Assembly: GCF_009014635.1 (NCBI RefSeq)
Contig: NZ_BKCF01000001.1
Coordinates: 682,001 to 746,000, forward strand
Direction: 5' to 3'
DNA from: Patiriisocius marinistellae
Lineage (GTDB): Bacteria; Bacteroidota; Bacteroidia; Flavobacteriales; Flavobacteriaceae
DNA length: 64,000 bases
Under the pieces are notes generated by a model that did no database searches, had not been told where the DNA came from, and was given only the letters and a program-made list of their open reading frames with translations. Positions 1 to 64,000 of the stretch are shown piece by piece. Every line of letters begins with the position of its first letter. Position 1 is the first letter of the stretch. A program made the translations under genes and the position numbers.

Positions 1-333
1 ATAGTGATTGTTATAAGAGGTTTTTTGCATAAGATAAACGCAACTCCACATGAGAGCATAAAAAAACATGCTCCATTTGTATTTGTAGCCTAGCATTACA
101 CAAAGCCCAAAAACTCCCATCAAAGCAAAATAGATGTACATCCAATTGCCTGGTAGCGGTTGTAAAAACTCAAACCCTATAAAGTTGAATGTAAAGTCTG
201 GCTCAATGAGAGTTCGTTTTACCCAGCCTGTTGCAATTGCGCCAAAACCTTCGATTGCGATGAGTGCTCCAAAAACCACACGCCATAAAACGAGCCCAGT
301 GTTGTCTATATGTTTGAATAAAAACTTATCCAT
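1..333 (-). CDS. HTTM-domain membrane protein, N-terminal part (truncated by window edge)
   Basis: The minus strand is open from the window edge to an ATG at 333-331 and gives 111 residues starting MDKFLFKHIDNTGLVLWR. Aromatic, membrane-like segments follow (about residues 13-33 and 66-86), and the visible part ends with a KTSYNNHY stretch. This opening, with the tyrosine/asparagine/histidine stretch after the second helix, resembles the HTTM domain of the vitamin K-dependent gamma-carboxylase-like family, multi-pass membrane proteins of mostly unknown role in Bacteroidota. The start overlaps the stop of ribF by 8 bases, so the two are probably translationally coupled in one transcript. Only the N-terminus is visible, so the family call rests on about a quarter of the expected protein. 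Confidence 0.7.
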   Translation of the reverse strand, partial: MDKFLFKHIDNTGLVLWRVVFGALIAIEGFGAIATGWVKRTLIEPDFTFNFIGFEFLQPLPGNWMYIYFALMGVFGLCVMLGYKYKWSMFFYALMWSCVYLMQKTSYNNHY

Positions 334-1267
334 TTTTTCTCACTTCGGAAATGTAACTACGGGCAAAAAGCTCGTCTTTGTTAATTGCTTCTTTTAGCAT
401 GTCTAAATTTTTAAATGTCTCTTCATCACGAATATGTGTTAAGAATTCTAAATTTAGTTTTTTACCATACAAATCTCCATCAAAGTCTAAGAAATAAGTT
501 TCAATGGTTTTTGAGGTGCCACCTACGGTAGGGTTTGTTCCTATGCTTGTAATTCCATAGTAATTTATATCATTTATTTTTGATTCTACCACATAAACAC
601 CGTTCACAGGCACAAGTTTATAAGACTCAGCGATTGCAAGATTTGCTGTAGGGTATTTTAGTGTTCGTCCTATTGCTTTTCCTTTGACGACAGTTCCTGA
701 TATCATAAAATTATAGCCTAAATAATCATTAGCAGTATTAATGTCTCCTGCCTCAATAGCTCTCCTAATTTTAGTTGAACTTACCGAAACTTCATCAAGT
801 TGTTGAGCGCTAATCTCTTCGACTTCAAAACCAAACTCCTTTCCGAAGGCTTTTAAATCATTAATATCTGCATTACGGTTACGGCCAAAGCGGTGGTCGT
901 AGCCAATTATAATTTTTTTTGCTTTAAGTTTTTCGACAAGAATGTCACGTACATATTGCAGCGCTGATAATCTTGAAAACTCGTATGTAAAAGGTTCTAC
1001 AACAAAGTGGTCTAATCCAGCAGCTTCGAGTAACTGCTTTTTTTCTTGCAATGTGTTAATGAGTTTAATATTACTATCCTTTTGTAAAACCATTCTGGGG
1101 TGAGGGAAAAATGTAAGTACAACAGATTCTAACCCATCTTTTTTTGCGGCTGACACGAGTCTCTCAACAATGGCTTTGTGGCCAATGTGTACACCATCAA
1201 ACGTGCCAATAGTTATTACACTTTGAGTAGTGCTATTAAAAGTGGAAGCATCTAGATATTCCTCCAT
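326..1267 (-). CDS. ribF: Bifunctional riboflavin kinase / FAD synthetase
   Basis: This 313-residue cytoplasmic enzyme phosphorylates riboflavin to FMN and adenylates FMN to FAD. The N-terminal nucleotidyltransferase half (about 15-175) shows the GTFDGVHIGH motif at 21-30 with its HxGH signature, FFPHPRM near 53-59, YDHRFGRNR at 123-131 and SSTKIR at 163-168. The C-terminal riboflavin-kinase half (about 184-305) shows GKAIGRTLKYPTAN at 196-209 and the later NGVYVV and GTNPTVGG stretches. Length and domain order match the bacterial family. It lies one base after pth on the same strand and overlaps the HTTM gene, in a row of housekeeping genes. Confidence 0.96.
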   Translation of the reverse strand: MEEYLDASTFNSTTQSVITIGTFDGVHIGHKAIVERLVSAAKKDGLESVVLTFFPHPRMVLQKDSNIKLINTLQEKKQLLEAAGLDHFVVEPFTYEFSRLSALQYVRDILVEKLKAKKIIIGYDHRFGRNRNADINDLKAFGKEFGFEVEEISAQQLDEVSVSSTKIRRAIEAGDINTANDYLGYNFMISGTVVKGKAIGRTLKYPTANLAIAESYKLVPVNGVYVVESKINDINYYGITSIGTNPTVGGTSKTIETYFLDFDGDLYGKKLNLEFLTHIRDEETFKNLDMLKEAINKDELFARSYISEVRKNG

Positions 1268-1268
1268 G

Positions 1269-2018
1269 TTATTTGCCGTTAAAGGTGTTCATTGTATTAT
1301 TAATTCCTGCAAGTCCAAAAGAGGGGATAATTTGAGACGCTTTTTCAAGTCGCTCTCCAAGTGCCGCTTCTTCTTCTGGTGTCCATTCGCCTAGCACATA
1401 ATCAACCTGGCGCCCTTTTGAAAACTCATCACTAATACCAAACCTAAATCTAGGGTAACTACCAGAATTTAAAACTGCTTGAATATCTTTTAAACCATTA
1501 TGACCGCCGCTGCTACCTCGCGTTTTAATTCTAAATGTACCAAAAGAAAGGTTTAAATCATCTGTAATTACAAGCATATTCTCAACAGGAATATTCTCTT
1601 TATCAAGCCAGTATTTTACTGCTTTCCCGCTAAGGTTCATAAAAGTACTTGGTTTTAAAAGTATAAATGTACGGCCTTTTGATTTGTAGGTGGTTACGTC
1701 TCCCAGTTTTACGGTTTCCCAAGTAAGGTCTTCTTTTTTAGCCAAATAGTCCAGCACTTTAAACCCAATATTGTGACGGGTGTTTTCATATTTAGGGCCA
1801 ATGTTTCCAAGGCCGGCGATTAGAAATTTTTTCATAGTTGTGGGGTCAGTTTTGGGTGCTTCAATAATGTGACTAGCATTATCGGTGTTTTTTTCATGTT
1901 TAATTGATGTTTCGGAATTAGTGTTCTCATTTTGTTGTTCAGAGTTTTTTAAATGAGACACCTCAGTGGTTGATGCTGTTTTATTTCCGAAGAAAAGTTT
2001 CCTAAGCCATGAAATCAT
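1269..2018 (-). CDS. pth: Peptidyl-tRNA hydrolase with a 61-residue N-terminal extension
   Basis: Pth releases tRNA from peptidyl-tRNA that drops off the ribosome. Family residues are present: Asn72 and His82 in GNIGPKYENTRHNIGF, the catalytic Asp at about 153 in VITDDLNL, Asn128 in TFMNLSG and Asn174 in GGHNGLK. The conserved enzyme begins at Met62 (MKKFLIAGLGN) and from there is about 188 residues, the usual length. The first 61 residues start MISWLRKLFFGNK and then become low-complexity and rich in Ser, Thr, Asn and Glu. The long reading frame is open and starts with ATG, so either Met1 or Met62 could be used. I report the long form. Upstream is rplY, a common neighbour of pth. Confidence 0.93.
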   Translation of the reverse strand: MISWLRKLFFGNKTASTTEVSHLKNSEQQNENTNSETSIKHEKNTDNASHIIEAPKTDPTTMKKFLIAGLGNIGPKYENTRHNIGFKVLDYLAKKEDLTWETVKLGDVTTYKSKGRTFILLKPSTFMNLSGKAVKYWLDKENIPVENMLVITDDLNLSFGTFRIKTRGSSGGHNGLKDIQAVLNSGSYPRFRFGISDEFSKGRQVDYVLGEWTPEEEAALGERLEKASQIIPSFGLAGINNTMNTFNGK

Positions 2019-2096
2019 AGGGTTATATTTTAGGTAAAAATAAAAAAAGCATCCCGAATTAACGGAATGCTTTTAAATATATTAACGTTGTTTGGT

Positions 2097-2732
2097 TTAT
2101 TCTTTAACCGCAGCAACGTCGTCAGTCTCAGTTGCAGGAACATCACCTTCTTCACCTTCTTCATCTTCATCTTCATCAGCAATTGCAGTACGAGAAGTTC
2201 TAATCTGGCAAATAACTGTGTTGTCTGAGTGTAAGATTGTAAAATCTTCACTTTTAACAGCAGTAACATACATTTTTGCACCAATTTTCATTTCGGTAAT
2301 ATCTACTTCAATAAAATCTGGAAGGTTTGCAGGAACTGCTTTAATACGCATTTTACGTGTAACTATACGTAAAACTCCACCATTTTTAACTCCACGAGAA
2401 TTACCTGTAATACGTACAGGAATTTCTAGCATTACTTCTTTATCATCAAAGATTTGATAGAAATCTACGTGTAAAATTCTGTCAGTAACTGGGTGAAATT
2501 GAATGTCTTGTAAGATACAGTTTACTTTTGTACCATCCTCAAGCTCAACTACAACTGTATGAACGTCTGGCGTGTATACTAGTTTGTTGAAAGCGAGTTC
2601 TGGTGCATTAAAGTGAATAGGCTCGTCTCCTCCGTATACTACGCAAGGTACCTGTCCAGCATCTCGTAAGGCTTTTGTTGCTTTTTTGCCTACGGTTTCT
2701 CTTTTAGATCCGTTGATTGTAATTGATTTCAT
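2097..2732 (-). CDS. rplY: 50S ribosomal protein L25 / general stress protein Ctc (long form)
   Basis: This 211-residue protein is the long, two-domain TL5/CTC form of L25, which binds 5S rRNA in the large subunit. Residues 1-90 carry the L25 beta-barrel ([27 protein letters not shown] and then the [11 protein letters not shown] region). Residues about 98-185 form the TL5 C-terminal domain ([24 protein letters not shown]). The last 25 residues are an acidic tail rich in Asp and Glu, common in Bacteroidota. The gene sits between prs and pth on the same strand, a frequent bacterial order, and has its own -7-like promoter element just upstream. Confidence 0.96.
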
Positions 2733-2778
2733 TTTATAATTTTAATTAATTAAATGTAATTTCCTCTTTTTGAGGGGT

Positions 2779-2787
2779 GCAAATGTA
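2779..2787 (-). promoter_or_regulatory. Bacteroidota-type -7 promoter element for rplY-pth-ribF
   Basis: On the minus strand these bases read TACATTTGC, an exact match to the Bacteroidota sigma-ABfr -7 consensus TAnnTTTG. It lies about 47 bases before the rplY start. No clear TTTG -33 box is seen. This suggests rplY and the genes after it can be transcribed separately from prs. Confidence 0.6.
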
Positions 2788-2998
2788 CTCTTTTTTTCTG
2801 AAATTTAAAACGCGTAAGTGAATATAGCTTTTTGATTATGTAGAGTTAATTAAGTAGCTGTAGATTATTACCTTAATAAAGGGAAAGATAAATTTTTTTA
2901 TGTTAAAATACATTGAATTAAAATAAATCAAATAGCCAAAAAATAGACTTTTTTTGTCTTTTTCTTGGCTTAATTTTTAATCTTAAATTTTGTTTAAC

Positions 2999-3937
2999 CT
3001 ACATTAAAAACTTTTCTGAAATTGATTTGTTTCCATGAACGCTAAGCATTACATCTGCAAAAAGTTTTGCGCAAGAAAGTACTCTTAACTTTGGACTTGT
3101 TTGTTTTAGCGGAATTGAATCTGTTACAATTAGCTCTTCTAGTTTTGAGTTTTCTAAACGCTCGTATGCACTCCCAGATAAGATAGGGTGTGTACAAATA
3201 GCTCTCACGCTTAGTGCTCCACGTTCCATCATCAGGTCTGCTGCTTTTGTTAATGTTCCTGCGGTATCCACCATATCATCAACTAATACAACATTTTTGC
3301 CTTTTACATCACCAATGAGTTCCATATGGCTAATAATATTTGCTTTTTCTCTTTGTTTGTAGCAAATAACCACATCGCTATTTAGCGCTTTAGAATATGC
3401 ATAAGCTCTTTTGCTACCTCCCATATCTGGCGAGGCAATTGTAAGATTATCAAGATTTAAACCTCTTAAATAAGGTAGGAAAATAGTTGAAGCAAAAAGG
3501 TGGTCTACTGGCTTTTCAAAGAAACCTTGAATTTGGTCAGCATGTAAATCCATTGTAATTATACGAGTTGCACCTGCTGTCTCTAGCATTTTTGCAATCA
3601 TTTTTGCTGCAATAGGTACACGAGGTTTGTCTTTGCGATCTTGACGTGCCCAGCCAAAATAAGGCATAACCGCGGTAATGTGTCTTGCACTTGCTCGTTT
3701 TGCGGCGTCACACATTAACAATAATTCCATTAAATGGTCGCTGCTTGGGTGTGTAGAGCCTATTAAAAACACACGACATCCACGTACACTTTCTTCAAAG
3801 CTAGGTTGAAATTCTCCATCGCTATATGTTGAGGTAATGATATTTCCTAATAGAATACCGTAGGCTTTAGCTATATCAACAGCTAAACTTTGAGATTGTT
3901 TACAGGCAAAAATCTTGGGTTGTGGTTCAAGTGGCAT
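2999..3937 (-). CDS. prs: Ribose-phosphate pyrophosphokinase (PRPP synthetase)
   Basis: This enzyme makes PRPP from ribose 5-phosphate and ATP, feeding nucleotide, histidine and tryptophan synthesis. The 312-residue protein shows DGEFQPSFEESVRG (about 40-53), the ATP-binding RQDRKDKPR loop at 98-106, the metal-binding MDLHADQ at 129-135 and the PRPP-binding VDDMVDTAGTLT at 219-230. Length is normal for the class I bacterial enzyme. It is the first gene of the minus-strand block prs-rplY-pth-ribF. The 266-base space to rplY contains the rplY promoter and no recognisable gene. Confidence 0.97.
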   Translation of the reverse strand: MPLEPQPKIFACKQSQSLAVDIAKAYGILLGNIITSTYSDGEFQPSFEESVRGCRVFLIGSTHPSSDHLMELLLMCDAAKRASARHITAVMPYFGWARQDRKDKPRVPIAAKMIAKMLETAGATRIITMDLHADQIQGFFEKPVDHLFASTIFLPYLRGLNLDNLTIASPDMGGSKRAYAYSKALNSDVVICYKQREKANIISHMELIGDVKGKNVVLVDDMVDTAGTLTKAADLMMERGALSVRAICTHPILSGSAYERLENSKLEELIVTDSIPLKQTSPKLRVLSCAKLFADVMLSVHGNKSISEKFLM

Positions 3938-3960
3938 GGTGGTAATTTTTTATACGTACC

Positions 3961-3969
3961 GCAAAAATA
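3961..3969 (-). promoter_or_regulatory. Putative -7 promoter element for prs
   Basis: On the minus strand this reads TATTTTTGC, matching TAnnTTTG, 24 bases before the prs ATG. No good -33 box is visible at the expected distance, so the call rests on the -7 match and position alone. Confidence 0.45.
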
Positions 3970-4087
3970 GTGGAAACCAAAAAAGTGAGAAAGAAATGTT
4001 ATTGCGGAGTTGTAAACAAAAAAAAATGAATCTTTAATTTTTCTAACTCAGAGAATTTTAATTACTTTCATTTGCTAAATTATATCT

Positions 4088-4450
4088 ATGTTTTATATTA
4101 TTTGGATTGGTGTATCATTAGTTGTAGGGTTAATTGGCAAAGAGAAATCATTAGGTTTTTTAGGTTATTTCCTTATTTCTCTTTTTTTAAGTCCTTTAAT
4201 TGGGTTTATAGTTTATTTATTTTCAAGTGAGAATAATAAAAAGATACCTGAATACTTAATAAGCTTTAAGAAAGCTAAAATGAGTGAAAATAGAGGTGAT
4301 ATTAACGAAGCAATTAAATTATATAAAGACGTTATTTTTTTAATTGATGAATTACCTAACAACGGAGATAGCCCTATACTTCGTTCAAGATTAGAAAAAA
4401 GAAAATTTTCTGCTAATAAGATATTTGAACTTGAGAAAGTTTCCATTTAG
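4088..4450 (+). CDS. Hypothetical small membrane protein
   Basis: I do not recognise a family. The 120-residue product begins with a hydrophobic segment (about 2-17), a short KEKSLGF turn and a second hydrophobic segment (about 23-46), forming a membrane hairpin. A soluble C-terminal part of about 70 residues follows and looks helical: FKKAKMSENRGDINEAIKLY resembles one TPR-like helix pair. It starts at ATG, is isolated between the prs promoter and a tRNA, and is transcribed away from prs. AT content is somewhat higher than its neighbours. It may be an anchored scaffold protein, but there is no direct evidence of function. Confidence 0.65.
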   Translation: MFYIIWIGVSLVVGLIGKEKSLGFLGYFLISLFLSPLIGFIVYLFSSENNKKIPEYLISFKKAKMSENRGDINEAIKLYKDVIFLIDELPNNGDSPILRSRLEKRKFSANKIFELEKVSI

Positions 4451-4457
4451 ATTCTAT

Positions 4458-4490
4458 AAAAAAACCCTTTGCGGTTAGCAAAGGGTTTAA
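4458..4490 (-). terminator. Intrinsic terminator after tRNA-Leu
   Basis: An 11-base perfect stem (AAACCCTTTGC and GCAAAGGGTTT) closes a 5-base loop, and on the minus strand it is followed by a run of T. It ends the tRNA transcript. Confidence 0.85.
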
Positions 4491-4493
4491 AAG

Positions 4494-4575
4494 TACTCGA
4501 GGCGGGAATCGAACCCGCACGACCGAAGTCACTGGATTTTGAATCCAGCGCGTCTACCAATTCCGCCACTCGAGC
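4494..4575 (-). tRNA. tRNA-Leu, anticodon CAA
   Basis: The minus strand folds as a class II tRNA of 82 nt. The acceptor stem pairs GCTCGAG with CTCGAGT and the discriminator base is A. The anticodon stem CTGGA/TCCAG holds the loop TTCAAAA with anticodon CAA. The long variable arm is GAC-TTCG-GTC. The T arm contains GGTTCGATTCC. The CCA end is not encoded. It reads UUG leucine codons. Confidence 0.97.
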
Positions 4576-4626
4576 TTCAAAATTGGACTGCAAAAATAAT
4601 CATTTTTATATTCTGTGGAAGTTTTT

Positions 4627-5307
4627 CTACTCTTTAATAAATTTCTTCACGGTCTTTTTTCCTTCGGAAATGAGCTCTATTAAATAAATGCCGCTTTTTA
4701 AAGATGAAACATCAATTTTTTGTCCGTTATACATTTCAGAAGATATCTTTTTACCTAAGATATTGAATATAGAGAATTCTGAAATTAAAGCTCCATTTGT
4801 ATTGATTGAAAGATTACTTGAGGCTGGATTTGGTACTATTGAAATAGTGGTGTTTACATTATCTTTAATAGAAAGAAAAACATTGTCTTGAAATTGGAGT
4901 CCAAATCCTGGCGCAATTTCCCAATAAAGTTCTGTGCCTCCTCCATAAATATATACTGTAGGGTTTTGAGCATCGTCAAAATGGGTAAAATAATTATGTT
5001 CTGAGTCATTGTAATTCATATTCTCACAATCCATTGTTGTGGCTGAAAAGTTTGTGCTGGAATATTCAATATCATCAACAAAAATAATATTTCCCGAAAA
5101 GGTATTACAGGCACCCACTCCCTCAAAACTCAAATCTGGATTGATTGTCAATGTAGGATTTTGTGGAAAATCTTCATTAGTAATGGGTTCAGGATCTGAT
5201 AAATCTGCTGTGAAGGCATTTAAATACCATGTTCCCACGATATCAGGATTTTGTGACGAAATATTTATTGAATAAAAAAGGACGAGTAAGAGTAGAAGTT
5301 TTTTCAT
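4627..5307 (-). CDS. Secreted META/HslJ-like protein with T9SS sorting domain
   Basis: The ATG at 5307 gives 226 residues starting MKKLLLLLVLFYSINISSQ, a clear Sec signal peptide; a longer frame exists but starts only at TTG and adds non-signal residues. Residues about 20-140 (IVGTWYLNAF at the start, LSFEGVGACNTFSGNI in the middle) resemble the compact beta domain of META/HslJ-type or lipocalin-like proteins. The last 70 residues begin IVPNPASSNLSI and end GIYLIELISEGKKTVKKFIKE, a type A T9SS C-terminal sorting domain, so the protein is probably moved across the outer membrane by the Por system. No partner gene is adjacent. The biological role is unknown. Confidence 0.85.
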   Translation of the reverse strand: MKKLLLLLVLFYSINISSQNPDIVGTWYLNAFTADLSDPEPITNEDFPQNPTLTINPDLSFEGVGACNTFSGNIIFVDDIEYSSTNFSATTMDCENMNYNDSEHNYFTHFDDAQNPTVYIYGGGTELYWEIAPGFGLQFQDNVFLSIKDNVNTTISIVPNPASSNLSINTNGALISEFSIFNILGKKISSEMYNGQKIDVSSLKSGIYLIELISEGKKTVKKFIKE

Positions 5308-5365
5308 AATTAAAGGCTTTAATGTAAGATACAAATTTTTTAACAAGCATATTTCCGAAGTAAAA

Positions 5366-6193
5366 CTACATTGCTATATACCTTCTATAGGCGCTTGCCA
5401 GTTTTGTGTCGTATTTATTCGCTGCATATTCTGGACCATTGTATCCCCTTGCAAAGCTTGCCCAATTTTTACTTTTAAGATGGCGGATTAAATTATTTGC
5501 TTTACAAAAAAGCCCGAACGCCTTTAAATGCTGGCGCTCGTGTGTGTACATATCTGCAACATAACTATCGACCGTACTATAACCTAGCAATTGATAATGA
5601 AACCCCATAATTTGAAATGCTCCGTATGAAGCAGATACATATGCTGCATTGTGTACTAAATCATCGTCGCTTAATCCTGCTGCTTTTTCTAAACGGTCAA
5701 ATTCTTGCTTGCCTCCTTCGTAGAATTTCTTTGTCCAGCTTTTGTACAATACATTTTTTGAGTGCTCATTTATTAATGTTTCAGGGGAGACGTTTCTTGC
5801 TTTGAGTTCACGCCAAAAAACGTGTCCTTCAAACAAAATACGTGGGCGGCCGTCTAGTAGAAATCCTTTTCCATTACTTTCAACTTCATTTACTGCTTTG
5901 ACCGCAGCAAGTTCTAAACCATACTGTGAGGCAAAATCTTTTAAATCATCCTCAGAGAGAAATTTATTATTAAACTGAGTTAATTGTTGTTGTGCGTTTA
6001 AGAGTATTGCCCAAGTTTTTGCTCCCACAATACCATCAACAACAAGATCATTTTTTGATTGAAAATCTTTTACCGCGCGGTCTGTATCTGTGCCAAAATA
6101 GTTTGATACATATACCTCATAACCCAAACTTGTTAATAATTCTTCGAGTACGTGAACGCTGGAATTTCTAGAGCGTAGTTTTAATGTTTGCAT
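5366..6193 (-). CDS. N-acetylmuramidase with N-terminal peptidoglycan-binding domain
   Basis: The 275-residue protein has a PG_binding_1 type domain at about 8-65 (FGTDTDRAVKDFQSKNDL followed by VDGIVGAKTWAILL). After it comes an N-acetylmuramidase (DUF3380-type) catalytic domain from about 80 to 272: AVKAVNEVESNGKGFL with its likely catalytic glutamate, RPRILFEGHVFW, SYGAFQIMGFHY and FARGYNGPEYA. This family cuts the glycan chain of peptidoglycan and is common in phage endolysins. No signal peptide is seen; the protein starts MQTLKLRSRNSSVH. No phage genes, holin or toxin-export genes lie nearby, so this looks like a stand-alone, domesticated or non-classically exported lysozyme. Confidence 0.88.
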   Translation of the reverse strand: MQTLKLRSRNSSVHVLEELLTSLGYEVYVSNYFGTDTDRAVKDFQSKNDLVVDGIVGAKTWAILLNAQQQLTQFNNKFLSEDDLKDFASQYGLELAAVKAVNEVESNGKGFLLDGRPRILFEGHVFWRELKARNVSPETLINEHSKNVLYKSWTKKFYEGGKQEFDRLEKAAGLSDDDLVHNAAYVSASYGAFQIMGFHYQLLGYSTVDSYVADMYTHERQHLKAFGLFCKANNLIRHLKSKNWASFARGYNGPEYAANKYDTKLASAYRRYIAM

Positions 6194-6332
6194 AATTTAG
6201 TATTTAGAAATAAACTTCCTTGAATATTGTATTTTACTATGTTTTGTAAAAAGAGGAGGTTTAAATATAAACACTAATGTGCTTATTTACAACAAACTAC
6301 AATTAAAAAAATTATAGTTTAAAATTCCTGTA

Positions 6333-6581
6333 TTAAGCTATTGCATTTTGTGGAGCCCAATGGGAGCATAGCATTCCTAGTGCTGCTTTTTGAGGATTTG
6401 CGCATGTTGGCCCTTCATATCTAGAGCATGTTGTGCAGTTAGGGTCGTTTTTTAGTGCTGCTTTCATTTCAAAACTATCACAAGTATAACTGTCACTCAC
6501 TTGTACACCATGTATTTTACAGTTCATGCCGTCTACTAAATTTTCACAATTTGTACAGCTATTTCCTAATCTTATTGACAT
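6333..6581 (-). CDS. Small cysteine-rich protein, possibly metal binding
   Basis: The 82-residue product has eight cysteines in pairs and singles (C9, C12, C20, C34, C49, C52, C60, C72), including CTNC and CTTC pairs. The two halves are loosely similar (CxxC then a lone Cys about 8 residues later), suggesting an internal duplication and one or two metal sites, perhaps zinc or an iron-sulfur cluster. There is no signal peptide or membrane helix, so it is probably cytoplasmic. I do not recognise a named family. It is flanked by noncoding DNA on both sides and starts at ATG. Confidence 0.75.
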   Translation of the reverse strand: MSIRLGNSCTNCENLVDGMNCKIHGVQVSDSYTCDSFEMKAALKNDPNCTTCSRYEGPTCANPQKAALGMLCSHWAPQNAIA

Positions 6582-6888
6582 AATTTTTGTTTTAGTTATA
6601 ACTCAAAGCTACACTAAGTTGTATTAAGAATGAATATAAATTCTTGTTTTGCAGTTGTTTATATTTAGATTGCTTTAAAATAATAAAAATTGTCTCTATG
6701 AACTTAAATGTAAAGACTTAGCTAAGCTAAAATTTCAAACATTAATTAAGAGCATTCTCTTAATCCTATTTTAAGTAAAAACTATGAGCTATCAAACACT
6801 TAAAATTTTCTTAATTTTTTTTAAATATGTTAAATTATAATTCATCAATTTATGTTTATGTGATAAAAATGAGTTATTTACAGAAATA
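6582..6888. other. Intergenic region without a recognised gene
   Basis: AT-rich spacer between the Cys-rich gene and the haem operon control region. Short runs such as AAACATTAATTAAGAGCATTCTCTTAATCC include an AAGAG/CTCTT inverted pair near 6746-6762, but no coding frame or RNA gene was recognised. Confidence 0.5.
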
Positions 6889-6889
6889 A

Positions 6890-6957
6890 TTATTTAGAAT
6901 AAATCTTAATAGATGAATAAAAATGCGCTTATTCTTATTTAGAATGAATAAGAATAA
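6890..6957 (+). promoter_or_regulatory. Fur-like operator: perfect inverted repeat plus an upstream copy
   Basis: Half-sites TTATTCTTATT (6929-6939) and AATAAGAATAA (6947-6957) are perfect 11-base inverted repeats around a 7-base centre. A second related copy, TTATTTAGAATAAAT at 6890-6904, matches TTATTTAGAATGAAT at 6935-6949 in 14 of 15 positions, 45 bases apart. The palindrome occupies the -33 region of the haem operon promoter, where a repressor would block transcription. AT-rich AGAAT/ATTCT dyads of this kind fit iron regulators of the Fur family, but assigning Fur is inference. Confidence 0.65.
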
Positions 6958-6958
6958 C

Positions 6959-6966
6959 TAATTTTG
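6959..6966 (+). promoter_or_regulatory. -7 promoter element of the haem uptake operon
   Basis: TAATTTTG matches the Bacteroidota consensus TAnnTTTG exactly. It follows the palindrome by one base and precedes the receptor ATG by 22 bases. Confidence 0.7.
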
Positions 6967-6988
6967 CTCGCTCATAACTAACAATTAT

Positions 6989-9118
6989 ATGCGTCATTTT
7001 TTATTTTTTATAGGGCTATTAAATAGTGTTATTTTTTACGGCCAAATTGAACAGAATAATGATTCTATATCTCGAGAAAAGTTGAATGAGATAGTAGTAA
7101 CTGGTCAACTCAATCCACAATCAGTATCAAAATCTGTTGTTGAGGTAAAAGTAATTACTAGAAAAGATATAGAACGCCAAGCAGGTAATACCCTTGCAGA
7201 TGTACTTAACACAACACTTAATTTAAATATTACACCTAATACTACTACAGGTAAAAGTGGTGTGAGTCTATTTGGTCTAGATAGTCAATATATTAAAGTA
7301 CTCATTGATAATATTCCTATTATAAATGAAGAAGGGGTAGGAAACAATACGGATTTAACATTAATCAATCTTGATGATATTGAGCGTATTGAAATTGTAG
7401 AAGGCGCTATGGGTGTGCAATATGGTTCAAATGCAATTTCTGGAATCATTAATATAATAACAAAAAAGTCCTCACGTAATGACTGGGACATAACTGCCTA
7501 TCTTCAAGAAGAAACTATAGGCAGTGAATATGAATGGTTTGATAAAGGCCGTCATATTCAGTCATTGCGATTGGGGCACAATTTCTCGGAACGATTGTAC
7601 GCAAATGCCACGTACACTCGCAATGATTTTGCTGGGTTTTTCAATACTAAAAAAGGAGAAAACTATGCACAAAATGACGGGTTAAGAGGACATGAATGGC
7701 TCCCTAAATTACAACAAAATACAAAAGCTCTATTGTCCTACAAAGTAGAGGGCTTCAATGTTTTTTATCGATTTGATTATTTAAATGAGCACATTGAGCG
7801 TTACAATGAAACAGTTGATATTAATGAAAATCCTGCAACCGGAACCACAAATCCATCTGCACTTGATGAAATTTATATTAATAATAGATTTTACCATCAT
7901 TTAAATAGTACGGGTAAACTACTTCAAAAAATAGATTATAATATTTCTCTATCCTACCAAGAACAAAACAAAGACTTAGAGCGCTATACCTATCGCATTA
8001 GAAACCAAGAAAAAGAAAATGTAGAAGAAGGTGAATATCAAAGTAGAAGCGCGGTGTTCTCTCGTGGAACTTTTAGCAATATTATAAACACAAATAAAAC
8101 AAACCTACAATTAGGATATGAAATCACTGCCGAAAAAGGCTCTGGTTCCTCTCTTGCAATTGTAATAGGGCCTGAAAGCGAAGAGGTAACTCAAGAACTC
8201 AATAGCTATGACTTTTTTGCTTCTTCTGAAATTCAACTAACAGATCGCTTTTCCCTCCGTCCTGGATTTAGGGCGTCTATCAATAATATTTTTGAAACCC
8301 AATATATAGGATCATTGAGTGCAAAACAGTCTTTAGGCGAGGATTGGGAACTTCGTGCAATTTTAGGGTCTGCAAACCGCACACCTAGCTACGACGAATT
8401 GTATACTTTCTTCGTAGATGTAAACCACGACGTGCAAGGAAACCCAACTTTAAATCCAGAAAAGGGGGTTTCGGCTTTTCTACATATTAAAAAACGTAGT
8501 GAACTCGCAAACGGGGAGGTTCGGTTAAAAAATAAATTAAGTTTTAACTATTTAGGGCTCAAAGACCGTATTGAATTAATTGTAATAAATCAAAGCCCAT
8601 TAGCATTTCAGTATAAGAATATTGACAATTTTAAAGCAGCGGGAATATTTTCAGAAAATGAGATTTTCTACGGAAATTTTAAGGGTCAAATAGGTGCGTC
8701 ATTTCAAGGAATTTCAAAAGTACTTGATAGTCGTACCCAAAGTAATGACGACTTTCTTTTTAATCTACAATTAAACGCAAACCTCGCATACACACTGCCT
8801 AAATGGGATAGCACATTTTCAGTTTTTTTCAAGCATATAGGAGAACAACAGCAATTTGTGGAAAAAAAAAATGAGCAAGGCGCGCAAGAGTTTACTGCTG
8901 GTACGACCGATGCATATAGCTGGATGGACGCTACAGTGAACAAATCTTTTTTTGAAGGATCATTTGTCACCACACTTGGTTGCCGCAATGTTTTTGATGT
9001 TACACAAGTAAATACAACCGCATTTGAAGGAGGTACTCATAACGGTCCTCCAGCACAAATTCCGTTAGGGTATGGCCGCTCTTATTTTTTAAAACTAACC
9101 TATAATCTAAAAATATAA
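6989..9118 (+). CDS. TonB-dependent outer-membrane receptor, haem/iron type (HmuR-like)
   Basis: This 709-residue receptor starts with a signal peptide (MRHFLFFIGLLNSVIFYG). The TonB-box/plug start LNEIVVTGQ is near residues 33-41, and the plug domain runs to about 155 (ITRKDIERQAGNTLADVL; IERIEIVEGAMGVQYGSNAISGIINIITKK). A 22-strand type barrel follows, ending YFLKLTYNLKI. There is no carboxypeptidase-like N-terminal extension, unlike the SusC-type receptors elsewhere in the window. It is the first gene of a tightly packed operon with two HmuY-like haem-binding proteins, so haem or haemoprotein iron is the most likely substrate. Its stop overlaps the next start (TAATG). The promoter carries a palindromic operator suited to iron control. 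Confidence 0.9.
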   Translation: MRHFLFFIGLLNSVIFYGQIEQNNDSISREKLNEIVVTGQLNPQSVSKSVVEVKVITRKDIERQAGNTLADVLNTTLNLNITPNTTTGKSGVSLFGLDSQYIKVLIDNIPIINEEGVGNNTDLTLINLDDIERIEIVEGAMGVQYGSNAISGIINIITKKSSRNDWDITAYLQEETIGSEYEWFDKGRHIQSLRLGHNFSERLYANATYTRNDFAGFFNTKKGENYAQNDGLRGHEWLPKLQQNTKALLSYKVEGFNVFYRFDYLNEHIERYNETVDINENPATGTTNPSALDEIYINNRFYHHLNSTGKLLQKIDYNISLSYQEQNKDLERYTYRIRNQEKENVEEGEYQSRSAVFSRGTFSNIINTNKTNLQLGYEITAEKGSGSSLAIVIGPESEEVTQELNSYDFFASSEIQLTDRFSLRPGFRASINNIFETQYIGSLSAKQSLGEDWELRAILGSANRTPSYDELYTFFVDVNHDVQGNPTLNPEKGVSAFLHIKKRSELANGEVRLKNKLSFNYLGLKDRIELIVINQSPLAFQYKNIDNFKAAGIFSENEIFYGNFKGQIGASFQGISKVLDSRTQSNDDFLFNLQLNANLAYTLPKWDSTFSVFFKHIGEQQQFVEKKNEQGAQEFTAGTTDAYSWMDATVNKSFFEGSFVTTLGCRNVFDVTQVNTTAFEGGTHNGPPAQIPLGYGRSYFLKLTYNLKI

Positions 9119-10536
9119 TGACTAATTTTTATAAAAAACACATCGCAATTGTATGGATTGCTATAGTATCATTGATGTCAATTTCATGTAGCGATGATGA
9201 AAACTCAGTAGTTACAGAAGCATCATTTGTCGTTGCTTTTGAAAGTCTTTCTTCAAATTTAGGAACGATTAATACAAGCCAAGAAATAGCATTTGTTTAT
9301 TCTCAAACAGCTACAGAGTCTGGAAATGTGACTCTTTTAGTCGAAACTGTAAACGCTACTTATGGAGAAGATTTTACTACAAACCCACCATTAGAAGGTG
9401 TAAATATTACAGTGCCAATTTTGCAAGGGGCAAATGGTTCAAGTTTCACATTTAATAAAGTAAATCAAAATCTTGATGAAACAGTTGAGATTTCATTTAA
9501 TATAGTTTCGGTTTCCTATCCAAATTCACAAATCCAAGGAAACACAACACATACATTAAATAGCGAAGCTTCTTTAGGCCGTGGTTTTGAGCCAGAAGTG
9601 GGAGGTCCTAATCAGCCCAACCAAGTTTATATTGATTTAAGTACAGAAGAGCAAACGCAGGTAAAAAGGGACACGTGGGATTTAGGATTTTATGGAGGAG
9701 ATGATTTTCGTGTAGGTATCAATGGTTCAATTTATATGGCAGCAGCCGAAATAGATAACACCAATATTGACGCCGTTACCGAAGCAGATGTTGCATCAAT
9801 TCAAGATCAAGTAGCTGTGGGAACTTTTGATCCTACAAATGAAGTTTATATTGACAATCCAGACGGTGATATTACTAAAACAGCCATCGCATCTATCAGC
9901 GCAAATGATGCTGATAATAATGTGTATTTAATCAATCAAGGATTTGAAGTAGGAAGTGAAACACCAGCGCCAGGAAGTGTTGCCGTTGCAGGTGATGCGC
10001 GAGGATGGAAAAAAATAAGAGTGCTTCGTCAAGAAAATGGATACCTGCTTCAATATGCTGATTTAAATCAATCCTCACACCAAGAAGTTGTGATTTCAAA
10101 AGATTCGGCATTCAACTTTACATTTTTTAGTTTTAATACTAATACTACGTTACCTGTAGAGCCTCAGGCCGAAAATTGGGATATCAATTTTACAGTGTTT
10201 ACAAATATTCTTGAGGGAGCAGGTTCCTATGGATTTTCAGATGGAGTACTCCATAATAGAAAAGGGGGCGTAGAAATTTACACGGTTAATACAGATGCTA
10301 TTGCTTATGATAACTTTAATGAAAATAGCATTGTAGAAACAAATTTTGTCCTTGATCAACGCGTAATAGGAAGTAGTTGGAGAGAAGTGATTAATGATGA
10401 TAAGGTATTAATTGATACAATTTACTACATCATAAGAGATCCAAATAATAACATTTATAAACTCAAGTTTACCGCATTATTAAATGATAGCGGTGATAGA
10501 GGTTTTCCAGAATTTAAATACAATTTAGTACGATAA
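9118..10536 (+). CDS. HmuY-like haem-binding surface lipoprotein
   Basis: The 472-residue protein starts with a lipoprotein signal ending SISC, so Cys24 is lipidated, and the acidic SDDE after it resembles a Bacteroidota surface-export signal. Residues about 35-150 look like a Calx-beta-like sheet domain (ESGNVTLLVETVNATYGEDF). From about 165 the sequence matches the HmuY pattern: VYIDLSTEEQTQVKRDTWDL, then GFYGGDDFRVGINGS, later ENWDINFTVFTN and YKLKFTAL. HmuY proteins bind haem at the cell surface and hand it to a TonB receptor. It overlaps the receptor gene by one base, supporting this partnership. The large N-terminal extension is unusual compared with the roughly 200-residue classic HmuY. 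Confidence 0.82.
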   Translation: MTNFYKKHIAIVWIAIVSLMSISCSDDENSVVTEASFVVAFESLSSNLGTINTSQEIAFVYSQTATESGNVTLLVETVNATYGEDFTTNPPLEGVNITVPILQGANGSSFTFNKVNQNLDETVEISFNIVSVSYPNSQIQGNTTHTLNSEASLGRGFEPEVGGPNQPNQVYIDLSTEEQTQVKRDTWDLGFYGGDDFRVGINGSIYMAAAEIDNTNIDAVTEADVASIQDQVAVGTFDPTNEVYIDNPDGDITKTAIASISANDADNNVYLINQGFEVGSETPAPGSVAVAGDARGWKKIRVLRQENGYLLQYADLNQSSHQEVVISKDSAFNFTFFSFNTNTTLPVEPQAENWDINFTVFTNILEGAGSYGFSDGVLHNRKGGVEIYTVNTDAIAYDNFNENSIVETNFVLDQRVIGSSWREVINDDKVLIDTIYYIIRDPNNNIYKLKFTALLNDSGDRGFPEFKYNLVR

Positions 10537-10573
10537 CTATAACAACAAATCAACAACAATTAAAAATAAAAAG

Positions 10574-11812
10574 ATGAAAAAAATATTACTTTCGGTTATT
10601 GCATTAGCCACGGTATTAGTTGCTACTGCACAGGACACGGTCACAGTTTCAATGGGAGCTAATTATGAAAATGAATTATATTTTAAGCTTTCAAACCTTT
10701 CTGAAAATACGTACGTAGCTGCCAATTGGGACATTGCATTTTTACGTGAAAATGCTCAAAGCATAGGAATACGTGTTAATGATGGAAAAGGAATACAAGT
10801 TTTTGAAACGGCAAATACAGCAGCAGATTTTAATTCAATCGACGTTACAGATGAGGCTAGCTGGACGCCACTCTATAATGATGATACAAACTGGGATAAT
10901 GGTGCATTCATGCAAGGTTCTGCAACTTATGGTTGGGGAGAGTATAATCCAGCTTCACACCATGTAGAGGGCACTATTGTATTTGTGTTGAAGTATGCAG
11001 ATGGCAGTTATGTAAAATTTATTAATGAAGATTATTTTGGTGCATACACATTTAAGTTTGCTACATGGGATGGTGCTGCTTGGGTAAATGAAACAACACA
11101 GACGGTTAATAATTCAACAAACCCAGATACACGTTATAACTATTTTTCACTAAGAAACAATGAACCTGTAGTTGCAGAGCCAGCAATTGATACTTGGGAT
11201 TTTGTTTTTAGAAAATACACGACATTTCTTAATCCTCCAGGACAGTATTATCCAGTAACTGGAGTGCTTCACAATCCTAATGTTACCGTTGCACAAAGCG
11301 ATGAGGATGACACGGCTATAGACCCTAATAATGTTGAGTATTTAGAAGAAATGAACACCATAGGCTATGATTGGAAAAACTTCAATGGTTCAGGATATGA
11401 TATTGCTAACAATCAAAAATATTATGTAAAATATGATAACGAAACTGTTTATAGATTGTACTTCACAGAATTTGAAGGCTCATCAACCGGAAATCTCACA
11501 TTTGTAACCGAAGATGTTTCAAGTGTATTAGGGATTGAAAATGTAACCGAGCAAGTTTCATTCGGAATGTACCCTAATCCTTCAGTGGATGGTCAAGTAA
11601 ATATCATATTTGAAAATATAGCTAACATTTCAGAAAAAAATAGTGTAGCAATTTATGCAATGAACGGTACAAAAGTTTATGATAAAGAGGTTACAAATAG
11701 TAATGGTTTTTTCAATAAAACGATTGATGTTTCGACGTTACAATCGGGTGTTTATCTGGTGAGCTTTACATCAGGAACGAGTAAGATTTCAAAAAAATTA
11801 ATCATAAAATAA
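10574..11812 (+). CDS. Secreted HmuY-like protein with T9SS sorting domain
   Basis: The 412-residue product has a Sec signal peptide (MKKILLSVIALATVLVATAQ) and no lipidation cysteine. The body, about 22-318, repeats the features of the preceding HmuY-like protein: NWDIAFLRENAQSIGIRVNDG near 51-71, DTWDFVFRKYTTF near 210-222, and KYYVKYDNETVYRLYFTEFEG near 280-300. Residues about 330-412 (MYPNPSVDGQV to KKLIIK) form a type A T9SS sorting domain. I infer a second haem-binding protein that is released or attached by the type IX system rather than lipid-anchored, giving the operon one tethered and one secreted haem collector. Confidence 0.8.
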   Translation: MKKILLSVIALATVLVATAQDTVTVSMGANYENELYFKLSNLSENTYVAANWDIAFLRENAQSIGIRVNDGKGIQVFETANTAADFNSIDVTDEASWTPLYNDDTNWDNGAFMQGSATYGWGEYNPASHHVEGTIVFVLKYADGSYVKFINEDYFGAYTFKFATWDGAAWVNETTQTVNNSTNPDTRYNYFSLRNNEPVVAEPAIDTWDFVFRKYTTFLNPPGQYYPVTGVLHNPNVTVAQSDEDDTAIDPNNVEYLEEMNTIGYDWKNFNGSGYDIANNQKYYVKYDNETVYRLYFTEFEGSSTGNLTFVTEDVSSVLGIENVTEQVSFGMYPNPSVDGQVNIIFENIANISEKNSVAIYAMNGTKVYDKEVTNSNGFFNKTIDVSTLQSGVYLVSFTSGTSKISKKLIIK

Positions 11813-11819
11813 TTTAGAA

Positions 11820-12722
11820 ATGAAAAATACAGCATTTATAATCTTTGTTTTAGGTTTCACATTTAGTACGATGGCGCAAAGTAAAAAACAAAAAGATCAA
11901 GAAGCAATAAAAGCAATGTGCGGTTGCTACGAAGTAACATTCAACTTTGCAGAAACTTTTCAATATAGTGAAGACTCTCTGTATAGACCGTCAAAAAATA
12001 AAGTTGATAAAGGGCTAGAATGGGCACAATTAGTGACCGATGAAGATGATAAAATTTCAATTCAGCATTTACTGCAAGTAGGTAATCCTGCTGAGCCTAT
12101 GGTTATCAAACACTGGCGCCAAGATTGGCTTTTTGAAAATACAGATTTATACACTTACCACGCTAATAATAAATGGGCTTTTCAAAATAAAGCTAAAACA
12201 GATGTAGCTGGACAATGGACTCAAAAAGTTTTTCAAGTTGATGATAGTCCGCGTTATGAAGGGAGTGCGACATGGGTACATGTTGATGGAAAGAGCTATT
12301 GGGAGAATACGACAGATGCTCCACTGCCAAGACGTGAATATACTACAAGAAGTGACTATAATGTAACAGAGAGAGGCAACCGCCAAGAGATAAAAAACTT
12401 TGGTTGGATACATGATCAAAACAATAAAAAAATAGTTCGTAAAGATGGAAAAGAAGATGTGATTGTCGCACATGAAAAAGGATATAACGTATATAAAAAA
12501 GTAGATGATAATCGTTGTGCTGTAGCTGCTCAGTGGTGGAAAGATAATACTAATAAATGGGCGCTTGTAAGAACAAAATGGGATGAGATTTATGGACGTA
12601 ACAAGGATTTAGTTCTAGAAGAAAAAGTGGATAACAAAGTATTATATAAATACCTTTTTGATGATGGATATGAAACAAAAGAAAAAATTGATCAAGTCAT
12701 TGAATCATTTGTAAAAAAATAA
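11820..12722 (+). CDS. Exported DUF6607 family protein of the haem operon
   Basis: This 300-residue protein begins with a signal peptide (MKNTAFIIFVLGFTFSTMAQ). The rest is rich in Trp, Tyr, Lys and Asp, with CGCYEVTFNFAETF near 36-49, IKHWRQDWLFEN near 97-108 and RREYTTRSDYNVTERGNR near 165-182. This pattern corresponds to DUF6607, which I know from iron/haem TonB clusters in Bacteroidota and some Gammaproteobacteria. The molecular role is unknown. It sits 7 bases after the T9SS HmuY-like gene and 2 bases before the ankyrin gene, so it is co-transcribed and probably acts in the periplasm or at the outer membrane on haem or its apo-carrier. Confidence 0.75.
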   Translation: MKNTAFIIFVLGFTFSTMAQSKKQKDQEAIKAMCGCYEVTFNFAETFQYSEDSLYRPSKNKVDKGLEWAQLVTDEDDKISIQHLLQVGNPAEPMVIKHWRQDWLFENTDLYTYHANNKWAFQNKAKTDVAGQWTQKVFQVDDSPRYEGSATWVHVDGKSYWENTTDAPLPRREYTTRSDYNVTERGNRQEIKNFGWIHDQNNKKIVRKDGKEDVIVAHEKGYNVYKKVDDNRCAVAAQWWKDNTNKWALVRTKWDEIYGRNKDLVLEEKVDNKVLYKYLFDDGYETKEKIDQVIESFVKK

Positions 12723-12724
12723 AA

Positions 12725-14215
12725 ATGAAATTTACAGCAACACTTTTAATAATTATAGCTAGTCTAACTGTTACAGCTCAAGAAGGTAACGTATTTTTAG
12801 ACAGAGCATTTTGGAAATCGAATCCCACACTTCAAATAGTGCAACAAAAGGTTTCAGATGGTTATGATGCAACAAAATTAAATCAAAATGCTTTTGATGC
12901 CACGGTATATGCGCTTTTAGAAAAGGCAGAAACTCCAGTAATTAAGTACTTGTTGTCACTTGAGGGAAATCCAATAGAGAAACGTACGCATGATAGCAGG
13001 ACGTACATTTTCTGGGCCGCATATGCTGGCAATACTGAGATAATGGATTATTTGTTAAGCAAAAATGCAAAAACAAATATCACCGATAGCCACGGAAATA
13101 CACCGGTTATGTTTGCAGCATCTGCAGGTCAAATAGATCCCAAAGTTTATGATTTATTTGAGAAGTATGGGGTTAAAATTTTTGAAGAAAAAACCGAAAA
13201 AGGGGCAAATGCACTTCATCTTATTGCGGGGTATGCTAAGGATTATAAAACTATTGAATACTTCGTAAATAAAGGAATTTCATTACAAAGTAAAGATGCA
13301 GAAGGAAACGGTCTTTTTGAGTATGCCGCAAAAGGAGGAAACAAAAATGTTTTAAACATGCTTATTAAAAGGGATGTTTCGTTTAAAAACCTAAATGGAA
13401 AAGGTGGTAATGCAATAATTTTTGCAAGTCAAGGGAGACGCGGACATCAAAACTCGCTTGACTTTTATAAATATTTAGAAAACCTAGGGGTTAATGTAAA
13501 TACTACAAATGAAGATGGAAGAAATCCACTGCATAACATTGCTAATAACAATGAAGAGAAAGAAGTGTATAATTACTTCATTTCAAAAGGAGTTAATGTT
13601 AATAAGCAAGATATAAATGGGAATTCACCTTTTATGATTGCAGCAAATAGCAATAATCTTGAAATAATTAAATTGCTCTCTTCTGAAATAGATAATATCA
13701 ATCTTAAAAATAAAAACGGTCAATCTGCATTAACCAAAGCAGTGAGTGGGAATACAACAGAAACAATAGCATTTTTACTCAAAAATGGAGCAGATATTAA
13801 TATTGTTGATGTAAAAGGTAATTCAATAGCATATTATCTTCTCAATTCATACAAAGCTAATGATATAAGTACGTTTGAATCTAAACTTAGTTTATTGAAA
13901 TCAAATGGACTTAATTTTAAGATGCTACAAGAAAATGATAATTCACTGCTTCATTTGGCGGCAAAATATAGCGATGTCTCATTGTTAAAGCAATTAGGAG
14001 AATTGAATGTTCCTATAAACGCAAAAAATAATGAAGGGTTAACGGCTTTACATATTGCGGCAATGACTGCTTCAAATACAGATGTTTTAAAATATTTATT
14101 ACAAAAAGGAGCAGATAAAACTTTAACAACAGAATTTGACGAGACCGTTTTTGATTTAGCCAGCGAGAACGAATTATTACAACTACAGAAATCTAATTTG
14201 GATTTTCTTAATTAA
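12725..14215 (+). CDS. Exported ankyrin-repeat protein
   Basis: The 496-residue protein has a signal peptide (MKFTATLLIIIASLTVTAQ) followed by about twelve ankyrin-type repeats from residue 70 to the C-terminus. Good examples are DSHGNTPVMFAASAG, DAEGNGLFEYAAKGG, NEDGRNPLHNIANNN, NGQSALTKAVSGN and NNEGLTALHIAAM. Ankyrin solenoids bind other proteins; in the periplasm this could be a scaffold or chaperone for haem-uptake partners. It has no enzyme domain. The gene begins 2 bases after the DUF6607 gene, so the two are very probably translated together. Ankyrin proteins exported to the periplasm are known beside catalase and iron genes in other bacteria, but the function here is not shown by the sequence. 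Confidence 0.85.
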   Translation: MKFTATLLIIIASLTVTAQEGNVFLDRAFWKSNPTLQIVQQKVSDGYDATKLNQNAFDATVYALLEKAETPVIKYLLSLEGNPIEKRTHDSRTYIFWAAYAGNTEIMDYLLSKNAKTNITDSHGNTPVMFAASAGQIDPKVYDLFEKYGVKIFEEKTEKGANALHLIAGYAKDYKTIEYFVNKGISLQSKDAEGNGLFEYAAKGGNKNVLNMLIKRDVSFKNLNGKGGNAIIFASQGRRGHQNSLDFYKYLENLGVNVNTTNEDGRNPLHNIANNNEEKEVYNYFISKGVNVNKQDINGNSPFMIAANSNNLEIIKLLSSEIDNINLKNKNGQSALTKAVSGNTTETIAFLLKNGADINIVDVKGNSIAYYLLNSYKANDISTFESKLSLLKSNGLNFKMLQENDNSLLHLAAKYSDVSLLKQLGELNVPINAKNNEGLTALHIAAMTASNTDVLKYLLQKGADKTLTTEFDETVFDLASENELLQLQKSNLDFLN

Positions 14216-14230
14216 AATAATTATTAAAAA

Positions 14231-14285
14231 CTCTCCAAAGAGAGACATAGACCTGTCATGCATTTACTGTTTTGACAGGTCTTTA
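14231..14285 (+). terminator. Hairpin inside the haem operon, possible attenuator
   Basis: Arms GACCTGTCA (14250-14258) and TGACAGGTC (14273-14281) are perfect 9-base inverted repeats with a 14-base loop, followed by TTTATT. A smaller CTCT/AGAG hairpin precedes it. The only gap of more than 40 bases in the operon is here, before the DUF2271 and PepSY genes. The weak T-run suggests partial termination or mRNA processing, rather than a full stop. Confidence 0.5.
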
Positions 14286-14299
14286 TTAAAATTAAATGT

Positions 14300-14785
14300 A
14301 TGAAAACACTTTTTAAAATAATTCCGGTCCTTTTTTTTGTAGGGTTTGTACTCACAGCATTTACCGTTAATGAAAAGAAAGCTGTAAAATGTATGATACA
14401 AATGACAAATTATACAGGCGAAGGAGCGTATGTTATAGTTTCGTTGTTAAATTCATCAGGAGACTACGAAGAAACTCTTTATGTACAGGGAAAAGATAGT
14501 GAGTGGTATAGTGAAATTCCAGAATGGTGGAAGTTCTACGGTAAATACCGTCCAGAAATTGATGCCATTAGTGGTGCTACAATTAGTGGTGGTGAACGAA
14601 AAGTAACTGTTTTGCAAGTGCCTATGGATAAAATTGATGCGGGATATAGTTTGCGTTTTGAAACATCGGTTGAGGACCAAGCTTATCATAAAGATGATGT
14701 AGAATTTGAACTTACAACAGCTAATCTAAAATCTAAAAAAGAAGGCAAGGGCTTTATTAGGTACGTAAGATTAATACCTAAATAA
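14300..14785 (+). CDS. Exported DUF2271 family protein
   Basis: A 161-residue protein with an N-terminal signal or anchor (MKTLFKIIPVLFFVGFVLTAF). The pattern QMTNYTGEGAYVIVSLLNSSGDYEETLYV, the paired WYSEIPEWW, and DAISGATISGGERKVTVLQV match DUF2271, a periplasmic family. In other bacteria DUF2271 genes lie next to PepSY-domain membrane proteins in iron/flavin-linked clusters, exactly as here (the PepSY fusion starts 12 bases later). The DAISGATI stretch resembles the D(A/G)xSGAT motif of flavin-attachment or FMN-binding domains, so a link to flavin or haem electron transfer is possible but unproven. Confidence 0.8.
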   Translation: MKTLFKIIPVLFFVGFVLTAFTVNEKKAVKCMIQMTNYTGEGAYVIVSLLNSSGDYEETLYVQGKDSEWYSEIPEWWKFYGKYRPEIDAISGATISGGERKVTVLQVPMDKIDAGYSLRFETSVEDQAYHKDDVEFELTTANLKSKKEGKGFIRYVRLIPK

Positions 14786-14796
14786 ATAAATTTTTT

Positions 14797-17013
14797 ATGA
14801 CACTTTCAATATGGCGATATAGTCACTTAGCCCTAGCAGTTTCGTCAGCACTATTTCTTATAATAGCCTCTTTTACAGGTGTCATTTTAGCTTTTGAGCC
14901 TATATCGCAATCTGTTCAGCCTTATGCTGTAGCAAATTTAAATGAGATTTCTGTTTCAAAAACAATTGAGGCTTTACAGCAAGAATATACTGAGGTTTTA
15001 GAATTTGAACTTACAGCAGACGATTTTGTGATAGCCTCTGTCGTTACTCAAAATGGCGAAACCGAATCTATATATGTACACCCAATAACAGGAAGAAAAC
15101 TAGGCGAAGTTAAAGCAAAAACAGCTTTTTTTAATTGGGTAACAAATGTACATAGATCCCTTTTTTTAAAGGGAATTGGGCGTTTTTTTATAGGACTTGT
15201 TTCTTTATTACTGTGTTTGATTTCGCTAACGGGTATTTTGTTATTAGCAAAAAGACAAGGAGGTTTTTTAAAATTATATAGCCGCATTAAAGAAACAAAT
15301 TTTGCACAACGCTATCATATTATTTTAGGGCGATGGTTACTAATCCCAATTGTTATAATCGCCGCGACGGGTGTGTATCTTTCAGCCGAAAAATTTTCGC
15401 TGCTTCCTTCAAGTTCTACTACTCATGACTGGAGTGCGATACCTTCGGAAACGGAACTAGAAAAACCACTTAGTGAATTTGATGTTTTTAGAAGCCCTTT
15501 AAATGACTTAAAGAAACTTACTTTTCCTTTCTCAGAAGATGAAGAGGATTATTTTATAGTTGCGCTTAAGAATAAGGAAGTGCTAGTACATCAATTTACT
15601 GGCGAAATTATGAGTGATGTTCCTTATCCATTTGTAGCAGTCGCATCACAGCTGAGCCTTAATTTACATACTGGACAAGGCAGCATTTTATGGTCACTAG
15701 TATTGATAATCGCAAGTGGGAGTATACTCTTTTTTATAGTTTCGGGATTTTCAATGACACTCAAACGACGAAAAAACATAAAACTTCAAATTCCTATATT
15801 TAATAAAGATGAATCCGAGTTTATAATTTTAGTTGGTTCAGAGAGTGGTAATACTTTTCTCTTTGCACAAGCATTTCAAAAAGCATTAGTTGCAACAGAT
15901 AAAAAAGTGTTTTTATCATCGTTAAATGAATATACTACGTATAAAAAAGCAACAAATATTATTGTGTTTACAGCTACGTATGGTGATGGAGAGGCTCCTA
16001 CTAATGCACGTAAGTTTACAGCTGCTTTTCAAGGTATACAACCATTAAATAATATTAAATTTTCAATAGTAGGTTTTGGTTCATTGCTTTATCCTCATTA
16101 CTGTAAGTTTGCTATACAAGTTGATGCGCTATTACATCAACACCTTAGTTTTAAACCATTACATCCGTTGGTGAAAATTAATGATCAGTCAAATGTTGCA
16201 TTTCAAAGTTGGTTAAAAGAGTGGAATGAATTGATGGGATTAAACATACAAGTCACTTTTCCGAAGAGATCTATTAAGCAATTGAAAGTCATAGATTTTA
16301 GCGTTGTGGATTGCACAAAACTTAATATTGATAATACATTTTTATTAAGATTGCGTCCAAAAAAGAAAATTAAATTTCAGTCAGGCGATTTGTTACTCAT
16401 CACACCTCCAGATAGTAATGTGTCTCGTAAATATTCAATTGCACGTGTTGAAAATGAAATTTTATTGAGTGTAAAATGGCATCCACATGGTATTTGTTCT
16501 AGTTATTTATGTGATTTAAAATATGGAGATATTGTTCGCGGTAGTGTTGAGAAAAATGATGATTTCCATTTTCCAAAAAGTGCTCCCTCTGTTTTTATGA
16601 TTGGAAATGGAACTGGAATTACTCCATTTCTAGGAATGTTGCAAGAGAGAAAAAATATTCCTACTCACATGCTTTGGGGTGGCCGTAATGTTGATTCGTT
16701 TGACTATTACCGTCCATTTGTAGAGCGTAAATTAATAAGGACATCCTATATAAACGCTTCATTTAATACTCAAAACACCTATGATATAGTACTATCACAA
16801 GTAAATGATAAGTGCTATGTGCAAGACATGCTTTTACAACAGCAAAAAATGGTAGCTAAAACACTCAAAGATGGCGGGGTATTAATGTTATGTGGTTCTA
16901 TGACAATGCAGCAAAGTGTATTAGATACTCTTGAAAAAATTTTAGAAATAGAGCTTCAACAGCCCTTGAGTGATTTTGAATTAAACGGTCAGTTATTAAT
17001 GGATTGTTATTAA
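14797..17013 (+). CDS. PepSY membrane domain fused to flavodoxin and ferredoxin-reductase-like domains
   Basis: The 738-residue protein is a three-part fusion. Residues 1-335 are a PepSY-associated membrane region with helices at about 8-32, 123-150, 176-195 and 296-320 and membrane-adjacent histidines H119, H174 and H291 that could hold haem. Residues about 340-480 are a flavodoxin-like FMN domain (GSESGN at 347-352, then FTATYGDGEAPTNA). Residues about 505-738 are an FAD/NAD(P)H reductase: RKYSIA at 544-549 for FAD, GNGTGITPF at 603-611 for the nucleotide, CGSMTMQQ near 704. The layout resembles sulfite/cytochrome P450 reductase arms on a membrane anchor. I infer transfer of electrons from NADPH across the inner membrane to haem or ferric iron delivered by the upstream genes. 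Confidence 0.87.
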   Translation: MTLSIWRYSHLALAVSSALFLIIASFTGVILAFEPISQSVQPYAVANLNEISVSKTIEALQQEYTEVLEFELTADDFVIASVVTQNGETESIYVHPITGRKLGEVKAKTAFFNWVTNVHRSLFLKGIGRFFIGLVSLLLCLISLTGILLLAKRQGGFLKLYSRIKETNFAQRYHIILGRWLLIPIVIIAATGVYLSAEKFSLLPSSSTTHDWSAIPSETELEKPLSEFDVFRSPLNDLKKLTFPFSEDEEDYFIVALKNKEVLVHQFTGEIMSDVPYPFVAVASQLSLNLHTGQGSILWSLVLIIASGSILFFIVSGFSMTLKRRKNIKLQIPIFNKDESEFIILVGSESGNTFLFAQAFQKALVATDKKVFLSSLNEYTTYKKATNIIVFTATYGDGEAPTNARKFTAAFQGIQPLNNIKFSIVGFGSLLYPHYCKFAIQVDALLHQHLSFKPLHPLVKINDQSNVAFQSWLKEWNELMGLNIQVTFPKRSIKQLKVIDFSVVDCTKLNIDNTFLLRLRPKKKIKFQSGDLLLITPPDSNVSRKYSIARVENEILLSVKWHPHGICSSYLCDLKYGDIVRGSVEKNDDFHFPKSAPSVFMIGNGTGITPFLGMLQERKNIPTHMLWGGRNVDSFDYYRPFVERKLIRTSYINASFNTQNTYDIVLSQVNDKCYVQDMLLQQQKMVAKTLKDGGVLMLCGSMTMQQSVLDTLEKILEIELQQPLSDFELNGQLLMDCY

Positions 17014-17025
17014 AATAATTATTAG

Positions 17026-18189
17026 TTAAGTAATTTTTTCTATCCTGCCACCAGCACTTTTATACCAGTCTTCACGGTGAGTGTCTCCTTTTAAAAAACG
17101 TTGTAATACATTTTGAACACGTCCATTATTAAGAAAAAATGCATGCCAGTCTGGGCCTGTCATTCTTGAGTCTGCCCAACTCTCTAATGTTTTTTTACCC
17201 ACTCTTATTGTTTGTACACTATCTTTAAAAATACTAGCACTCGCATGTGGTACAGTTCCATCTCCTTCTTCATCTTCTTTGATAGCTTCGTAGTCAAAAA
17301 AGTTTTTAAAATGATCTCTGCGGTCGTGTACTTTAATATGGCTTTTTGTGTCTTCGTTTCCGCCGCAAACAACAATACATTTTTTTCTAAATTCTGGACT
17401 ACAAGTTGATAGGTCAAAAATGAGATTGTTCTGGTCTCGTACCTCTCTTACTTTACTTAAACGATATGCCATAAACTCATGTTTATCTATGGTGTCTTCT
17501 CTGTCTGCGTTTGCTACTTGTTGCCAATAGGTATAAAAATTAAAAGGGTCATAATTGGCTTCTGTAATTGGGTTTTCAAACTTGTATGCATCTTCAAAAA
17601 CCGGAAGTAACTCATAAACTGCTGGGAATGTTCTTGCTATTTTTCTAAAATCATCACTGCTATTAAACAGTCTAGATTTTCCAATAACAAGATTAAAGCT
17701 CGCCTCAATACTTCCTAAAAATGGCGGTACAGTAAAGATGGCTTTACTCACAATTTTATTTCTTTCGGCATCATCAAGAATTTTTAAATAAGCCGAAAGT
17801 ACCAGTCCACCCATACTATGCGTAAGAAAATTGAATTCTCCTATATTAAGTTTATTACGTAAAACTTCTACATATTTTTTTAAACTTCTAGCAGAATCCA
17901 CATTAGATTTTCGCCAATCATACCCAAAAATAAACACACGATATCCCTTAGATTTTAGGTAGTTTATAATTTCAGAATATGCCATGTTTTCAACATCTGC
18001 ACGCTCAATAATTGTTTCTACGCCTATGTCATTAATTCCATCACGTTGTAATTTTAGCTTATGTATATTAGTGTAAAATTTCTTAACTCCAGACCAGTGG
18101 GTGCTAAAGTCGTCCAGATTTACATTATAAAGTTTTGTTCCTTGAATTCCAGGAATAAGGATAATGGGCAGCTTTCTTTCATTTGCCAT
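17026..18189 (-). CDS. LCAT-like alpha/beta hydrolase (putative lipase/acyltransferase)
   Basis: The 387-residue protein fits the lecithin:cholesterol acyltransferase-like branch of alpha/beta hydrolases. It starts with the oxyanion region LPIILIPGIQGTKL (7-20). FGYDWRKSN is near 87-95, and the nucleophile elbow THSMGG near 123-128 contains the catalytic Ser (the first position of GxSxG is Thr). An acidic EGDGTVPHASA near 310-320 would supply the Asp, and a late His lies in PDWHAFF. No signal peptide is present, so it is cytosolic. The target lipid or ester is unknown. It is convergent with the haem operon, 12 bases from it, and appears to stand alone. Confidence 0.82.
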   Translation of the reverse strand: MANERKLPIILIPGIQGTKLYNVNLDDFSTHWSGVKKFYTNIHKLKLQRDGINDIGVETIIERADVENMAYSEIINYLKSKGYRVFIFGYDWRKSNVDSARSLKKYVEVLRNKLNIGEFNFLTHSMGGLVLSAYLKILDDAERNKIVSKAIFTVPPFLGSIEASFNLVIGKSRLFNSSDDFRKIARTFPAVYELLPVFEDAYKFENPITEANYDPFNFYTYWQQVANADREDTIDKHEFMAYRLSKVREVRDQNNLIFDLSTCSPEFRKKCIVVCGGNEDTKSHIKVHDRRDHFKNFFDYEAIKEDEEGDGTVPHASASIFKDSVQTIRVGKKTLESWADSRMTGPDWHAFFLNNGRVQNVLQRFLKGDTHREDWYKSAGGRIEKIT

Positions 18190-18322
18190 AATTACAATAA
18201 AATTAGATTAATAAAACTGCATTACAGTTTGCAACACATTGTAGAGGAGTGCTTTATAAATTTTAAAAGTAAGTAAAAATTATTTATAAGCGCTGTGAGT
18301 ATTTTCTGAAAAGTGACAACAA

Positions 18323-18598
18323 CTAATCAATAGACCGTAAATACAACCGTTCTATTTTCTCTCTAGCCCATTCTGTTTTCCGAAGAAATTTTAGAGTAGA
18401 TTTAACCGAAGGATTAACCGCAAAACAATTCATTTTCATGCGACGGTCCAGTTCTTCCCAGCCATATTTCTTATGGAGGAATTCAACAATAGCAGCCAGT
18501 TTTACACCATGTAAAGGATTATTGGGTTGAGCTTGAGGAGTTTTATCTTTTGCTACATTGTTTATTTCTCTAATATGCTGGTCGTCTTTCTTGATAGC
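18323..18598 (-). CDS. VF530 family (DUF2132) DNA-binding-like protein; no canonical start codon
   Basis: Translating the minus strand gives an open frame of 91 codons ending in TAG at 18323. It contains PNNPLHGVKLAAIVEFL, YGWEELDRRMKMNCF and NPSVKSTLKFLRKTEWAR, the full VF530/DUF2132 core, about 65 residues. The family is a small helical fold proposed to bind DNA. The frame is intact, yet between the in-frame TAA at 18601-18599 and the conserved core there is no ATG, GTG or TTG. Possible starts are ATT at 18574-18572 or ATC nearer the TAA. A TACCTTTA -7-like element at 18632-18625 precedes it. Either it uses a rare start or its start was lost recently. Confidence 0.75.
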   Translation of the reverse strand, partial: AIKKDDQHIREINNVAKDKTPQAQPNNPLHGVKLAAIVEFLHKKYGWEELDRRMKMNCFAVNPSVKSTLKFLRKTEWAREKIERLYLRSID

Positions 18599-18681
18599 TT
18601 AAATTTTAATGTATTGAACAAATTTAAAGGTACATAATATTAAGTTTCAGATTATCTTTATACCAACATTAAATTTAAGAA

Positions 18682-19266
18682 ATGACAGATTTTTGGCTAT
18701 ACTTAAAACTAGGACTTGAACATATATTAGATTGGCAAGGCTATGACCATTTACTTTTTTTAGTAGCATTGAGTGCTGCATTTACCTTTGTGAGTTGGCG
18801 TAGATTATTTGTTTTAGTAACTGCGTTTACATTAGGGCATAGTATTTCATTATTACTATCTCATTACAATGTTTTTACAATTAATAGTGCATGGATTGAA
18901 TGTTTAATTCCTATCACCATTTTATTAGCGGGAGTTTATAACCTATTTTCATTAAGAGGCAAAGCCGAAATTTCAACTCCATGGCTATTACTTGCTACCT
19001 CTTTGATTTTTGGGTTGATTCACGGTTTTGGATTTGCTGGATATTTTAATATGATTCTTATAGAAGAAACCGAAGCATTACAATCATTATTTTACTTTGC
19101 AATGGGTGTAGAATTAGCACAGCTTATAATTGTTTTAGTTGTCTTAATATTGACTTGGTTATTTCAAGAACACTTTAAGATTTCACGTAAAATGTGGATT
19201 ATGGTTGTTTCGATAGTAGTTGTTTTACTGTCGATACCCATGATTTTCGGAAGTTGTTTGAGTTAA
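18682..19266 (+). CDS. HupE/UreJ-like membrane protein
   Basis: The 194-residue protein has about six transmembrane helices and matches the HupE/UreJ_2 family. Typical motifs are GLEHILDWQGYDHLLFL (about 11-27), FTLGHSISL (about 53-61, the His conserved) and LIFGLIHGFGFAGYF (about 110-124). Members of this family are linked to nickel or cobalt handling in some bacteria, but Bacteroidota copies are usually away from hydrogenase or urease genes, as here, so the substrate is unknown. The start ATG follows a TATCTTTA -7-like element near 18654. It is divergent from the VF530 gene. Confidence 0.88.
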   Translation: MTDFWLYLKLGLEHILDWQGYDHLLFLVALSAAFTFVSWRRLFVLVTAFTLGHSISLLLSHYNVFTINSAWIECLIPITILLAGVYNLFSLRGKAEISTPWLLLATSLIFGLIHGFGFAGYFNMILIEETEALQSLFYFAMGVELAQLIIVLVVLILTWLFQEHFKISRKMWIMVVSIVVVLLSIPMIFGSCLS

Positions 19267-19339
19267 AAATTTCAGAAAAGAACAAAATAACTTTGTGAGG
19301 CTGTAACGTATCTTTAATTTAGCCACTTATAGCAATATA

Positions 19340-19768
19340 ATGAAGCAAGAAAAACAGCACAAATATGACGTTGCCTATTTACGAATGGCGCGTGAGTGGA
19401 GTAAACTTTCTTATTGCAAGCGCAAACAAGTTGGCGCGTTAATTGTAAGAGATAAGATGATAATAAGTGACGGCTACAATGGCACACCTACAGGTTTTGA
19501 AAATGTCTGTGAATGCGAAAATGGTGAAACTAAGTGGTATGTGCTGCATGCTGAGGCTAATGCAATTTTAAAGGTGGCTAGCTCAACACAATCCTGCAAA
19601 GGAGCTACATTATATATAACCATGTCACCTTGTAAAGACTGTAGCAAATTGATCCACCAGTCTGGTATAAACCGTGTTGTATATCTTGAGGGATATAAAG
19701 ATGATAGTGGCGTAAAATTTTTAGAAAAAGCAGGCGTTACAGTAGAGCACATAAGTGATCTTGATTAA
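19340..19768 (+). CDS. dCMP deaminase family protein
   Basis: This 142-residue zinc-dependent deaminase converts dCMP to dUMP for thymidylate synthesis (ComEB/dCMP deaminase type). Visible motifs are the zinc/catalytic LHAEANAI (about 70-77) and SPCKDC (about 95-100), with the substrate-side YNGTP near 46-50 and CKRKQVGA near 26-33. Length and motif order are normal. It reads in the same direction as HupE and the S41 protease after it, with 74 bases to each neighbour. Confidence 0.93.
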   Translation: MKQEKQHKYDVAYLRMAREWSKLSYCKRKQVGALIVRDKMIISDGYNGTPTGFENVCECENGETKWYVLHAEANAILKVASSTQSCKGATLYITMSPCKDCSKLIHQSGINRVVYLEGYKDDSGVKFLEKAGVTVEHISDLD

Positions 19769-19842
19769 TAATAAGGGGTCAAAAAAATTAATTTTAATAA
19801 CTTTTCAAACTTCGATTTCGGTTTCGACTTCGAATTCATAGT

Positions 19843-21447
19843 GTGAGTTTCGATAACAAATACATTCCATTAATTACTGGTATTGCAATTGCGATGGGCG
19901 TCCTCATTGGGTCAAAGCTCAACTTTAGTACTAATGAAGCTGTTTTTGCGAAAAATTCTAAAAAGGAAAAACTCAACAGGCTTATAGATTATATTGATTA
20001 TGAATATGTAGATGCTGTTAACACAGATAGTATTGTTGATGTTACGGTTAACGGGATTCTTGAAAATCTTGATCCACACTCTGTTTATATTCCTGAGTCT
20101 GAATATCAGGCTGCAGCAGATGATATGCGTGGCAATTTTACTGGTATTGGTATTTCGTTTTACGTCTACAAAGATTCCATTGCAGTAATTAGAGCCATTG
20201 AAGGTGGTCCAGCAGCCAGAGCAGGAATAAAGCCAGGTGATCGAATTTTATATGCTGATGGCAAACAGGTTTTTGGAGAAAATCTTGATAGAGATAGTAT
20301 TTCAGAATATTTAAAAGGTGTTAAAAATAGCTCAGTTGCACTCACAATTAAGAGAAGTGGAGAAAAGAAACTTAGGGATGTAGATGTAAAAAGAAAAACA
20401 GTCCCACTAGTAAGTGTGGATGCTTCATATACACTTACTAAGGATTTAGGGTATATAAAAATTAATCGATTTGCAGAGACTACTCCAGATGAATTTAAGA
20501 AAGCGTTATCAGAATTAAAGAAAGAAGGTGTGTCTAGATTGGTGCTTGATTTACGAAGTAATCCAGGTGGTTACATTTCGGCAGCAGAAGAAATTATAGA
20601 TGAATTTTTAGAAGATGATAAACTTATTCTAGTTACTAAAAATAAAAATGGTGAAGAAGAAGAATCATTTGCTACAAGTCGTGGAGATTTTGAAGATGGA
20701 AAAATTTATGTTCTAATCAATGAAAATTCTGCATCAGCTAGTGAGATTGTCGCTGGAGCTTTGCAAGATAATGATAAAGGTACCATTGTGGGCAGACGCT
20801 CTTTTGGTAAAGGGCTAGTGCAGCGCGAAATGTCACTTGGAGATGGTAGCGCAGTACGATTGACTATAGCACGGTATTATACACCTACGGGACGCTCCAT
20901 TCAAAAACCTTATAGCGAAGGCAAAGAAGCCTATTATGATGATTACGAAACCCGATATAATAATGGAGAGTTGCAAAGCGCAGATAGTATTTCGGTTAAT
21001 GATTCTCTACGTTATGTAACCCCTAAAGGCAAAGTTGTTTATGGAGGTGGAGGTATTATTCCAGATATTTTTGTGCCCAAAGATACTAGCATGGAAGGCG
21101 AAACAATTAATTATGTTTCTCGTAATGGTACTATGAGTTATTTTGCTTTTGAATATCTAGACACCCATAGAATTGAATTTAAGGATATTTCACAAGCCCA
21201 ATTTATTGCTGATTACATAATAGATGATACTGTGGTGGAAGAGTTTTTAGAATATGTACGCCTCAATGATAGTCCTGTAATGTTTAGAGATTACAAGGAT
21301 GCATTGAAGAAAGCAATTAAAGCAAACCTCGCGCAACAGCTTTACGGGAACAATGCGTTTGAATTTATATTAAACGAAAACGACGCAATGATTGAAAAAA
21401 TTCTAGAACTAGAAAGACGTCCTGTTAAAACTCCCGTCAAAGAATAA
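19843..21447 (+). CDS. S41 family C-terminal processing peptidase (CtpA/Prc-like)
   Basis: A 534-residue serine protease. It starts at GTG (SFDNKYIPLITGIAI), and no ATG lies in frame upstream. Residues 8-28 form a signal anchor. A PDZ domain spans about 88-180 (GNFTGIGISFYV, GGPAARAGIKPGDRIL). The catalytic S41 core follows with the Ser/Lys dyad at S298 (within NSASASE) and K323 (within GRRSFGKG), 25 residues apart as in Prc. After about 370 a family C-terminal region ends in KTPVKE. It works in the periplasm on C-terminal tails of proteins. It follows dCMP deaminase on the same strand. Confidence 0.94.
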   Translation: MSFDNKYIPLITGIAIAMGVLIGSKLNFSTNEAVFAKNSKKEKLNRLIDYIDYEYVDAVNTDSIVDVTVNGILENLDPHSVYIPESEYQAAADDMRGNFTGIGISFYVYKDSIAVIRAIEGGPAARAGIKPGDRILYADGKQVFGENLDRDSISEYLKGVKNSSVALTIKRSGEKKLRDVDVKRKTVPLVSVDASYTLTKDLGYIKINRFAETTPDEFKKALSELKKEGVSRLVLDLRSNPGGYISAAEEIIDEFLEDDKLILVTKNKNGEEEESFATSRGDFEDGKIYVLINENSASASEIVAGALQDNDKGTIVGRRSFGKGLVQREMSLGDGSAVRLTIARYYTPTGRSIQKPYSEGKEAYYDDYETRYNNGELQSADSISVNDSLRYVTPKGKVVYGGGGIIPDIFVPKDTSMEGETINYVSRNGTMSYFAFEYLDTHRIEFKDISQAQFIADYIIDDTVVEEFLEYVRLNDSPVMFRDYKDALKKAIKANLAQQLYGNNAFEFILNENDAMIEKILELERRPVKTPVKE

Positions 21448-21482
21448 TACGATTATAAGTCGTTGGTAAATATAATTGTTTC

Positions 21483-21677
21483 TTATTTTTTAACCGAAGC
21501 AATCTTTCTAGAAACCAGTAAAATAGCAAGCATTACAAGCACGCACGCCGCCGCCATTGTGCAAATTGCGGCTACCGTACTCTCACCCACAAAAGGAGCA
21601 TCCCAATTAATGTTAGTCAAATTATAAATTAACATTCCTGCAGAAAGAAGAAGTAATATGTAGATGAAAATTTTCAT
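21483..21677 (-). CDS. Hypothetical small membrane protein (64 residues)
   Basis: Two hydrophobic segments (about 2-20 and 35-57) separated by NINWDAPFVGE, with a basic tail SRKIASVKK, predict a small inner-membrane hairpin. The frame starts at ATG and its use of codons is like its neighbours. Short membrane proteins of this type are common and uncharacterised in Flavobacteriaceae. It lies 67 bases after marC on the same strand. Confidence 0.65.
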   Translation of the reverse strand: MKIFIYILLLLSAGMLIYNLTNINWDAPFVGESTVAAICTMAAACVLVMLAILLVSRKIASVKK

Positions 21678-21744
21678 AAAGAGTAGGCTTTCGCCGAAAT
21701 TTTAATGAGTTAACTATTTTTTGTTCCCTTTAAAATTTCAGCAA

Positions 21745-22326
21745 TTAATTAAATAATTCTTGAATATTTGAGGTAAATAATTTTACAGCGATAGCTAGCA
21801 AAATTACTCCGAAAACTTTTTCGATTATCTGAATTCCATTCTTACCCAAAAACTTTTGTAGCTTTCCAGAAGTCCTCAACACTATAAATACAATAACAAC
21901 ATTAACAATAATAGCTACTATAATATTTTCTAAGGAAAATTCTGCACGTAAAGACAGTAAAGACGTTAAACTCCCCGGCCCAGCAACAATGGGGAATGCA
22001 ATAGGAAATACCGTTGCAGTTCCTAAACTCTCTTCGTTTTGCTTAAAAAGCTTAATTCCTAAAATCATTTCAATAGCAATAAAGAATAAAATAAAAGCAC
22101 CTGCTACTGCAAATTCATAGACGTTAATTCCAATTAATCCTAGAATTTTTTCACCTACAAATAGAAACACGATGAGGACAATAGCAGCAATAATAGAAGC
22201 TCGCCCGCTTTTTATTGTGCCAGATTTTTCTTTCAATGATATAATTATAGGAATACTTCCTATAATATCTATAACTGCAAATAGCACCATTGTAGCTGTG
22301 GCGATTTCCTTAAGATTGAAATTCAT
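21745..22326 (-). CDS. MarC family integral membrane protein
   Basis: A 193-residue protein with six predicted membrane segments. The family signatures FAVIDIIGSIPI (about 16-27), FAVAGAFILFFIAIEMI (about 72-88) and the loop FPIAFPIVAGPGSLTSLL (about 107-124) are all present. MarC proteins are inner-membrane proteins of unknown transport function; the historic link to antibiotic resistance is not supported. It starts at ATG and precedes the 64-residue membrane protein. Confidence 0.92.
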   Translation of the reverse strand: MNFNLKEIATATMVLFAVIDIIGSIPIIISLKEKSGTIKSGRASIIAAIVLIVFLFVGEKILGLIGINVYEFAVAGAFILFFIAIEMILGIKLFKQNEESLGTATVFPIAFPIVAGPGSLTSLLSLRAEFSLENIIVAIIVNVVIVFIVLRTSGKLQKFLGKNGIQIIEKVFGVILLAIAVKLFTSNIQELFN

Positions 22327-22491
22327 TGTCTTCCGTCAACACGGGTTTTTAAATGTTTTGTTACAGCTGCAAAATTAATGATTTTTTGAATGCTTATTTG
22401 TATAAAACTCTAGTTGTTTATTCTTGTTTTTTTGATTGTAAATTTAACTCCTTGCTTTAATTTTTGATTTCGATTTCAGTTTCAAAAATTG

Positions 22492-22499
22492 TAGTTTTG
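22492..22499 (+). promoter_or_regulatory. -7 promoter element just before the DUF3109 gene
   Basis: TAGTTTTG is an exact TAnnTTTG match and ends only five bases before the ATG at 22505. The expected transcript would start at or next to the initiation codon, so the mRNA is probably leaderless or nearly so. Confidence 0.6.
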
Positions 22500-22504
22500 C
22501 ATTT

Positions 22505-23074
22505 ATGTTTCAACTAGGAAAAACAATTGTTAGCGAGGATTTAATCGAAAAAGATTTTGTCTGTAATTTAGGAGCTTGTAAAGGGGAGTGCTGTGTTGCT
22601 GGAGAAGCGGGGGCACCTGTTACTAAAGATGAGGTAACTATCTTAAAAGATATCTATCCAAAAGTAAAACCTTTTTTACGTCCCGAAGGAATTGCTGCAA
22701 TTGAGGCGCAAGGCACTCATATTGTAAGTGATCTTGACGAGCTTGAAACACCGTTAGTAAATGGTGCTGAATGTGCTTATGTTACTTTCTCAGAAAACGG
22801 AACCGCTGGTTGCGGTATTGAGGATGCCTACAATGCTGGTGAGGTTGAGTTTAAAAAACCTATATCATGTCATTTATACCCAGTTCGTGTTCAGGATTAT
22901 AGTGAGTTTGCTGCGGTAAATTATCATAAATGGCCTATTTGTAATGATGCTTGCACGCTAGGGAATGAACTTAAAGTTCCCGTGTATAAATTTGTAAAAG
23001 ATGCGTTAATTCGAAAATTTGGTAAACATTGGTACGCTGAGCTTGAGAAAATTGCTGAGAAGCAGCTTATGTAA
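22505..23074 (+). CDS. DUF3109 family cysteine-rich protein
   Basis: The 189-residue protein matches DUF3109 (YkgJ-like cysteine cluster proteins). The N-terminal CNLGACKGECCVAGEAGAP (about 20-38) contributes four cysteines, with further ones in NGAECAYV (about 85-92), TAGCGIEDA, PISCHLYPVR and WPICNDACTLG. This arrangement could hold an iron-sulfur cluster or zinc. The family is nearly universal in Bacteroidota but its role is unknown. It is a stand-alone gene directly behind a promoter. Confidence 0.9.
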   Translation: MFQLGKTIVSEDLIEKDFVCNLGACKGECCVAGEAGAPVTKDEVTILKDIYPKVKPFLRPEGIAAIEAQGTHIVSDLDELETPLVNGAECAYVTFSENGTAGCGIEDAYNAGEVEFKKPISCHLYPVRVQDYSEFAAVNYHKWPICNDACTLGNELKVPVYKFVKDALIRKFGKHWYAELEKIAEKQLM

Positions 23075-23102
23075 TTTCTGTATAGATTACAGACTTGTCT
23101 CT

Positions 23103-23210
23103 CTAGCCCCGATTGAAGTGAAAACCCCGTAATGAAGCGATAGCGAGAATGAGGCGTTGTAGCGGAAAGCGGGAAACTACCTTGTGTGTTTGAACAACCC
23201 TTTGTGCTCC
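23103..23210 (+). repeat. Flavobacterial dispersed intergenic element
   Basis: Just after the DUF3109 stop the sequence reads TAGCCCCGATTGAAGTGAAA, then AAGCGATAGCGAGAATGAGG, then TAGCGGAAAGCGGGAAAC, ending near GTGCTCC. I recognise this order (CCCCGAT-GAAG, a variable middle, TAGCGG-AGCGGGA, GCTCC) as a repeat often found downstream of genes in Flavobacterium-like genomes. GC content is above the surroundings. Its function is not known to me. Confidence 0.6.
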
Positions 23211-23236
23211 GAATAGATATTATTATATAAATAAAA

Positions 23237-23277
23237 AAATGGCTCTTCTTAACATGTATCGTTAATAAGAGCCATTT
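23237..23277 (-). terminator. Intrinsic terminator of the nrdB-nrdA operon
   Basis: Arms AAATGGCTCTT and AAGAGCCATTT (11 bases, perfect, extended by TTAAC/GTTAA inside) form a strong hairpin. On the minus strand it is followed by a run of seven T, 20 bases after the nrdA stop. Confidence 0.85.
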
Positions 23278-23296
23278 AGCTTAAATATAATAAAGC

Positions 23297-25084
23297 TTAT
23301 GCTTCACAAGATGCACAGTCTTTCTTTTGCTTAAATTTTTGTGCTGCGTTCATACTGTGCTGGTAGTAAAGGGATTTTAACCCTAGTTTCCAAGCAGTAA
23401 TATGAATTTTGTTTATCTCTTTAGTAGGGGTGTCTGGGTGTACAATTATATTTACAGATTGCCCTTGGTCAATATGATTTTGGCGGTTAGCAGCTTGGTA
23501 TACAATATCTAACTGGTCTATTTCTGAATATGTTTTAAATACATCTTTTTCATTTTCTGTTAAGAAATCAAGATGTTGTACTGATCCATCTCTATCGCGA
23601 ATGTCTAACCAAACTTCTCTTGTGTCCATACCTTTTTCTTGTAGTAATTCTACTAAAAATGGGTTTTTAATGGTGGTTTTAATTTTTGCAATATCCTTTA
23701 CATAAATATTAGACCAGATAGGCTCAATCCCTTGAGAAACCTGCCCTAAAATAAATGCAGATGAGGTGGTAGGAGCAACAGCGTTTAATGTTGTATTTCT
23801 TCTTCCATATCCTTTTAACACTTCTGGCTCACCAAAAACATCTGCTAATTCTTCTGAGGCTTTATAAGAACGTTCTTTGATTTCTCTAAAGATTTCGCTG
23901 TTTAAATCAAACGCTTCTTTACTATTAAAGGCGTGTTTTTTAGATTGTAATAATGAATGCCATCCTAGAACTCCAAGGCCTAATGCTCTATTTTCTTTTG
24001 CAAAATTATAAGCACGCTCCATGAACAGAAATGTTTGACGATCTTCTCTGTCTTCTGAATTTTTATACGATTCTAATTTTTCTAAAAATTCTGTAATAAC
24101 AGCATCTAAGAAATATACCATTGTCTCAACGGCATCTGTGTTTTTCCACTTATCGTAATGCAATACATTGATGCTAGAAAGGACACACACAAAAGACCAA
24201 TTATGATCTGACGGTAGCATTATCTCTGTACATAAGTTACTTGCGTGTATTTTATGTCCTTTGTCTTTATAAACGTCTGCGGCATTATTATTTGCATTGT
24301 CTGTGAAAAAGATATACGGGTAGCCCATCTCACCACGGCTTTGTAATACTTTTGCCCATGTTGTTCTTTTTTCTACATCGCCAGCAATCATTTCTTCCAT
24401 CCACTCATTAGTCACAGTTACACCATGAGTAAGTTCTTGAATAGGGTTTCCTTCACTTCCTATTTCTAAAAATTCTTTAATATCTGCATGATCTATAGGT
24501 AAATATGGAGAAAAACGACCACGACGTACAGATCCTTGACTTACAACATCTACCATAGATTCAAACAGTCGCATAATATGTACTGCACCAGATGCTTCAC
24601 CATTGTTTTTGATAGCGGCTCCACGAGGACGTATTTTTCCAAAAAAGCCAGATGTTCCACCGCCTAATTTAGACATCATTCCTACTTCAGATTGTGTGTA
24701 AAGAATGTTACCTATGTCATCATCAATATGTGATCCAAAACAGCTAATAGGTAAGCCTCTCTTTTTTCCAAAGTTAGACCAAACAGGAGATGCTAATGAG
24801 TAATAACCTTCAGACATGTAGCCATAAAACTTATCTGCATATCCAGGCATTCCTAATATATCTTCTGCTCTTTCAGCAATCTCTCTAATGCGTTGCTCTG
24901 GGCCAACACCTTCTGTAAGGTATCCAGCTTTCAAAAAATTACGGCTGTTTTCATTAAGCCATTTAAAACTTTCGTTTTTAGATTCGGCATTTGAAATCGC
25001 TTCTTTTCTAGCGGCAATTAAACTATTTGTGTTTTTTGAAGTTTTCTTAACTTCTTGTGAGGTATTATTTTCTTGTTGAATCAT
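23297..25084 (-). CDS. nrdA: Class I ribonucleotide reductase large subunit, without ATP-cone
   Basis: The 595-residue catalytic subunit reduces ribonucleoside diphosphates. Active-site motifs are present: LPISCFGSHIDD, SNLCTEIMLP (Asn, Cys and Glu of the radical site) and FVCVLSSINV, with the finger-loop and radical-transfer region late in the protein. The C-terminal redox pair is in CASCEA (C590, C593). It is about 165 residues shorter than the E. coli protein because the N-terminal ATP-cone is absent; the regulatory cone is instead on NrdB. It lies one base after nrdB and ends at a strong terminator. Confidence 0.96.
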   Translation of the reverse strand: MIQQENNTSQEVKKTSKNTNSLIAARKEAISNAESKNESFKWLNENSRNFLKAGYLTEGVGPEQRIREIAERAEDILGMPGYADKFYGYMSEGYYSLASPVWSNFGKKRGLPISCFGSHIDDDIGNILYTQSEVGMMSKLGGGTSGFFGKIRPRGAAIKNNGEASGAVHIMRLFESMVDVVSQGSVRRGRFSPYLPIDHADIKEFLEIGSEGNPIQELTHGVTVTNEWMEEMIAGDVEKRTTWAKVLQSRGEMGYPYIFFTDNANNNAADVYKDKGHKIHASNLCTEIMLPSDHNWSFVCVLSSINVLHYDKWKNTDAVETMVYFLDAVITEFLEKLESYKNSEDREDRQTFLFMERAYNFAKENRALGLGVLGWHSLLQSKKHAFNSKEAFDLNSEIFREIKERSYKASEELADVFGEPEVLKGYGRRNTTLNAVAPTTSSAFILGQVSQGIEPIWSNIYVKDIAKIKTTIKNPFLVELLQEKGMDTREVWLDIRDRDGSVQHLDFLTENEKDVFKTYSEIDQLDIVYQAANRQNHIDQGQSVNIIVHPDTPTKEINKIHITAWKLGLKSLYYQHSMNAAQKFKQKKDCASCEA

Positions 25085-25085
25085 T

Positions 25086-26360
25086 TTAAAAAAGGTCGTC
25101 GCTAGTTATACTTTGTGTTCTTTTACTATAATTTACAGATCGTTTTACGAAGAAGTCGCCATGTTTGGTTCCTATTATTTCATCATCAAACCATTCGGTT
25201 TCTCTTACAAGTGTTTCATCTACTTCGAAGACTTTTTCAACACCTATGCTTTCTAGTGATTTGTTAAAACGATTTTTAAGAAATTCATTAATTACATTTT
25301 TAGGTAAAAAATCTAACTCTCCTTCTTCAAAAATCCAATCTACTAAATCAACCTCTGCATCAAACGCGTCTCTGCATAATTGTTTAATGTTTTCATGATA
25401 TTCAGGTGTAAACCACTCTGGATGTTCATTCTTTAATATCATTATAAGTTCGATGCCAAAATCACCGTGAATTTGCTCTTCTTTAGAGGTTGCCTCTACC
25501 ACGTTAGAAATACCCTTTAACATATTCTTGTGCTTGTTAAAAGCCATGATAATCAAGAATTGTGAGAATAATGATACATGCTCTATGAATAAAGAAAATA
25601 ACAATACTGACTCAGCATACTCTTTATTGTCATCACTCTTAGAATTACGTAGTGCAGTTTCTAAATATTGCACACGCTTCATGATTACAGGTTTCTTCTT
25701 AAGCTCTTTAAATTCTTTATTTAAACCTAAAATTTCTAAAAGGTGAGAATATGCGTCTGCATGACGTACTTCACTTTCTGCAAACGTAGACCCTACAGCA
25801 CCTATTTCTGGTTTAGGCATTCTTTGATATAAATCACCCCAGAAATTTTTAACTGCTACCTCAATTTGAGAAATGGCTAGCATTGTGTTTTTTATAGCAC
25901 CACGCTCTACTGTATCTAATCTTGTTTTAAAATCTTGGATATCACTTGTAAAATTAAACTCAGTATGGATCCAATATGAATGACGAATAGCAGGGACATA
26001 TTCATATAATTGAGGGTACTCATATGGCTTAAGGCTTATGCGCTTTTCAAAAATATCTGTCTTACGCTCTTGTGCTCTTTTGTCACGATATAATATATAT
26101 GCTTTTGCAACTTCGGGAAAACCACATTCCATAAGTTTTGTTTCCACAATATCCTGTACTTGTTCAATCGTAGGAATGTATGTAGTGTCGTTTTGCTTTC
26201 TTTCGACAAGTGATTTATAAACAGATATGGCAACATTTTGTGCATCCTCACTAGACCCATTGTTACCAACAGACATTGCTTTAGATACAGCCGCTGTTAT
26301 TTTATCTAAGTGAAACGATTTTGTAGTAAAGTCTCGCTTTCTTATGTGTGTAATTTCCAT
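25086..26360 (-). CDS. nrdB: Class I ribonucleotide reductase small subunit with N-terminal ATP-cone
   Basis: The 424-residue protein joins an ATP-cone (about 3-95: IRKRDFTTKSFHLDKI, TIEQVQDIVETKL, AYILYRDKR) to a ferritin-like radical subunit. Probable metal ligands are E167, E197 and H200 (ESEVRH), E260 (FIEH), E295 and H298 (EEQIH). Y204, four residues after H200, is at the place of the E. coli radical tyrosine. The first ligand is Glu rather than the Asp of class Ia. A cone on NrdB rather than NrdA is the arrangement described for Leeuwenhoekiella blandensis, whose enzyme is class Id with a manganese centre. Whether this protein uses Mn or Fe cannot be seen here. Confidence 0.95.
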   Translation of the reverse strand: MEITHIRKRDFTTKSFHLDKITAAVSKAMSVGNNGSSEDAQNVAISVYKSLVERKQNDTTYIPTIEQVQDIVETKLMECGFPEVAKAYILYRDKRAQERKTDIFEKRISLKPYEYPQLYEYVPAIRHSYWIHTEFNFTSDIQDFKTRLDTVERGAIKNTMLAISQIEVAVKNFWGDLYQRMPKPEIGAVGSTFAESEVRHADAYSHLLEILGLNKEFKELKKKPVIMKRVQYLETALRNSKSDDNKEYAESVLLFSLFIEHVSLFSQFLIIMAFNKHKNMLKGISNVVEATSKEEQIHGDFGIELIMILKNEHPEWFTPEYHENIKQLCRDAFDAEVDLVDWIFEEGELDFLPKNVINEFLKNRFNKSLESIGVEKVFEVDETLVRETEWFDDEIIGTKHGDFFVKRSVNYSKRTQSITSDDLF

Positions 26361-27060
26361 AAATATTGAGTGCTATTGTGTTCTATAATGATAGGTAAAT
26401 ATCTCATAAATTTAGAGACAAAATGAAGATAATTGTGGGGGTTTCTCAACATGGTTATTAACAAAACGTTAAGGGTTCAATTAGAATAGGAGTTCACGTC
26501 AAAATGAAAAATATCAACACTGTTTTGTTAAAAAGTATTGACTAAATTTTTCAAAACGAGAAAATTGATTTGTATATAAATTTGAATTTTAGATATAAAA
26601 TAATGATTTGAATTTCACTTAAATTGTGAGATATCTATTAGAGCATGTTTTTTTAAAGTGCTGAAAAACAAATTATTAAAAATGATTTATTGTTAAGCAA
26701 AACTCATTTTTAAGTTTAATTATCTATACTATTTATTATAATTTTTCATGGATTTTTTTGAATATTTTAAAAATGAGTCATTGTTCACAAGTTATTTTTA
26801 TCTCATAGGTAGCAAATAGACATGTGGTTATCTATTAGCGATTAAGAAATTATATTTAATATAAAATAGGGGATAAAGAAGTGTATTTAAGGTCGTGATT
26901 AGTTTATTTAAAAAAAGGTAAGAAACCAAATCTAATACCTAGTTTATTAATTATAAATAACGAATAAAATTTATAGGTATATGCTTTTTATTTTTGAGAA
27001 AACTTGAAGCCATACTTATTTAAATAATAGCTTATTTACTGATGAAAGAAGCTATAATCT
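26361..27060. other. 700-base AT-rich intergenic region
   Basis: Between chrA and nrdB (both minus) there is no frame of useful length, no tRNA and no clear terminator hairpin. The part next to nrdB should hold its promoter; TTTTGTCTC about 68 bases upstream could be a -33 box. The remainder is unusually rich in A and T with many short poly-A/T runs. It may be decayed coding DNA or a long control region. Confidence 0.4.
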
Positions 27061-28197
27061 TTAAATCAAAAATTGTAACAAGTATCCAAGAATAGCCCCA
27101 GCAATTACAACCCAAATTACTGAAAGCTTCTTAAAGCCAAACACTAATATTGCAGAAATAATAGCAATAATAACTGCAGGCCATGCAACAAGTGTTTCAC
27201 GAGCCATAGTTAGAAGTACAGAAATCATCACCGCAACCGCAGCAATATTTACGCTATCTAAAAACCCTCTAAGTAATTTAGATTTTTGCATTATAGGTAC
27301 TAGAGGATTTAATATCCAAACAAATAAAAACGACGGAAGAAAAATTCCTAGTGTTGCTCCAATGGCTCCCCAAAACCCTCCTAATTGATACCCAATAAAT
27401 GTTGCCGTTGATAATACAGGACCGGGCGTAAACTGTCCTATTCCTATTGCCTCAATAAGTGCTGGGCGGGATAGTAGTCCCGTGGTGACAAGTTCGGCAT
27501 CAAGATAAGCAAAGAGGACGTAACCGCTACCGTAGAGAATACTACCTACTTTTAAAAACGTCCAAAAAATATTTAATGAAGTAAGCTTAGTTGCAACTTC
27601 TGTAGAAAATAAAAATAGAAGAAAAGGAGAAATATTATTTACGGATGTATTGATTACTTTGCTTTTCAGAAAAAAATATAACATCCCTAAAAGACCACCT
27701 GCGAGAAGTGCAAAAATCTCGTTGACACCATATAGGCTAGCCGCAAGGACAAGCAAACCAATGATTGCTAACTCCCAATTTTTAAGTGCCTTTTTTCCTA
27801 GTTTAAATATTGCCGAAGCTATAATCACTAAAACTGCTGGTTGAATTCCAGCAACAAAAGGTTTGATTTCTGGGAGTTCGCCATATTGGGTATACAACCA
27901 TGCGAGGATAAGTGTGATGATTACAGCTGGAAATACAAACGAAAACCCTGCAACAAAAAGGCCTTTTACGCCTGCGCGTTCGTGACCGCAATGCATGGTC
28001 ATCTCGGTAGAGTTTGGACCTGGAATTAGATTTGTAGCGCCTACAAGGTCTAGAAAATGCTGTCGCGTCATCCACTTGCGTTTAGTCACCACTTCATCTT
28101 CCATCATAGCAATATGTGCCGCAGGTCCACCAAATGCAAAAAAACCTAGTTTGAGGAATACTAATGATAATTCTTTTAAAGAATTTTTTGTAGACAT
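27061..28197 (-). CDS. chrA: Chromate transporter family protein (ChrA-like)
   Basis: The 378-residue protein has the two homologous CHR halves of the long form. The first half contains FLKLGFFAFGGPAAHIAMM (14-32) and GATNLIPGPNSTEM (about 53-66). The second contains FLKVGSILYGSGYVLFAYL (about 216-234) and IGIGQFTPGPVLSTATFIGY (about 252-271). Ten to twelve membrane segments are expected. ChrA exports chromate in resistant proteobacteria; in Bacteroidota the substrate may be sulfate or another oxyanion. It starts 4 bases before the stop region of the upstream exported protein gene, so the two probably share a transcript. Confidence 0.9.
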   Translation of the reverse strand: MSTKNSLKELSLVFLKLGFFAFGGPAAHIAMMEDEVVTKRKWMTRQHFLDLVGATNLIPGPNSTEMTMHCGHERAGVKGLFVAGFSFVFPAVIITLILAWLYTQYGELPEIKPFVAGIQPAVLVIIASAIFKLGKKALKNWELAIIGLLVLAASLYGVNEIFALLAGGLLGMLYFFLKSKVINTSVNNISPFLLFLFSTEVATKLTSLNIFWTFLKVGSILYGSGYVLFAYLDAELVTTGLLSRPALIEAIGIGQFTPGPVLSTATFIGYQLGGFWGAIGATLGIFLPSFLFVWILNPLVPIMQKSKLLRGFLDSVNIAAVAVMISVLLTMARETLVAWPAVIIAIISAILVFGFKKLSVIWVVIAGAILGYLLQFLI

Positions 28198-28200
28198 TTA

Positions 28201-28908
28201 TTAACCAGCTTTTAAAATGTCTGTCCCTAAATACTTGTCGTCTTTATTATAAAACCAAGCTCTAATTGCGGGTATTTTAATATCGTTTATGACAGTTTCT
28301 TTATTTAAAAGTATATACTCGCCAGTATCTTTTCCTTTTGCGTTAGGATCGCCTTTAAAAAACTGGTAAGTTTCCATTGCGTACGTTTTTGGGTTAAAAT
28401 AGAAATACCAAACATCGCTCCCCACAGCTTCATCGTAAGTTGCCTTTAATACTAAATACTCTTTGCCTTTAAAAGTTTTTCTTTCTACAGTTTCAAAAAT
28501 TTGGGTGCCAGGATCCTTTAGTTTCATAGGGAGCCCATATAGATAAGTATAGTAATTTTTTAAAAAGCCAGCAGTTTCACAAGGAGTTCTGCGTTGTGGT
28601 TCGCTAATAGAATCTGTAATACTTGTAGTGCATTTTCCTTTTTTAATGCTATGCATTGTTTGTATAGAGTCTCGAGTAGCAACAACTTTAAAATACTCAT
28701 TAGAAAGATCAATATCAATAATACTAACTCTTGGCGAGCCTCCTGGGGTTTCCATGGTAACATTAAGTGTGCCTTTAAATGTATCCCAATTATTGTGGGG
28801 GTCGTGATATGCAATAGCTTTATCAAGTAGTTGTTCGCCTGTAAGTTGTTGTGCGATCATGCCTTCGGAAATGAATAACAACAAAGCTATTAGATATGTA
28901 TATTTCAT
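28201..28908 (-). CDS. Exported protein, probably DUF6503 family
   Basis: Starting at the ATG at 28908 gives 235 residues with a signal peptide (MKYTYLIALLLFISEGMIAQ); the upstream extension to 29001 lacks signal character and runs into the terminator of the neighbouring gene. The mature protein, with LLDKAIAYHDPHNNWDTFKG near 12-31 of the mature chain and YFYFNPKTYAMETYQFF later, has the half-barrel pattern of LolA-like or DUF6503 periplasmic proteins. The LolA resemblance suggests lipid or lipoprotein binding, but no function is established. It is directly upstream of chrA. Confidence 0.75.
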   Translation of the reverse strand: MKYTYLIALLLFISEGMIAQQLTGEQLLDKAIAYHDPHNNWDTFKGTLNVTMETPGGSPRVSIIDIDLSNEYFKVVATRDSIQTMHSIKKGKCTTSITDSISEPQRRTPCETAGFLKNYYTYLYGLPMKLKDPGTQIFETVERKTFKGKEYLVLKATYDEAVGSDVWYFYFNPKTYAMETYQFFKGDPNAKGKDTGEYILLNKETVINDIKIPAIRAWFYNKDDKYLGTDILKAG

Positions 28909-28983
28909 AATGATGGTTTGTTTAGTTGAAAATAAAGTTAGCAAATTTCTGAAGAAAAAATAACAGAAGTCACATTTCCGAAG

Positions 28984-29019
28984 AAAAAAAGCACCTTTCA
29001 ATATGGAGAAAGGTGCTTT
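28984..29019 (-). terminator. Intrinsic terminator after the PiT gene
   Basis: Arms AAAGCACCTTTC and GAAAGGTGCTTT (12 bases, perfect) with an 8-base loop are followed on the minus strand by seven T. It separates the phosphate transporter from the DUF6503/chrA pair. Confidence 0.88.
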
Positions 29020-29046
29020 ATGATTTTTAGATATTATATTTAAAAA

Positions 29047-31293
29047 TTATTGTTTTTGATAACTTGAATAATATTCGTCCATTAGATTCATAATTCCATT
29101 TACAAGATCTTTCGTCTCTAATAATATATTGAAGTAAAGACTTGTGTTTTTTGGGCTAGACTCTTCTGTGCGAGTTCTCTCTATTTGTTTTTGGATTTTA
29201 TCATTAATTTTTCCTAATATTTCTTGTTTGCGTGAAAGAACGTAACTTATTCTTTCAAATTTACCGCTATCAAATACGTTAGCAATTTCGGTAAGTACAG
29301 AAGTTAGCTCTTGGTCCATTTCCTGAAGATCTTTTATCTGGCTAAAACGTAATTTTTTGTGATTGTTATTTACGTGCTTGTAACTCTTTTTTGTAATAAA
29401 ATCAAGTGATTGCGCCATATCTGTTAAATGACCTAAAATGGTGATATAGAAATTACTACCACGTACGCTTGTGTCGTCAAGATTTTTAATTAAGTAGAAA
29501 ATATTGTCTCTTAAATCTTCAATTTCTGCTTCTAACTTGTCAACCCCTTTTTTACTTTTCTTTAGCTTAGAGCTGTCTTCTTTAGCAAGGCCCTTAAGAA
29601 CATCTGAGTATATTTTATTAGTTCTAGAAACTACGTTTGAAATGTTATCAGCGCTTTCAGTAATAATCCCTTGAACAGTACTACTTTCAGACTTTTTCAA
29701 CGTTTTAGGGTCGATTGAAGTTGTATTTTTCTTCTTGTGAGACAAATAATTTCTTACTAATAAAATTGCTGTAATTAACAATAGAATAGGTACCATCACT
29801 GCTTTATTCCAACTAATTAAAAATACAACTGTACCAGCTGCTATTAATGCGCCAAATGCAGTGAAAAACCATCCCCCAATAACATTAAGAACACCTGCTA
29901 CACGGTATACAGCACTTTCTCTACCCCAAGCTCTATCTGCAAGAGACGTTCCCATAGCTACCATAAAGGTTACATATGTTGTTGATAATGGTAATTTCAT
30001 TGAGGTTGCGACAGATATTAAAACTCCAGCTACCATTAAATTTACTGATGCTCTAATCATATCAAAAGCAGGAGCGTCAATACTCTGGTCTTTTGTAAGA
30101 AGTTTATCCTCAGGCTTTTGAAAACTAGCATTGATTCTCTCTTGCATAGTTTTTGGGACTATAACGCCTATAGCACTTGAAAGTAATGTTGATCCTCTTA
30201 CAATTCCCCTAGAAAGCATATTAGGTTCAAATTTTTCATGAGTATTTCCTTGACGTGATAGGCTTAGTTCAGTTTCGGCTACTGTTTTTGCTTTTTTAGA
30301 AAACCATAATGTTGCAACCATAATTCCTCCTGCTATAAATAGTAGGAACGGCTCTGCTGGCATTTTCTTTTCTAAGATTTCCATAGAGAAATCTGTTGCA
30401 GCTACTCCAGATATTGACCAAGCTTCATATGAGTGGTATGCAGCCATAGGAACACCAATAAAGTTTACCAAATCATTACCAGAAAATGCAAGAGCTAATC
30501 CAAAAGTCCCTACTGCGATTACTACAAGTAAAATACTTTTTTTAGTTAATTTTTGAAATGCATATGAGAAAAGGGTGAAAAACACAAACCCTACTACCAT
30601 TATAACATACTCATTTCCTTCAAGAAAGCCTTGTAGTTCCTTATAAAACGGAGACCCTTTAAGTCCTTTCATAAATATAAAATAAACGATAGCAGATAAG
30701 GCTAAACCTCCAAATAGAGCGCCAAAATTCTTCATTTTCTTTTCATAATGGAACGTAAAAATTCTACGGGAAATCCATTGAACAATTGCCCCTACAGTAA
30801 AGGCAATAACGACAGACATTAGTATACCACTTATAATCTCAATGGCTTTCTCAGTGTTAATGTAGTTGCCTATATCTGCGATTGTAACATCATCAGCTGC
30901 ACTAATTTTTATTAAAGAAATTACGATTGCCGCACCTAATAGATTAAATACAATAGAAACCGTTGTAGAAGTAGGAAGTCCAAGTGTATTAAAGAAATCT
31001 AATAACAATATGTCTGTAATCATTACAGCCATAAAAATCATCATAATTTCATCGAAGGTAAACATTGCGGGAACAAAAATTCCTTTTCGTGCGACTTCCA
31101 TCATACCACTAGAATAGACAGCCCCAATGAAAATTCCTAAACTAGCGACAATCATAATTGTTCGTAATGATATGGCTTTTGATCCAATCGCTGAGTTTAA
31201 GAAGTTAATTGCGTCATTACTAACTCCAACAACAATATCTGCAACTGCAAGTATTGTTAATGCTACTAACATTAATAAATAAATGTTATCCAT
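29047..31293 (-). CDS. PiT-family inorganic phosphate transporter with C-terminal PhoU-like domain
   Basis: A 748-residue inner-membrane protein. Residues 1-165 and about 370-520 hold the paired PiT signature regions, including DIVVGVSNDAINFLNSAIGS and the matching GLPTSTTVSIVFN and LPLSTTYVTFMVAMGTSLA loops. About ten helices lie between. Residues about 545-748 are soluble, helical and coiled-coil-like, resembling PhoU (NISNVVSRTNKIYSDVLKG onward), which may couple transport to phosphate signalling. I chose the second in-frame ATG (MDNIYLLML) because the predicted transcript start lies at the first ATG (31311). The Pho-box-like site at 31342-31359 precedes it, and a porin gene lies upstream on the same strand. 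Confidence 0.9.
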   Translation of the reverse strand: MDNIYLLMLVALTILAVADIVVGVSNDAINFLNSAIGSKAISLRTIMIVASLGIFIGAVYSSGMMEVARKGIFVPAMFTFDEIMMIFMAVMITDILLLDFFNTLGLPTSTTVSIVFNLLGAAIVISLIKISAADDVTIADIGNYINTEKAIEIISGILMSVVIAFTVGAIVQWISRRIFTFHYEKKMKNFGALFGGLALSAIVYFIFMKGLKGSPFYKELQGFLEGNEYVIMVVGFVFFTLFSYAFQKLTKKSILLVVIAVGTFGLALAFSGNDLVNFIGVPMAAYHSYEAWSISGVAATDFSMEILEKKMPAEPFLLFIAGGIMVATLWFSKKAKTVAETELSLSRQGNTHEKFEPNMLSRGIVRGSTLLSSAIGVIVPKTMQERINASFQKPEDKLLTKDQSIDAPAFDMIRASVNLMVAGVLISVATSMKLPLSTTYVTFMVAMGTSLADRAWGRESAVYRVAGVLNVIGGWFFTAFGALIAAGTVVFLISWNKAVMVPILLLITAILLVRNYLSHKKKNTTSIDPKTLKKSESSTVQGIITESADNISNVVSRTNKIYSDVLKGLAKEDSSKLKKSKKGVDKLEAEIEDLRDNIFYLIKNLDDTSVRGSNFYITILGHLTDMAQSLDFITKKSYKHVNNNHKKLRFSQIKDLQEMDQELTSVLTEIANVFDSGKFERISYVLSRKQEILGKINDKIQKQIERTRTEESSPKNTSLYFNILLETKDLVNGIMNLMDEYYSSYQKQ

Positions 31294-31315
31294 AATAAAT
31301 TGTGTAATCATGATG

Positions 31316-31359
31316 CAAATGTCTCAATTTTGCTGAGTCCATTTGTTATCAAATTGTTA
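31316..31359 (-). promoter_or_regulatory. Pho-box-like direct repeat and promoter of the PiT gene
   Basis: Read on the minus strand, TAACAAT-TTGA-TAACAAA (31359-31342) is a 7-4-7 direct repeat with an 11-base period. Exactly 18 bases later comes GACATTTG (31323-31316), one mismatch from the -7 consensus TAnnTTTG. The same geometry occurs before the porin and the beta-helix lipoprotein. The 11-base period is that of the E. coli PhoB box. PhoB-type control is inference. Confidence 0.65.
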
Positions 31360-32565
31360 TTAAAAATGTAAATCAAATCCAGTTCTAAGCATAATATTAT
31401 CATCATCACTATCCTTAGTACCGTAGCTAACATCTGCTTGTATTTTAAGTTTATGTCCTACCACGTATTTTGAAACTCCTAAGGTATATTGATTTTGAGA
31501 ATCTCTGCCTGTAATATCGTCAAAATTTAAAGTTGTGCAACGGCCTGTAACTTCTATATTGTTTTTTAACAAATAACTCAACTGCATATTTATAGAGTTA
31601 CCTACTCTTACAATATCTCCAGTTTCTGTACCATCTTCATTTATTGCTATAGGAGCATCTGCGTCACGTTTTGCATATTCCCCCATAAAAGCAAGTCCTT
31701 TATATTTAAACATTGCATCTGCAAAGAAAGTTGTAATATCTGTTTCATATAAAGAAATACCGTCATCGAGAAACATGTAATTTCCTAAATTACTTCTGTT
31801 TTTCACAGCATCTTTATTATAGTCGTATGTGAGACCTACCATAAGCTTTGGTAACTTTTCTCGCTTTAAATCTCCTTGAGTATAATCTCCTTTTGAGCTG
31901 AAATTTCCGAAGGGCAAAAATTCTAGTCGACCTGTATATTGTAGTCCTCCTTCATTACCTTGTGTGATGTTTCTTCCTTCCCCTTGAGAGATAGCAATCT
32001 TTTCTCTAATAGTGAAGTCACCTCCAAGATTTGCATGATGACGTAATTGTATGCCTATATCACGGTCAATATTAAAGTTACTATTCAATAACGATCTGTC
32101 TATTAATTGCAAGTTTGCTGATGATATAACGCGTTCTACGTTTCCAGGTAACTTTGTTTGGCCCGCCCAAAGTTCAAAGTTTTCATAAAAATTCCACATT
32201 ATAACGGCATCTAAAAGAATGCGAGGTGTATTGCGATTAAATTGATTTGCTCCAGAGACATCTCTATTAGATAGTCCTATTTCAATTTTATATTTTAATT
32301 GAGGATTGTATGCAAAACCACTAAACTTTAGACGAGCTCTACGTATTGAAAAATCTTGTTCTGGTTTTCCATACTGCTCGTCGTCATGATCCCATACTGT
32401 GTTGAATCTGCCTTGAATACGAGGCGCAAATTTTACGCTAAAAGAACTGTCTTTTGCTACAAAATTTATTAAACCTTTTCCAAATTTGCTGTCACTAATG
32501 TTTTGAGCATTTGTAGAAAAACAAAAGAGAAGCAATGCTGCAAATAGCAGAGAACTTAATTTCAT
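31360..32565 (-). CDS. Phosphate-selective porin OprO/OprP family
   Basis: With the start at the ATG at 32565 the protein has 401 residues and a signal peptide (MKLSSLLFAALLLFCFSTNAQ); a TTG-started longer frame adds a non-signal stretch. The mature protein is a 16-18 strand beta-barrel of the porin O/P family: FSVKFAPRIQGRFNTVWD, DFSIRRARLKFSGFAYNPQLKYKIE split over about 70-95, ELWAGQTKLPGNVERV near 135-150, and an aromatic end GFDLHF typical of outer-membrane insertion. It precedes the PiT transporter on the same strand with 66 bases between, and has the same operator type, so the pair should form an outer/inner-membrane phosphate route. Confidence 0.9.
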   Translation of the reverse strand: MKLSSLLFAALLLFCFSTNAQNISDSKFGKGLINFVAKDSSFSVKFAPRIQGRFNTVWDHDDEQYGKPEQDFSIRRARLKFSGFAYNPQLKYKIEIGLSNRDVSGANQFNRNTPRILLDAVIMWNFYENFELWAGQTKLPGNVERVISSANLQLIDRSLLNSNFNIDRDIGIQLRHHANLGGDFTIREKIAISQGEGRNITQGNEGGLQYTGRLEFLPFGNFSSKGDYTQGDLKREKLPKLMVGLTYDYNKDAVKNRSNLGNYMFLDDGISLYETDITTFFADAMFKYKGLAFMGEYAKRDADAPIAINEDGTETGDIVRVGNSINMQLSYLLKNNIEVTGRCTTLNFDDITGRDSQNQYTLGVSKYVVGHKLKIQADVSYGTKDSDDDNIMLRTGFDLHF

Positions 32566-32596
32566 TATGAAAATATTTTTTAGTTTTTGTCGGTGG

Positions 32597-32640
32597 CAAA
32601 ATTCTACAATGTTTGTCAATCAAATGTTAACCTAAGATTA
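32597..32640 (-). promoter_or_regulatory. Pho-box-like direct repeat and promoter of the porin gene
   Basis: On the minus strand TAATCTT-AGGT-TAACATT (32640-32623) is followed after exactly 18 bases by GAATTTTG (32604-32597), one mismatch from TAnnTTTG. TTTG at 32624-32621 could act as a -33 box. This matches the PiT and lipoprotein promoters in spacing. Confidence 0.65.
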
Positions 32641-32672
32641 AGGATATGTTTTCTTATTTGATCAAGAAACAT

Positions 32673-32699
32673 AAAAAAAGGCTACCCAATGGGTAGCCT
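32673..32699 (-). terminator. Intrinsic terminator between divergent porin and MORN genes
   Basis: Arms AGGCTACCC and GGGTAGCCT (9 bases, perfect) around a 3-base loop are followed by seven T on the minus strand. No annotated gene ends here. It must end either a short RNA from the intergenic space or a leader transcript heading for the porin. Confidence 0.8.
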
Positions 32700-32860
32700 C
32701 AACGTTAAAACCTAGTCGACAAAAACTAAACGATTTTCATACGTTGTTGTCATAAGACAATACAAATAACAGGTATGTATGTACCGTTTAAGTAACCTCA
32801 ATATTATCAAATCGTTAAAAAAGCACATTGTTGTAATTTAAAACATAAAAGCCATTAAGA
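32700..32860 (-). ncRNA. Possible small RNA or minipeptide transcript ending at the orphan terminator
   Basis: The minus strand upstream of the strong terminator carries no long frame, but a 13-codon frame (ATG at 32753, TAG at 32714-32712; MTTTYENRLVFVD) ends 12 bases before the hairpin. About 18 bases beyond the approximate 5' end lies a perfect repeat TAACATT-AAAT-TAACATT (32895-32878), the same box as in the phosphate promoters and oriented this way. No good -7 element is found at the expected 18-base distance, so the transcript start is a guess. Confidence 0.35.
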
Positions 32861-32877
32861 CAGTTAGTTATGTTCTC

Positions 32878-32895
32878 AATGTTAATTTAATGTTA
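32878..32895 (-). promoter_or_regulatory. Perfect Pho-box-like direct repeat in the divergent intergenic region
   Basis: AATGTTA-ATTT-AATGTTA on the plus strand (TAACATT twice on the minus strand) has the 7-4-7 layout of the other three sites, without mismatch between its halves. Its orientation points to the minus strand, toward the orphan terminator and porin, but it could also affect the plus-strand gene at 32966. Confidence 0.5.
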
Positions 32896-32902
32896 TGTAA
32901 AC

Positions 32903-32934
32903 GTTTCATAATAGTAAAATATATTGTATGTTTG
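32903..32934 (+). promoter_or_regulatory. Promoter of the MORN-like gene
   Basis: TATGTTTG at 32927-32934 is an exact -7 match, and TTTC at 32904-32907 lies 19 bases upstream near the -33 position. The start codon follows 31 bases later. Confidence 0.6.
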
Positions 32935-32965
32935 TATAGTGATTATTAATTTAAATGCCTTGGTT

Positions 32966-33355
32966 ATGAAAAAATTGTTTCTTTTAGTTGCTGTATTGTT
33001 TGCAACAAATGTGATGATAGCACAAGATTGTTCAAAAGCTTGTGATATGAAAAAAGTAAAGAATAGTTATGTACAGGTTGGCGATTTAATTAAGGCAACA
33101 TTGTATCATGAAAATGGAACTGTTGCTCAAACGGGTTTTTACACTGCAGATAATAAACTTGAAGGTACTTGGACAAGCTATAATACAAAAGGAGATATAA
33201 CAGCTACAGCTGAATATAAAAAAGGAAATAAAGTGGGAGTTTGGTCTTTTTTTGATGGAAATATCAAAAAAGAAGTTACTTACTCAAATTCAAAAATTGC
33301 GAAAGTAGATACTTGGGAGATTAAAGATACAAGAGTAGTGTCAAATAAACCCTAG
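32966..33355 (+). CDS. Exported MORN/YwqK-like repeat protein
   Basis: From the ATG at 32966 the product is 129 residues with a signal peptide (MKKLFLLVAVLFATNVMIAQ); the frame opens earlier but those codons fall in the promoter. The mature part carries repeats of the YwqK/MORN type: HENGTVAQTGFYTADNKLEGTW, SYNTKGDITATAEYKKGNKVGVW and FFDGNIKKEVTYSNSKI, each about 22 residues, split here by natural boundaries. Such proteins are common in Flavobacteriaceae with no known role. The gene ends at a shared, two-way terminator and is divergent from the phosphate porin. Confidence 0.8.
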   Translation: MKKLFLLVAVLFATNVMIAQDCSKACDMKKVKNSYVQVGDLIKATLYHENGTVAQTGFYTADNKLEGTWTSYNTKGDITATAEYKKGNKVGVWSFFDGNIKKEVTYSNSKIAKVDTWEIKDTRVVSNKP

Positions 33356-33372
33356 TTTTTTATAGCATTTTT

Positions 33373-33414
33373 AAAATAGAAAGAGCCTCGAATTTTCGAG
33401 GCTCTTTCTATTTT
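33373..33414. terminator. Bidirectional intrinsic terminator
   Basis: A 19-base perfect stem (GAAAGAGCCTCGA paired with TCGAGGCTCTTTC, extended by AAAATA/TATTTT) and a 4-base loop lie between two convergent genes. T-runs flank it in both directions. Confidence 0.9.
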
Positions 33415-33432
33415 AAACTTTAAATAATTTTA

Positions 33433-36258
33433 TTAAAAACGTATGCTGTAACCAAGACTTATATCTTGACCTTTATTCCACTTAGAATAGATTTGATCTT
33501 GTCCACCAAATGATTGATAAACACTTTCAATATCATCATCTAATAAATTATCAAATTTTAATGATATAGTTGAATTTTTTTTCTCTCCAAGACTTTTTGA
33601 AATATTTAGTTTCACGTTGTGAAATGGTAGGGTGAAAACATCGGCTACATCTCCAGCACCTACAATTTGTAAGGTTTTACCTTGAGAGTTGTAAAATATA
33701 CCGCCATTCCAGCCATTATCTTCATAATTAAAACCTACATTTATTAAGTATGGTGATTGCCCTTGTAATTGACGAGTATCATCTAAACTCTCACCTTCTC
33801 GTAAATTGTCTAGTCTACCTTCTTTTTCATCTTCACTATACTCTTGTCTTGATTCTATTATAGATAAATTTACATTAAAATTTAAATTTTCAAGTCCACC
33901 AATAAAGCCTAGATTTTTTCTCACTTCAATTTCTCCTCCAAAAACACTAGCGTCACCAAGATTCAAAGGAGTATATTGGCCGTATGCTCTTCGTATAAAT
34001 GAAAGTTCAATAGGATCTTTAAATGATTTATAAAATCCACTTAATGCAAAAAAATCACCAGATTCACCGTATTTTTCAAATCGTAAATCAAAATTATTTA
34101 TATAGGTAGGCTGTAAATCTATATTTCCAATAAAAGTGGTACTACTTATTGGGTCAAAAATTTCAGCCAATGAAGCTTCTTTAAAAGAAGGTCTTGCAGT
34201 GGTCCGAGCAAAAGAAGTTCTAATTTTTTTATCACCATCTTCATTAAGGTCAAAAATTAAATTTACAGAAGGAAATAAGTCTGATGTATTAATAATTTCA
34301 GTATCATTAAATGCCGTTCCGTCCTGTCTTTCTCCAGTATAATTTAAATTGAATTGCTCAAATCTAAGCCCTACTATAGAATTTAGCCAATCGGTAATTT
34401 TAAATTCCTCTGAAATATAAGCTGAAGCAATAGAAATGTCAGAATCATAGGAGTCTGAATCATTTGAGTCTTGTCTAATGAAGAAGCCACTATTTGTATC
34501 TGGATTATAAATATTTTCATCATCAAGTATTTGATCTGGATCCCCATTTAATGTAGCCGATGGGAAATTTAAAAATGGAATAGAAAACTTTAAAACTTCA
34601 AAAGTTCGATTTTTAAAAGTATATCCTCCACCAAATTTAGTTTTAGCATCATAACTAAATAAAGAATGCTTTTTTTCAATATCCAGTTTTCCAGCTAAAT
34701 TTATTTCTTCTAAATCTCTAAAAAATCTAGAAGGTACTCCAGACTCACTAGGTTCGATAGTGTAAGTTTCTTCTCCAGTTTCAGAATCTGTTGATACTCT
34801 AAAAGGTGTTACCCTAAAATCTTTATCTTCTATTCTTGCTAATGTCGGAGACAAGGCCCACTCCACATTCCAATCACTTTCAGTACCAAAAGTATGCTTA
34901 CCATTTAAAAGAGCATTAGTTATAGACCTTTGAGTATAAATTAAGTTATCCTTAATAATGTTATTACTACTAATAATAAAATTGCTTTGTCTAAATATGG
35001 AAGCTTGAGATTCTCCATTTTGAACATGTAAAACATTGAAGCGATATTTTGATTTTTCAGATTTTAGAGTTAATCCTGCTAATGCACTAATTAGAACATT
35101 ATTTATACCTGCCTCTCCATTTTGAGTTCGATCTGCAAGTAGTTGAAAATTAGACTTGTCTGCTTCATCTTTTCTAAAGATTTGTCCATCAATATATTCA
35201 TCATAGTAGGTGGTTTCATTACGATAAGAAACAGATGCTAGGTATCCTAGTTTTTTTTCTCCAATTTCATATTGATTACCTGCAGTAGCTGAAAAATTAT
35301 AATTTAGAAAGCTAGACTCACGTTGGGCTGCCAAGTTTTTTTCAAATCTTTGAGTAATTAAAGATGCGGCCTCACCATTTTGCTGTGGTAATGGTACTAC
35401 TTGGTGTGATACTAGTGGATTGTCTCTTAGTCCGTCGTCGAAGCCTAAGAAATCCGTACTGCTCTTTTCTGAAACTAAATAATTGTTTTTAAAATGAAAG
35501 TCTGAATTGTATGTCGCTCCTACAGATACACTATACTCCTCTCTAGTAGGAATATCTTTGGTTACAATATCAATTACACCACCTGTAAAATCTGCAGGTT
35601 GGTCTGCTGTGGCAGCTTTTATTACAATGATGTTTTCAAGGATTTGAGTGGGGAAAATGTCAAGCTGAAGTGTATTCCTATCAGGATCTAAACCAGGAAC
35701 GTCAACACCATTTAAAATTGATTTAGTGTATCTGTCTCCTAAACCACGTACATAAACAAATTTACCTCCTTGGATGGATACTCCAGGAACATTTTTAACT
35801 GCACTTGCAATATCACTAGCTCCACTTTTCTTTATAGTTTCAATAGAAAGGCCATCTAATAAATTCACTGAATTTTTTTGAAAACTAAGCACTGCTGCCT
35901 CAGTATTTTGACGAGCTGTAGTTGTAATAATAACTTCATCTAATTGACCTGCACTTGCATTAAGAGTAACATCAGTATTTGTGATTTCGCCGTTTTTAAT
36001 AACTACATCTGTTATCTCTTTGGTTTGATATCCTACAAAAGAATAAACAATAGTATAAGAACCTGGCTCAAGGTCTAAAGAATATTTACCATCGAAATCT
36101 GTGGTAGTTCCAGTTTGAGTGTCTTTAACAATAATATTTGCAAATGGAAGTACATCATTAAACTCTCCATCATTTATTATACCAGCTAAACCTGAAGTTT
36201 GGCTAAAAGTTACCTGAAAAAATAGAAAGCTAATAAATAAAAATATAAAATTTTTCAT
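33433..36258 (-). CDS. TonB-dependent receptor with carboxypeptidase-regulatory N-terminal domain
   Basis: The 941-residue protein has a signal peptide (MKNFIFLFISFLFFQVTFSQ) and a CarboxypepD_reg-like beta domain at about 22-105 (PFANIIVKDTQTGTTTDFDG; YTIVYSFVGYQTKEI). A plug follows at about 118-230 (SGASDIASAVKNVPGVSIQ, FVYVRGLGDRYTKSILNG, ADFTGGVIDIVTK) and then a long barrel ending DISLGYSIRF. It is not a SusC with a SusD partner; its partner is the beta-helix lipoprotein 96 bases upstream on the same strand. The upstream gene carries Pho-box-like sites, so uptake of a phosphorus compound is my inference; the substrate is unknown. Confidence 0.9.
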   Translation of the reverse strand: MKNFIFLFISFLFFQVTFSQTSGLAGIINDGEFNDVLPFANIIVKDTQTGTTTDFDGKYSLDLEPGSYTIVYSFVGYQTKEITDVVIKNGEITNTDVTLNASAGQLDEVIITTTARQNTEAAVLSFQKNSVNLLDGLSIETIKKSGASDIASAVKNVPGVSIQGGKFVYVRGLGDRYTKSILNGVDVPGLDPDRNTLQLDIFPTQILENIIVIKAATADQPADFTGGVIDIVTKDIPTREEYSVSVGATYNSDFHFKNNYLVSEKSSTDFLGFDDGLRDNPLVSHQVVPLPQQNGEAASLITQRFEKNLAAQRESSFLNYNFSATAGNQYEIGEKKLGYLASVSYRNETTYYDEYIDGQIFRKDEADKSNFQLLADRTQNGEAGINNVLISALAGLTLKSEKSKYRFNVLHVQNGESQASIFRQSNFIISSNNIIKDNLIYTQRSITNALLNGKHTFGTESDWNVEWALSPTLARIEDKDFRVTPFRVSTDSETGEETYTIEPSESGVPSRFFRDLEEINLAGKLDIEKKHSLFSYDAKTKFGGGYTFKNRTFEVLKFSIPFLNFPSATLNGDPDQILDDENIYNPDTNSGFFIRQDSNDSDSYDSDISIASAYISEEFKITDWLNSIVGLRFEQFNLNYTGERQDGTAFNDTEIINTSDLFPSVNLIFDLNEDGDKKIRTSFARTTARPSFKEASLAEIFDPISSTTFIGNIDLQPTYINNFDLRFEKYGESGDFFALSGFYKSFKDPIELSFIRRAYGQYTPLNLGDASVFGGEIEVRKNLGFIGGLENLNFNVNLSIIESRQEYSEDEKEGRLDNLREGESLDDTRQLQGQSPYLINVGFNYEDNGWNGGIFYNSQGKTLQIVGAGDVADVFTLPFHNVKLNISKSLGEKKNSTISLKFDNLLDDDIESVYQSFGGQDQIYSKWNKGQDISLGYSIRF

Positions 36259-36279
36259 GTCTTTTTTTTATGAAACAAA

Positions 36280-36304
36280 CTCGCCTTGTAATTTACAAGA
36301 CGAG
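36280..36304 (-). terminator. Hairpin between lipoprotein and TonB receptor genes
   Basis: On the minus strand CTCGTCTTGTA and TTACAAGGCGAG form a stem of about 11-12 pairs with one G-T wobble, followed by TTTGTTTC. The T-run is weak, so it may lower, rather than stop, readthrough from the lipoprotein into the receptor gene, or protect the upstream mRNA end. Confidence 0.5.
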
Positions 36305-36354
36305 CATGTTGGCTAATTGAAGTCAATTATTATTTTGAAAATTAAGTGTGTAGC

Positions 36355-37632
36355 TTAAAAAGCTCCTTTTGCACTTGCAAATGTCCAAGAGAAAACATTT
36401 GTATTAGCACCACCAGTTGTACCGGTAGTAGTCCAAGTAGCAGCTCTTTCAGAAAATGTAGGGCTAAGTATGATTAAGTCTTCAAAAACATCATTATTAG
36501 AATCCATATCATCACAGTTTGCAATACATCCACCTTTTTCAACAAAAGCAGTATTATCATCCCCATTAAGAACCCAGTTTTGAAAAACTATTTTACCATC
36601 TAAAAAGTTTTGAGAAACTTCATTATTATCTAATTCAACATCAGCAGAAGATTTAAATCCGGTCGCATATACGTTTCTAAGAGTACCCATAGCTCCGTCC
36701 CTTAAATCTGCATATTCACCATTTTCTGTTACGGAATTTCCTATTAATGTTAAACCATCTATTGTAAACATTCCTTCTAAAGAACCAGCAGGGCCATCAA
36801 TTTCAAGACTATGGTCAGAAATATCACCAGCAATTACTAAAGAGTTAGAAATTGTTCCAGAATAAGCTTCGTCAATATCAAGACCATCATCTCCTTGAGC
36901 CCATACTAATAGATTAGAACTATTTACAGAACCTCCAAACCATTCAATACCATCATCAACATTACCAACAACTTCAATGTTTGAAATTACTGTTCCAGCA
37001 CCAACACCTCCTAAAGTAAGACCGTTAATTTCATTTCCTTCTCCAATCAAAGTTCCTCCGTGACGTATTGATACGTAGTTTAAGCTTCCAGAATTGTCAG
37101 CATCATTAGACCCACCATAAAGACCATTTGTGTCACTAGCAGGGATACCTTCGATTTGGTTTTCTGTAGCATCTCCAGATAAAGAAGCCTTAGCGCGACC
37201 TAAAACAATAAGACCTCCCCAAAGACCTCTATCATTTTCAGTTAAGTTAGTTCCTACTGTTTGGCCAAGAGCAATATTGTCAGTGCTTGATGTAAAGATA
37301 ATAGGAGCGCTAGATGTTCCATTAGCTTGTATTTTACCACCTCTAGCGATAATTAAAACAGAGGCGTTAGCTTCTTGCCCTGGTAATGCTTTAACAATAG
37401 TTCCAGCTTCAATTGTTAATGTTGCACCATCTACAACAGTAACACGACCATCAAGAGTCCATATCTCATCACTAGTTAAAGTCATATCATTAGTTATTTG
37501 ACCAGTAAGTGTTGCGTCAATCATACCTGGATCATCATCTACAGGAATAGGGTCGTTATCATCACTGCCACAGCTAACAATAAATAAAGACAATGCTATA
37601 ATAGCAATTTGAGATAGAAAGAATTTTTTCAT
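36355..37632 (-). CDS. Surface lipoprotein with right-handed beta-helix
   Basis: The 425-residue product has a lipoprotein signal (MKKFFLSQIAIIALSLFIVSC, Cys21) followed by acidic GSDDNDPIPVDDD, a likely surface-export signal. From about 40 onward the sequence has parallel beta-helix rungs: TVVDGATLTIEAGTIV, GGKIQANGTSSAPIIFTS, IEVVGNVDDGIEWFGGSVNS, DGLDIDEAYSGTISNSLVIA. The C-terminus contains a Cys pair in GGCIANCDDMDSNNDVF, which may bind calcium or form a disulfide. It is transcribed before the TonB receptor and would be the surface capture partner, in the place SusD takes in SusCD. The promoter bears two Pho-box-like repeats. Confidence 0.85.
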   Translation of the reverse strand: MKKFFLSQIAIIALSLFIVSCGSDDNDPIPVDDDPGMIDATLTGQITNDMTLTSDEIWTLDGRVTVVDGATLTIEAGTIVKALPGQEANASVLIIARGGKIQANGTSSAPIIFTSSTDNIALGQTVGTNLTENDRGLWGGLIVLGRAKASLSGDATENQIEGIPASDTNGLYGGSNDADNSGSLNYVSIRHGGTLIGEGNEINGLTLGGVGAGTVISNIEVVGNVDDGIEWFGGSVNSSNLLVWAQGDDGLDIDEAYSGTISNSLVIAGDISDHSLEIDGPAGSLEGMFTIDGLTLIGNSVTENGEYADLRDGAMGTLRNVYATGFKSSADVELDNNEVSQNFLDGKIVFQNWVLNGDDNTAFVEKGGCIANCDDMDSNNDVFEDLIILSPTFSERAATWTTTGTTGGANTNVFSWTFASAKGAF

Positions 37633-37666
37633 TTTTAAGTAATTTATTAGAGTTATAATTGAGATG

Positions 37667-37754
37667 CAAATAAACTCAGATTTAAAAGAGCTATGGTTAT
37701 TAGAATGTTACCCTTGTATTAGTATTTTGTAAGCTCAATGTTAAATAAATGTTA
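37667..37754 (-). promoter_or_regulatory. Promoter with two Pho-box-like repeats for the lipoprotein-TonB pair
   Basis: On the minus strand the proximal repeat TAACATT-CTAA-TAACCAT (37710-37693) is followed after exactly 18 bases by TTTATTTG (37674-37667), one mismatch from TAnnTTTG. A distal perfect repeat TAACATT-TATT-TAACATT lies at 37754-37737, 44 bases (four 11-base units) further upstream, so both would face the same side of the helix. This is the strongest version of the shared phosphate-locus operator. Confidence 0.7.
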
Positions 37755-37959
37755 CGTAGATTTATTTAAATAAAGTGTCATAAAATTAATTTCGATTAAC
37801 TCAATCTGCGTTAAGTGAAGATTATTATAAAAACTTTTTTTTACTAACACACTATATTAATAGGTATCTTGCAGTACAATTATGTGAGTAAACTGTATGA
37901 ATAATCTGTTTGCTTTTTTAATAGATATATAGATTTCCTTACTTAAAAAATCTTTGAAT

Positions 37960-39306
37960 ATGATGCAATGGGAGCAATTACTTTCACTTAGAAAACAAGG
38001 TGTCACCAATAAAAGGTTGCGTATTGAAGAAGATGATACTAGGTTAGGCTTTGAAGTCGATTACGATCGCATAATTTTCTCAAGTGCTTTTAGAAGCCTT
38101 CAAGATAAAACTCAAGTAATTCCGTTTTCAAAAACCTCTTTTGTTCATACTCGTTTAACACACAGTCTAGAAGTTTCAGTAGTGGGGCGCTCTTTGGGGC
38201 GAGTTGCTGGTAAAGCAATTTTAGAAAAACATCCTTCATTAAAAGCAGTGCATGGTTATCATTTTAATGATTTTGGCGCAATCGTAGCCGCAGCAGCATT
38301 GGCTCACGATATAGGAAATCCACCTTTTGGGCATAGTGGAGAAAAAGCAATAGGAGATTATTTTTCTAACGGAAATGGAACTCGTTTTAAAAATGCGTTG
38401 TCTAAAAAAGAATATCAAGATCTTATAGACTTTGAAGGTAACGCTAACGGTTTTAAAATTCTAACCGAAACTAAAAATGGTGTTGACGGAGGTTTACGAT
38501 TAACTTATGCAACCTTGGGTGCGTTTATGAAATATCCAAAAGAGTCACTCCCTAAAAAACCAACAAACCAAATAGCCGATAAAAAATACGGAGTGTTTCA
38601 AGGCGATAAAAAATTTTTTGAAGAAGTTGCCCAAGAATTAGGATTACTAAAACGTGGAACACATGAAGATGTAAGTTATTCAAGACACCCTTTAGCTTTT
38701 CTTGTAGAAGCTGCCGATGATATTTGCTACACAATAATTGATTTTGAAGATGGTATAAATCTTGGGCTCATAAACGAAGAAGTAGCTCTAGAGTATTTAA
38801 TTACGCTAGTAAAAGATAAAATAAATACAGAAAAGTATAATGGTTTGACGCAAGCTTCAGATAGATTGGCGTATTTGCGATCACTTGCAATTAATACGCT
38901 CATCCAAGAGGCAACAAAACAATTTTTAGAGAATGAAGAAGCTATTTTGAAAGGAGAATTTTCTCAATCATTAATGGATAAATGTGCTTTTAAAGCACAA
39001 ATAGATGATATAATTAAGATAAGTATCGAAAAAGTATATCAAAGCAATGAAGTAATTGAGAAAGAAATTGCAGGGTATCATATGATAGCAACTTTGTTAG
39101 ATGCATTTACTACAGCTTTTGAAAACTTATATAGTGATCGTAAGGAACGTCATTATGATCGACTAATCCTTCATCATTTCAAACACAATATTGTCGAAGA
39201 CTCATCTGTGTATCAATATTTAATGCAATGCTGCAATTTTGTATCTAGATTGACAGATGGCAATGCTTTGAAAATTTTTCAAAAATTAATTGGAAATTTA
39301 GAATAA
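37960..39306 (+). CDS. dgt: dNTP triphosphohydrolase (dGTPase family)
   Basis: Starting at the ATG at 37960 gives 448 residues; a TTG two codons earlier is a less likely start. The HD domain ligands are visible in SFVHTRLTHSLEVSVVGRS (about 61-79), ALAHDIGNPPFGHSGE (about 113-128) and EAADDICYTIIDFED (about 248-262). The N-terminal DTRLGFEVDYDRIIFSSAFR is typical of the dGTPase family. The enzyme cleaves dNTPs to nucleosides and tripolyphosphate, helping to balance pools in the cytoplasm. It is a single gene, divergent from the lipoprotein. Confidence 0.93.
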   Translation: MMQWEQLLSLRKQGVTNKRLRIEEDDTRLGFEVDYDRIIFSSAFRSLQDKTQVIPFSKTSFVHTRLTHSLEVSVVGRSLGRVAGKAILEKHPSLKAVHGYHFNDFGAIVAAAALAHDIGNPPFGHSGEKAIGDYFSNGNGTRFKNALSKKEYQDLIDFEGNANGFKILTETKNGVDGGLRLTYATLGAFMKYPKESLPKKPTNQIADKKYGVFQGDKKFFEEVAQELGLLKRGTHEDVSYSRHPLAFLVEAADDICYTIIDFEDGINLGLINEEVALEYLITLVKDKINTEKYNGLTQASDRLAYLRSLAINTLIQEATKQFLENEEAILKGEFSQSLMDKCAFKAQIDDIIKISIEKVYQSNEVIEKEIAGYHMIATLLDAFTTAFENLYSDRKERHYDRLILHHFKHNIVEDSSVYQYLMQCCNFVSRLTDGNALKIFQKLIGNLE

Positions 39307-39324
39307 TTTAAAGATGCGGTGTTA

Positions 39325-39348
39325 AATTTATTGTTTTGACAATAAATT
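39325..39348 (+). terminator. AT-rich inverted repeat after dgt
   Basis: Arms AATTTATTG and CAATAAATT (9 bases, perfect) with a 6-base loop are followed by GTTTGGTTTTT. This may be a weak terminator for dgt or an operator just before the M36 protease gene. Confidence 0.4.
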
Positions 39349-39398
39349 GTTTGGTTTTTAGTTACTTTCGACAAATAGGATAAATCTCAATAATAAAT

Positions 39399-42008
39399 AT
39401 GAAAAAAGCACTATTACTCATTGCTTGTTTAACCTTTGGTTTTATACAGGCACAAGACTATTCACAAATTATTAAATCTTACTTAGGAGTTAATCGCTCA
39501 CAATTAGGATTGCAGCCACAGGATATTGAGAATCTCAATGTAAACTCTCATAGTTTTTCAAAAAGTCTATCAGCTGAAAACGTTTATGTAACACAATTAA
39601 TTAACGGCATTCCTGTCGTAAATTCAATCTCTTCATTTGTTATAAAAGGAGGAGAAGTAAATTATGCAAAAGTAGGGTTTGTAGTTAATGCAAATCAAAA
39701 AGTTAATACTACTACAGCATCAATTTCTGCAAGTCAAGCTATTAATAGTGCGGCTTCAATACTTGGTGTGTCAAGCCCATCAGGTCTTCAGGTTCTTGAA
39801 ACAGTATCTTCAAATTCTTTCATTTTCAATAATGGATCTATATCTCAAGATAATATTCCTGTTAAATTAGTGTATGAATTAAACGAGAACAATACATTAA
39901 GACTAGCTTGGGATTTAAGTATTTATTATCTAGACGGTAGCCATTATTATAGTGTTCGAGTTGATGCTATTAGTGGAGATATTATTTCAAAAAATGACTG
40001 GGTTGTAAGTTGTACATTTGGTGAAAGACCTCACGATCATGTTAAAAAACAATCATTTTTAGGTGAAAGTGTTTTATTTGAATCAAATGCAATGGAAGTA
40101 ACTTCTGCTGGAGGAGCAGTATATAGAGTCTTTCCTTTGCCTACAGAAAGCCCTAATCATGGAACTGATCAATTAGTTAGTGACCCGGCAAATGCTGTGG
40201 CTTCTCCTTTTGGATGGCATGATAATGATGGTGTTGCTGGAGCAGAATTTACAATTACACGTGGTAATAATGTAATAGCAAGAGATGATATAGATGGAAA
40301 TAATACAGGAGGTCTTTCTCCTGATGGAGGTGCAACGTTAACGTTCGATTTTCCTTATCAATTTGATACAGCTCCAGTAAATATGTTAGATGCTGCAACG
40401 ACTAATTTATTCTACTGGAATAACATTATGCATGACGTTTGGTATCAATATGGCTTTGATGAAGCTAGTGGAAACTTCCAAGATAATAATTACGGAAACG
40501 GAGGAAACGGGAATGACTTCGTAGATGCACAAGCACAAGATGGAGGAGGTACAAATAATGCAAACTTTTCAACACCACCAGATGGCAATAATGGAAGAAT
40601 GCAAATGTTTTTATGGAGTCCAGCTGGTCCAGCTGGTGATCCTTTAACAATTAATAATGGACCTTTAATGGGGGATTACACAGGAGTGCCTGCTACATTT
40701 GGTGCACCACTTCCTGAGGATATCGCAATAACTACAGACTTAGCTCTTGTTGTGGATGACAATGCAGGGGCTTCAGTTGATGAAAATGATGCTTGTGACA
40801 TGATTACAAATGGAACAGACCTTGATGGAAAAATTGTTGTTATTAGAAGAGGTGAGTGTGAATTTGGATTCAAAATACTTGCCGCAGAAAATGAAGGAGC
40901 AGTTGCGGTGATTATGGTAAATAATGTTCCAGATGCACCAATTGCAATGGGGCCTGGAGATTTTGGAGATCAAGTTACAATACCTGGAATAATGGTAAGT
41001 CAAGCAGATGGTGATGCAATAATTGCGGCTCTTTTAAATGGTGATACAGTTAATGGATCATTAATTAATGCAGGACCTTACAATATAGATGGAGATTTAG
41101 ATAATGGAATTATTGCCCATGAATATGGTCACGGAATTTCAAATAGACTTACAGGTGGACCTAGTGCTGCAGGATGTTTAGGTAACGAGGAGCAAATGGG
41201 CGAAGGCTGGAGTGATTGGTTTGGACTAATGTTAACTATGCAATCAACAGATACTCGTACAGATATTAATGGTATTGGTACTTATGCAACAGGAGAACCA
41301 ACTGATGGTGGCGGAATTAGAGAAGCTCCTTATAGTACAGACTTTTCAATCAATGATTATACTTACGACGATATTAAAGGAAACGTATCTGTACCTCACG
41401 GTGTAGGGTTTGTATGGGCAACAATGCTTTGGGAAATGACTTGGGATTTAGTAGATGAATACGGTTTTGATGCAGATTTTTATAATGGAACAGGCGGTAA
41501 CAATATCGCAATGCAATTAGTAATTGACGGTTTAAAATTACAAGGTTGTAACCCTGGATACATTGATGGTAGAGATGCAATTCTTGAAGCAGACTTGATA
41601 GCAAATGGGGGAGCAAACCAGTGTTTGATATGGGGAGCTTTTGCTCGTAGAGGTCTTGGAGTAAGCGCGTCACAAGGGAGTTCAAATAACTTGTTTGATG
41701 GTACTGAAGCTTATGATGAACCTACAACACCAAACTGCTTACTTGCTAATGGCGACAGAGGATCAATCGATGATAACATCATCATTTTCCCTAACCCTTC
41801 AAATGGACAAGTTAATATTAGAGCGGTACAAAATGGTGGTGCAGCGGTTGCAACAATTTACGACATCAATGGTAGAAAAATGATAACTCAAGATATTGAT
41901 TTGACTAGCACGGCAACATTAAATGCAAGCTCATTAAGCACGGGAGTATATATTCTTACTATTAACGGAAGTGATTACACACACACAACTAAATTAATTA
42001 TTGAATAA
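39399..42008 (+). CDS. Secreted M36 (fungalysin-like) metallopeptidase with PA and T9SS domains
   Basis: The 869-residue protein has a signal peptide (MKKALLLIACLTFGFIQAQ) and an FTP/PepSY-like propeptide at about 20-210. The M36 catalytic domain follows, with YWNNIMHDVWYQYGFDE near 340-356 and the zinc motif HEYGHGISNRLTGG near 571-584; a downstream glutamate lies in EGWSDWFGLML. A protease-associated (PA) domain is inserted at about 435-555 (GKIVVIRRGECEFGFKIL). The C-terminal 75 residues (IFPNPSNGQVNIR to TTKLIIE) form a type A T9SS sorting domain. It should be a secreted protein-degrading enzyme for nutrient gain. Its C-terminus is followed by a strong terminator. Confidence 0.93.
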   Translation: MKKALLLIACLTFGFIQAQDYSQIIKSYLGVNRSQLGLQPQDIENLNVNSHSFSKSLSAENVYVTQLINGIPVVNSISSFVIKGGEVNYAKVGFVVNANQKVNTTTASISASQAINSAASILGVSSPSGLQVLETVSSNSFIFNNGSISQDNIPVKLVYELNENNTLRLAWDLSIYYLDGSHYYSVRVDAISGDIISKNDWVVSCTFGERPHDHVKKQSFLGESVLFESNAMEVTSAGGAVYRVFPLPTESPNHGTDQLVSDPANAVASPFGWHDNDGVAGAEFTITRGNNVIARDDIDGNNTGGLSPDGGATLTFDFPYQFDTAPVNMLDAATTNLFYWNNIMHDVWYQYGFDEASGNFQDNNYGNGGNGNDFVDAQAQDGGGTNNANFSTPPDGNNGRMQMFLWSPAGPAGDPLTINNGPLMGDYTGVPATFGAPLPEDIAITTDLALVVDDNAGASVDENDACDMITNGTDLDGKIVVIRRGECEFGFKILAAENEGAVAVIMVNNVPDAPIAMGPGDFGDQVTIPGIMVSQADGDAIIAALLNGDTVNGSLINAGPYNIDGDLDNGIIAHEYGHGISNRLTGGPSAAGCLGNEEQMGEGWSDWFGLMLTMQSTDTRTDINGIGTYATGEPTDGGGIREAPYSTDFSINDYTYDDIKGNVSVPHGVGFVWATMLWEMTWDLVDEYGFDADFYNGTGGNNIAMQLVIDGLKLQGCNPGYIDGRDAILEADLIANGGANQCLIWGAFARRGLGVSASQGSSNNLFDGTEAYDEPTTPNCLLANGDRGSIDDNIIIFPNPSNGQVNIRAVQNGGAAVATIYDINGRKMITQDIDLTSTATLNASSLSTGVYILTINGSDYTHTTKLIIE

Positions 42009-42036
42009 TAATTTGATAGTATTTTAATAAATATTA

Positions 42037-42068
42037 AAAACGAGATCACTTAGTGGTCTCGTTTTTTT
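42037..42068. terminator. Two-way terminator between M36 peptidase and dxs
   Basis: Stem AAACGAGATCAC / GTGGTCTCGTTT with one G-T pair and a 3-base loop, followed by seven T on the plus strand and preceded by A's for the minus strand. It serves both convergent genes. Confidence 0.85.
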
Positions 42069-43851
42069 ATTTTAAATATTTTAAAATGGTTTCTTTAATT
42101 TTCTCTTCGGAAATTCCAGTTAAATGGTATAACTCTTCGACAGTACCATGTTGCGGAAATGAATCAGGAATTCCTAAAATTTCAAAAGTGTTTTTAAAAT
42201 GAAATTTTGCTGCAAACTCTAATATTGCACTACCAAAACCTCCAGAAACAACACCGTCTTCAATAGTTATAATAACTTGATATTTTTTTAAAATTTCAGA
42301 AAGAAGCACTTCATCCATCGGTTTGATAAAACGTATGTCGTATAACCCTATAGTATCTTGATTGGTTGTTTTTTTAATTGAGGCAATCGCTTTTTGTGCA
42401 TTTAATGCCATTGTGCCAACCGTTAAAATCGCAATAGTTTTTCCAGATTTGAGTTGAATTCCTTTTCCTATTTTGATTGATTTAAATGGCTTTATCCAGT
42501 CTTTGATCTCTCCTCTACCGCGAGGATAGCGTATTGCAATTGGAGTATCAAGTCCTTGTTGCGCTGTAAATAATATATTGCGAAGTTCTATAGCATTGCG
42601 CGGCGCAAAAATGATGAGATTAGGAATGCACCTCAAATAGGCAATGTCAAAAATACCATGATGGGTTGCACCATCTTCACCTACAATGCCAGCTCTGTCT
42701 AAACAAAAAATGACGGGTAGCTTCTGCAAACAAACATCATGTATTACTTGGTCATAAGCACGTTGTAAAAAGGTGGAATAAATATTGCAAAAAACTTGAA
42801 ATCCTTGAGTTGCCAATCCTGCTGCAAATGTTACAGCATGTTGTTCGGCAATACCAACATCAAAAGCTCTTTCAGGAAAAGCTTCCATCATATATTTAAG
42901 AGAGCTTCCTGTAGGCATAGCAGGAGTGATGCCTATTATTTTGTCATTTTGAGATGCAAGCTCCACGATGGTTTTTCCAAATATATCTTGAAATTTTGGA
43001 GGTAAGACTTCGGTTGATTTAGGATATACCTCACCAGTTTTGGCGTCAAATTTACCTGGAGCATGGTATTTTACTTGATCTTCTTCTGCTTGACGCAATC
43101 CTTTACCTTTTTTAGTAATAACGTGAAGTAACTTGGGGCCTTTTATGTTTTTAAGCCGGCTCATTTCAGAAATTAAAACATCTAAATCATGACCATCAAT
43201 TGGTCCAGAATATTCAAAATTTAATGCTTCAAAAATATTGTCAGTTTCAGGAGCGCCATCTAGGGTAACTTTAGAAAAATACTGTTTGAGGGCACCCACA
43301 CTTGGATCTATCCCAATGGCATTATCATTTAAAATAACTAATAGGTTGGTATTTGTAATTCCGGCATGATTAAGTGCTTCCATTGCCATCCCACTGGCGA
43401 TGGAAGCATCGCCAATGACTGCGACATGTTGTTTTTTTATATCTCCAGTAAGTTGTGATGCAATAGCCATTCCTAGTGCTGCAGAAATAGACGTACTACT
43501 ATGCCCTGTCCCAAAGGTGTCGTATTCACTTTCGTCCATTTTAGGGAATCCGCTAATGCCGTTGAGGCTACGATTAGTTTCAAAAACTTCACGGCGTCCT
43601 GTCAAAATTTTATGTCCATATGCTTGATGTCCTACATCCCAAACAACTAAATCTACGGGGGTATTAAACACATAATGAAGCGCTATTGTAAGTTCGGCAA
43701 CTCCCAGACTTGCGCCTAGATGACCTTCCTTTGTGGCGACAGCATGAATTATAAAATCACGTAATTCTTGAGCAACTTGGGGTAGTTGACTTGGATCAAG
43801 TTTCCTTAAATCTGCAGGAATATCAATAGTATGTAAAAGTGTTTTTTGCAC
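42067..43851 (-). CDS. dxs: 1-deoxy-D-xylulose-5-phosphate synthase
   Basis: This 594-residue TPP enzyme makes DXP from pyruvate and glyceraldehyde 3-phosphate, the first step of the MEP isoprenoid route. Motifs are GHLGASLGVAELT (about 43-55), VWDVGHQAYGHKI (about 69-81), the TPP/Mg motif GDASIASGMAMEALNHAG with LNDN after it, and the pyrimidine-domain FDVGIAEQHAVTFAAG near 330-345. It starts at GTG (43851) and no ATG fits the conserved N-terminus. It is slightly shorter than the E. coli enzyme, as usual in Bacteroidota. It is divergent from tadA. Confidence 0.96.
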   Translation of the reverse strand: MQKTLLHTIDIPADLRKLDPSQLPQVAQELRDFIIHAVATKEGHLGASLGVAELTIALHYVFNTPVDLVVWDVGHQAYGHKILTGRREVFETNRSLNGISGFPKMDESEYDTFGTGHSSTSISAALGMAIASQLTGDIKKQHVAVIGDASIASGMAMEALNHAGITNTNLLVILNDNAIGIDPSVGALKQYFSKVTLDGAPETDNIFEALNFEYSGPIDGHDLDVLISEMSRLKNIKGPKLLHVITKKGKGLRQAEEDQVKYHAPGKFDAKTGEVYPKSTEVLPPKFQDIFGKTIVELASQNDKIIGITPAMPTGSSLKYMMEAFPERAFDVGIAEQHAVTFAAGLATQGFQVFCNIYSTFLQRAYDQVIHDVCLQKLPVIFCLDRAGIVGEDGATHHGIFDIAYLRCIPNLIIFAPRNAIELRNILFTAQQGLDTPIAIRYPRGRGEIKDWIKPFKSIKIGKGIQLKSGKTIAILTVGTMALNAQKAIASIKKTTNQDTIGLYDIRFIKPMDEVLLSEILKKYQVIITIEDGVVSGGFGSAILEFAAKFHFKNTFEILGIPDSFPQHGTVEELYHLTGISEEKIKETILKYLK

Positions 43852-43952
43852 AAAACAAAGATAGTATTATTACGGCTTGTAACAATTTCAGTAATTTTGT
43901 AATTAAGCTGAAATTTCAGAAAAGAAAATAATACAATTTCATTATACTTAAG

Positions 43953-44402
43953 ATGATTGAACCATACGACGATGCATATTTTATGAAACGTGCTATGCAA
44001 GAAGCAGAGGCCGCCTACGAAAAAGGCGAAATACCAATAGGGGCTGTGATTGTGGTAAAAAATCAAATTATAGCACGCGCGCACAATCTTACTGAAACCT
44101 TGAATGATGTTACGGCTCACGCAGAAATGCAAGCGATTACTGCAGCAGCAAATTACTTGGGTGGAAAGTATTTAAAGGATTGTACGTTATATGTGACAAT
44201 TGAGCCTTGTCAAATGTGTGGGGGAGCGTTGTACTGGAGTCAAATTTCAAAAATTATTTATGGAGCTAGGGATGAACAACGTGGTTGTATTGCAATGGAT
44301 ACAAAGTTACATCCTAAAACCGTTTTGAAAGGTGGCATTTTAGCTGATGAGGCTTCTACGCTATTAAAACGATTTTTTATAGAGAAGAGAAATTTGAATT
44401 AA
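43953..44402 (+). CDS. tadA: tRNA-specific adenosine deaminase
   Basis: The 149-residue protein is a zinc-dependent nucleoside deaminase that makes inosine at tRNA-Arg position 34. The zinc site is in TAHAEMQAI (about 54-62, with the catalytic Glu) and EPCQMCGGALYWS (about 86-98). The N-terminal MKRAMQEAEAAYEKGEIPIGAVIV is typical of TadA, distinguishing it from the dCMP deaminase at 19340. It ends before a terminator shared with the cold-shock gene. Confidence 0.93.
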   Translation: MIEPYDDAYFMKRAMQEAEAAYEKGEIPIGAVIVVKNQIIARAHNLTETLNDVTAHAEMQAITAAANYLGGKYLKDCTLYVTIEPCQMCGGALYWSQISKIIYGARDEQRGCIAMDTKLHPKTVLKGGILADEASTLLKRFFIEKRNLN

Positions 44403-44408
44403 CTAAAA

Positions 44409-44442
44409 AAAAATCCCATTAGCAGTGGCTAGTGGGATTTTT
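44409..44442. terminator. Terminator between tadA and cold-shock gene
   Basis: Arms AAAATCCCATTAG and CTAGTGGGATTTT, with one T-G pair and a 6-base loop, plus flanking A and T runs. It serves both convergent genes. Confidence 0.85.
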
Positions 44443-44469
44443 ATAATCAATTGAAAAATATATCTTTTC

Positions 44470-44661
44470 TTAGATAACACGTACTTGACCTGCTACCATA
44501 CCTTTTCTTCCTTCTTCTTCAACATATTCTACTTTGTCACCTTCATTAACGGTTTCACCATTAAGACCTGTAACGTGTAAGAAAATGTCTTTTCCAGTCT
44601 CATCATTAGTGATAAAACCGAAACCTTTTGATTCGTTGAAAAACTTTACTGTTCCTTCCAT
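44470..44661 (-). CDS. Cold-shock domain protein (CspA family)
   Basis: This 63-residue single-domain protein has the nucleic-acid motifs KGFGFI (RNP1, 12-17) and DIFLHV (RNP2, about 25-30). It binds RNA or single-stranded DNA and acts as an RNA chaperone. The length is typical of Bacteroidota CspA-like proteins. Its promoter element TACATTTGC lies 27 bases before the ATG, so the 5' leader is short, unlike the long thermosensing leader of E. coli cspA. Confidence 0.96.
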   Translation of the reverse strand: MEGTVKFFNESKGFGFITNDETGKDIFLHVTGLNGETVNEGDKVEYVEEEGRKGMVAGQVRVI

Positions 44662-44687
44662 TGTAATATAAATAAATTAATAATAAG

Positions 44688-44696
44688 GCAAATGTA
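44688..44696 (-). promoter_or_regulatory. -7 promoter element of the cold-shock gene
   Basis: TACATTTGC on the minus strand matches TAnnTTTG exactly. No clear TTTG box is seen at the -33 position. Confidence 0.65.
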
Positions 44697-44753
44697 GTCA
44701 AAAATTGATGCGTAATGTTAACTAAATATCAATTTTTTGTAAGGATAATACAT

Positions 44754-44999
44754 CTATAACTTATTATTATCAGTGTATTTGCGCATTTTTTCTATATTTT
44801 CTTTATTGAGCATATAATCTTGTACATTTTTCCCTTTCCATCGATGATATACAAATGTGGGCATCCATACAAAGAAAAGTATTACTACCGCAAGACCGAT
44901 AAATAAGTCTCCAGTGGTTGGGTCGTTAGCTTTTGAGATGACTCCAAAAATTGCCATTCCTACAGCTGCAAAAAATAGTATATATAAAGTAATTTTCAT
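44754..44999 (-). CDS. Hypothetical small membrane protein (81 residues)
   Basis: From the ATG at 44999 (MKITLYILFFAAVG) the product has two hydrophobic helices (about 3-22 and 32-52) and a basic, charged C-terminal tail of about 30 residues (YHRWKGKNVQDYMLNKENIE). An upstream TTG extends the frame by three residues but is less likely. This fits a widespread family of unnamed two-helix proteins in Flavobacteriaceae. It lies 84 bases before clc on the map, with the same strand, so clc transcription may run into it. Confidence 0.7.
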   Translation of the reverse strand: MKITLYILFFAAVGMAIFGVISKANDPTTGDLFIGLAVVILFFVWMPTFVYHRWKGKNVQDYMLNKENIEKMRKYTDNNKL

Positions 45000-45082
45000 T
45001 TTAATCAATTGTTTTGCAAAGTTAGGATTTCTATAAAATTAAAAAATTTGTTTGTAGATGATAATTTAAATCTTTAGAATAA

Positions 45083-46891
45083 TTATGCCCCTGAAAAGTC
45101 TATCAACTTTTTTCTATATGCAGTGAGTAGCTTTGATTTTGATACAAAACCGTGATATTCTCCCTCATAAATAACGGGTAAATTCCACGCATTACTAGTT
45201 TCAAACTTTTTCATAATTTCTTCCATGGTGTCTTTTTTATAGAATATCATGGCAGGTGCGTTTTCAAGCAAGTCGCTTGCGGTTATTTTATCGTATAGCT
45301 TTTGATCAAACATTATTTTCCTTAGATCGTTGAGTAATATTATGCCTAAAAATTTATTTTGAGCATCTACTACGGGATAGATGTTTCTGTTTGATTTTGC
45401 TACTGCTTCGCTCAAAATTTCACCTAGTTTCATTTCTGGAGTTATTGCTATAAAATTAGTTTCAATAATTCTGTCAAGGTTCATTAATAAAAGCGCATTT
45501 TTGTCTTTGTTGTAGGTCAATAAATCTCCTCTTTTTGCAAGTTCTTGTGTATATATATTATGTTCGAGTAAATTTTTAGTAATAAGAAATGACATAGCCA
45601 CCGTTATCATTAATGGAATAAATAATTCATAACCCCCGGTAATTTCAGCAATAAGAAAAATAGCAGTTAGTGGCGCGTGTATTACTCCGGCAATTAAACC
45701 TGCCATGCCTATGAGCGTGAAATTAGCTTCGGACACATGAAATCCTAACCCAATATTGTTGATCATCTTTGCGATAGCATTTCCTAGCGCACTTCCCATT
45801 ACCATTGTAGGAATAATTACTCCACCTACACCTCCTGCGGTAAATGTGATAGTCATTGCAATTGTCTTAAAAATAGAGATGCCAATTAATAGTACTATTA
45901 CCATCCATATGTTGTCTATATAATCATCAAAAGGGGTAGCGCCAATTGCCTCTAAGGTGTGATCCTCTAATAAATTTGTAATAAAACTTAAACCCTCTCC
46001 GTAAAGTGGTGGAATAAAATATAGCATTACTCCAATTGCAAGCCCTCCTATTATTAATCGTAAAAATTTTGTTTTTAATTTTTCGAAAAACGCATAGATA
46101 GCGAAATATACTTTTGTAAAATAAAGAGATGCCAAGCCTGTGCCTATTCCTAAAATAATATAAAAGAGTGTATCTTTTAAATAGAATTTTTCTGAAACAG
46201 TAAAGTTAAAAAGCACTTCATCTCCCAAAAAGAAATAGGATGTCAAAACTGATGAAATTGACGCGATTAACAGTGGAAGTAAAGAAGCAAATGTCAGGTC
46301 TAAACTAAAGACCTCAATAGCAAATACTACTGCGGCAATAGGTGATTTAAACATAGATGCCATTGCCCCAGCGGTAGCACATGCAATTAATAAAGTTCTT
46401 GTTTTTTTATCAACTCTAAGAAGACTACCTAAATTAGAACTCAACGCAGAGCCTGATGTTATTGCAGGGCCTAATAATCCTACTGATCCGCCAAAACCCA
46501 CCGTTAGTGGTGCTAAAATTAATGGGTGATAAATAAGTCTAAACGATATTAAACCTTTCTGCCTCAATAAAGAATATAATAAGGATGGGATAGACCTTTT
46601 TATAAACGAAGGAATTGAGGGTTTTAATTCCTTTCGAAAAACATATTTTTTTAAGAGATATACTAACAACAAACCAACTACCGGAAGTATAAAATACAAG
46701 TGGTAATCTGTAAAAACAATTCCTTTCTCTAAAAGTGAATGTATAGTAAAAGTTATGTTTTTAAGAATCAGTGTAACAATACCTGCTAATAGGCCTACTA
46801 TAAAACTTAAAACCAATACAAAATCCTTTTGAGGAATGTATTTGTGTCTCCAGGTTGAAAACCAAGAAAAAGTTGATTTAGACTTTGGCAT
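45083..46891 (-). CDS. ClC-family chloride channel/transporter with CBS domains, gating glutamate replaced
   Basis: A 602-residue membrane protein with the ClC core at about 22-455 and two CBS domains at about 470-595 (TNFIAITPEMKLGEI; DLLENAPAMIFYKKD). Usual landmarks are present, such as GGVGGVIIPTMVMGSALG (about 355-372) and the MFKSPIAAVVFAIEV segment (about 179-193). In the selectivity loop the sequence is GSVGLLGPAI (135-144). The family normally has Glu in the second position before Gly/Ala-Pro (GREGP or GLEAP), and here it is Leu140. That Glu is the external gate and proton-coupling residue, so this protein may be an uncoupled or constitutively open channel. Confidence 0.92.
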   Translation of the reverse strand: MPKSKSTFSWFSTWRHKYIPQKDFVLVLSFIVGLLAGIVTLILKNITFTIHSLLEKGIVFTDYHLYFILPVVGLLLVYLLKKYVFRKELKPSIPSFIKRSIPSLLYSLLRQKGLISFRLIYHPLILAPLTVGFGGSVGLLGPAITSGSALSSNLGSLLRVDKKTRTLLIACATAGAMASMFKSPIAAVVFAIEVFSLDLTFASLLPLLIASISSVLTSYFFLGDEVLFNFTVSEKFYLKDTLFYIILGIGTGLASLYFTKVYFAIYAFFEKLKTKFLRLIIGGLAIGVMLYFIPPLYGEGLSFITNLLEDHTLEAIGATPFDDYIDNIWMVIVLLIGISIFKTIAMTITFTAGGVGGVIIPTMVMGSALGNAIAKMINNIGLGFHVSEANFTLIGMAGLIAGVIHAPLTAIFLIAEITGGYELFIPLMITVAMSFLITKNLLEHNIYTQELAKRGDLLTYNKDKNALLLMNLDRIIETNFIAITPEMKLGEILSEAVAKSNRNIYPVVDAQNKFLGIILLNDLRKIMFDQKLYDKITASDLLENAPAMIFYKKDTMEEIMKKFETSNAWNLPVIYEGEYHGFVSKSKLLTAYRKKLIDFSGA

Positions 46892-46938
46892 CTTATAAAG
46901 ATAGCATTAAAAAATACACATTATAGAGCGGCTAAATG

Positions 46939-48699
46939 TTAGTCGTTTTTTTTCAAATTAAGCTGCAAGTTTAATTCGTTTAATTGTTCTTGGTCAAGTG
47001 GGGCAGGTGCATCAATCATAACATCACGACCACGATTGTTTTTAGGGAATGCAATAAAATCTCTAATGGTTTCTTGTCCTCCTAAAATAGATACAAGCCT
47101 ATCAAGACCAAAGGCAAGGCCACCATGTGGTGGTGCTCCATATTCAAAAGCATCCATCAAGAAGCCAAATTGTGCTCTAGCCTCTTCATCGCTAAACCCA
47201 AGATGCTTTAACATTATCGCTTGTGTTGCTTTATCATGGATACGAATAGAACCTCCACCTATCTCGTTTCCGTTAAGAACAAGATCATAGGCATTTGCTT
47301 TAACATCACCAGGATTGGTGTCAAGTAATTCAATTTGCCCTGGTTTTGGAGAAGTAAATGGGTGATGCATTGCATGATAATGTCCTGTCTCTTCATCAAG
47401 TTCTAACAATGGGAAATCTATCACCCAGAGAGGTGCAAACTCTTTAGGATTTCTTAGCCCTAATCTTTCTGCAAGCTCCATACGTAAAGCGCTCAATTGT
47501 GCTCTTACTTTATTTGTGTCTCCAGAAAGGATACAAATTAAATCACCAGTTTTAGCACCAGTAACTTCTGCCCATTTTGCAAGGTCATCTTGGTCATAAA
47601 ATTTGTCGACAGAAGATTTAAACGAGCCATCATCGTTACAACGAGAATAAACCATTCCAAGCGCCCCCACTTGTGGTCGCTTTACCCAATCTATAAGTTT
47701 GTCTATTTCTTTTCTTGTGTAGCTGTTTCCGCCAGGAACTGCAATACCCACAACAAGTTCTGCATTATTAAAAACGCCAAAATCCTTGTGTTGCGCAACA
47801 GCGTTCAACTCGCCAAATTCCATCCCAAAACGAATGTCTGGTTTATCGTTTCCGTATTTTGCCATAGCATCATCATATTGCATTCTAGGAAAATCGCCTA
47901 TTTCAACACCATTTATTTCTTTCAATAGGTGTCGCGTCAAACCTTCAAACATATTTAAAATGTCTTCTTGTTCAATAAAAGCCATTTCGCAATCAATTTG
48001 TGTAAATTCTGGCTGACGATCGGCACGTAAATCTTCGTCTCTAAAGCATTTTACTATTTGAAAATATTTGTCTAAGCCACCCACCATTAGCAATTGCTTA
48101 AATGTTTGTGGCGACTGCGGAAGGGCATAAAATTGACCTTCGTTCATTCTTGAAGGAACAACAAAATCTCGTGCTCCCTCAGGAGTAGATTTAATTAAAT
48201 ATGGGGTTTCAACATCAACAAACCCTTCGGCTGAAAGGTAATTACGTACCGCCATCGATACTTTATGTCTAAAAATAAGGTTTTCACGTACTGGATTTCG
48301 GCGTATATCTAAGTAGCGATACTTCATTCTCAAATCTTCTCCACCATCTGTTTCGTCTTCAATGGTAAATGGAGGCGTTAATGATTTATTAAGAATAATA
48401 ACTTCGGAAACGAGGATTTCAATATCACCCGTCGCCATGTTTGAGTTTTTAGATTCTCGTTCAATAACTTTCCCTTTTACTTGAACTACAAATTCTCTTC
48501 CCAAATGTGCAGCCTGTTCCATCATTTTTTTTGGAGTACGCTCTTCATCAAATACTAGTTGAGTTATGCCGTATCGATCACGTAAATCTGCCCAAATAAT
48601 AAAACCTTTATCGCGAGATTTTTGAATCCATCCTGAGAGTGTTACTTCTTGACCTATATGTGAGGCGCGTAATTCGCCATTGGTATGCGTTCTGTACAT
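46939..48699 (-). CDS. aspS: Aspartyl-tRNA synthetase
   Basis: This 586-residue class II synthetase shows the N-terminal OB-fold anticodon-binding domain (about 1-105; [21 protein letters not shown] split at 21-41). The catalytic core follows: motif 2 [19 protein letters not shown] (about 217-235) and motif 3 [14 protein letters not shown] (about 531-544). A GAD insertion lies at about 290-400. The bacterial-type length and insertion are intact. It is transcribed alone on the minus strand, 47 bases before clc. Confidence 0.97.
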
Positions 48700-48845
48700 G
48701 ATTTAGAAAATTTCAGCAAAAATAACAAGATATAGTTAGGTTGATAACTAATTTTTAGTAAAAGATAATATGTTGGAAATAAGTGTTATTGATAGAATTT
48801 TAATAAAAAGCTTGAGATTTTAACAATAATCGAATAATTCTTTGT

Positions 48846-48853
48846 TAGCTTTG
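48846..48853 (+). promoter_or_regulatory. -7 promoter element of the SusC-SusD pair
   Basis: TAGCTTTG is an exact TAnnTTTG match, 27 bases before the susC-like start. Confidence 0.6.
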
Positions 48854-48880
48854 ATTAATTAATAACAAATCTTTAGTATT

Positions 48881-51838
48881 ATGAAACAAAACAACTTTAG
48901 GGGCAGGCTCAGTCTGTTATTTTTATTTATGTTTCCTTGTTTTCTGTTTGCTCAGAATGTGATTACAGGGACAGTAATGACTGCAGAAGGGACTACAATG
49001 CCCTTTGCAAATGTCATTGAAAAAGGCACCAGTAATGGAGTAACATCAGATATTGATGGAAAGTATAGTATAGAGGTAGCAAATCTACCTGTAGTGTTAG
49101 AGTTTTCTTCACTAGGATTTACAACTTTTGAAAAATCTGTAGCCAGAGCGGGTGCAACAAATGTTGTGCTTGAAGCAGATGCGCAAGCGTTAGAAGAGGT
49201 TGTAATTACAGGACTTGCAACGTCAATAGAAAGAACAAACTCAGCAAATGCTGTAGCTTCCTTGACAGCTGAAGATATTGTAGGGACCACCCCACCCTCA
49301 ACATTAGATGGAGCTTTATATGGTAAATTTGCTGGAGCAATTGTAAATCAAAATTCAGGTGCACCAGGTGGTGGACTTTCTGTTAAGCTTCGTGGAGCAA
49401 CTTCTTTACAAGGAAATACTCAGCCGCTATATATAATAGATGGTGTATATGTTGATAACAGTTCTATTTCTGCAGGATTAAATGCAGTTTCTGGCGCTGC
49501 TAATGGCGGAAGTGCTTCTAACCAAGATAATCCTACAAATAGAATTGCAGATATAAACCCTGAGGATATTGCAAATATTGAGATACTTAAAGGTGCTTCT
49601 GCAGCAGCTATTTATGGGTCTCGTGCAGCAGCAGGTGTGGTTATTATTACTACAAAGCGTGGTAAGGCAGGTGAGACTAAATTTAGATTTTCTCAAGCTA
49701 CAGGTTGGAACGAAGCAATAAATTTACAAGGCACAAGAGATTATACCGAAGAACGTGTTTTAAATACCTATGGAGAAGCTGCGCTTGCAGACTTCATTGC
49801 AGCAAGAAATAATGGAACTTTAGTGGATTATGAAGATGAAATTTTTGGAGAAAAAGGTTTTATTAGCAATACAAACTTTAGTATGAGTGGTGGAGATGCA
49901 AAGTCTAAATTTTTTGCAGGTGTAAGCCATAACAACGAAAACGGAATTGTTAGTAATACTGGTTATGAAAAGACCTCATTACGTCTTAACTTAGATCATA
50001 AACCGGCAGATTGGGTAAAATTTAATTTGAGTTCAAATTATATTTACTCATCATCAGATAGAGGGTTTTTCAATAATGATAATACAGGAACAACAATAGG
50101 TATTGCATTAACAGCAACACGACCTTGGGATCAATTATTCCCTAATGCAGATGGTATTTATCCAGATCACCCTAACAATGCTTCAAATCCATTACAAACT
50201 AGAGATCTAGTTAGAAATAATGAAACAGTTAATCGTTTTATCGTTGGTGGTTCGATGAATTTAGATGTTTACAAGGCAGATAATTCAAGTTTAGAAATAA
50301 TCTTAAGAGGTGGTCTTGATTCTTACGCACAGAAAACAAGAGTTATATTTCCTAAGGAATTACAATTTCAGAAACCAGCAAATGGAGGTTTAAATGGAGT
50401 GTCTGTTCAAGGAGATACACAGAATAAAAATTATAACCTATCAGCTTTTGCAGTGCATAATTTTACTACTGCAAATGATATAAATTTTAGAACTCAAGCA
50501 GGTGTTACAAATGAATTTTTTGATAGAAATACAGTATTAATTACTGCTAGTGGATTAGTAGCTTCTGAAACAAATGTTGATCAAGCTGCAAATACTGGAG
50601 TTAATCAAACCAGATTTATTCAAGAAGATTCTGGATTCTTTGCACAGGAAGAGGTTAATATTATGGATATGTTTATTGCAACATTTGGTGTTCGTGGAGA
50701 TAAATCTTCAAATAACGGTGATGCCAATAAATTAAATTATTATCCTAAAGCTTCACTAGCAACTAACTTAAATGAATTTGGATTTTGGAACGAAGATGGA
50801 ATGTGGGATCAATTTAAATTAAGAGCTGCTTATGGTGAAGCCGGAAATTTCCCTCCTAGTGGAGCATTATTTACATCATATAATGCTTTTTCAACAGATG
50901 GTGTTTTGGGTATTAGTTTGATTGGTATTAGAGGAGATGGTGATTTGAAATCTGAACGTCAAAAAGAACTAGAATTTGGTTCAGATTTAGAGTTTTTTAA
51001 TGGCCGTCTTAATTTTTCAGGAACTTATTATATTAAAACAGTAGATGACTTGATATTACAATCAGCACTGCCACCATCTTCAGGTTATACTTCTGAATTT
51101 GTTAATGCTGGTGAACTTCAAAATAAAGGTATTGAGCTTTCTTTGAGTGCTACACCTTTTAGTAATGATGATTTTCAATGGGATTTTAGTGTAAACTGGT
51201 TTAAGAATAAATCTGAAATTACTCGTTTAGATGTAGAGCCATTTAATATTGGTGCATTTGGAGCTGGTTTAGGAACTTTTAGAATTGAAGAAGGTAAGAG
51301 TGCAACGCAAATTGTAGGTGCTTATCCAGAAGGGTTACGTGTAATTGGAGATGGTGAGCCAGATTTTCAAATGGGATTTAATAATGTCTTTAAGTATAAG
51401 CAATTTGATTTTTCATTCTTATGGCAATGGAAAAAAGGCGGGGACAATATTAATTTAACTAACCTATTGACAGATTTAAATGGAACTAGTGCTGATTTTG
51501 ATGATATTACTTTAGATCCTGATGGGGTTATACCTAACGGACAATTTAGACCAAATGCACCTGCAGATGTTTTTGTGCAAGATGCTTCTTATTTAAGATT
51601 AAGAGAAATAGGTTTATATTATACTTTACCAGATCGTTATCTTGATGGAGTAATTGGTGGAGCAGTAGACTCTGTTAAATTAGGATTTTCTGGAAATAAT
51701 TTAATCAACATTTTTGATTATAACAGTTATGATCCAGAGGTTTCAAACTTTGGTGCAGGAACAATTTTTACTGGGGTTGAAGTAACGCCTTTTCCTTCAT
51801 CTAAACGTTACATGTTTCACGTAGCAGTTAACTTTTAA
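48881..51838 (+). CDS. SusC/RagA-type TonB-linked outer-membrane protein
   Basis: The 985-residue protein has a signal peptide (ending LFAQ near 25), a CarboxypepD_reg-like domain at about 26-100 (MPFANVIEKGTSNGVTSDID; FSSLGFTTFEKSV), and the SusC plug at about 108-245 with VKLRGATSLQGNTQPLYIIDG and IEILKGASAAAIYGSRAAAG, the SusC/RagA signatures. A long barrel ends KRYMFHVAVNF. It imports oligosaccharides, peptides or other nutrients with its lipoprotein partner encoded 11 bases downstream. No glycoside hydrolase, sulfatase or peptidase lies beside it, so the substrate cannot be inferred. Confidence 0.94.
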   Translation: MKQNNFRGRLSLLFLFMFPCFLFAQNVITGTVMTAEGTTMPFANVIEKGTSNGVTSDIDGKYSIEVANLPVVLEFSSLGFTTFEKSVARAGATNVVLEADAQALEEVVITGLATSIERTNSANAVASLTAEDIVGTTPPSTLDGALYGKFAGAIVNQNSGAPGGGLSVKLRGATSLQGNTQPLYIIDGVYVDNSSISAGLNAVSGAANGGSASNQDNPTNRIADINPEDIANIEILKGASAAAIYGSRAAAGVVIITTKRGKAGETKFRFSQATGWNEAINLQGTRDYTEERVLNTYGEAALADFIAARNNGTLVDYEDEIFGEKGFISNTNFSMSGGDAKSKFFAGVSHNNENGIVSNTGYEKTSLRLNLDHKPADWVKFNLSSNYIYSSSDRGFFNNDNTGTTIGIALTATRPWDQLFPNADGIYPDHPNNASNPLQTRDLVRNNETVNRFIVGGSMNLDVYKADNSSLEIILRGGLDSYAQKTRVIFPKELQFQKPANGGLNGVSVQGDTQNKNYNLSAFAVHNFTTANDINFRTQAGVTNEFFDRNTVLITASGLVASETNVDQAANTGVNQTRFIQEDSGFFAQEEVNIMDMFIATFGVRGDKSSNNGDANKLNYYPKASLATNLNEFGFWNEDGMWDQFKLRAAYGEAGNFPPSGALFTSYNAFSTDGVLGISLIGIRGDGDLKSERQKELEFGSDLEFFNGRLNFSGTYYIKTVDDLILQSALPPSSGYTSEFVNAGELQNKGIELSLSATPFSNDDFQWDFSVNWFKNKSEITRLDVEPFNIGAFGAGLGTFRIEEGKSATQIVGAYPEGLRVIGDGEPDFQMGFNNVFKYKQFDFSFLWQWKKGGDNINLTNLLTDLNGTSADFDDITLDPDGVIPNGQFRPNAPADVFVQDASYLRLREIGLYYTLPDRYLDGVIGGAVDSVKLGFSGNNLINIFDYNSYDPEVSNFGAGTIFTGVEVTPFPSSKRYMFHVAVNF

Positions 51839-51849
51839 AAAAAAATATT

Positions 51850-53196
51850 ATGAAAAAACACATATATAAAATAGTATTATTCGCTGCCGTCATAGGGACA
51901 TTTGTTTCTTGTGAGGTAGAAGAATTTTCAGATTTAAATAATCCAGAGGTAGATGCCTTTGAAAATAATTTAACCCGTGGTGACCTCCAGGATTTAGTAG
52001 GTGGTCTATTTTACAGTAGCCGTGTTGCATTAGGTACATATCTAGATGATTGTGGTGTGATTGGGCGAGATTATTACAGATTTTCAGGTTCGGACCCTCG
52101 ATTTACTAATGACCTTCTAGGAGGTGGAACTACAATGCTTGATAATAATACGTTTTATATTACTAACCCTTGGGCTGGTAGATATAGAACTGTAAAAAAT
52201 GCAAACCTTATCTTAGGGTTTTTAGATGGACAAGATGTTTCTGCGCAATTTAGCGAGGCCGAAGTAAGTGCTACTAAAGGACTTCTCAAAACTTATATTG
52301 CTCACGAATTATTATTAAATTTAAACCTTACTGATGAAAATGGAATTAGAACAGATGTCGCAGATGAAGGTAATTTAGGAGCTTTTGTTTCAAAGACTCA
52401 AGCATTAAATGATATTCAAGCAATATTGGCAGATGCCGCTAGTGACCTTGCAGCAGGTGGAAGTGATTTTTCTTTTTTCTTTCCATCTGGATTTGATGGG
52501 TTTGATACGCCGGCAACATTTTTACAAGTAACTAATGCGATAGCTGCTAGGGTTGCAATTTATAGAGGAGATTCTGCAAGCGCACTTTCTTTATTAGATA
52601 ATTCTTTTCTTGAATTAAATGGAGACTTAAATACAGGGCTATATTATGATTTTTCTGAAGCAGGAACAGATTTAATTAACCCTATATTTATTTCGGTTGC
52701 TGGATCTGTACCTTCAAACGCTAGAGTGGTGCACCCGTCATTTTTAACAGATGCTGAGGCTGATGACGCTAGAGTTACAAATAAGACAGAGCCACTACCT
52801 AATGGTGAAATTACACTCGATAATTTAGCTGGAGATACAGTATTAAATTTATACCAGTCAAATAATGACGCTATCCCATTGATACGTAACGAAGAATTAA
52901 TTTTAATATATGCTGAGGCAAGTATTACATCAAATCCTGCTAATGCTGTAAATGCATTGTCAATTGTTAGAATGGCAGCTGGGTTACCGGCATACACTGG
53001 ACCTACTGATGCTGCATCGTTAACTACTGAAATGCTTAAACAACGCCGTTATTCGCTATATGGTGAAGGGCATAGATGGATTGATGTTAGAAGATATGGT
53101 CTTCTTGATACCTTACCTATTGATAGAGTTGATACAGAAGGAAATCCAGACGATGTATGGTCAAGTTTCCCTATTCCATTAACGGAGAATCAATAA
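51850..53196 (+). CDS. SusD/RagB-type nutrient-binding lipoprotein
   Basis: The 448-residue lipoprotein has a signal ending TFVSC (Cys21) followed by EVEEFSDLNNPEVDAF. TPR-like helices characteristic of SusD are seen in NAIAARVAIYRGDSASALSLL (split around 225-245) and in the C-terminal part: RNEELILIYAEASI followed by AVNALSIVRMAAGLP near 345-375, and LKQRRYSLYGEGHRWIDVRR near 395-414. It binds the ligand at the mouth of the SusC partner. The pair ends at a strong terminator. Confidence 0.92.
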   Translation: MKKHIYKIVLFAAVIGTFVSCEVEEFSDLNNPEVDAFENNLTRGDLQDLVGGLFYSSRVALGTYLDDCGVIGRDYYRFSGSDPRFTNDLLGGGTTMLDNNTFYITNPWAGRYRTVKNANLILGFLDGQDVSAQFSEAEVSATKGLLKTYIAHELLLNLNLTDENGIRTDVADEGNLGAFVSKTQALNDIQAILADAASDLAAGGSDFSFFFPSGFDGFDTPATFLQVTNAIAARVAIYRGDSASALSLLDNSFLELNGDLNTGLYYDFSEAGTDLINPIFISVAGSVPSNARVVHPSFLTDAEADDARVTNKTEPLPNGEITLDNLAGDTVLNLYQSNNDAIPLIRNEELILIYAEASITSNPANAVNALSIVRMAAGLPAYTGPTDAASLTTEMLKQRRYSLYGEGHRWIDVRRYGLLDTLPIDRVDTEGNPDDVWSSFPIPLTENQ

Positions 53197-53223
53197 TAAA
53201 TAACAGCAAATGTTATTAAAATA

Positions 53224-53256
53224 AAAAGCCCGCCTAAATTATTTAGGCGGGCTTTT
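53224..53256. terminator. Terminator between SusD gene and sucB
   Basis: Arms AAAAGCCCGCCTAA and TTAGGCGGGCTTTT form a GC-rich perfect stem with a short loop. It can stop both convergent transcripts. Confidence 0.88.
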
Positions 53257-53279
53257 CTTATGTTGAGATATGAATATTT

Positions 53280-54545
53280 TTAAAGCTCTAAAGCTTTTTT
53301 AACGTCTCCATTCATTAATAGCTCTGTTGGGTTTTCTAAAGCTTCTTTTACTGCAACTAAGAAACCTACACTTTCTTTACCATCAATAATACGATGATCA
53401 TAGCTTAACGCTACAAACATGATAGGAGCAACAACAATACCACCGTCTCTTACGATAGGGCGCTCTACAATATTGTGCATTCCTAAAATACCAGATTGTG
53501 GGGGATTAATTATAGGTGTTGAAAGCATACTTCCAAAAACACCACCATTACTAATAGTAAATGTTCCTCCCGTCATTTCATCCACAGTAATTTTTCCATC
53601 ACGTGCTCTTATGGCAAGACGCTTAACTTCACTTTCTACTCCTCTAAATGTTAGGTTTTCTGCATTTCTAATAACAGGAACCATTAATCCTTTAGGGCCA
53701 GAAACTGCTATCGAAATATCTTTGTAGTCAAACGTTAACATTTCTTTTCCATCAATCATGCTGTTAACAGCAGGATACATTTCTAATGCGCGAACAACTG
53801 CTAGAGTAAAGAAAGACATAAACCCAAGGCTTACCCCGTGCTTTTCTTTAAAAGTTTCTTTATATTTTTTACGAAGTTCAAAAATAGCATCCATGTCTAC
53901 TTCATTAAATGTAGTCAACATTGCAGTAGTATTTTTAGCTTCTACAAGGCGTTCTGCTACTTTACGACGTAACATAGATAGTTTTGTACGGCTTGAACCA
54001 CGACCTGCAGTACCTGGAGTTCCCATTGAGGGTGTTGCGTTTTCGGCGTCATGTTTTGTAATACGGCCGTCACGCCCTGTTCCAGAAACACTTTCTGTAT
54101 CTACTCCTTTTTCATCAAGTATTTTCTTAGCAGCTGGAGATGGAGTTCCACTTGCATAAGTTTTACTCTCTAATGGAGCTGCTTTTTCTTTTGTGTTTTT
54201 AGCTTCGGCTTTTGCTTTGTCTAAATCTGGAGCAGCGTTTGTTTCGCCTTTTTCATCACCTGCGTTTTCGTAGGTCTCAACATCGTCTTTTGTTTTTCCA
54301 CCTGGCTTTTCAGCATCAGTGTCAATTAAACAAACGACAGCGCCTACTTCCACAGCATCGCCTTCTTCGGCTTTGAGTGTAATAATTCCGCTGGCTTCTG
54401 CTGGTAATTCTAGCGTTGCTTTGTCGCTATCGACTTCGGCAATTGCTTGATCTTTTTCTACATAATCACCGTCTTCAACGAGCCATTGTGCAATTTCTAC
54501 TTCGGTTATGGATTCTCCCGGTGAGGGAACTTTCATCTCTAACAT
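53280..54545 (-). CDS. sucB: 2-oxoglutarate dehydrogenase E2 (dihydrolipoyl succinyltransferase)
   Basis: The 421-residue protein has one lipoyl domain (1-78) with Lys42 in SDKATLELPAE as the lipoylation site. A low-complexity Glu/Lys/Ala linker follows, then the E3/E1-binding domain at about 133-168 (SPAAKKILDEKG; GTGRDGRITKHDAE) and the catalytic acyltransferase at about 190-421. The latter holds the active-site motif SYDHRIIDGKESVGFL near 378-393. It moves the succinyl group to CoA in the TCA cycle. The long serine-poor first domain rules out the acetyl-transferring E2 by its E2o-like sequence. It is downstream of sucA on the same strand. Confidence 0.95.
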   Translation of the reverse strand: MLEMKVPSPGESITEVEIAQWLVEDGDYVEKDQAIAEVDSDKATLELPAEASGIITLKAEEGDAVEVGAVVCLIDTDAEKPGGKTKDDVETYENAGDEKGETNAAPDLDKAKAEAKNTKEKAAPLESKTYASGTPSPAAKKILDEKGVDTESVSGTGRDGRITKHDAENATPSMGTPGTAGRGSSRTKLSMLRRKVAERLVEAKNTTAMLTTFNEVDMDAIFELRKKYKETFKEKHGVSLGFMSFFTLAVVRALEMYPAVNSMIDGKEMLTFDYKDISIAVSGPKGLMVPVIRNAENLTFRGVESEVKRLAIRARDGKITVDEMTGGTFTISNGGVFGSMLSTPIINPPQSGILGMHNIVERPIVRDGGIVVAPIMFVALSYDHRIIDGKESVGFLVAVKEALENPTELLMNGDVKKALEL

Positions 54546-54604
54546 AGGGTTGTTCTGTTACATTTTGGCATAACCAAAATATTAGTACTCTTTTATATTA
54601 TTCT

Positions 54605-54665
54605 CGCTTCGGAAATTTTAAAACAACAGTATATATATTGTCTCATTAAAATTTCCGCGAAAGCT
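54605..54665. repeat. Inverted-repeat element in the sucA-sucB spacer
   Basis: GCTTCGGAAATTTTAA (54606-54621) and ATTAAAATTTCCGCGAAAGC (54646-54665) are imperfect inverted repeats about 24 bases apart. The second arm also matches, in reverse complement and with one change, GCTTTCGCCGAAATTTT near 21688-21704. It includes a copy of the abundant motif CTTCGGAAA. It is probably a member of a dispersed short repeat family. Confidence 0.55.
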
Positions 54666-54671
54666 TTATTA

Positions 54672-57422
54672 TTATTCTAATGTTGCGTCAAATACACTAT
54701 CAATAACTTTTTTATGTCTTGCCTTTGAACGTGTGCTACTACCTGCTGCAGGTGAGCTATATACTCTTCTGGATGCCATTCTAAGTTTAACGAAATCAAA
54801 ATTCATCAACATAAAGCTTAGGGCTCCCATATTTCTTGGTTCCTCTTGTGCCCAAACATATTCTTTTGCTTTTGGGTAACTTTTAATGATTTCTTTTAGT
54901 TGTTCCACTGGTAGCGGAAATAATTGCTCAATACGAACAATTGCAACATCATCACGTCCATTTTCTTCGCGGCGCTCTATCAAATCATAATAGAACTTCC
55001 CTGTGCAAAATACTAACGAAGTTACTTTCTTTTTATTAACTTGAGTATCATCGATGGTTTCTTGAAAATGACCTGTAGCAAGTTCTTCTTTTGTTGAAAC
55101 CACTTTAGGGTGGCGCAATAGACTTTTAGGTGTAAATACTACAAGTGGTTTTCTAAAATTCCACTTCATTTGTCTACGTAAGAGATGGAAAAAATTTGCA
55201 GGTGTTGTCACATCTGCCATGATCATATTATCTCTTGAGCATAGCTGTAAATAACGTTCCATACGTGCACTTGAGTGTTCACTACCTTGGCCTTCATAAC
55301 CATGTGGTAGTAGCATTACAAGTCCATTTTGAGTTTTCCATTTAGACTCTGCTGCACTAATGTATTGATCGAGCATAATCTGTGCTCCATTTGAGAAATC
55401 ACCAAATTGTGCTTCCCAGATTGTCAATGTTTTTGGGGTTGCCATAGCATACCCATAGTCAAAACCTACAACAGCATATTCAGACAATAGTGAGTTGTAA
55501 ATATACATGTGACCATCCACATCAAGATTATTATGGAGGTTAATTTCCTCTGCATCATCATCTGTTTTTATTGTAGCGTGACGGTGTGAAAACGTTCCAC
55601 GTTCTACATCTTGCCCTGTCATACGTACATTAAAACCTTCTTCCATTAAAGTCGCATATGCCAGTAATTCACCCATTGCCCAGTCAAGATTATTGCCTTC
55701 TGTATATCGTGTATTTCTATCTGCGATAATGCGCTCAATCTTTCGGATAAATTTTTTGTCTTTAGGAAGTTTTGTAATTCCCTCAGCTAAGACATCTAAT
55801 TTTTTCTGCGGAAATGTGGTGTCCATTTTAGTTAAAATGTCTTCTTTTTTTCCTAATGTGTACCCGTCCCAATCATCTGCAAGAATTTCAGTGATGACTG
55901 TTTTGTCTTTTTTACGTGAAGCTTCAAGATCGTTTTCGAGATCTTCTTTATAAGCGACTTCTATTTTTTTAATATAGCCTTCATCAATTACTCCGTCTTT
56001 GAATAATTTTTTACCATATAAATCACGTGGATTTTCATGTTTTGAAATTGCTTTGTATAGCTGAGGTTGCGTAAAACGAGGTTCGTCACCTTCATTATGC
56101 CCATATTTTCTATAACCTAAAACATCTATAAATACGTCTCTACCAAACTTCATCCTAAAGTCTAATGCAAATGAGAATGCATGACAAACCGCTTCTACAT
56201 CGTCTGCATTAACGTGTAATACTGGTGATAGAGTTACTTTACCCACATCTGTACAATATGTAGAAGAACGCGCGTCTAAGTAATTTGTGGTAAACCCTAC
56301 TTGATTATTAGCAACTACATGGATAGTACCACCTGTGCGGTAGCCTTCTAATTGTGCCATTTGAATAAACTCATAAACAACACCTTGTCCTGCTATTGCG
56401 GCATCACCATGAATAAGGATAGGTAATATTTTTTTCTCGTCACCGCCTAATTGATTGTCAATTTTAGCTCTTGCGATTCCTCCTACAACTGCATTTACAG
56501 TTTCAAGGTGAGATGGATTAGGGGCTAAGTCCATGCGTACTTTTTTGCCACCGTCAGTCTCTCTAAAGCTTGTCCATCCCATGTGGTACTTTACGTCACC
56601 ATCAAAAAGCTCAGCTTCATCATATTCTTTACTATCAAACTCACTAAAGATTTTCTCTGGAGCTTTACCAAATATATTTGTAAGCACGTTAAGTCTCCCA
56701 CGGTGAGCCATACCCACAACAAATTGCTCTATTCCTTTTTCGGCACCATTTTCCATTAAGCTATCTAGCCCAGGAATTAATGCATCAACACCTTCAATAG
56801 AAAAACGTTTTTGTCCTACATATTTTGAGTGTAAAAAAGTTTCAAAAGAAAGCGCTTGATTTAATTTGCCAAGTAAATGCTTTTTTTGATCTGCAGAAAA
56901 ATTTGCATGATTATCGTTTTTGTTTAACCAATCTTGAATCCATTTAATTTCATCAGGATTTCTAATGTACATGTATTCAATACCAATAGAGTCACAGTAT
57001 ATTGCCTCTAAATGTTTTACAATTTCGGCTAATGTGTTTTTACCTAAGCCTAATATGGAGCCAGCTTCAAATTCTGTTTGTAAATCTACTTCACTTAATC
57101 CAAAATTTTCTAAAGCTAGCGTAGGTGCGTATTTTCTACGTTCTCGTACAGGATTAGTCTTTGTGAAAAGGTGGCCTCTAGTGCGGTATCCATCAATGAG
57201 TTTAATAACCTTAAATTCATTTAATACCTTTTGAGGGATTTCAGTGCCAGTAGCTGAGCCAAAAGCCTCCTCTACTGAGCCTCCGCTTTCAATACCAAAA
57301 TCAAAACCTTGGAAAAAGGCCCTCCAGCTAGCTTCAACGCTATCTGGGTATTGAAGGTATTTATCGTACATTTCCGAGATTTGCTCGGGGTGAATGGCGT
57401 TTAGAAAAGAGTATTTATCCAT
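54672..57422 (-). CDS. sucA: 2-oxoglutarate dehydrogenase E1 component
   Basis: From the ATG at 57422 the protein has 916 residues and starts MDKYSFLNAIHPEQISEMY, matching the E1o N-terminal motif; a TTG-started extension of 11 residues is unlikely. It decarboxylates 2-oxoglutarate using TPP. Motifs include FSIEGVDALIPGLDSLMEN (about 200-218), GMAHRGRLNVL (about 230-240), HGDAAIAGQGVVYE (about 333-346) and the second-half GYEGQGSEHSSARMERYLQL (about 706-725). Length is normal. It is upstream of sucB with 126 bases of repeat-bearing spacer. Confidence 0.97.
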   Translation of the reverse strand: MDKYSFLNAIHPEQISEMYDKYLQYPDSVEASWRAFFQGFDFGIESGGSVEEAFGSATGTEIPQKVLNEFKVIKLIDGYRTRGHLFTKTNPVRERRKYAPTLALENFGLSEVDLQTEFEAGSILGLGKNTLAEIVKHLEAIYCDSIGIEYMYIRNPDEIKWIQDWLNKNDNHANFSADQKKHLLGKLNQALSFETFLHSKYVGQKRFSIEGVDALIPGLDSLMENGAEKGIEQFVVGMAHRGRLNVLTNIFGKAPEKIFSEFDSKEYDEAELFDGDVKYHMGWTSFRETDGGKKVRMDLAPNPSHLETVNAVVGGIARAKIDNQLGGDEKKILPILIHGDAAIAGQGVVYEFIQMAQLEGYRTGGTIHVVANNQVGFTTNYLDARSSTYCTDVGKVTLSPVLHVNADDVEAVCHAFSFALDFRMKFGRDVFIDVLGYRKYGHNEGDEPRFTQPQLYKAISKHENPRDLYGKKLFKDGVIDEGYIKKIEVAYKEDLENDLEASRKKDKTVITEILADDWDGYTLGKKEDILTKMDTTFPQKKLDVLAEGITKLPKDKKFIRKIERIIADRNTRYTEGNNLDWAMGELLAYATLMEEGFNVRMTGQDVERGTFSHRHATIKTDDDAEEINLHNNLDVDGHMYIYNSLLSEYAVVGFDYGYAMATPKTLTIWEAQFGDFSNGAQIMLDQYISAAESKWKTQNGLVMLLPHGYEGQGSEHSSARMERYLQLCSRDNMIMADVTTPANFFHLLRRQMKWNFRKPLVVFTPKSLLRHPKVVSTKEELATGHFQETIDDTQVNKKKVTSLVFCTGKFYYDLIERREENGRDDVAIVRIEQLFPLPVEQLKEIIKSYPKAKEYVWAQEEPRNMGALSFMLMNFDFVKLRMASRRVYSSPAAGSSTRSKARHKKVIDSVFDATLE

Positions 57423-57533
57423 AAGGTGGAACGCTGTTGGGTTTTTAAAAAACAATACAAAAATACAACAAATAGAGAAACTACATCTTTGGTTTTAGTA
57501 TATTTATGGGGTATAAATCATAAATTCTTCATA

Positions 57534-58061
57534 ATGTTGTTTACACAAAAAGTGAGTAACTCAATAGGTCTCTTGAGTATTTTTTTATGTATTACATTTT
57601 CTACGGCTAGAGCTCAAGAAGCAGGTTCGTCTTTTTGGAACAATGTTGATATAGGTGGAGGGATTGGTCTTAACTTTGGTAATGGCTATTTTAGTGGTTT
57701 GATTGCACCAAGTGCGATTTATAATTTTAATGAATATTTTAGTGCTGGGCCTGGGCTACAATATAGTTATCAAAGTGGAAATGGATTTAAAAGCAGTCTA
57801 GCAGGAGTAAGTTTTATTGCATTGGCAAATCCTATTCCGCAGCTCCAGCTCTCAGCCGAAGTAGAAGAAGCATACGTATCGCAAACAGTCGAATTTATTG
57901 AAGGAAATGTAAGTAGAGATTTTTGGAACACAGCTCTTTTTGTAGGAGCAGGGTATCGCGTGGGTAAAGGAGCAATAGGGCTTAGATATAATTTATTGTT
58001 TAATGACGATGATGACATCTATACTACAGCTTGGGCCCCGTTTGTAAGAGTTTACTTTTAA
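57534..58061 (+). CDS. Outer-membrane beta-barrel-like exported protein
   Basis: Starting at the ATG at 57534 gives 175 residues with a signal peptide (MLFTQKVSNSIGLLSIFLCITFSTARAQ); the frame is open upstream, but those codons overlap the sucA promoter region. The mature chain has alternating beta strands (NNVDIGGGIGLNFGNGYFS; SAGPGLQYSYQSGNGFKSS; GAIGLRYNLLFND) and ends FVRVYF with a final Phe, as outer-membrane barrels do. Eight strands are likely. It resembles uncharacterised Flavobacteriaceae barrels. It is divergent from sucA and convergent with the polyprenyl synthase gene. Confidence 0.75.
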   Translation: MLFTQKVSNSIGLLSIFLCITFSTARAQEAGSSFWNNVDIGGGIGLNFGNGYFSGLIAPSAIYNFNEYFSAGPGLQYSYQSGNGFKSSLAGVSFIALANPIPQLQLSAEVEEAYVSQTVEFIEGNVSRDFWNTALFVGAGYRVGKGAIGLRYNLLFNDDDDIYTTAWAPFVRVYF

Positions 58062-58077
58062 TTTTTTTTAGTAGAAC

Positions 58078-59052
58078 TTATACTTTCCTTTTCATTAACC
58101 AATTTGCAAATTCTTTTAGCTCGTTTTTCTTTTCTTCGGAAATTTTAATCAAATTTAAAACTGAGATTGCTTTATTAGTATAGTATTCAATTTCATTTTC
58201 AGTAGCTGTCGCCGCACCAGTTTTTTGAAACATTTGTTTTACAATTTCAATTTTTTCCGAAGGATTTTCTGGAGCACTTTTAAAATGATTACTTAAAATT
58301 TCGGCTTCCGAAACCGTACTGTTTTTTAATGCTGTCAAATATAAAAATGTCTTTTTGTTTGTAATGATATCACCGCCCACTTGTTTCCCAAAAGTTTCTG
58401 GATTTCCAAAAGCATCTAAATAATCATCTTGTAATTGAAAAGCAATACCCAGATATTTTCCGAAGTCATAAATACCTTGCTCACAAGATGAAGAAGCACC
58501 AGCTACAATTGCACCCATTTGCATTGCAGCGCCTATTAATACTGCGGTTTTATATTCAATCATTTTGATGTACTCAGGTATTGTTACATCATCTCTCGTT
58601 TCAAAATCAACATCATATTGTTGTCCTTCACAGACCTCGAGAGCTGTTTTGCTAAACAATTTTGCAAGTTGTTGAAACATTTGAGGTTCATATTCCTCAA
58701 AAAGCTGGTATGCTAAAATTAACATGGCGTCACCAGAAAGTATTCCAGTATTGATATCCCATTTTTCATGCACTGTCACCTTACCTCTTCTTAAAGGAGC
58801 ATCATCCATAATGTCATCATGTATCAATGAAAAGTTATGAAACAGCTCTACTGCAAGTGCAGCATTCATTGCTTTTTTAAAATCTGCCGAAAAGAAATCT
58901 GCGGTCATTAAGGTGAGTAGAGGTCTTATACGTTTTCCGCCAAGTGTCAAAATATATTTAATAGGCTCGTACAATTGTACGGGTTCTTTTAGTGCAACGG
59001 TAGCGTCTAGGTGTTCAAGGAGCGCGTCACTATATTTTTGAAGTTGAATCAT
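58078..59052 (-). CDS. Polyprenyl synthetase (trans-isoprenyl diphosphate synthase)
   Basis: The 324-residue enzyme joins isopentenyl diphosphate units to an allylic primer, likely making geranylgeranyl or a longer all-trans diphosphate for quinones or carotenoids. It shows KRIRPLL (about 55-61), the first Asp-rich motif LIHDDIMDDAPLRRG (about 76-90) and the second FQLQDDYLDAFG (about 210-221), with FGKQVGGD after it. The two residues before the first motif (SL) do not decide chain length clearly. It works downstream of dxs in isoprenoid synthesis but the genes are not linked. Confidence 0.92.
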   Translation of the reverse strand: MIQLQKYSDALLEHLDATVALKEPVQLYEPIKYILTLGGKRIRPLLTLMTADFFSADFKKAMNAALAVELFHNFSLIHDDIMDDAPLRRGKVTVHEKWDINTGILSGDAMLILAYQLFEEYEPQMFQQLAKLFSKTALEVCEGQQYDVDFETRDDVTIPEYIKMIEYKTAVLIGAAMQMGAIVAGASSSCEQGIYDFGKYLGIAFQLQDDYLDAFGNPETFGKQVGGDIITNKKTFLYLTALKNSTVSEAEILSNHFKSAPENPSEKIEIVKQMFQKTGAATATENEIEYYTNKAISVLNLIKISEEKKNELKEFANWLMKRKV

Positions 59053-59174
59053 TTGGCAATTTTTGATTGCAAAAATACTATAAGAGGGTAGAATGAATTG
59101 AAATTTACTCTAAAATATTGTTACCTATATATAGGTGCTACAATTAAAACTAATGTTAAATAATTGTAAAAACT

Positions 59175-59206
59175 TTGGAAACTTTTTTGGTTTTAATAGT
59201 TTCCAA
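59175..59206 (+). promoter_or_regulatory. Inverted repeat, candidate operator for the TetR regulator
   Basis: TTGGAAACT (59175-59183) and AGTTTCCAA (59198-59206) are perfect inverted repeats spaced by 14 bases, just upstream of the tetR-efflux promoter. TetR proteins often bind such dyads next to their own gene. Binding is inferred from position only. Confidence 0.45.
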
Positions 59207-59212
59207 GGGTAT

Positions 59213-59241
59213 ATTTGCAAAACATTTGCAAAACATATTTG
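59213..59241 (+). promoter_or_regulatory. Promoter and tandem repeat before the efflux operon
   Basis: ATTTGCAAAAC occurs twice in tandem (59213-59223 and 59224-59234). The TTTG of the first copy and CATATTTG at the end (one mismatch from TAnnTTTG) are 16 bases apart, which fits the -33/-7 pair. The start codon of tetR follows about 75 bases later, behind an AGGAGTAGGG ribosome-binding-like stretch. Confidence 0.5.
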
Positions 59242-59316
59242 TCGTAAAATATTGATTGCAAATTATTAATTTAAACCTTATAGGGTAAAAATATATATTA
59301 GATTTTAGGAGTAGGG

Positions 59317-59922
59317 ATGACAGATAAGATAATACAAAAAGCTTCAGAAATGTTTATGACACTTGGTTTTAAGAGTGTTACAATGGACGACATTGCTCAT
59401 GAAATGGGTATTTCGAAGAAGACAATTTATACGCATTTTAATAATAAAGAAACAATTATAGCGGTGGTAACTGATGCTATTTTTGAAATAATTTCAAAAG
59501 ATATTGATTGCATTTGTAGTCAAAACAAAAACCCTATTGAAGAACTTTATGACATTAAGAAACGCGTGATAGACCATATGAGGAATGAAAAAACTTCACC
59601 TTGGCATCAATTACAGAAATATTACCCTTCAATTCATGGCAATATTAAGCGGAGACAATTTAGTTTTATGCAAGAATGTGTTTTGAAAAATTTAAATCGT
59701 GGTCTTGAACAAAAATTATATAGAGATAATATTGATGTACAATTTGTCTCTAGAATTTATTTTAAAGGACTTACAGGAATTAAAGAAGAAGACCTTTTTC
59801 CGCTCTCTATGTTTTCTGGAGATACACTTTACGAAATGTATTTAGAATATCACTTACGTGGTATTGTAACTCCAGAAGGCAGAAAAATACTCAACCAACT
59901 CATCAAATCAAACCAGAACTAA
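59317..59922 (+). CDS. TetR/AcrR family transcriptional regulator of efflux operon
   Basis: The 201-residue protein has the TetR helix-turn-helix at about 19-50 (TMDDIAHEMGISKKTIYTHF followed by NNKETI). The C-terminal ligand domain is variable. It is the first gene of the four-gene efflux set, overlapping the tolC-like gene by one base (TAATG), so it probably represses its own operon until an effector binds. A purine-rich stretch just before the ATG is an unusually clear Shine-Dalgarno-like site for this phylum. Confidence 0.92.
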   Translation: MTDKIIQKASEMFMTLGFKSVTMDDIAHEMGISKKTIYTHFNNKETIIAVVTDAIFEIISKDIDCICSQNKNPIEELYDIKKRVIDHMRNEKTSPWHQLQKYYPSIHGNIKRRQFSFMQECVLKNLNRGLEQKLYRDNIDVQFVSRIYFKGLTGIKEEDLFPLSMFSGDTLYEMYLEYHLRGIVTPEGRKILNQLIKSNQN

Positions 59923-61295
59923 TGAAAAAACACCTCATTATATTATTAACGGCACTTTCTGTTAGTGTAACTGCTCAAGAGTCGACATATTCTTTTTCTT
60001 TAGAAGAAGCCGTCACCTTTGCGATAGATAGTAATTACACTGCAATAAATGCAAGGAGAGATATTGCTAAAGCTTTAAAGCAAAAATGGGAAACAACTGC
60101 AACGGGATTACCGCAAGTAAGTGGTAATGTTTCATATCAAAATAATTTAAAACAACCCGTTACTCTTTTGCCTGCTGAAATTACTGGAGGTGAACCAGGT
60201 ACTTTTGTTCCAGTAACTTTTGGTACAAAACAAACAGCAAACGCGGTAGCAACATTAAATCAATTGATATTTGATGGTAGCTATCTCGTGGGATTAAAAG
60301 CAGCGAAATCTTTTTTGCGGTTTAGTGAAAATGCTAACGAAAAAACAAATCTCGAAGTTAGAAAGGGAGTTATTAACTCTTATGGTAGTGTGCTTCTATC
60401 TGATGAGTTGATTGCTATTTTTGAAAAAAACAAAGAAGCATTAGAAAAAAATCTTTTTGAAACTCGTGAAATTTTTAAAAATGGACTTACTGAAGAAGAG
60501 AGCGTAGAGCAACTTGAAATAACCTTACTAGACGTAGATACACAGTTAAGTAATGCCCGCCGCTCCTCAGTAATTGCAAGACAGATGTTTAATATCGCTT
60601 TAGGGATTGATGTAACTGCACCTGTTATGTTTACGGATGATTTAGATACATTAGCGCTACGCCAAGTAAGTTTAGAATTGTTAGATTCAAATTTAAACGT
60701 GGAAGAAAATGTAGATTATAAAATAGCACAAAATCTTACAGAGCAACGAGATCTTGAAATGCAACTAGAAAGAAGTAAAGCATTGCCTAGTTTAAATGCA
60801 TTTATCAATTACGGTGCTGCAGCAAATAGCGACAAGTTTACTTTTTTAAATGATAATCAAGTTTGGTTTCAATCGTCAATTTTAGGATTTAGCCTTGATA
60901 TCCCTATTTTTAGTAGTGGTCTTAGAAATGCTCGTACACAACGTGCAAAGATAGCCCTTGATCAAGCTAAGACAGAACTTGAAGAGACTAAACAACAAGT
61001 TAATCTTGATCTTAATACTGCAAAAAGTAATTACTTGTTTGCTATTGAAAAATATGAAAACTCTAAGAAAAATATTGAATTAGCAACTCGTATTGAAAAC
61101 AAAAATCAAGTAAAATTTACAGAGGGTTTAAGTACAAGTTTTGACTTACGTCAAGCCCAAACACAATTATATAGTGCACAACAACAATACTTTCAATCAA
61201 TGCTAGATTTAATAAATAGCAAAGCTGAAATAGAAACGGTATTAAACACACCGCAATTGAGAGTAACTTCAGAAGAAATAAAAAATAGATACTAA
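59922..61295 (+). CDS. TolC-family outer-membrane efflux protein
   Basis: The 457-residue protein starts with a signal peptide (MKKHLIILLTALSVSVTAQ). Two duplicated OEP (TolC-like) halves follow: FSLEEAVTFAIDSNYTAIN near 25-43 begins the first; QNLTEQRDLEMQLERSKALP near 266-285 begins the second. Long coiled helices end with YFQSMLDLINSKAEIETVLNT near 425-445. It makes the outer-membrane exit duct of the RND pump encoded downstream. Confidence 0.93.
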   Translation: MKKHLIILLTALSVSVTAQESTYSFSLEEAVTFAIDSNYTAINARRDIAKALKQKWETTATGLPQVSGNVSYQNNLKQPVTLLPAEITGGEPGTFVPVTFGTKQTANAVATLNQLIFDGSYLVGLKAAKSFLRFSENANEKTNLEVRKGVINSYGSVLLSDELIAIFEKNKEALEKNLFETREIFKNGLTEEESVEQLEITLLDVDTQLSNARRSSVIARQMFNIALGIDVTAPVMFTDDLDTLALRQVSLELLDSNLNVEENVDYKIAQNLTEQRDLEMQLERSKALPSLNAFINYGAAANSDKFTFLNDNQVWFQSSILGFSLDIPIFSSGLRNARTQRAKIALDQAKTELEETKQQVNLDLNTAKSNYLFAIEKYENSKKNIELATRIENKNQVKFTEGLSTSFDLRQAQTQLYSAQQQYFQSMLDLINSKAEIETVLNTPQLRVTSEEIKNRY

Positions 61296-61318
61296 TAAAA
61301 CTAATCGAAAATATACCA

Positions 61319-62485
61319 ATGAAAAAATTAATCACGCTTTTTAGTATTGCCTTATTAGTAGCCTCTTGTGGAAAAGGTGAAGAAAAAACTGTAGCGTCTG
61401 TATTAGAAACAGAAGATGTAGCTGCAATTACAGAGAAAAGAAAGGAATTAGCATTACAACAACAAGAGATAAATGCAGAGTTAAAAAAGCTAGATGCAAA
61501 ACTAAGCGAACTTAATCCTGATAAAAATATTCCTTTGGTAACATCATTTGTGGCAAAAGATACACTTTTTGAACATTTTGTAGAATTGCAAGGTGATGTT
61601 GAAACAGATCAAAATATTGTAATCACGCCAGAAATGGGGGGCGTACTTACAAATGTTTATATTAAAGAAGGACAAAAAGTAAGCAAAGGTCAAATACTAG
61701 CTAAAGTGGATGATGGTGGATTAAGCCAACAGTTAGCTCAAATGCAAGTGCAAGCGGATTTGGCAAAAACTACATTTGAAAGACAAGAGCGATTATGGAA
61801 TCAAAAAATAGGTAGTGAAATTCAATTTCTCCAGGCAAAATCAACTTATGAAGGACAGTTAAAAGCAATTAACTCAATGAAGCAACAAGTGGGAAAATCG
61901 AATGTTAGAGCACCTTTTTCAGGAACTATTGATGATTTAATTACTGAGCGTGGTAGTGTTGTTTCGCCAGGGACAACTTCATTAATGCGTATTGTAAGTT
62001 TAAATGACATGCACATAAAGACAAATGTACCTGAAGGATACCTCTCTGATGTTGTTACAGGCAAGGATGTAGAGGTGTTTTTTCCAGTATTGAATAAAAG
62101 AATGGAGGCTAAAGTAAGTCAAACAGGAAACTATATTAACCCTAATAATAGAACTTATAAAATTGAGATTGATATTCCCAATAAGGAAAAGGATATTAAG
62201 CCTAATTTAACAGCTCGCCTTAAAATTAATGATTACACACGCCCTAACTCTATCTTAATTCCACAAAGTATAATTAGTGAAAATGCAATGGGAGATCAAT
62301 ACGTATATGTTTTGTCTAATAAAAAAGGAGAAGAGGCTGTAGCAAAGAGGGTAATTGTTAAACCAGGAAAAACGCAAGGTGATTCAATAGAAATTCTTGA
62401 AGGCTTAAAAGCAGGTGATGAGATTATTGAAGAAGGAGCACGAAGTGTGAAAGACGGTCAAACCGTAAAATTAATCTCATACTAA
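61319..62485 (+). CDS. RND efflux periplasmic adaptor (membrane fusion) lipoprotein
   Basis: The 388-residue protein has a lipoprotein signal (MKKLITLFSIALLVASC, Cys17). A short coiled coil at about 35-65 comes first (REELALQQQEINAELKKL-like helix), then the lipoyl/hairpin region (ITPEMGGVLTNVYIKEGQKV at about 105-124; VRAPFSGTIDDLITERGSVV at about 200-219), the beta-barrel and the membrane-proximal domain (NSILIPQSIIS). It links the inner pump to the outer duct. The early coiled coil before the barrel-sandwich domain is an unusual extra. It starts 23 bases after the TolC gene. Confidence 0.93.
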   Translation: MKKLITLFSIALLVASCGKGEEKTVASVLETEDVAAITEKRKELALQQQEINAELKKLDAKLSELNPDKNIPLVTSFVAKDTLFEHFVELQGDVETDQNIVITPEMGGVLTNVYIKEGQKVSKGQILAKVDDGGLSQQLAQMQVQADLAKTTFERQERLWNQKIGSEIQFLQAKSTYEGQLKAINSMKQQVGKSNVRAPFSGTIDDLITERGSVVSPGTTSLMRIVSLNDMHIKTNVPEGYLSDVVTGKDVEVFFPVLNKRMEAKVSQTGNYINPNNRTYKIEIDIPNKEKDIKPNLTARLKINDYTRPNSILIPQSIISENAMGDQYVYVLSNKKGEEAVAKRVIVKPGKTQGDSIEILEGLKAGDEIIEEGARSVKDGQTVKLISY

Positions 62486-62518
62486 CCATAAATATGTTCG
62501 CATTAGCGAAACCAAATC

Positions 62519-64000
62519 ATGGCAAAAAAGAAAAAAGATACCGAAAAAGAATTTAAACTCTCCAGCTGGGCTATAAATAATAAAACTACTATTTATGCGG
62601 CTATGGCACTTATCCTTTTTTTAGGATACAGCGCATATAATTCAATGCCGCGAGAGGCATTTCCAGAAATTAGAGAGACTAAAATTTATATTAGTTCATT
62701 GTTTCCAGGAAATACTGCAGAGGACATTGAAAAACTGATTACAGATCCATTAGAGGACAAATTGAAAACCGTGAGCGGAGTTACTGAATTGACCTCTACA
62801 TCACAGGAAGACTATTCAATGATTGTTGTTGAGTTTGATGATGACATTCCTGTAGAACAAGCAAAACAATTAGTTAAAGATGAGATTGACGGGGAAACAT
62901 CTGGTGAAGACTGGCCCACTTTTAATGGTGCAAAAATAGAGCCTAATGTTTTTGAGCTAAGTATGAGTGAAGAAATGCCCATTTTAAATATTAACATATC
63001 TGGGGATTATACTGTAATGCAATTGAAGGAATTTGGTGAATATCTTCAAGATGAAATAGAGAACCTAACGGAAATTAAAAAGGTGGATATTCGCGGTGCT
63101 CAAGAAAAAGAAGTAGAGGTTGCTGTTGATATTTATAAAATGATGGCGAGTAATGTGAGTTTTACAGACATTAGTAATGCCATTAGTAATGGAAATATGA
63201 CAATGTCTGCCGGAAACTTTAAGTCAAGTGGACAGCGTAGAACTATTAGAATTTTAGGTGAAATTGAAAACCCAAATGAGCTCAATAAATTTGTTGTAAA
63301 AAGTGAGGATGGGAATACGGTATATCTTGAGGATGTTGCTTCGGTATCATTTAGAGAGAAGGATAAAACAACATTTGCAAGAGAGTTTGGTGAGCAAGTT
63401 GTTATGCTAGATGTAAAAAAACGTTCAGGAAAAAACATGGTGGCTGCTGCAGAAAAAGTAGAGGTTATTGTAGCACAGGCAAAAGAGAATAAATTTCCAT
63501 CAGATTTAAAATTATCGATTAGTAATGATCAGTCTTCTAAAACCATTGGTCAGGTTGATGATTTAGTGAATAATATTATTTTCGGAATTATTCTCGTTGT
63601 AACAGTTTTAATGTTTTTCTTAGGATTTAAGAACGCTCTGTTTGTAGGTTTTGCAATCCCAATGTCTATGTTTATGTCATTGATGATATTGAGCTGGATG
63701 GGTTATACGCTTAACACTATGATTCTTTTTGGTTTAATTATGGGGCTAGGAATGCTTGTAGATAATGGTATTGTGGTTGTTGAAAACGTATATCGTTTAA
63801 TGGATGAGGAGGGGATGGGTAGAGTAGAGGCAGCTAAAAAAGGTATTGGTGAAATTGCATTTCCTATTATTATTTCTACTGCTACAACTGTAGCTGCATT
63901 TATACCTTTAGGATTATGGCCAGGTTTGATGGGGCAGTTCATGATTTATTTTCCTATAACACTTTCAGTGGTTCTTGGTTCTTCTTTATTTGTTGCTATT
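62519..64000 (+). CDS. RND efflux transporter, inner-membrane pump (truncated at window end)
   Basis: The frame is open from the ATG at 62519 to the window edge, giving the first 494 residues of an expected roughly 1,000-1,150. A cytoplasmic start (MAKKKKDTEKEFKLSSWAIN), TM1 (about 24-43) and the porter domain (SLFPGNTAEDIEKLITDPLE at about 62-81) lead into membrane helices with LIMGLGMLVDNGIVVVENVY near 413-432. That stretch contains the hydrophobic-Asp signature region of RND pumps. FPEIRETKIYISSLFPG resembles the AcrB/MdtB-type hydrophobic drug exporters more than metal (CusA) pumps. It is the last gene visible of the tetR-tolC-MFP-RND operon. Confidence 0.92.
   Translation, partial: MAKKKKDTEKEFKLSSWAINNKTTIYAAMALILFLGYSAYNSMPREAFPEIRETKIYISSLFPGNTAEDIEKLITDPLEDKLKTVSGVTELTSTSQEDYSMIVVEFDDDIPVEQAKQLVKDEIDGETSGEDWPTFNGAKIEPNVFELSMSEEMPILNINISGDYTVMQLKEFGEYLQDEIENLTEIKKVDIRGAQEKEVEVAVDIYKMMASNVSFTDISNAISNGNMTMSAGNFKSSGQRRTIRILGEIENPNELNKFVVKSEDGNTVYLEDVASVSFREKDKTTFAREFGEQVVMLDVKKRSGKNMVAAAEKVEVIVAQAKENKFPSDLKLSISNDQSSKTIGQVDDLVNNIIFGIILVVTVLMFFLGFKNALFVGFAIPMSMFMSLMILSWMGYTLNTMILFGLIMGLGMLVDNGIVVVENVYRLMDEEGMGRVEAAKKGIGEIAFPIIISTATTVAAFIPLGLWPGLMGQFMIYFPITLSVVLGSSLFVAI

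Follow-up and report, generated by a model that had tools for sequence, protein, structure and literature searches.

How do marine flavobacteria switch on the genes with which they take up phosphate? The question is raised by a 64,000-nucleotide stretch of the Patiriisocius marinistellae genome (hereafter the window), where a PiT-type phosphate transporter gene (PF01384; 29047..31311), an oprO/P phosphate-selective porin gene (oprP; PF07396; 31360..32562) and a secreted lipoprotein gene (36355..37632) lie on the minus strand, the last with a TonB-dependent receptor (TBDT) gene, recognised by a domain match, downstream (33433..36258, minus strand). The earlier note read the lipoprotein as a putative beta-helix protein; a Pfam search with it returned no match. 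Judging from its TBDT and phoB neighbourhoods it is probably a relative of the FI/FII phosphate-starvation lipoproteins of F. johnsoniae. Marine flavobacteria appear to switch on such phosphate-uptake genes via a DNA tag repeated at 11 bases, and we hold it very probable that the locus combines a Pho box operator with a small RNA that would limit the porin message.

An earlier note on this DNA had described TAACAWT-like direct repeats with an 11-bp period before the PiT, OprO/P porin and lipoprotein genes, an exact 18-base gap between each box and its -7 element, and a second copy at the lipoprotein, all of which were seen on the minus strand. Ahead of PiT, TAACAAT-TTGA-TAACAAA (31342..31359) is followed after 18 bases by the -7 element GACATTTG (31316..31323); at oprP, TAATCTT-AGGT-TAACATT (32640..32623) is followed at the same distance by GAATTTTG (32597..32604); and at the lipoprotein, TAACATT-CTAA-TAACCAT (37710..37693) is followed, again after 18 bases, by TTTATTTG (37674..37667). 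The second lipoprotein pair, TAACATT-TATT-TAACATT, stands in phase at 37754..37737, exactly 44 bases upstream of the proximal pair. Two further features had escaped the earlier note, a third unit and a fourth promoter. The 18-base gap holds the third unit, TGACAAA in oprP and a TTTACA-like word in most relatives' lipoprotein promoters, and the fuller architecture is one of three 11-bp units, the last ending 7 bases ahead of the -7 element. At oprP the complete box reads TAATCTT-AGGT-TAACATT-TGAT-TGACAAA (32612..32640). A fourth promoter has the same build, TAATATT-GAGG-TTACTTA-AACG-GTACATA-N7-GTTATTTG (32806..32763, minus strand). Tandem direct repeats with an 11-bp period are what is expected of a PhoB/PhoP/SphR-type operator.

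The period, the spacing, the footprints and the gene specificity of the box can all be read from the DNA of relatives, whose loci were taken as the best 30 per search. De novo motif discovery in 27 of the 30 lipoprotein loci (L070, L073 and L080 were left out) gave a log-likelihood ratio of 515, against 122-132 in three shuffles. A score matrix (the FII matrix) was built from 22 lipoprotein promoters of other genomes, omitting the host genome (L051) and four loci with misplaced or missing sites (L053, L059, L074, L079). Across both strands of the window its three best sites were the promoter-proximal lipoprotein box with its -7 element (37667..37710; 16.7, with a footprint in 22 relatives), the oprP box (16.3) and a site at 32807 belonging to the fourth promoter (12.9), and the plus strand reached at most 11.4. 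The PiT promoter scored -2.9, which fits with the absence of a recognisable third unit there. Scores above 12 bits preceded 65/73 OprP, 13/25 FII, 12/24 TBDT and 10/55 PiT genes, compared with 0/25 dGTPase and 0/22 MORN genes in the neighbourhood and 5/95 others, the five being two more porins, one PstS, a gene that reads as TBDT-like and an ORF behind an oprP promoter. When spacings of k = 4-12 were scanned the peak fell at k = 7 for PiT (24/30), FII (22/27), oprP (61/80) and the fourth promoter (51/80), and likewise for phoB (25/30 relatives), with the repeats there in reversed orientation; the host genome's own phoB promoter lacks the reversed repeat. Upstream words were in register at 41/56, six being unit 1 itself. 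TAAC-N7-TAAC was present in 24 of 30 PiT promoters (host genome and relatives), and the N18 spacing rule was kept by 17 of the 30, where 200 shuffle sets gave 0 at the most. The box thus precedes core Pho genes and not unrelated ones, incompletely so for pstS, where it was found in 4/10 relatives' loci (6/10 had none), and for PhoA. A further boxed pstS locus has the order sRNA-oprP-pstS-two permeases-ATPase-phoU. With the FII matrix, scores above the 99th percentile of shuffles were reached by 13/30 PiT, 2/30 phoB (forward orientation) and 0/30 PhoA promoters; PhoA was rejected as a general footprint, the repeat being found in only 7/30 of its promoters.

Are the repeats perhaps AT-rich promoter sequence whose resemblance is a matter of chance? 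The bare pattern TAACA-N6-TAACA was not enriched in the genome, with 20 matches against 25 for the reversed control, and it was rejected as a regulon marker. The footprints, spacing scans and gene specificity contradict a chance origin as far as sequence can, leaving it barely credible. The full pattern had one perfect match in the genome (PiT), 12 matches at up to two mismatches, and 93 at up to three, against 62 for the reversed control. Three of nine independent matches at up to two mismatches precede an alkaline phosphatase gene (PF00245), a MauG gene followed by PhoX (PF05787), and a phoB-phoR pair, so that the genome-wide bias towards phosphate genes which the earlier note had proposed to look for holds for the full element and fails for the bare repeat. 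A search of the genome for pstS gave no match at E 1e-30. The sequence-only box model (R1) proved a weak genome-wide detector: it gave 16 matches at E up to 10, with 150 of 4252 candidates scored, and with the distal lipoprotein pair first, oprP third and the other 14 outside the window.

A Pho box is, on this reading of the DNA, the best explanation of the repeats. The Pho box of these bacteria would comprise two or three tandem 11-bp units, each an 8-bp TTAACATT-like word and a 3-bp linker, the third often degenerate, and would end 7 bp before the Bacteroidota -7 element (TAnnTTTG). When phosphate is scarce, a PhoB-type regulator of the phoB-phoR pair would probably bind the units head to tail and recruit RNA polymerase to oprP, PiT, the lipoprotein-TBDT operon, MauG-PhoX, the alkaline phosphatase gene and, where present, pst-phoU. 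The suggestion of a PhoB-type activator had already been made, and it gains support from the full-element matches at alkaline phosphatase, MauG-PhoX and phoBR and from the boxes at relatives' oprP and pstS. Alternatively, the repeats may be the operator of another OmpR-family regulator that controls envelope transporters. Regulators of this family have a tandem winged-helix binding mode in common, a first look at the genome gave 44 response-regulator candidates, and we only infer that a PhoB-type protein would be the one to bind. Against this, matches gather at PhoA, PhoX, phoBR, PiT, OprP and pstS-phoU, and the neighbouring dGTPase and MORN genes score 0/47 together; we regard control by such another regulator as quite unlikely, and a phosphate response of the boxed genes in the host genome would be expected.

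How does this Pho box compare with known ones? The TTAACA-type PhoP box of Bacillus subtilis likewise has TT(A/T)ACA units about 11 bp apart, though in Gram-positive promoters. The E. coli PhoB box has two 11-nt direct-repeat units (7 conserved and 4 less conserved bases) near the promoters of phosphate genes, a plan common to both (PMC4415409). The likeness to E. coli drawn in the earlier note, one of the 11-base period, does not extend to the unit, which is TTAACATT here (consensus TTAAC/TTTACA) and CTGTCAT there. The box described here also differs in having two or three units and a Bacteroidota-type -7 element instead of a -10 element, and in a distance from box end to -7 element of 18 bases (two units) or 7 (three). 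The cyanobacterial SphR box, CTTAACCT three times over, shares the 8-bp units, the 3-bp linkers and the tandem arrangement of at least three, and its sequence is nearly identical, e.g., TTTAACCAaacCTTTACTAgggCTTAACCT at sphX of PCC6803; it belongs, however, to another phylum and promoter type, and the distances to gene starts listed for it vary widely (PMC1906773). This suggests that a TTAAC-type box, also present in cyanobacteria, is widespread and that the E. coli CTGTCAT is only one version. Published phosphate data come from F. johnsoniae, whose PHO regulon comprises genes of matching types (FII lipoprotein, TBDT, PhoBR, MauG-PhoX, OprP) and where phosphate depletion induces lipoprotein FII, TBDT, PhoB, MauG and PhoX (PMC8115612). 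Its oprP differs in lying inside the phoBR cluster and was not induced (FC -1.3, not significant), and PafA, in the same table, was not induced either and is therefore a poor test gene for the regulon (PMC8115612). Its main text gives no operator, 'Pho box' and 'motif' each occurring 0 times in it (PMC8115612). A study of marine heterotrophs that included flavobacteria notes putative Pho boxes at plcP clusters, and the part of that paper available gives no consensus for them (PMC4796936). With a Bacteroidota Pho box, phosphate-starvation protein lists of marine and soil flavobacteria could be read as a regulon, a matter of relevance to phosphorus cycling.

What, then, does the fourth promoter serve? 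It lies just upstream of oprP, and from it (32763..32806; TAATATT-N4-TTACTTA-N4-GTACATA-N7-GTTATTTG) an RNA some 85 nt long and ending in a terminator would be made, for which a candidate small RNA gene with predicted transcription and ends was placed at 32671..32758 (minus strand) by a covariance model and folding. The model matches 32671..32772 at 77.3 bits, the host sequence belonging to its training set, and 32672..32756 folds at -26.5 kcal/mol (z -4.5). An intrinsic terminator, GAGGCTACCCATTGGGTAGCCTT followed by T's (32678..32700, minus strand), has equivalents in 80/80 fetched public loci, all with a stem score of at least 9, compared with 12/240 shuffles and 0/79 coding stretches. TAAT-N7-TTAC occurs in the small RNA promoter of 51 of these 80 loci; matrix scores across them are modest, exceeding 10 in 28. 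A promoter of its own and an intrinsic terminator, as a trans-acting antisense sRNA would have, are thus both predicted. Rfam 15 gave no family at or above gathering in positions 28000-40000 of the window or in six loci of relatives; sub-threshold matches in the window were taken as chance.

The seed TTTAGTTTTTGTCG (32717..32730, minus strand) sits in the apical hairpin UUUAGUUUUUGUCG and is complementary to the 5' end predicted for oprP mRNA, CGACAAAAACTAAA (32579..32592, minus strand), its predicted target; the RNA would pair with the first bases of the message, CGACAAAAACUAAA, some 20-30 nt from the start codon. CGACAAAAACTA is present exactly twice in the genome. Complementarity and covariation can be followed directly in the loci of relatives, where a target was found for 27/27 seeds and the two sides covary. 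The target regular expression was widened after variants had been viewed, and the following counts lean to known variants: own partners pair at -20.7 kcal/mol and swapped ones at -17.6 (0/20000 permutations, relatedness not controlled), flank pairs number 178 against 152.2 (sd 3.9), and seven two-sided compensations link seed and target, with one inside the core (locus L362). Flank covariation was weak in 80 pattern-selected loci (p 0.03 for all, 0.13 for distinct ones) because the selection pattern fixes the core. The own leader was the best or tied-best partner for only 5/38 RNAs, and the G000 duplex of -24.7 kcal/mol is equalled by some shuffled leaders (minimum -27.7).

Might seed and target instead be a protein-binding DNA operator present in two inverted copies, with no RNA pairing at all? 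Such copies would co-evolve too, and in an A/C-rich target one would in any case expect changes that are compatible with G-U pairing. One copy, however, lies within an RNA that folds well (z -4.5) and ends in a terminator, the consensus structure placing it in the apical hairpin, and the other is the predicted 5' end of a transcript, directly after a -7 element, which makes a DNA operator improbable. The RNA segment could also be part of the oprP leader, with upstream transcripts reading through the terminator and the seed folding back onto the leader as attenuation. Where both are local, seed and target do share a strand, with a distance of about 115-160 nt in 24/27 loci (one is at 213 nt and two were unmatched by the script); between them, nevertheless, stand the terminator (80/80) and a complete second promoter. 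In G078 the pair is split, the RNA gene lying 3.1 kb from oprP with an opposite-strand carbonic anhydrase/sulfate permease pair between and partial complementarity kept, and G014 retains the RNA with the porin gone from the locus. We therefore think attenuation within a leader rather unlikely. A gene separable from its target, as a trans-acting sRNA would be, is seen in one genome, G078.

The simplest reading remains an RNA that would restrain the porin message, through translation or stability; that it restrains translation is probable, the direction of the effect being deduced. It might work inside the Pho response, as an incoherent feed-forward brake, or else silence the porin while phosphate is plentiful. 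More specifically, and with some reservation, we favour a Flavobacteriaceae Pho-regulon sRNA dedicated to a single porin, the two genes lying side by side, each with a three-unit Pho box, and the loop of the RNA closing off the initial nucleotides of the porin mRNA. The enterobacterial sRNAs MicF, MicC and OmrA/B repress porins by pairing in the 5' region of the porin mRNA; here, in contrast, the RNA gene usually adjoins its target, has the same type of operator and would pair with the extreme 5' end, and we know of no sequence relation between them. To our knowledge few sRNA-target pairs are known in Bacteroidota. With the RNA, phosphate uptake would gain a level of post-transcriptional control, and since the RNA gene adjoins its target and covaries with it, the idea is directly testable. 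If the reading is true, an old and widespread incoherent feed-forward circuit sets the amount of phosphate porin in the outer membrane, and a Bacteroidota base-pairing sRNA has a target readable from covariation alone. In those parts of the literature that our search reached, neither this operator nor this RNA was found described for Bacteroidota, and the RNA looks to be undescribed.

Of 80 genomes of Flavobacteriaceae, 42 have the candidate RNA, as do no fewer than 118 public stretches, with a Porin_O_P-type gene next to it in 79/80 fetched stretches. Arenibacter and Christiangramia type strains are examples of carriers of the pair. It was present in 27/30 oprP loci (L194, L201 and L208 lacked a local seed), in 11/20 further loci (eight lacked a seed, and a word search of L368, which lay outside the script analysis, turned up no seed and no target) and in 4/39 further family genomes. 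The leaders of L201 and L208 are target-like (CGACAAATAAGCC and CGATAAAACTAAA), and the RNA was not found in either genome. Among 16 matches of the sRNA model (R2) in the 39 family genomes, four were taken as true; in the other 12 (32-40 bits) seed words were missing or sat in unrelated sequence. A class-wide R2 search of 295 genomes, scoring 12 candidates per genome, returned 10 matches in nine other genomes (37-42 bits), seedless and terminator-like, which were rejected.

The repeat scan also brought out a further exact pair in the window, TAACATT-AAAT-TAACATT (TAACATTAAATTAACATT; 32878..32895, minus strand), which had been overlooked in the earlier note. It lies upstream of both the small RNA promoter and the divergent MORN gene.

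The earlier note described TAAC-type words with an 11-bp spacing, followed after 18 bases by a -7 element of Bacteroidota type, and this arrangement was confirmed at the promoters of PiT (PF01384), the OprO/P porin (oprP; Porin_O_P, PF07396) and the lipoprotein, the last of which also carries the second repeat pair, an exact copy 44 bases upstream. The -7 consensus, TAnnTTTG, has been confirmed in F. johnsoniae (PMC7366714). The window also encodes a TonB-dependent receptor (TBDT), and the lipoprotein had no match in the Pfam search. A terminator-like hairpin between these two genes (36279..36305, minus strand) could raise lipoprotein abundance above that of the receptor.

In sequence, the window box is close to the Bacillus PhoP box. 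It is also close to the cyanobacterial SphR box, which is built of CTTAACCT units with 3-bp linkers (PMC1906773), and it shares with the E. coli Pho box the tandem 11-bp units near phosphate-gene promoters but differs from it in sequence. Pho boxes are reported to work in this layout, as 11-bp units in tandem immediately upstream of phosphate-gene promoters (PMC4415409).

Homologues of the lipoprotein were found in 72 of 80 genomes of the family (E 1e-20 or better), which named relatives identify as Flavobacteriaceae, and a de novo search of 27 of their promoters returned the motif TAAt.Tt.A.tTAACat.aacTTTACA.tatg...GTTTcTTTGCa (LLR 515, against 122-132 in three mononucleotide shuffles), with three units in an 11-bp register, the last ending 7 bases before the -7 element. 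Across 22 promoters, 41 of 56 upstream words were in register (six being unit 1 itself), mainly at 33 and at 44 bases upstream of unit 2. A matrix built from those 22 promoters, none from the source genome, ranked the lipoprotein promoter, the oprP promoter and a third site, at 32807, highest over both strands of the window. The 99th percentile of shuffles was exceeded by 13 of 30 PiT promoters (reversed, 1/30), by no PhoA promoter (0/30), and by 2/30 phoB promoters forward and 5/30 reversed; three very high reversed phoB scores (L121, L122, L129) were taken as divergent lipoprotein promoters. Among 80 public loci, scores above 12 were found upstream of OprP (65/73), the FII-type lipoprotein (13/25), TBDT (12/24), PiT (10/55) and other genes (5/95), and not upstream of dGTPase (0/25) or MORN genes (0/22). 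The five others comprised two additional porins, one PstS, a gene read as TBDT-like and an ORF that follows an oprP promoter. At the PstS locus the gene order is small RNA, Porin_O_P, PstS-type binding protein, two permeases, ATPase and PhoU. Orthologues of pstS were found in 10 of the 199 family genomes searched, with none in the source genome; the box is present at four of these ten loci (scores 29.7, 26.0, 22.0 and 12.8), and at some of the six box-less loci pstS starts directly behind oprP.

The spacing scans gave sharp peaks. When TAAC-Nk-TAAC was scanned for k from 4 to 12, the maximum fell at k=7 for PiT (24/30), FII (22/27) and phoB (25/30, reversed), as it did for AACA-Nk-AACA in oprP (61/80), every other k giving at most 2 in these sets; the k=7 repeat was present in 7/30 PhoA promoters. 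At the phoB loci (L101-L130), the pair in opposite orientation (25/30) often lies ~40 bases before TATCTTT, and the source genome phoB (L101, L081) is without the reversed pair and has a weaker forward pair instead. Candidate readings are an activator working in another geometry, autorepression, or a promoter that is divergent. Several relatives, L058, L063, L064, L069 and L078 among them, have a CAATGTTAATTTAATGTTT-like repeat in the lipoprotein-dGTPase intergenic region, facing the presumed divergent dGTPase, despite which dGTPase upstream regions scored 0/25 with the matrix.

The expectation that genome-wide matches would precede phosphate genes was borne out by the full pattern but not by the bare repeat, which was not enriched across the whole genome (20 matches vs 25 in the control). 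With up to three mismatches the full pattern gave 93 matches vs 62 in the control; with up to two it gave 12, three of them pattern-defining. Three of the nine others lie at phosphate genes: 20 bases upstream of an alkaline phosphatase (PhoA; PF00245), directly upstream of a MauG-like gene whose downstream neighbour is a T9SS-tailed PhoX, and 69 bases upstream of a response regulator that is itself followed by a histidine kinase. Convergent on this regulator-kinase pair is a glycosyltransferase (PF04101), the Pfam family of Fjoh_0541, which is part of the F. johnsoniae phoBR cluster (PMC8115612). The remaining six precede seemingly unrelated genes, as judged by reading. A one-mismatch match (C1:7403) lies upstream of genes for three small secreted proteins in a row (231, 235 and 241 aa) without Pfam matches, which are possibly new Pho-regulon members or there by chance.

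The candidate regulator is a 227-residue OmpR/PhoB-family protein (PF00072 + PF00486), whose nearest PDB sequences are RegX3, MtrA and RpaA and which has a homologue in 77/80 genomes (E 1e-70). In F. johnsoniae at low phosphate, lipoprotein FII and its TBDT are reported with fold changes of 9.91 and 8.02, PhoB with 3.06, MauG with 9.58 and PhoX with 12.50, and OprP is at -1.3, not significant (PMC8115612). We equated the window lipoprotein with the F. johnsoniae lipoproteins FI/FII by neighbourhood alone, because homologues lie divergent from phoB, within 0.7 kb, in five genomes (G011, G025, G030, G031, G037) and FII belongs to the phoBR cluster (PMC8115612). Judged from sequence, we call the box a Pho box of TTAAC type on Bacteroidota promoters and a putative PhoB target.

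No gene directly follows the 32807 site, and an intrinsic terminator lies on the minus strand ~62 bases past its -7 element. Between the two, TTTAGTTTTTGTCG is fully complementary to CGACAAAAACTAAA, which lies at the predicted oprP mRNA 5' end, and CGACAAAAACTA has exactly two genomic copies, at the seed of this candidate small RNA and at the oprP 5' end; with up to one mismatch this 12-mer is rare in the genome (29 vs 124 for the reversed pattern). The segment has a predicted fold of -26.5 kcal/mol (z -4.5) that puts the seed in an apical hairpin, and ten relatives' segments gave z -1.6 to -4.8, the middle part of the fold varying in some. The element was found upstream of oprP in 27/30 and then 11/20 further loci, and a covariance model added 4/39 other family genomes, 42/80 in total. 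A public scan for seed and target gave at least 118 stretches, and the 80 retrieved all bear Bacteroidia or flavobacterial names. All 80 have the terminator (stem score >=9; 12/240 shuffles, 0/79 coding stretches), and the next gene is a relative of the window OprP in 73 (tblastn) and a Porin_O_P gene in six more (Pfam), L283 having a 32-codon ORF. Rfam gave no at-threshold match in the window or six relatives. In genome G014 the small RNA is kept (L401), the porin is absent from the locus and PiT follows, and a distant Porin_O_P-like gene elsewhere (L369) is without the target; this RNA may act on other targets, or it may be in decay.

Pairing was compared over 38 orthology-selected loci, one per genus and two from the window's genus. 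Own leaders paired at -20.7 vs -17.6 kcal/mol for swapped ones (0/20000 permutations, loci treated as independent of relatedness), with 178 vs 152.2 (sd 3.9) pairs in six flanking positions, 126 vs 104.0 over 28 distinct combinations, and p 0.0001 for 12 variants only. The 12 pair positions held 433 Watson-Crick, 14 G-U and 9 unpaired cells, with seven two-sided changes; G-U changes on the target side would be expected from its composition. At L362 a two-sided change, TTAGTTTTAGTCA with TGACTAAAACTAA, falls within an otherwise constant core, and all eight readable further loci without the small RNA were also without the target. L194 has the target and no local RNA; its RNA lies 3.1 kb away, past opposite-strand carbonic anhydrase and sulfate permease genes, the match being kept over TAGTTTTTGTC and then past a bulge, ATCGATT. 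This separation from the leader argues, at the level of sequence, for action in trans. Against pairing, L201 and L208 have target-like leaders in genomes where no small RNA was found, 80 pattern-selected loci showed little flank covariation, the own leader was best or tied for just 5/38 RNAs, and the G000 duplex energy was equalled by some shuffled leaders.

The oprP mRNA is predicted to start within a few bases of CGACAAAAAC, and the first ATG lies 18-28 bases after the start of this sequence in 76/80 loci. In the simplest reading, pairing at the oprP 5' end would block initiation or alter stability; the predicted source genome duplex has nine more pairs, reaching the base before AUG. As the oprP and small RNA promoters share their build, a brake within the phosphate response would be the natural guess, the alternative being a silencer at high phosphate. 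In the literature searched, in which subscription journals were thinly covered, we found neither a Bacteroidota Pho box consensus nor such an RNA, and we call this a candidate RNA family of the porin-sRNA kind, alongside the putative TTAAC-type box.

Between the TBDT and the small RNA lies the gene of a small secreted protein that matches the MORN repeat (32966..33352, plus strand; PF07661). A repeat at 32895 sits between this gene and the small RNA promoter, yet 0 of 22 MORN-type genes scored for the box. The palindromic, terminator-like stretch where the MORN and TBDT genes converge (33375..33413) gave sub-threshold Rfam matches that are probably chance. ORFs similar to the MORN-type gene occupy the same place in L399-L402.
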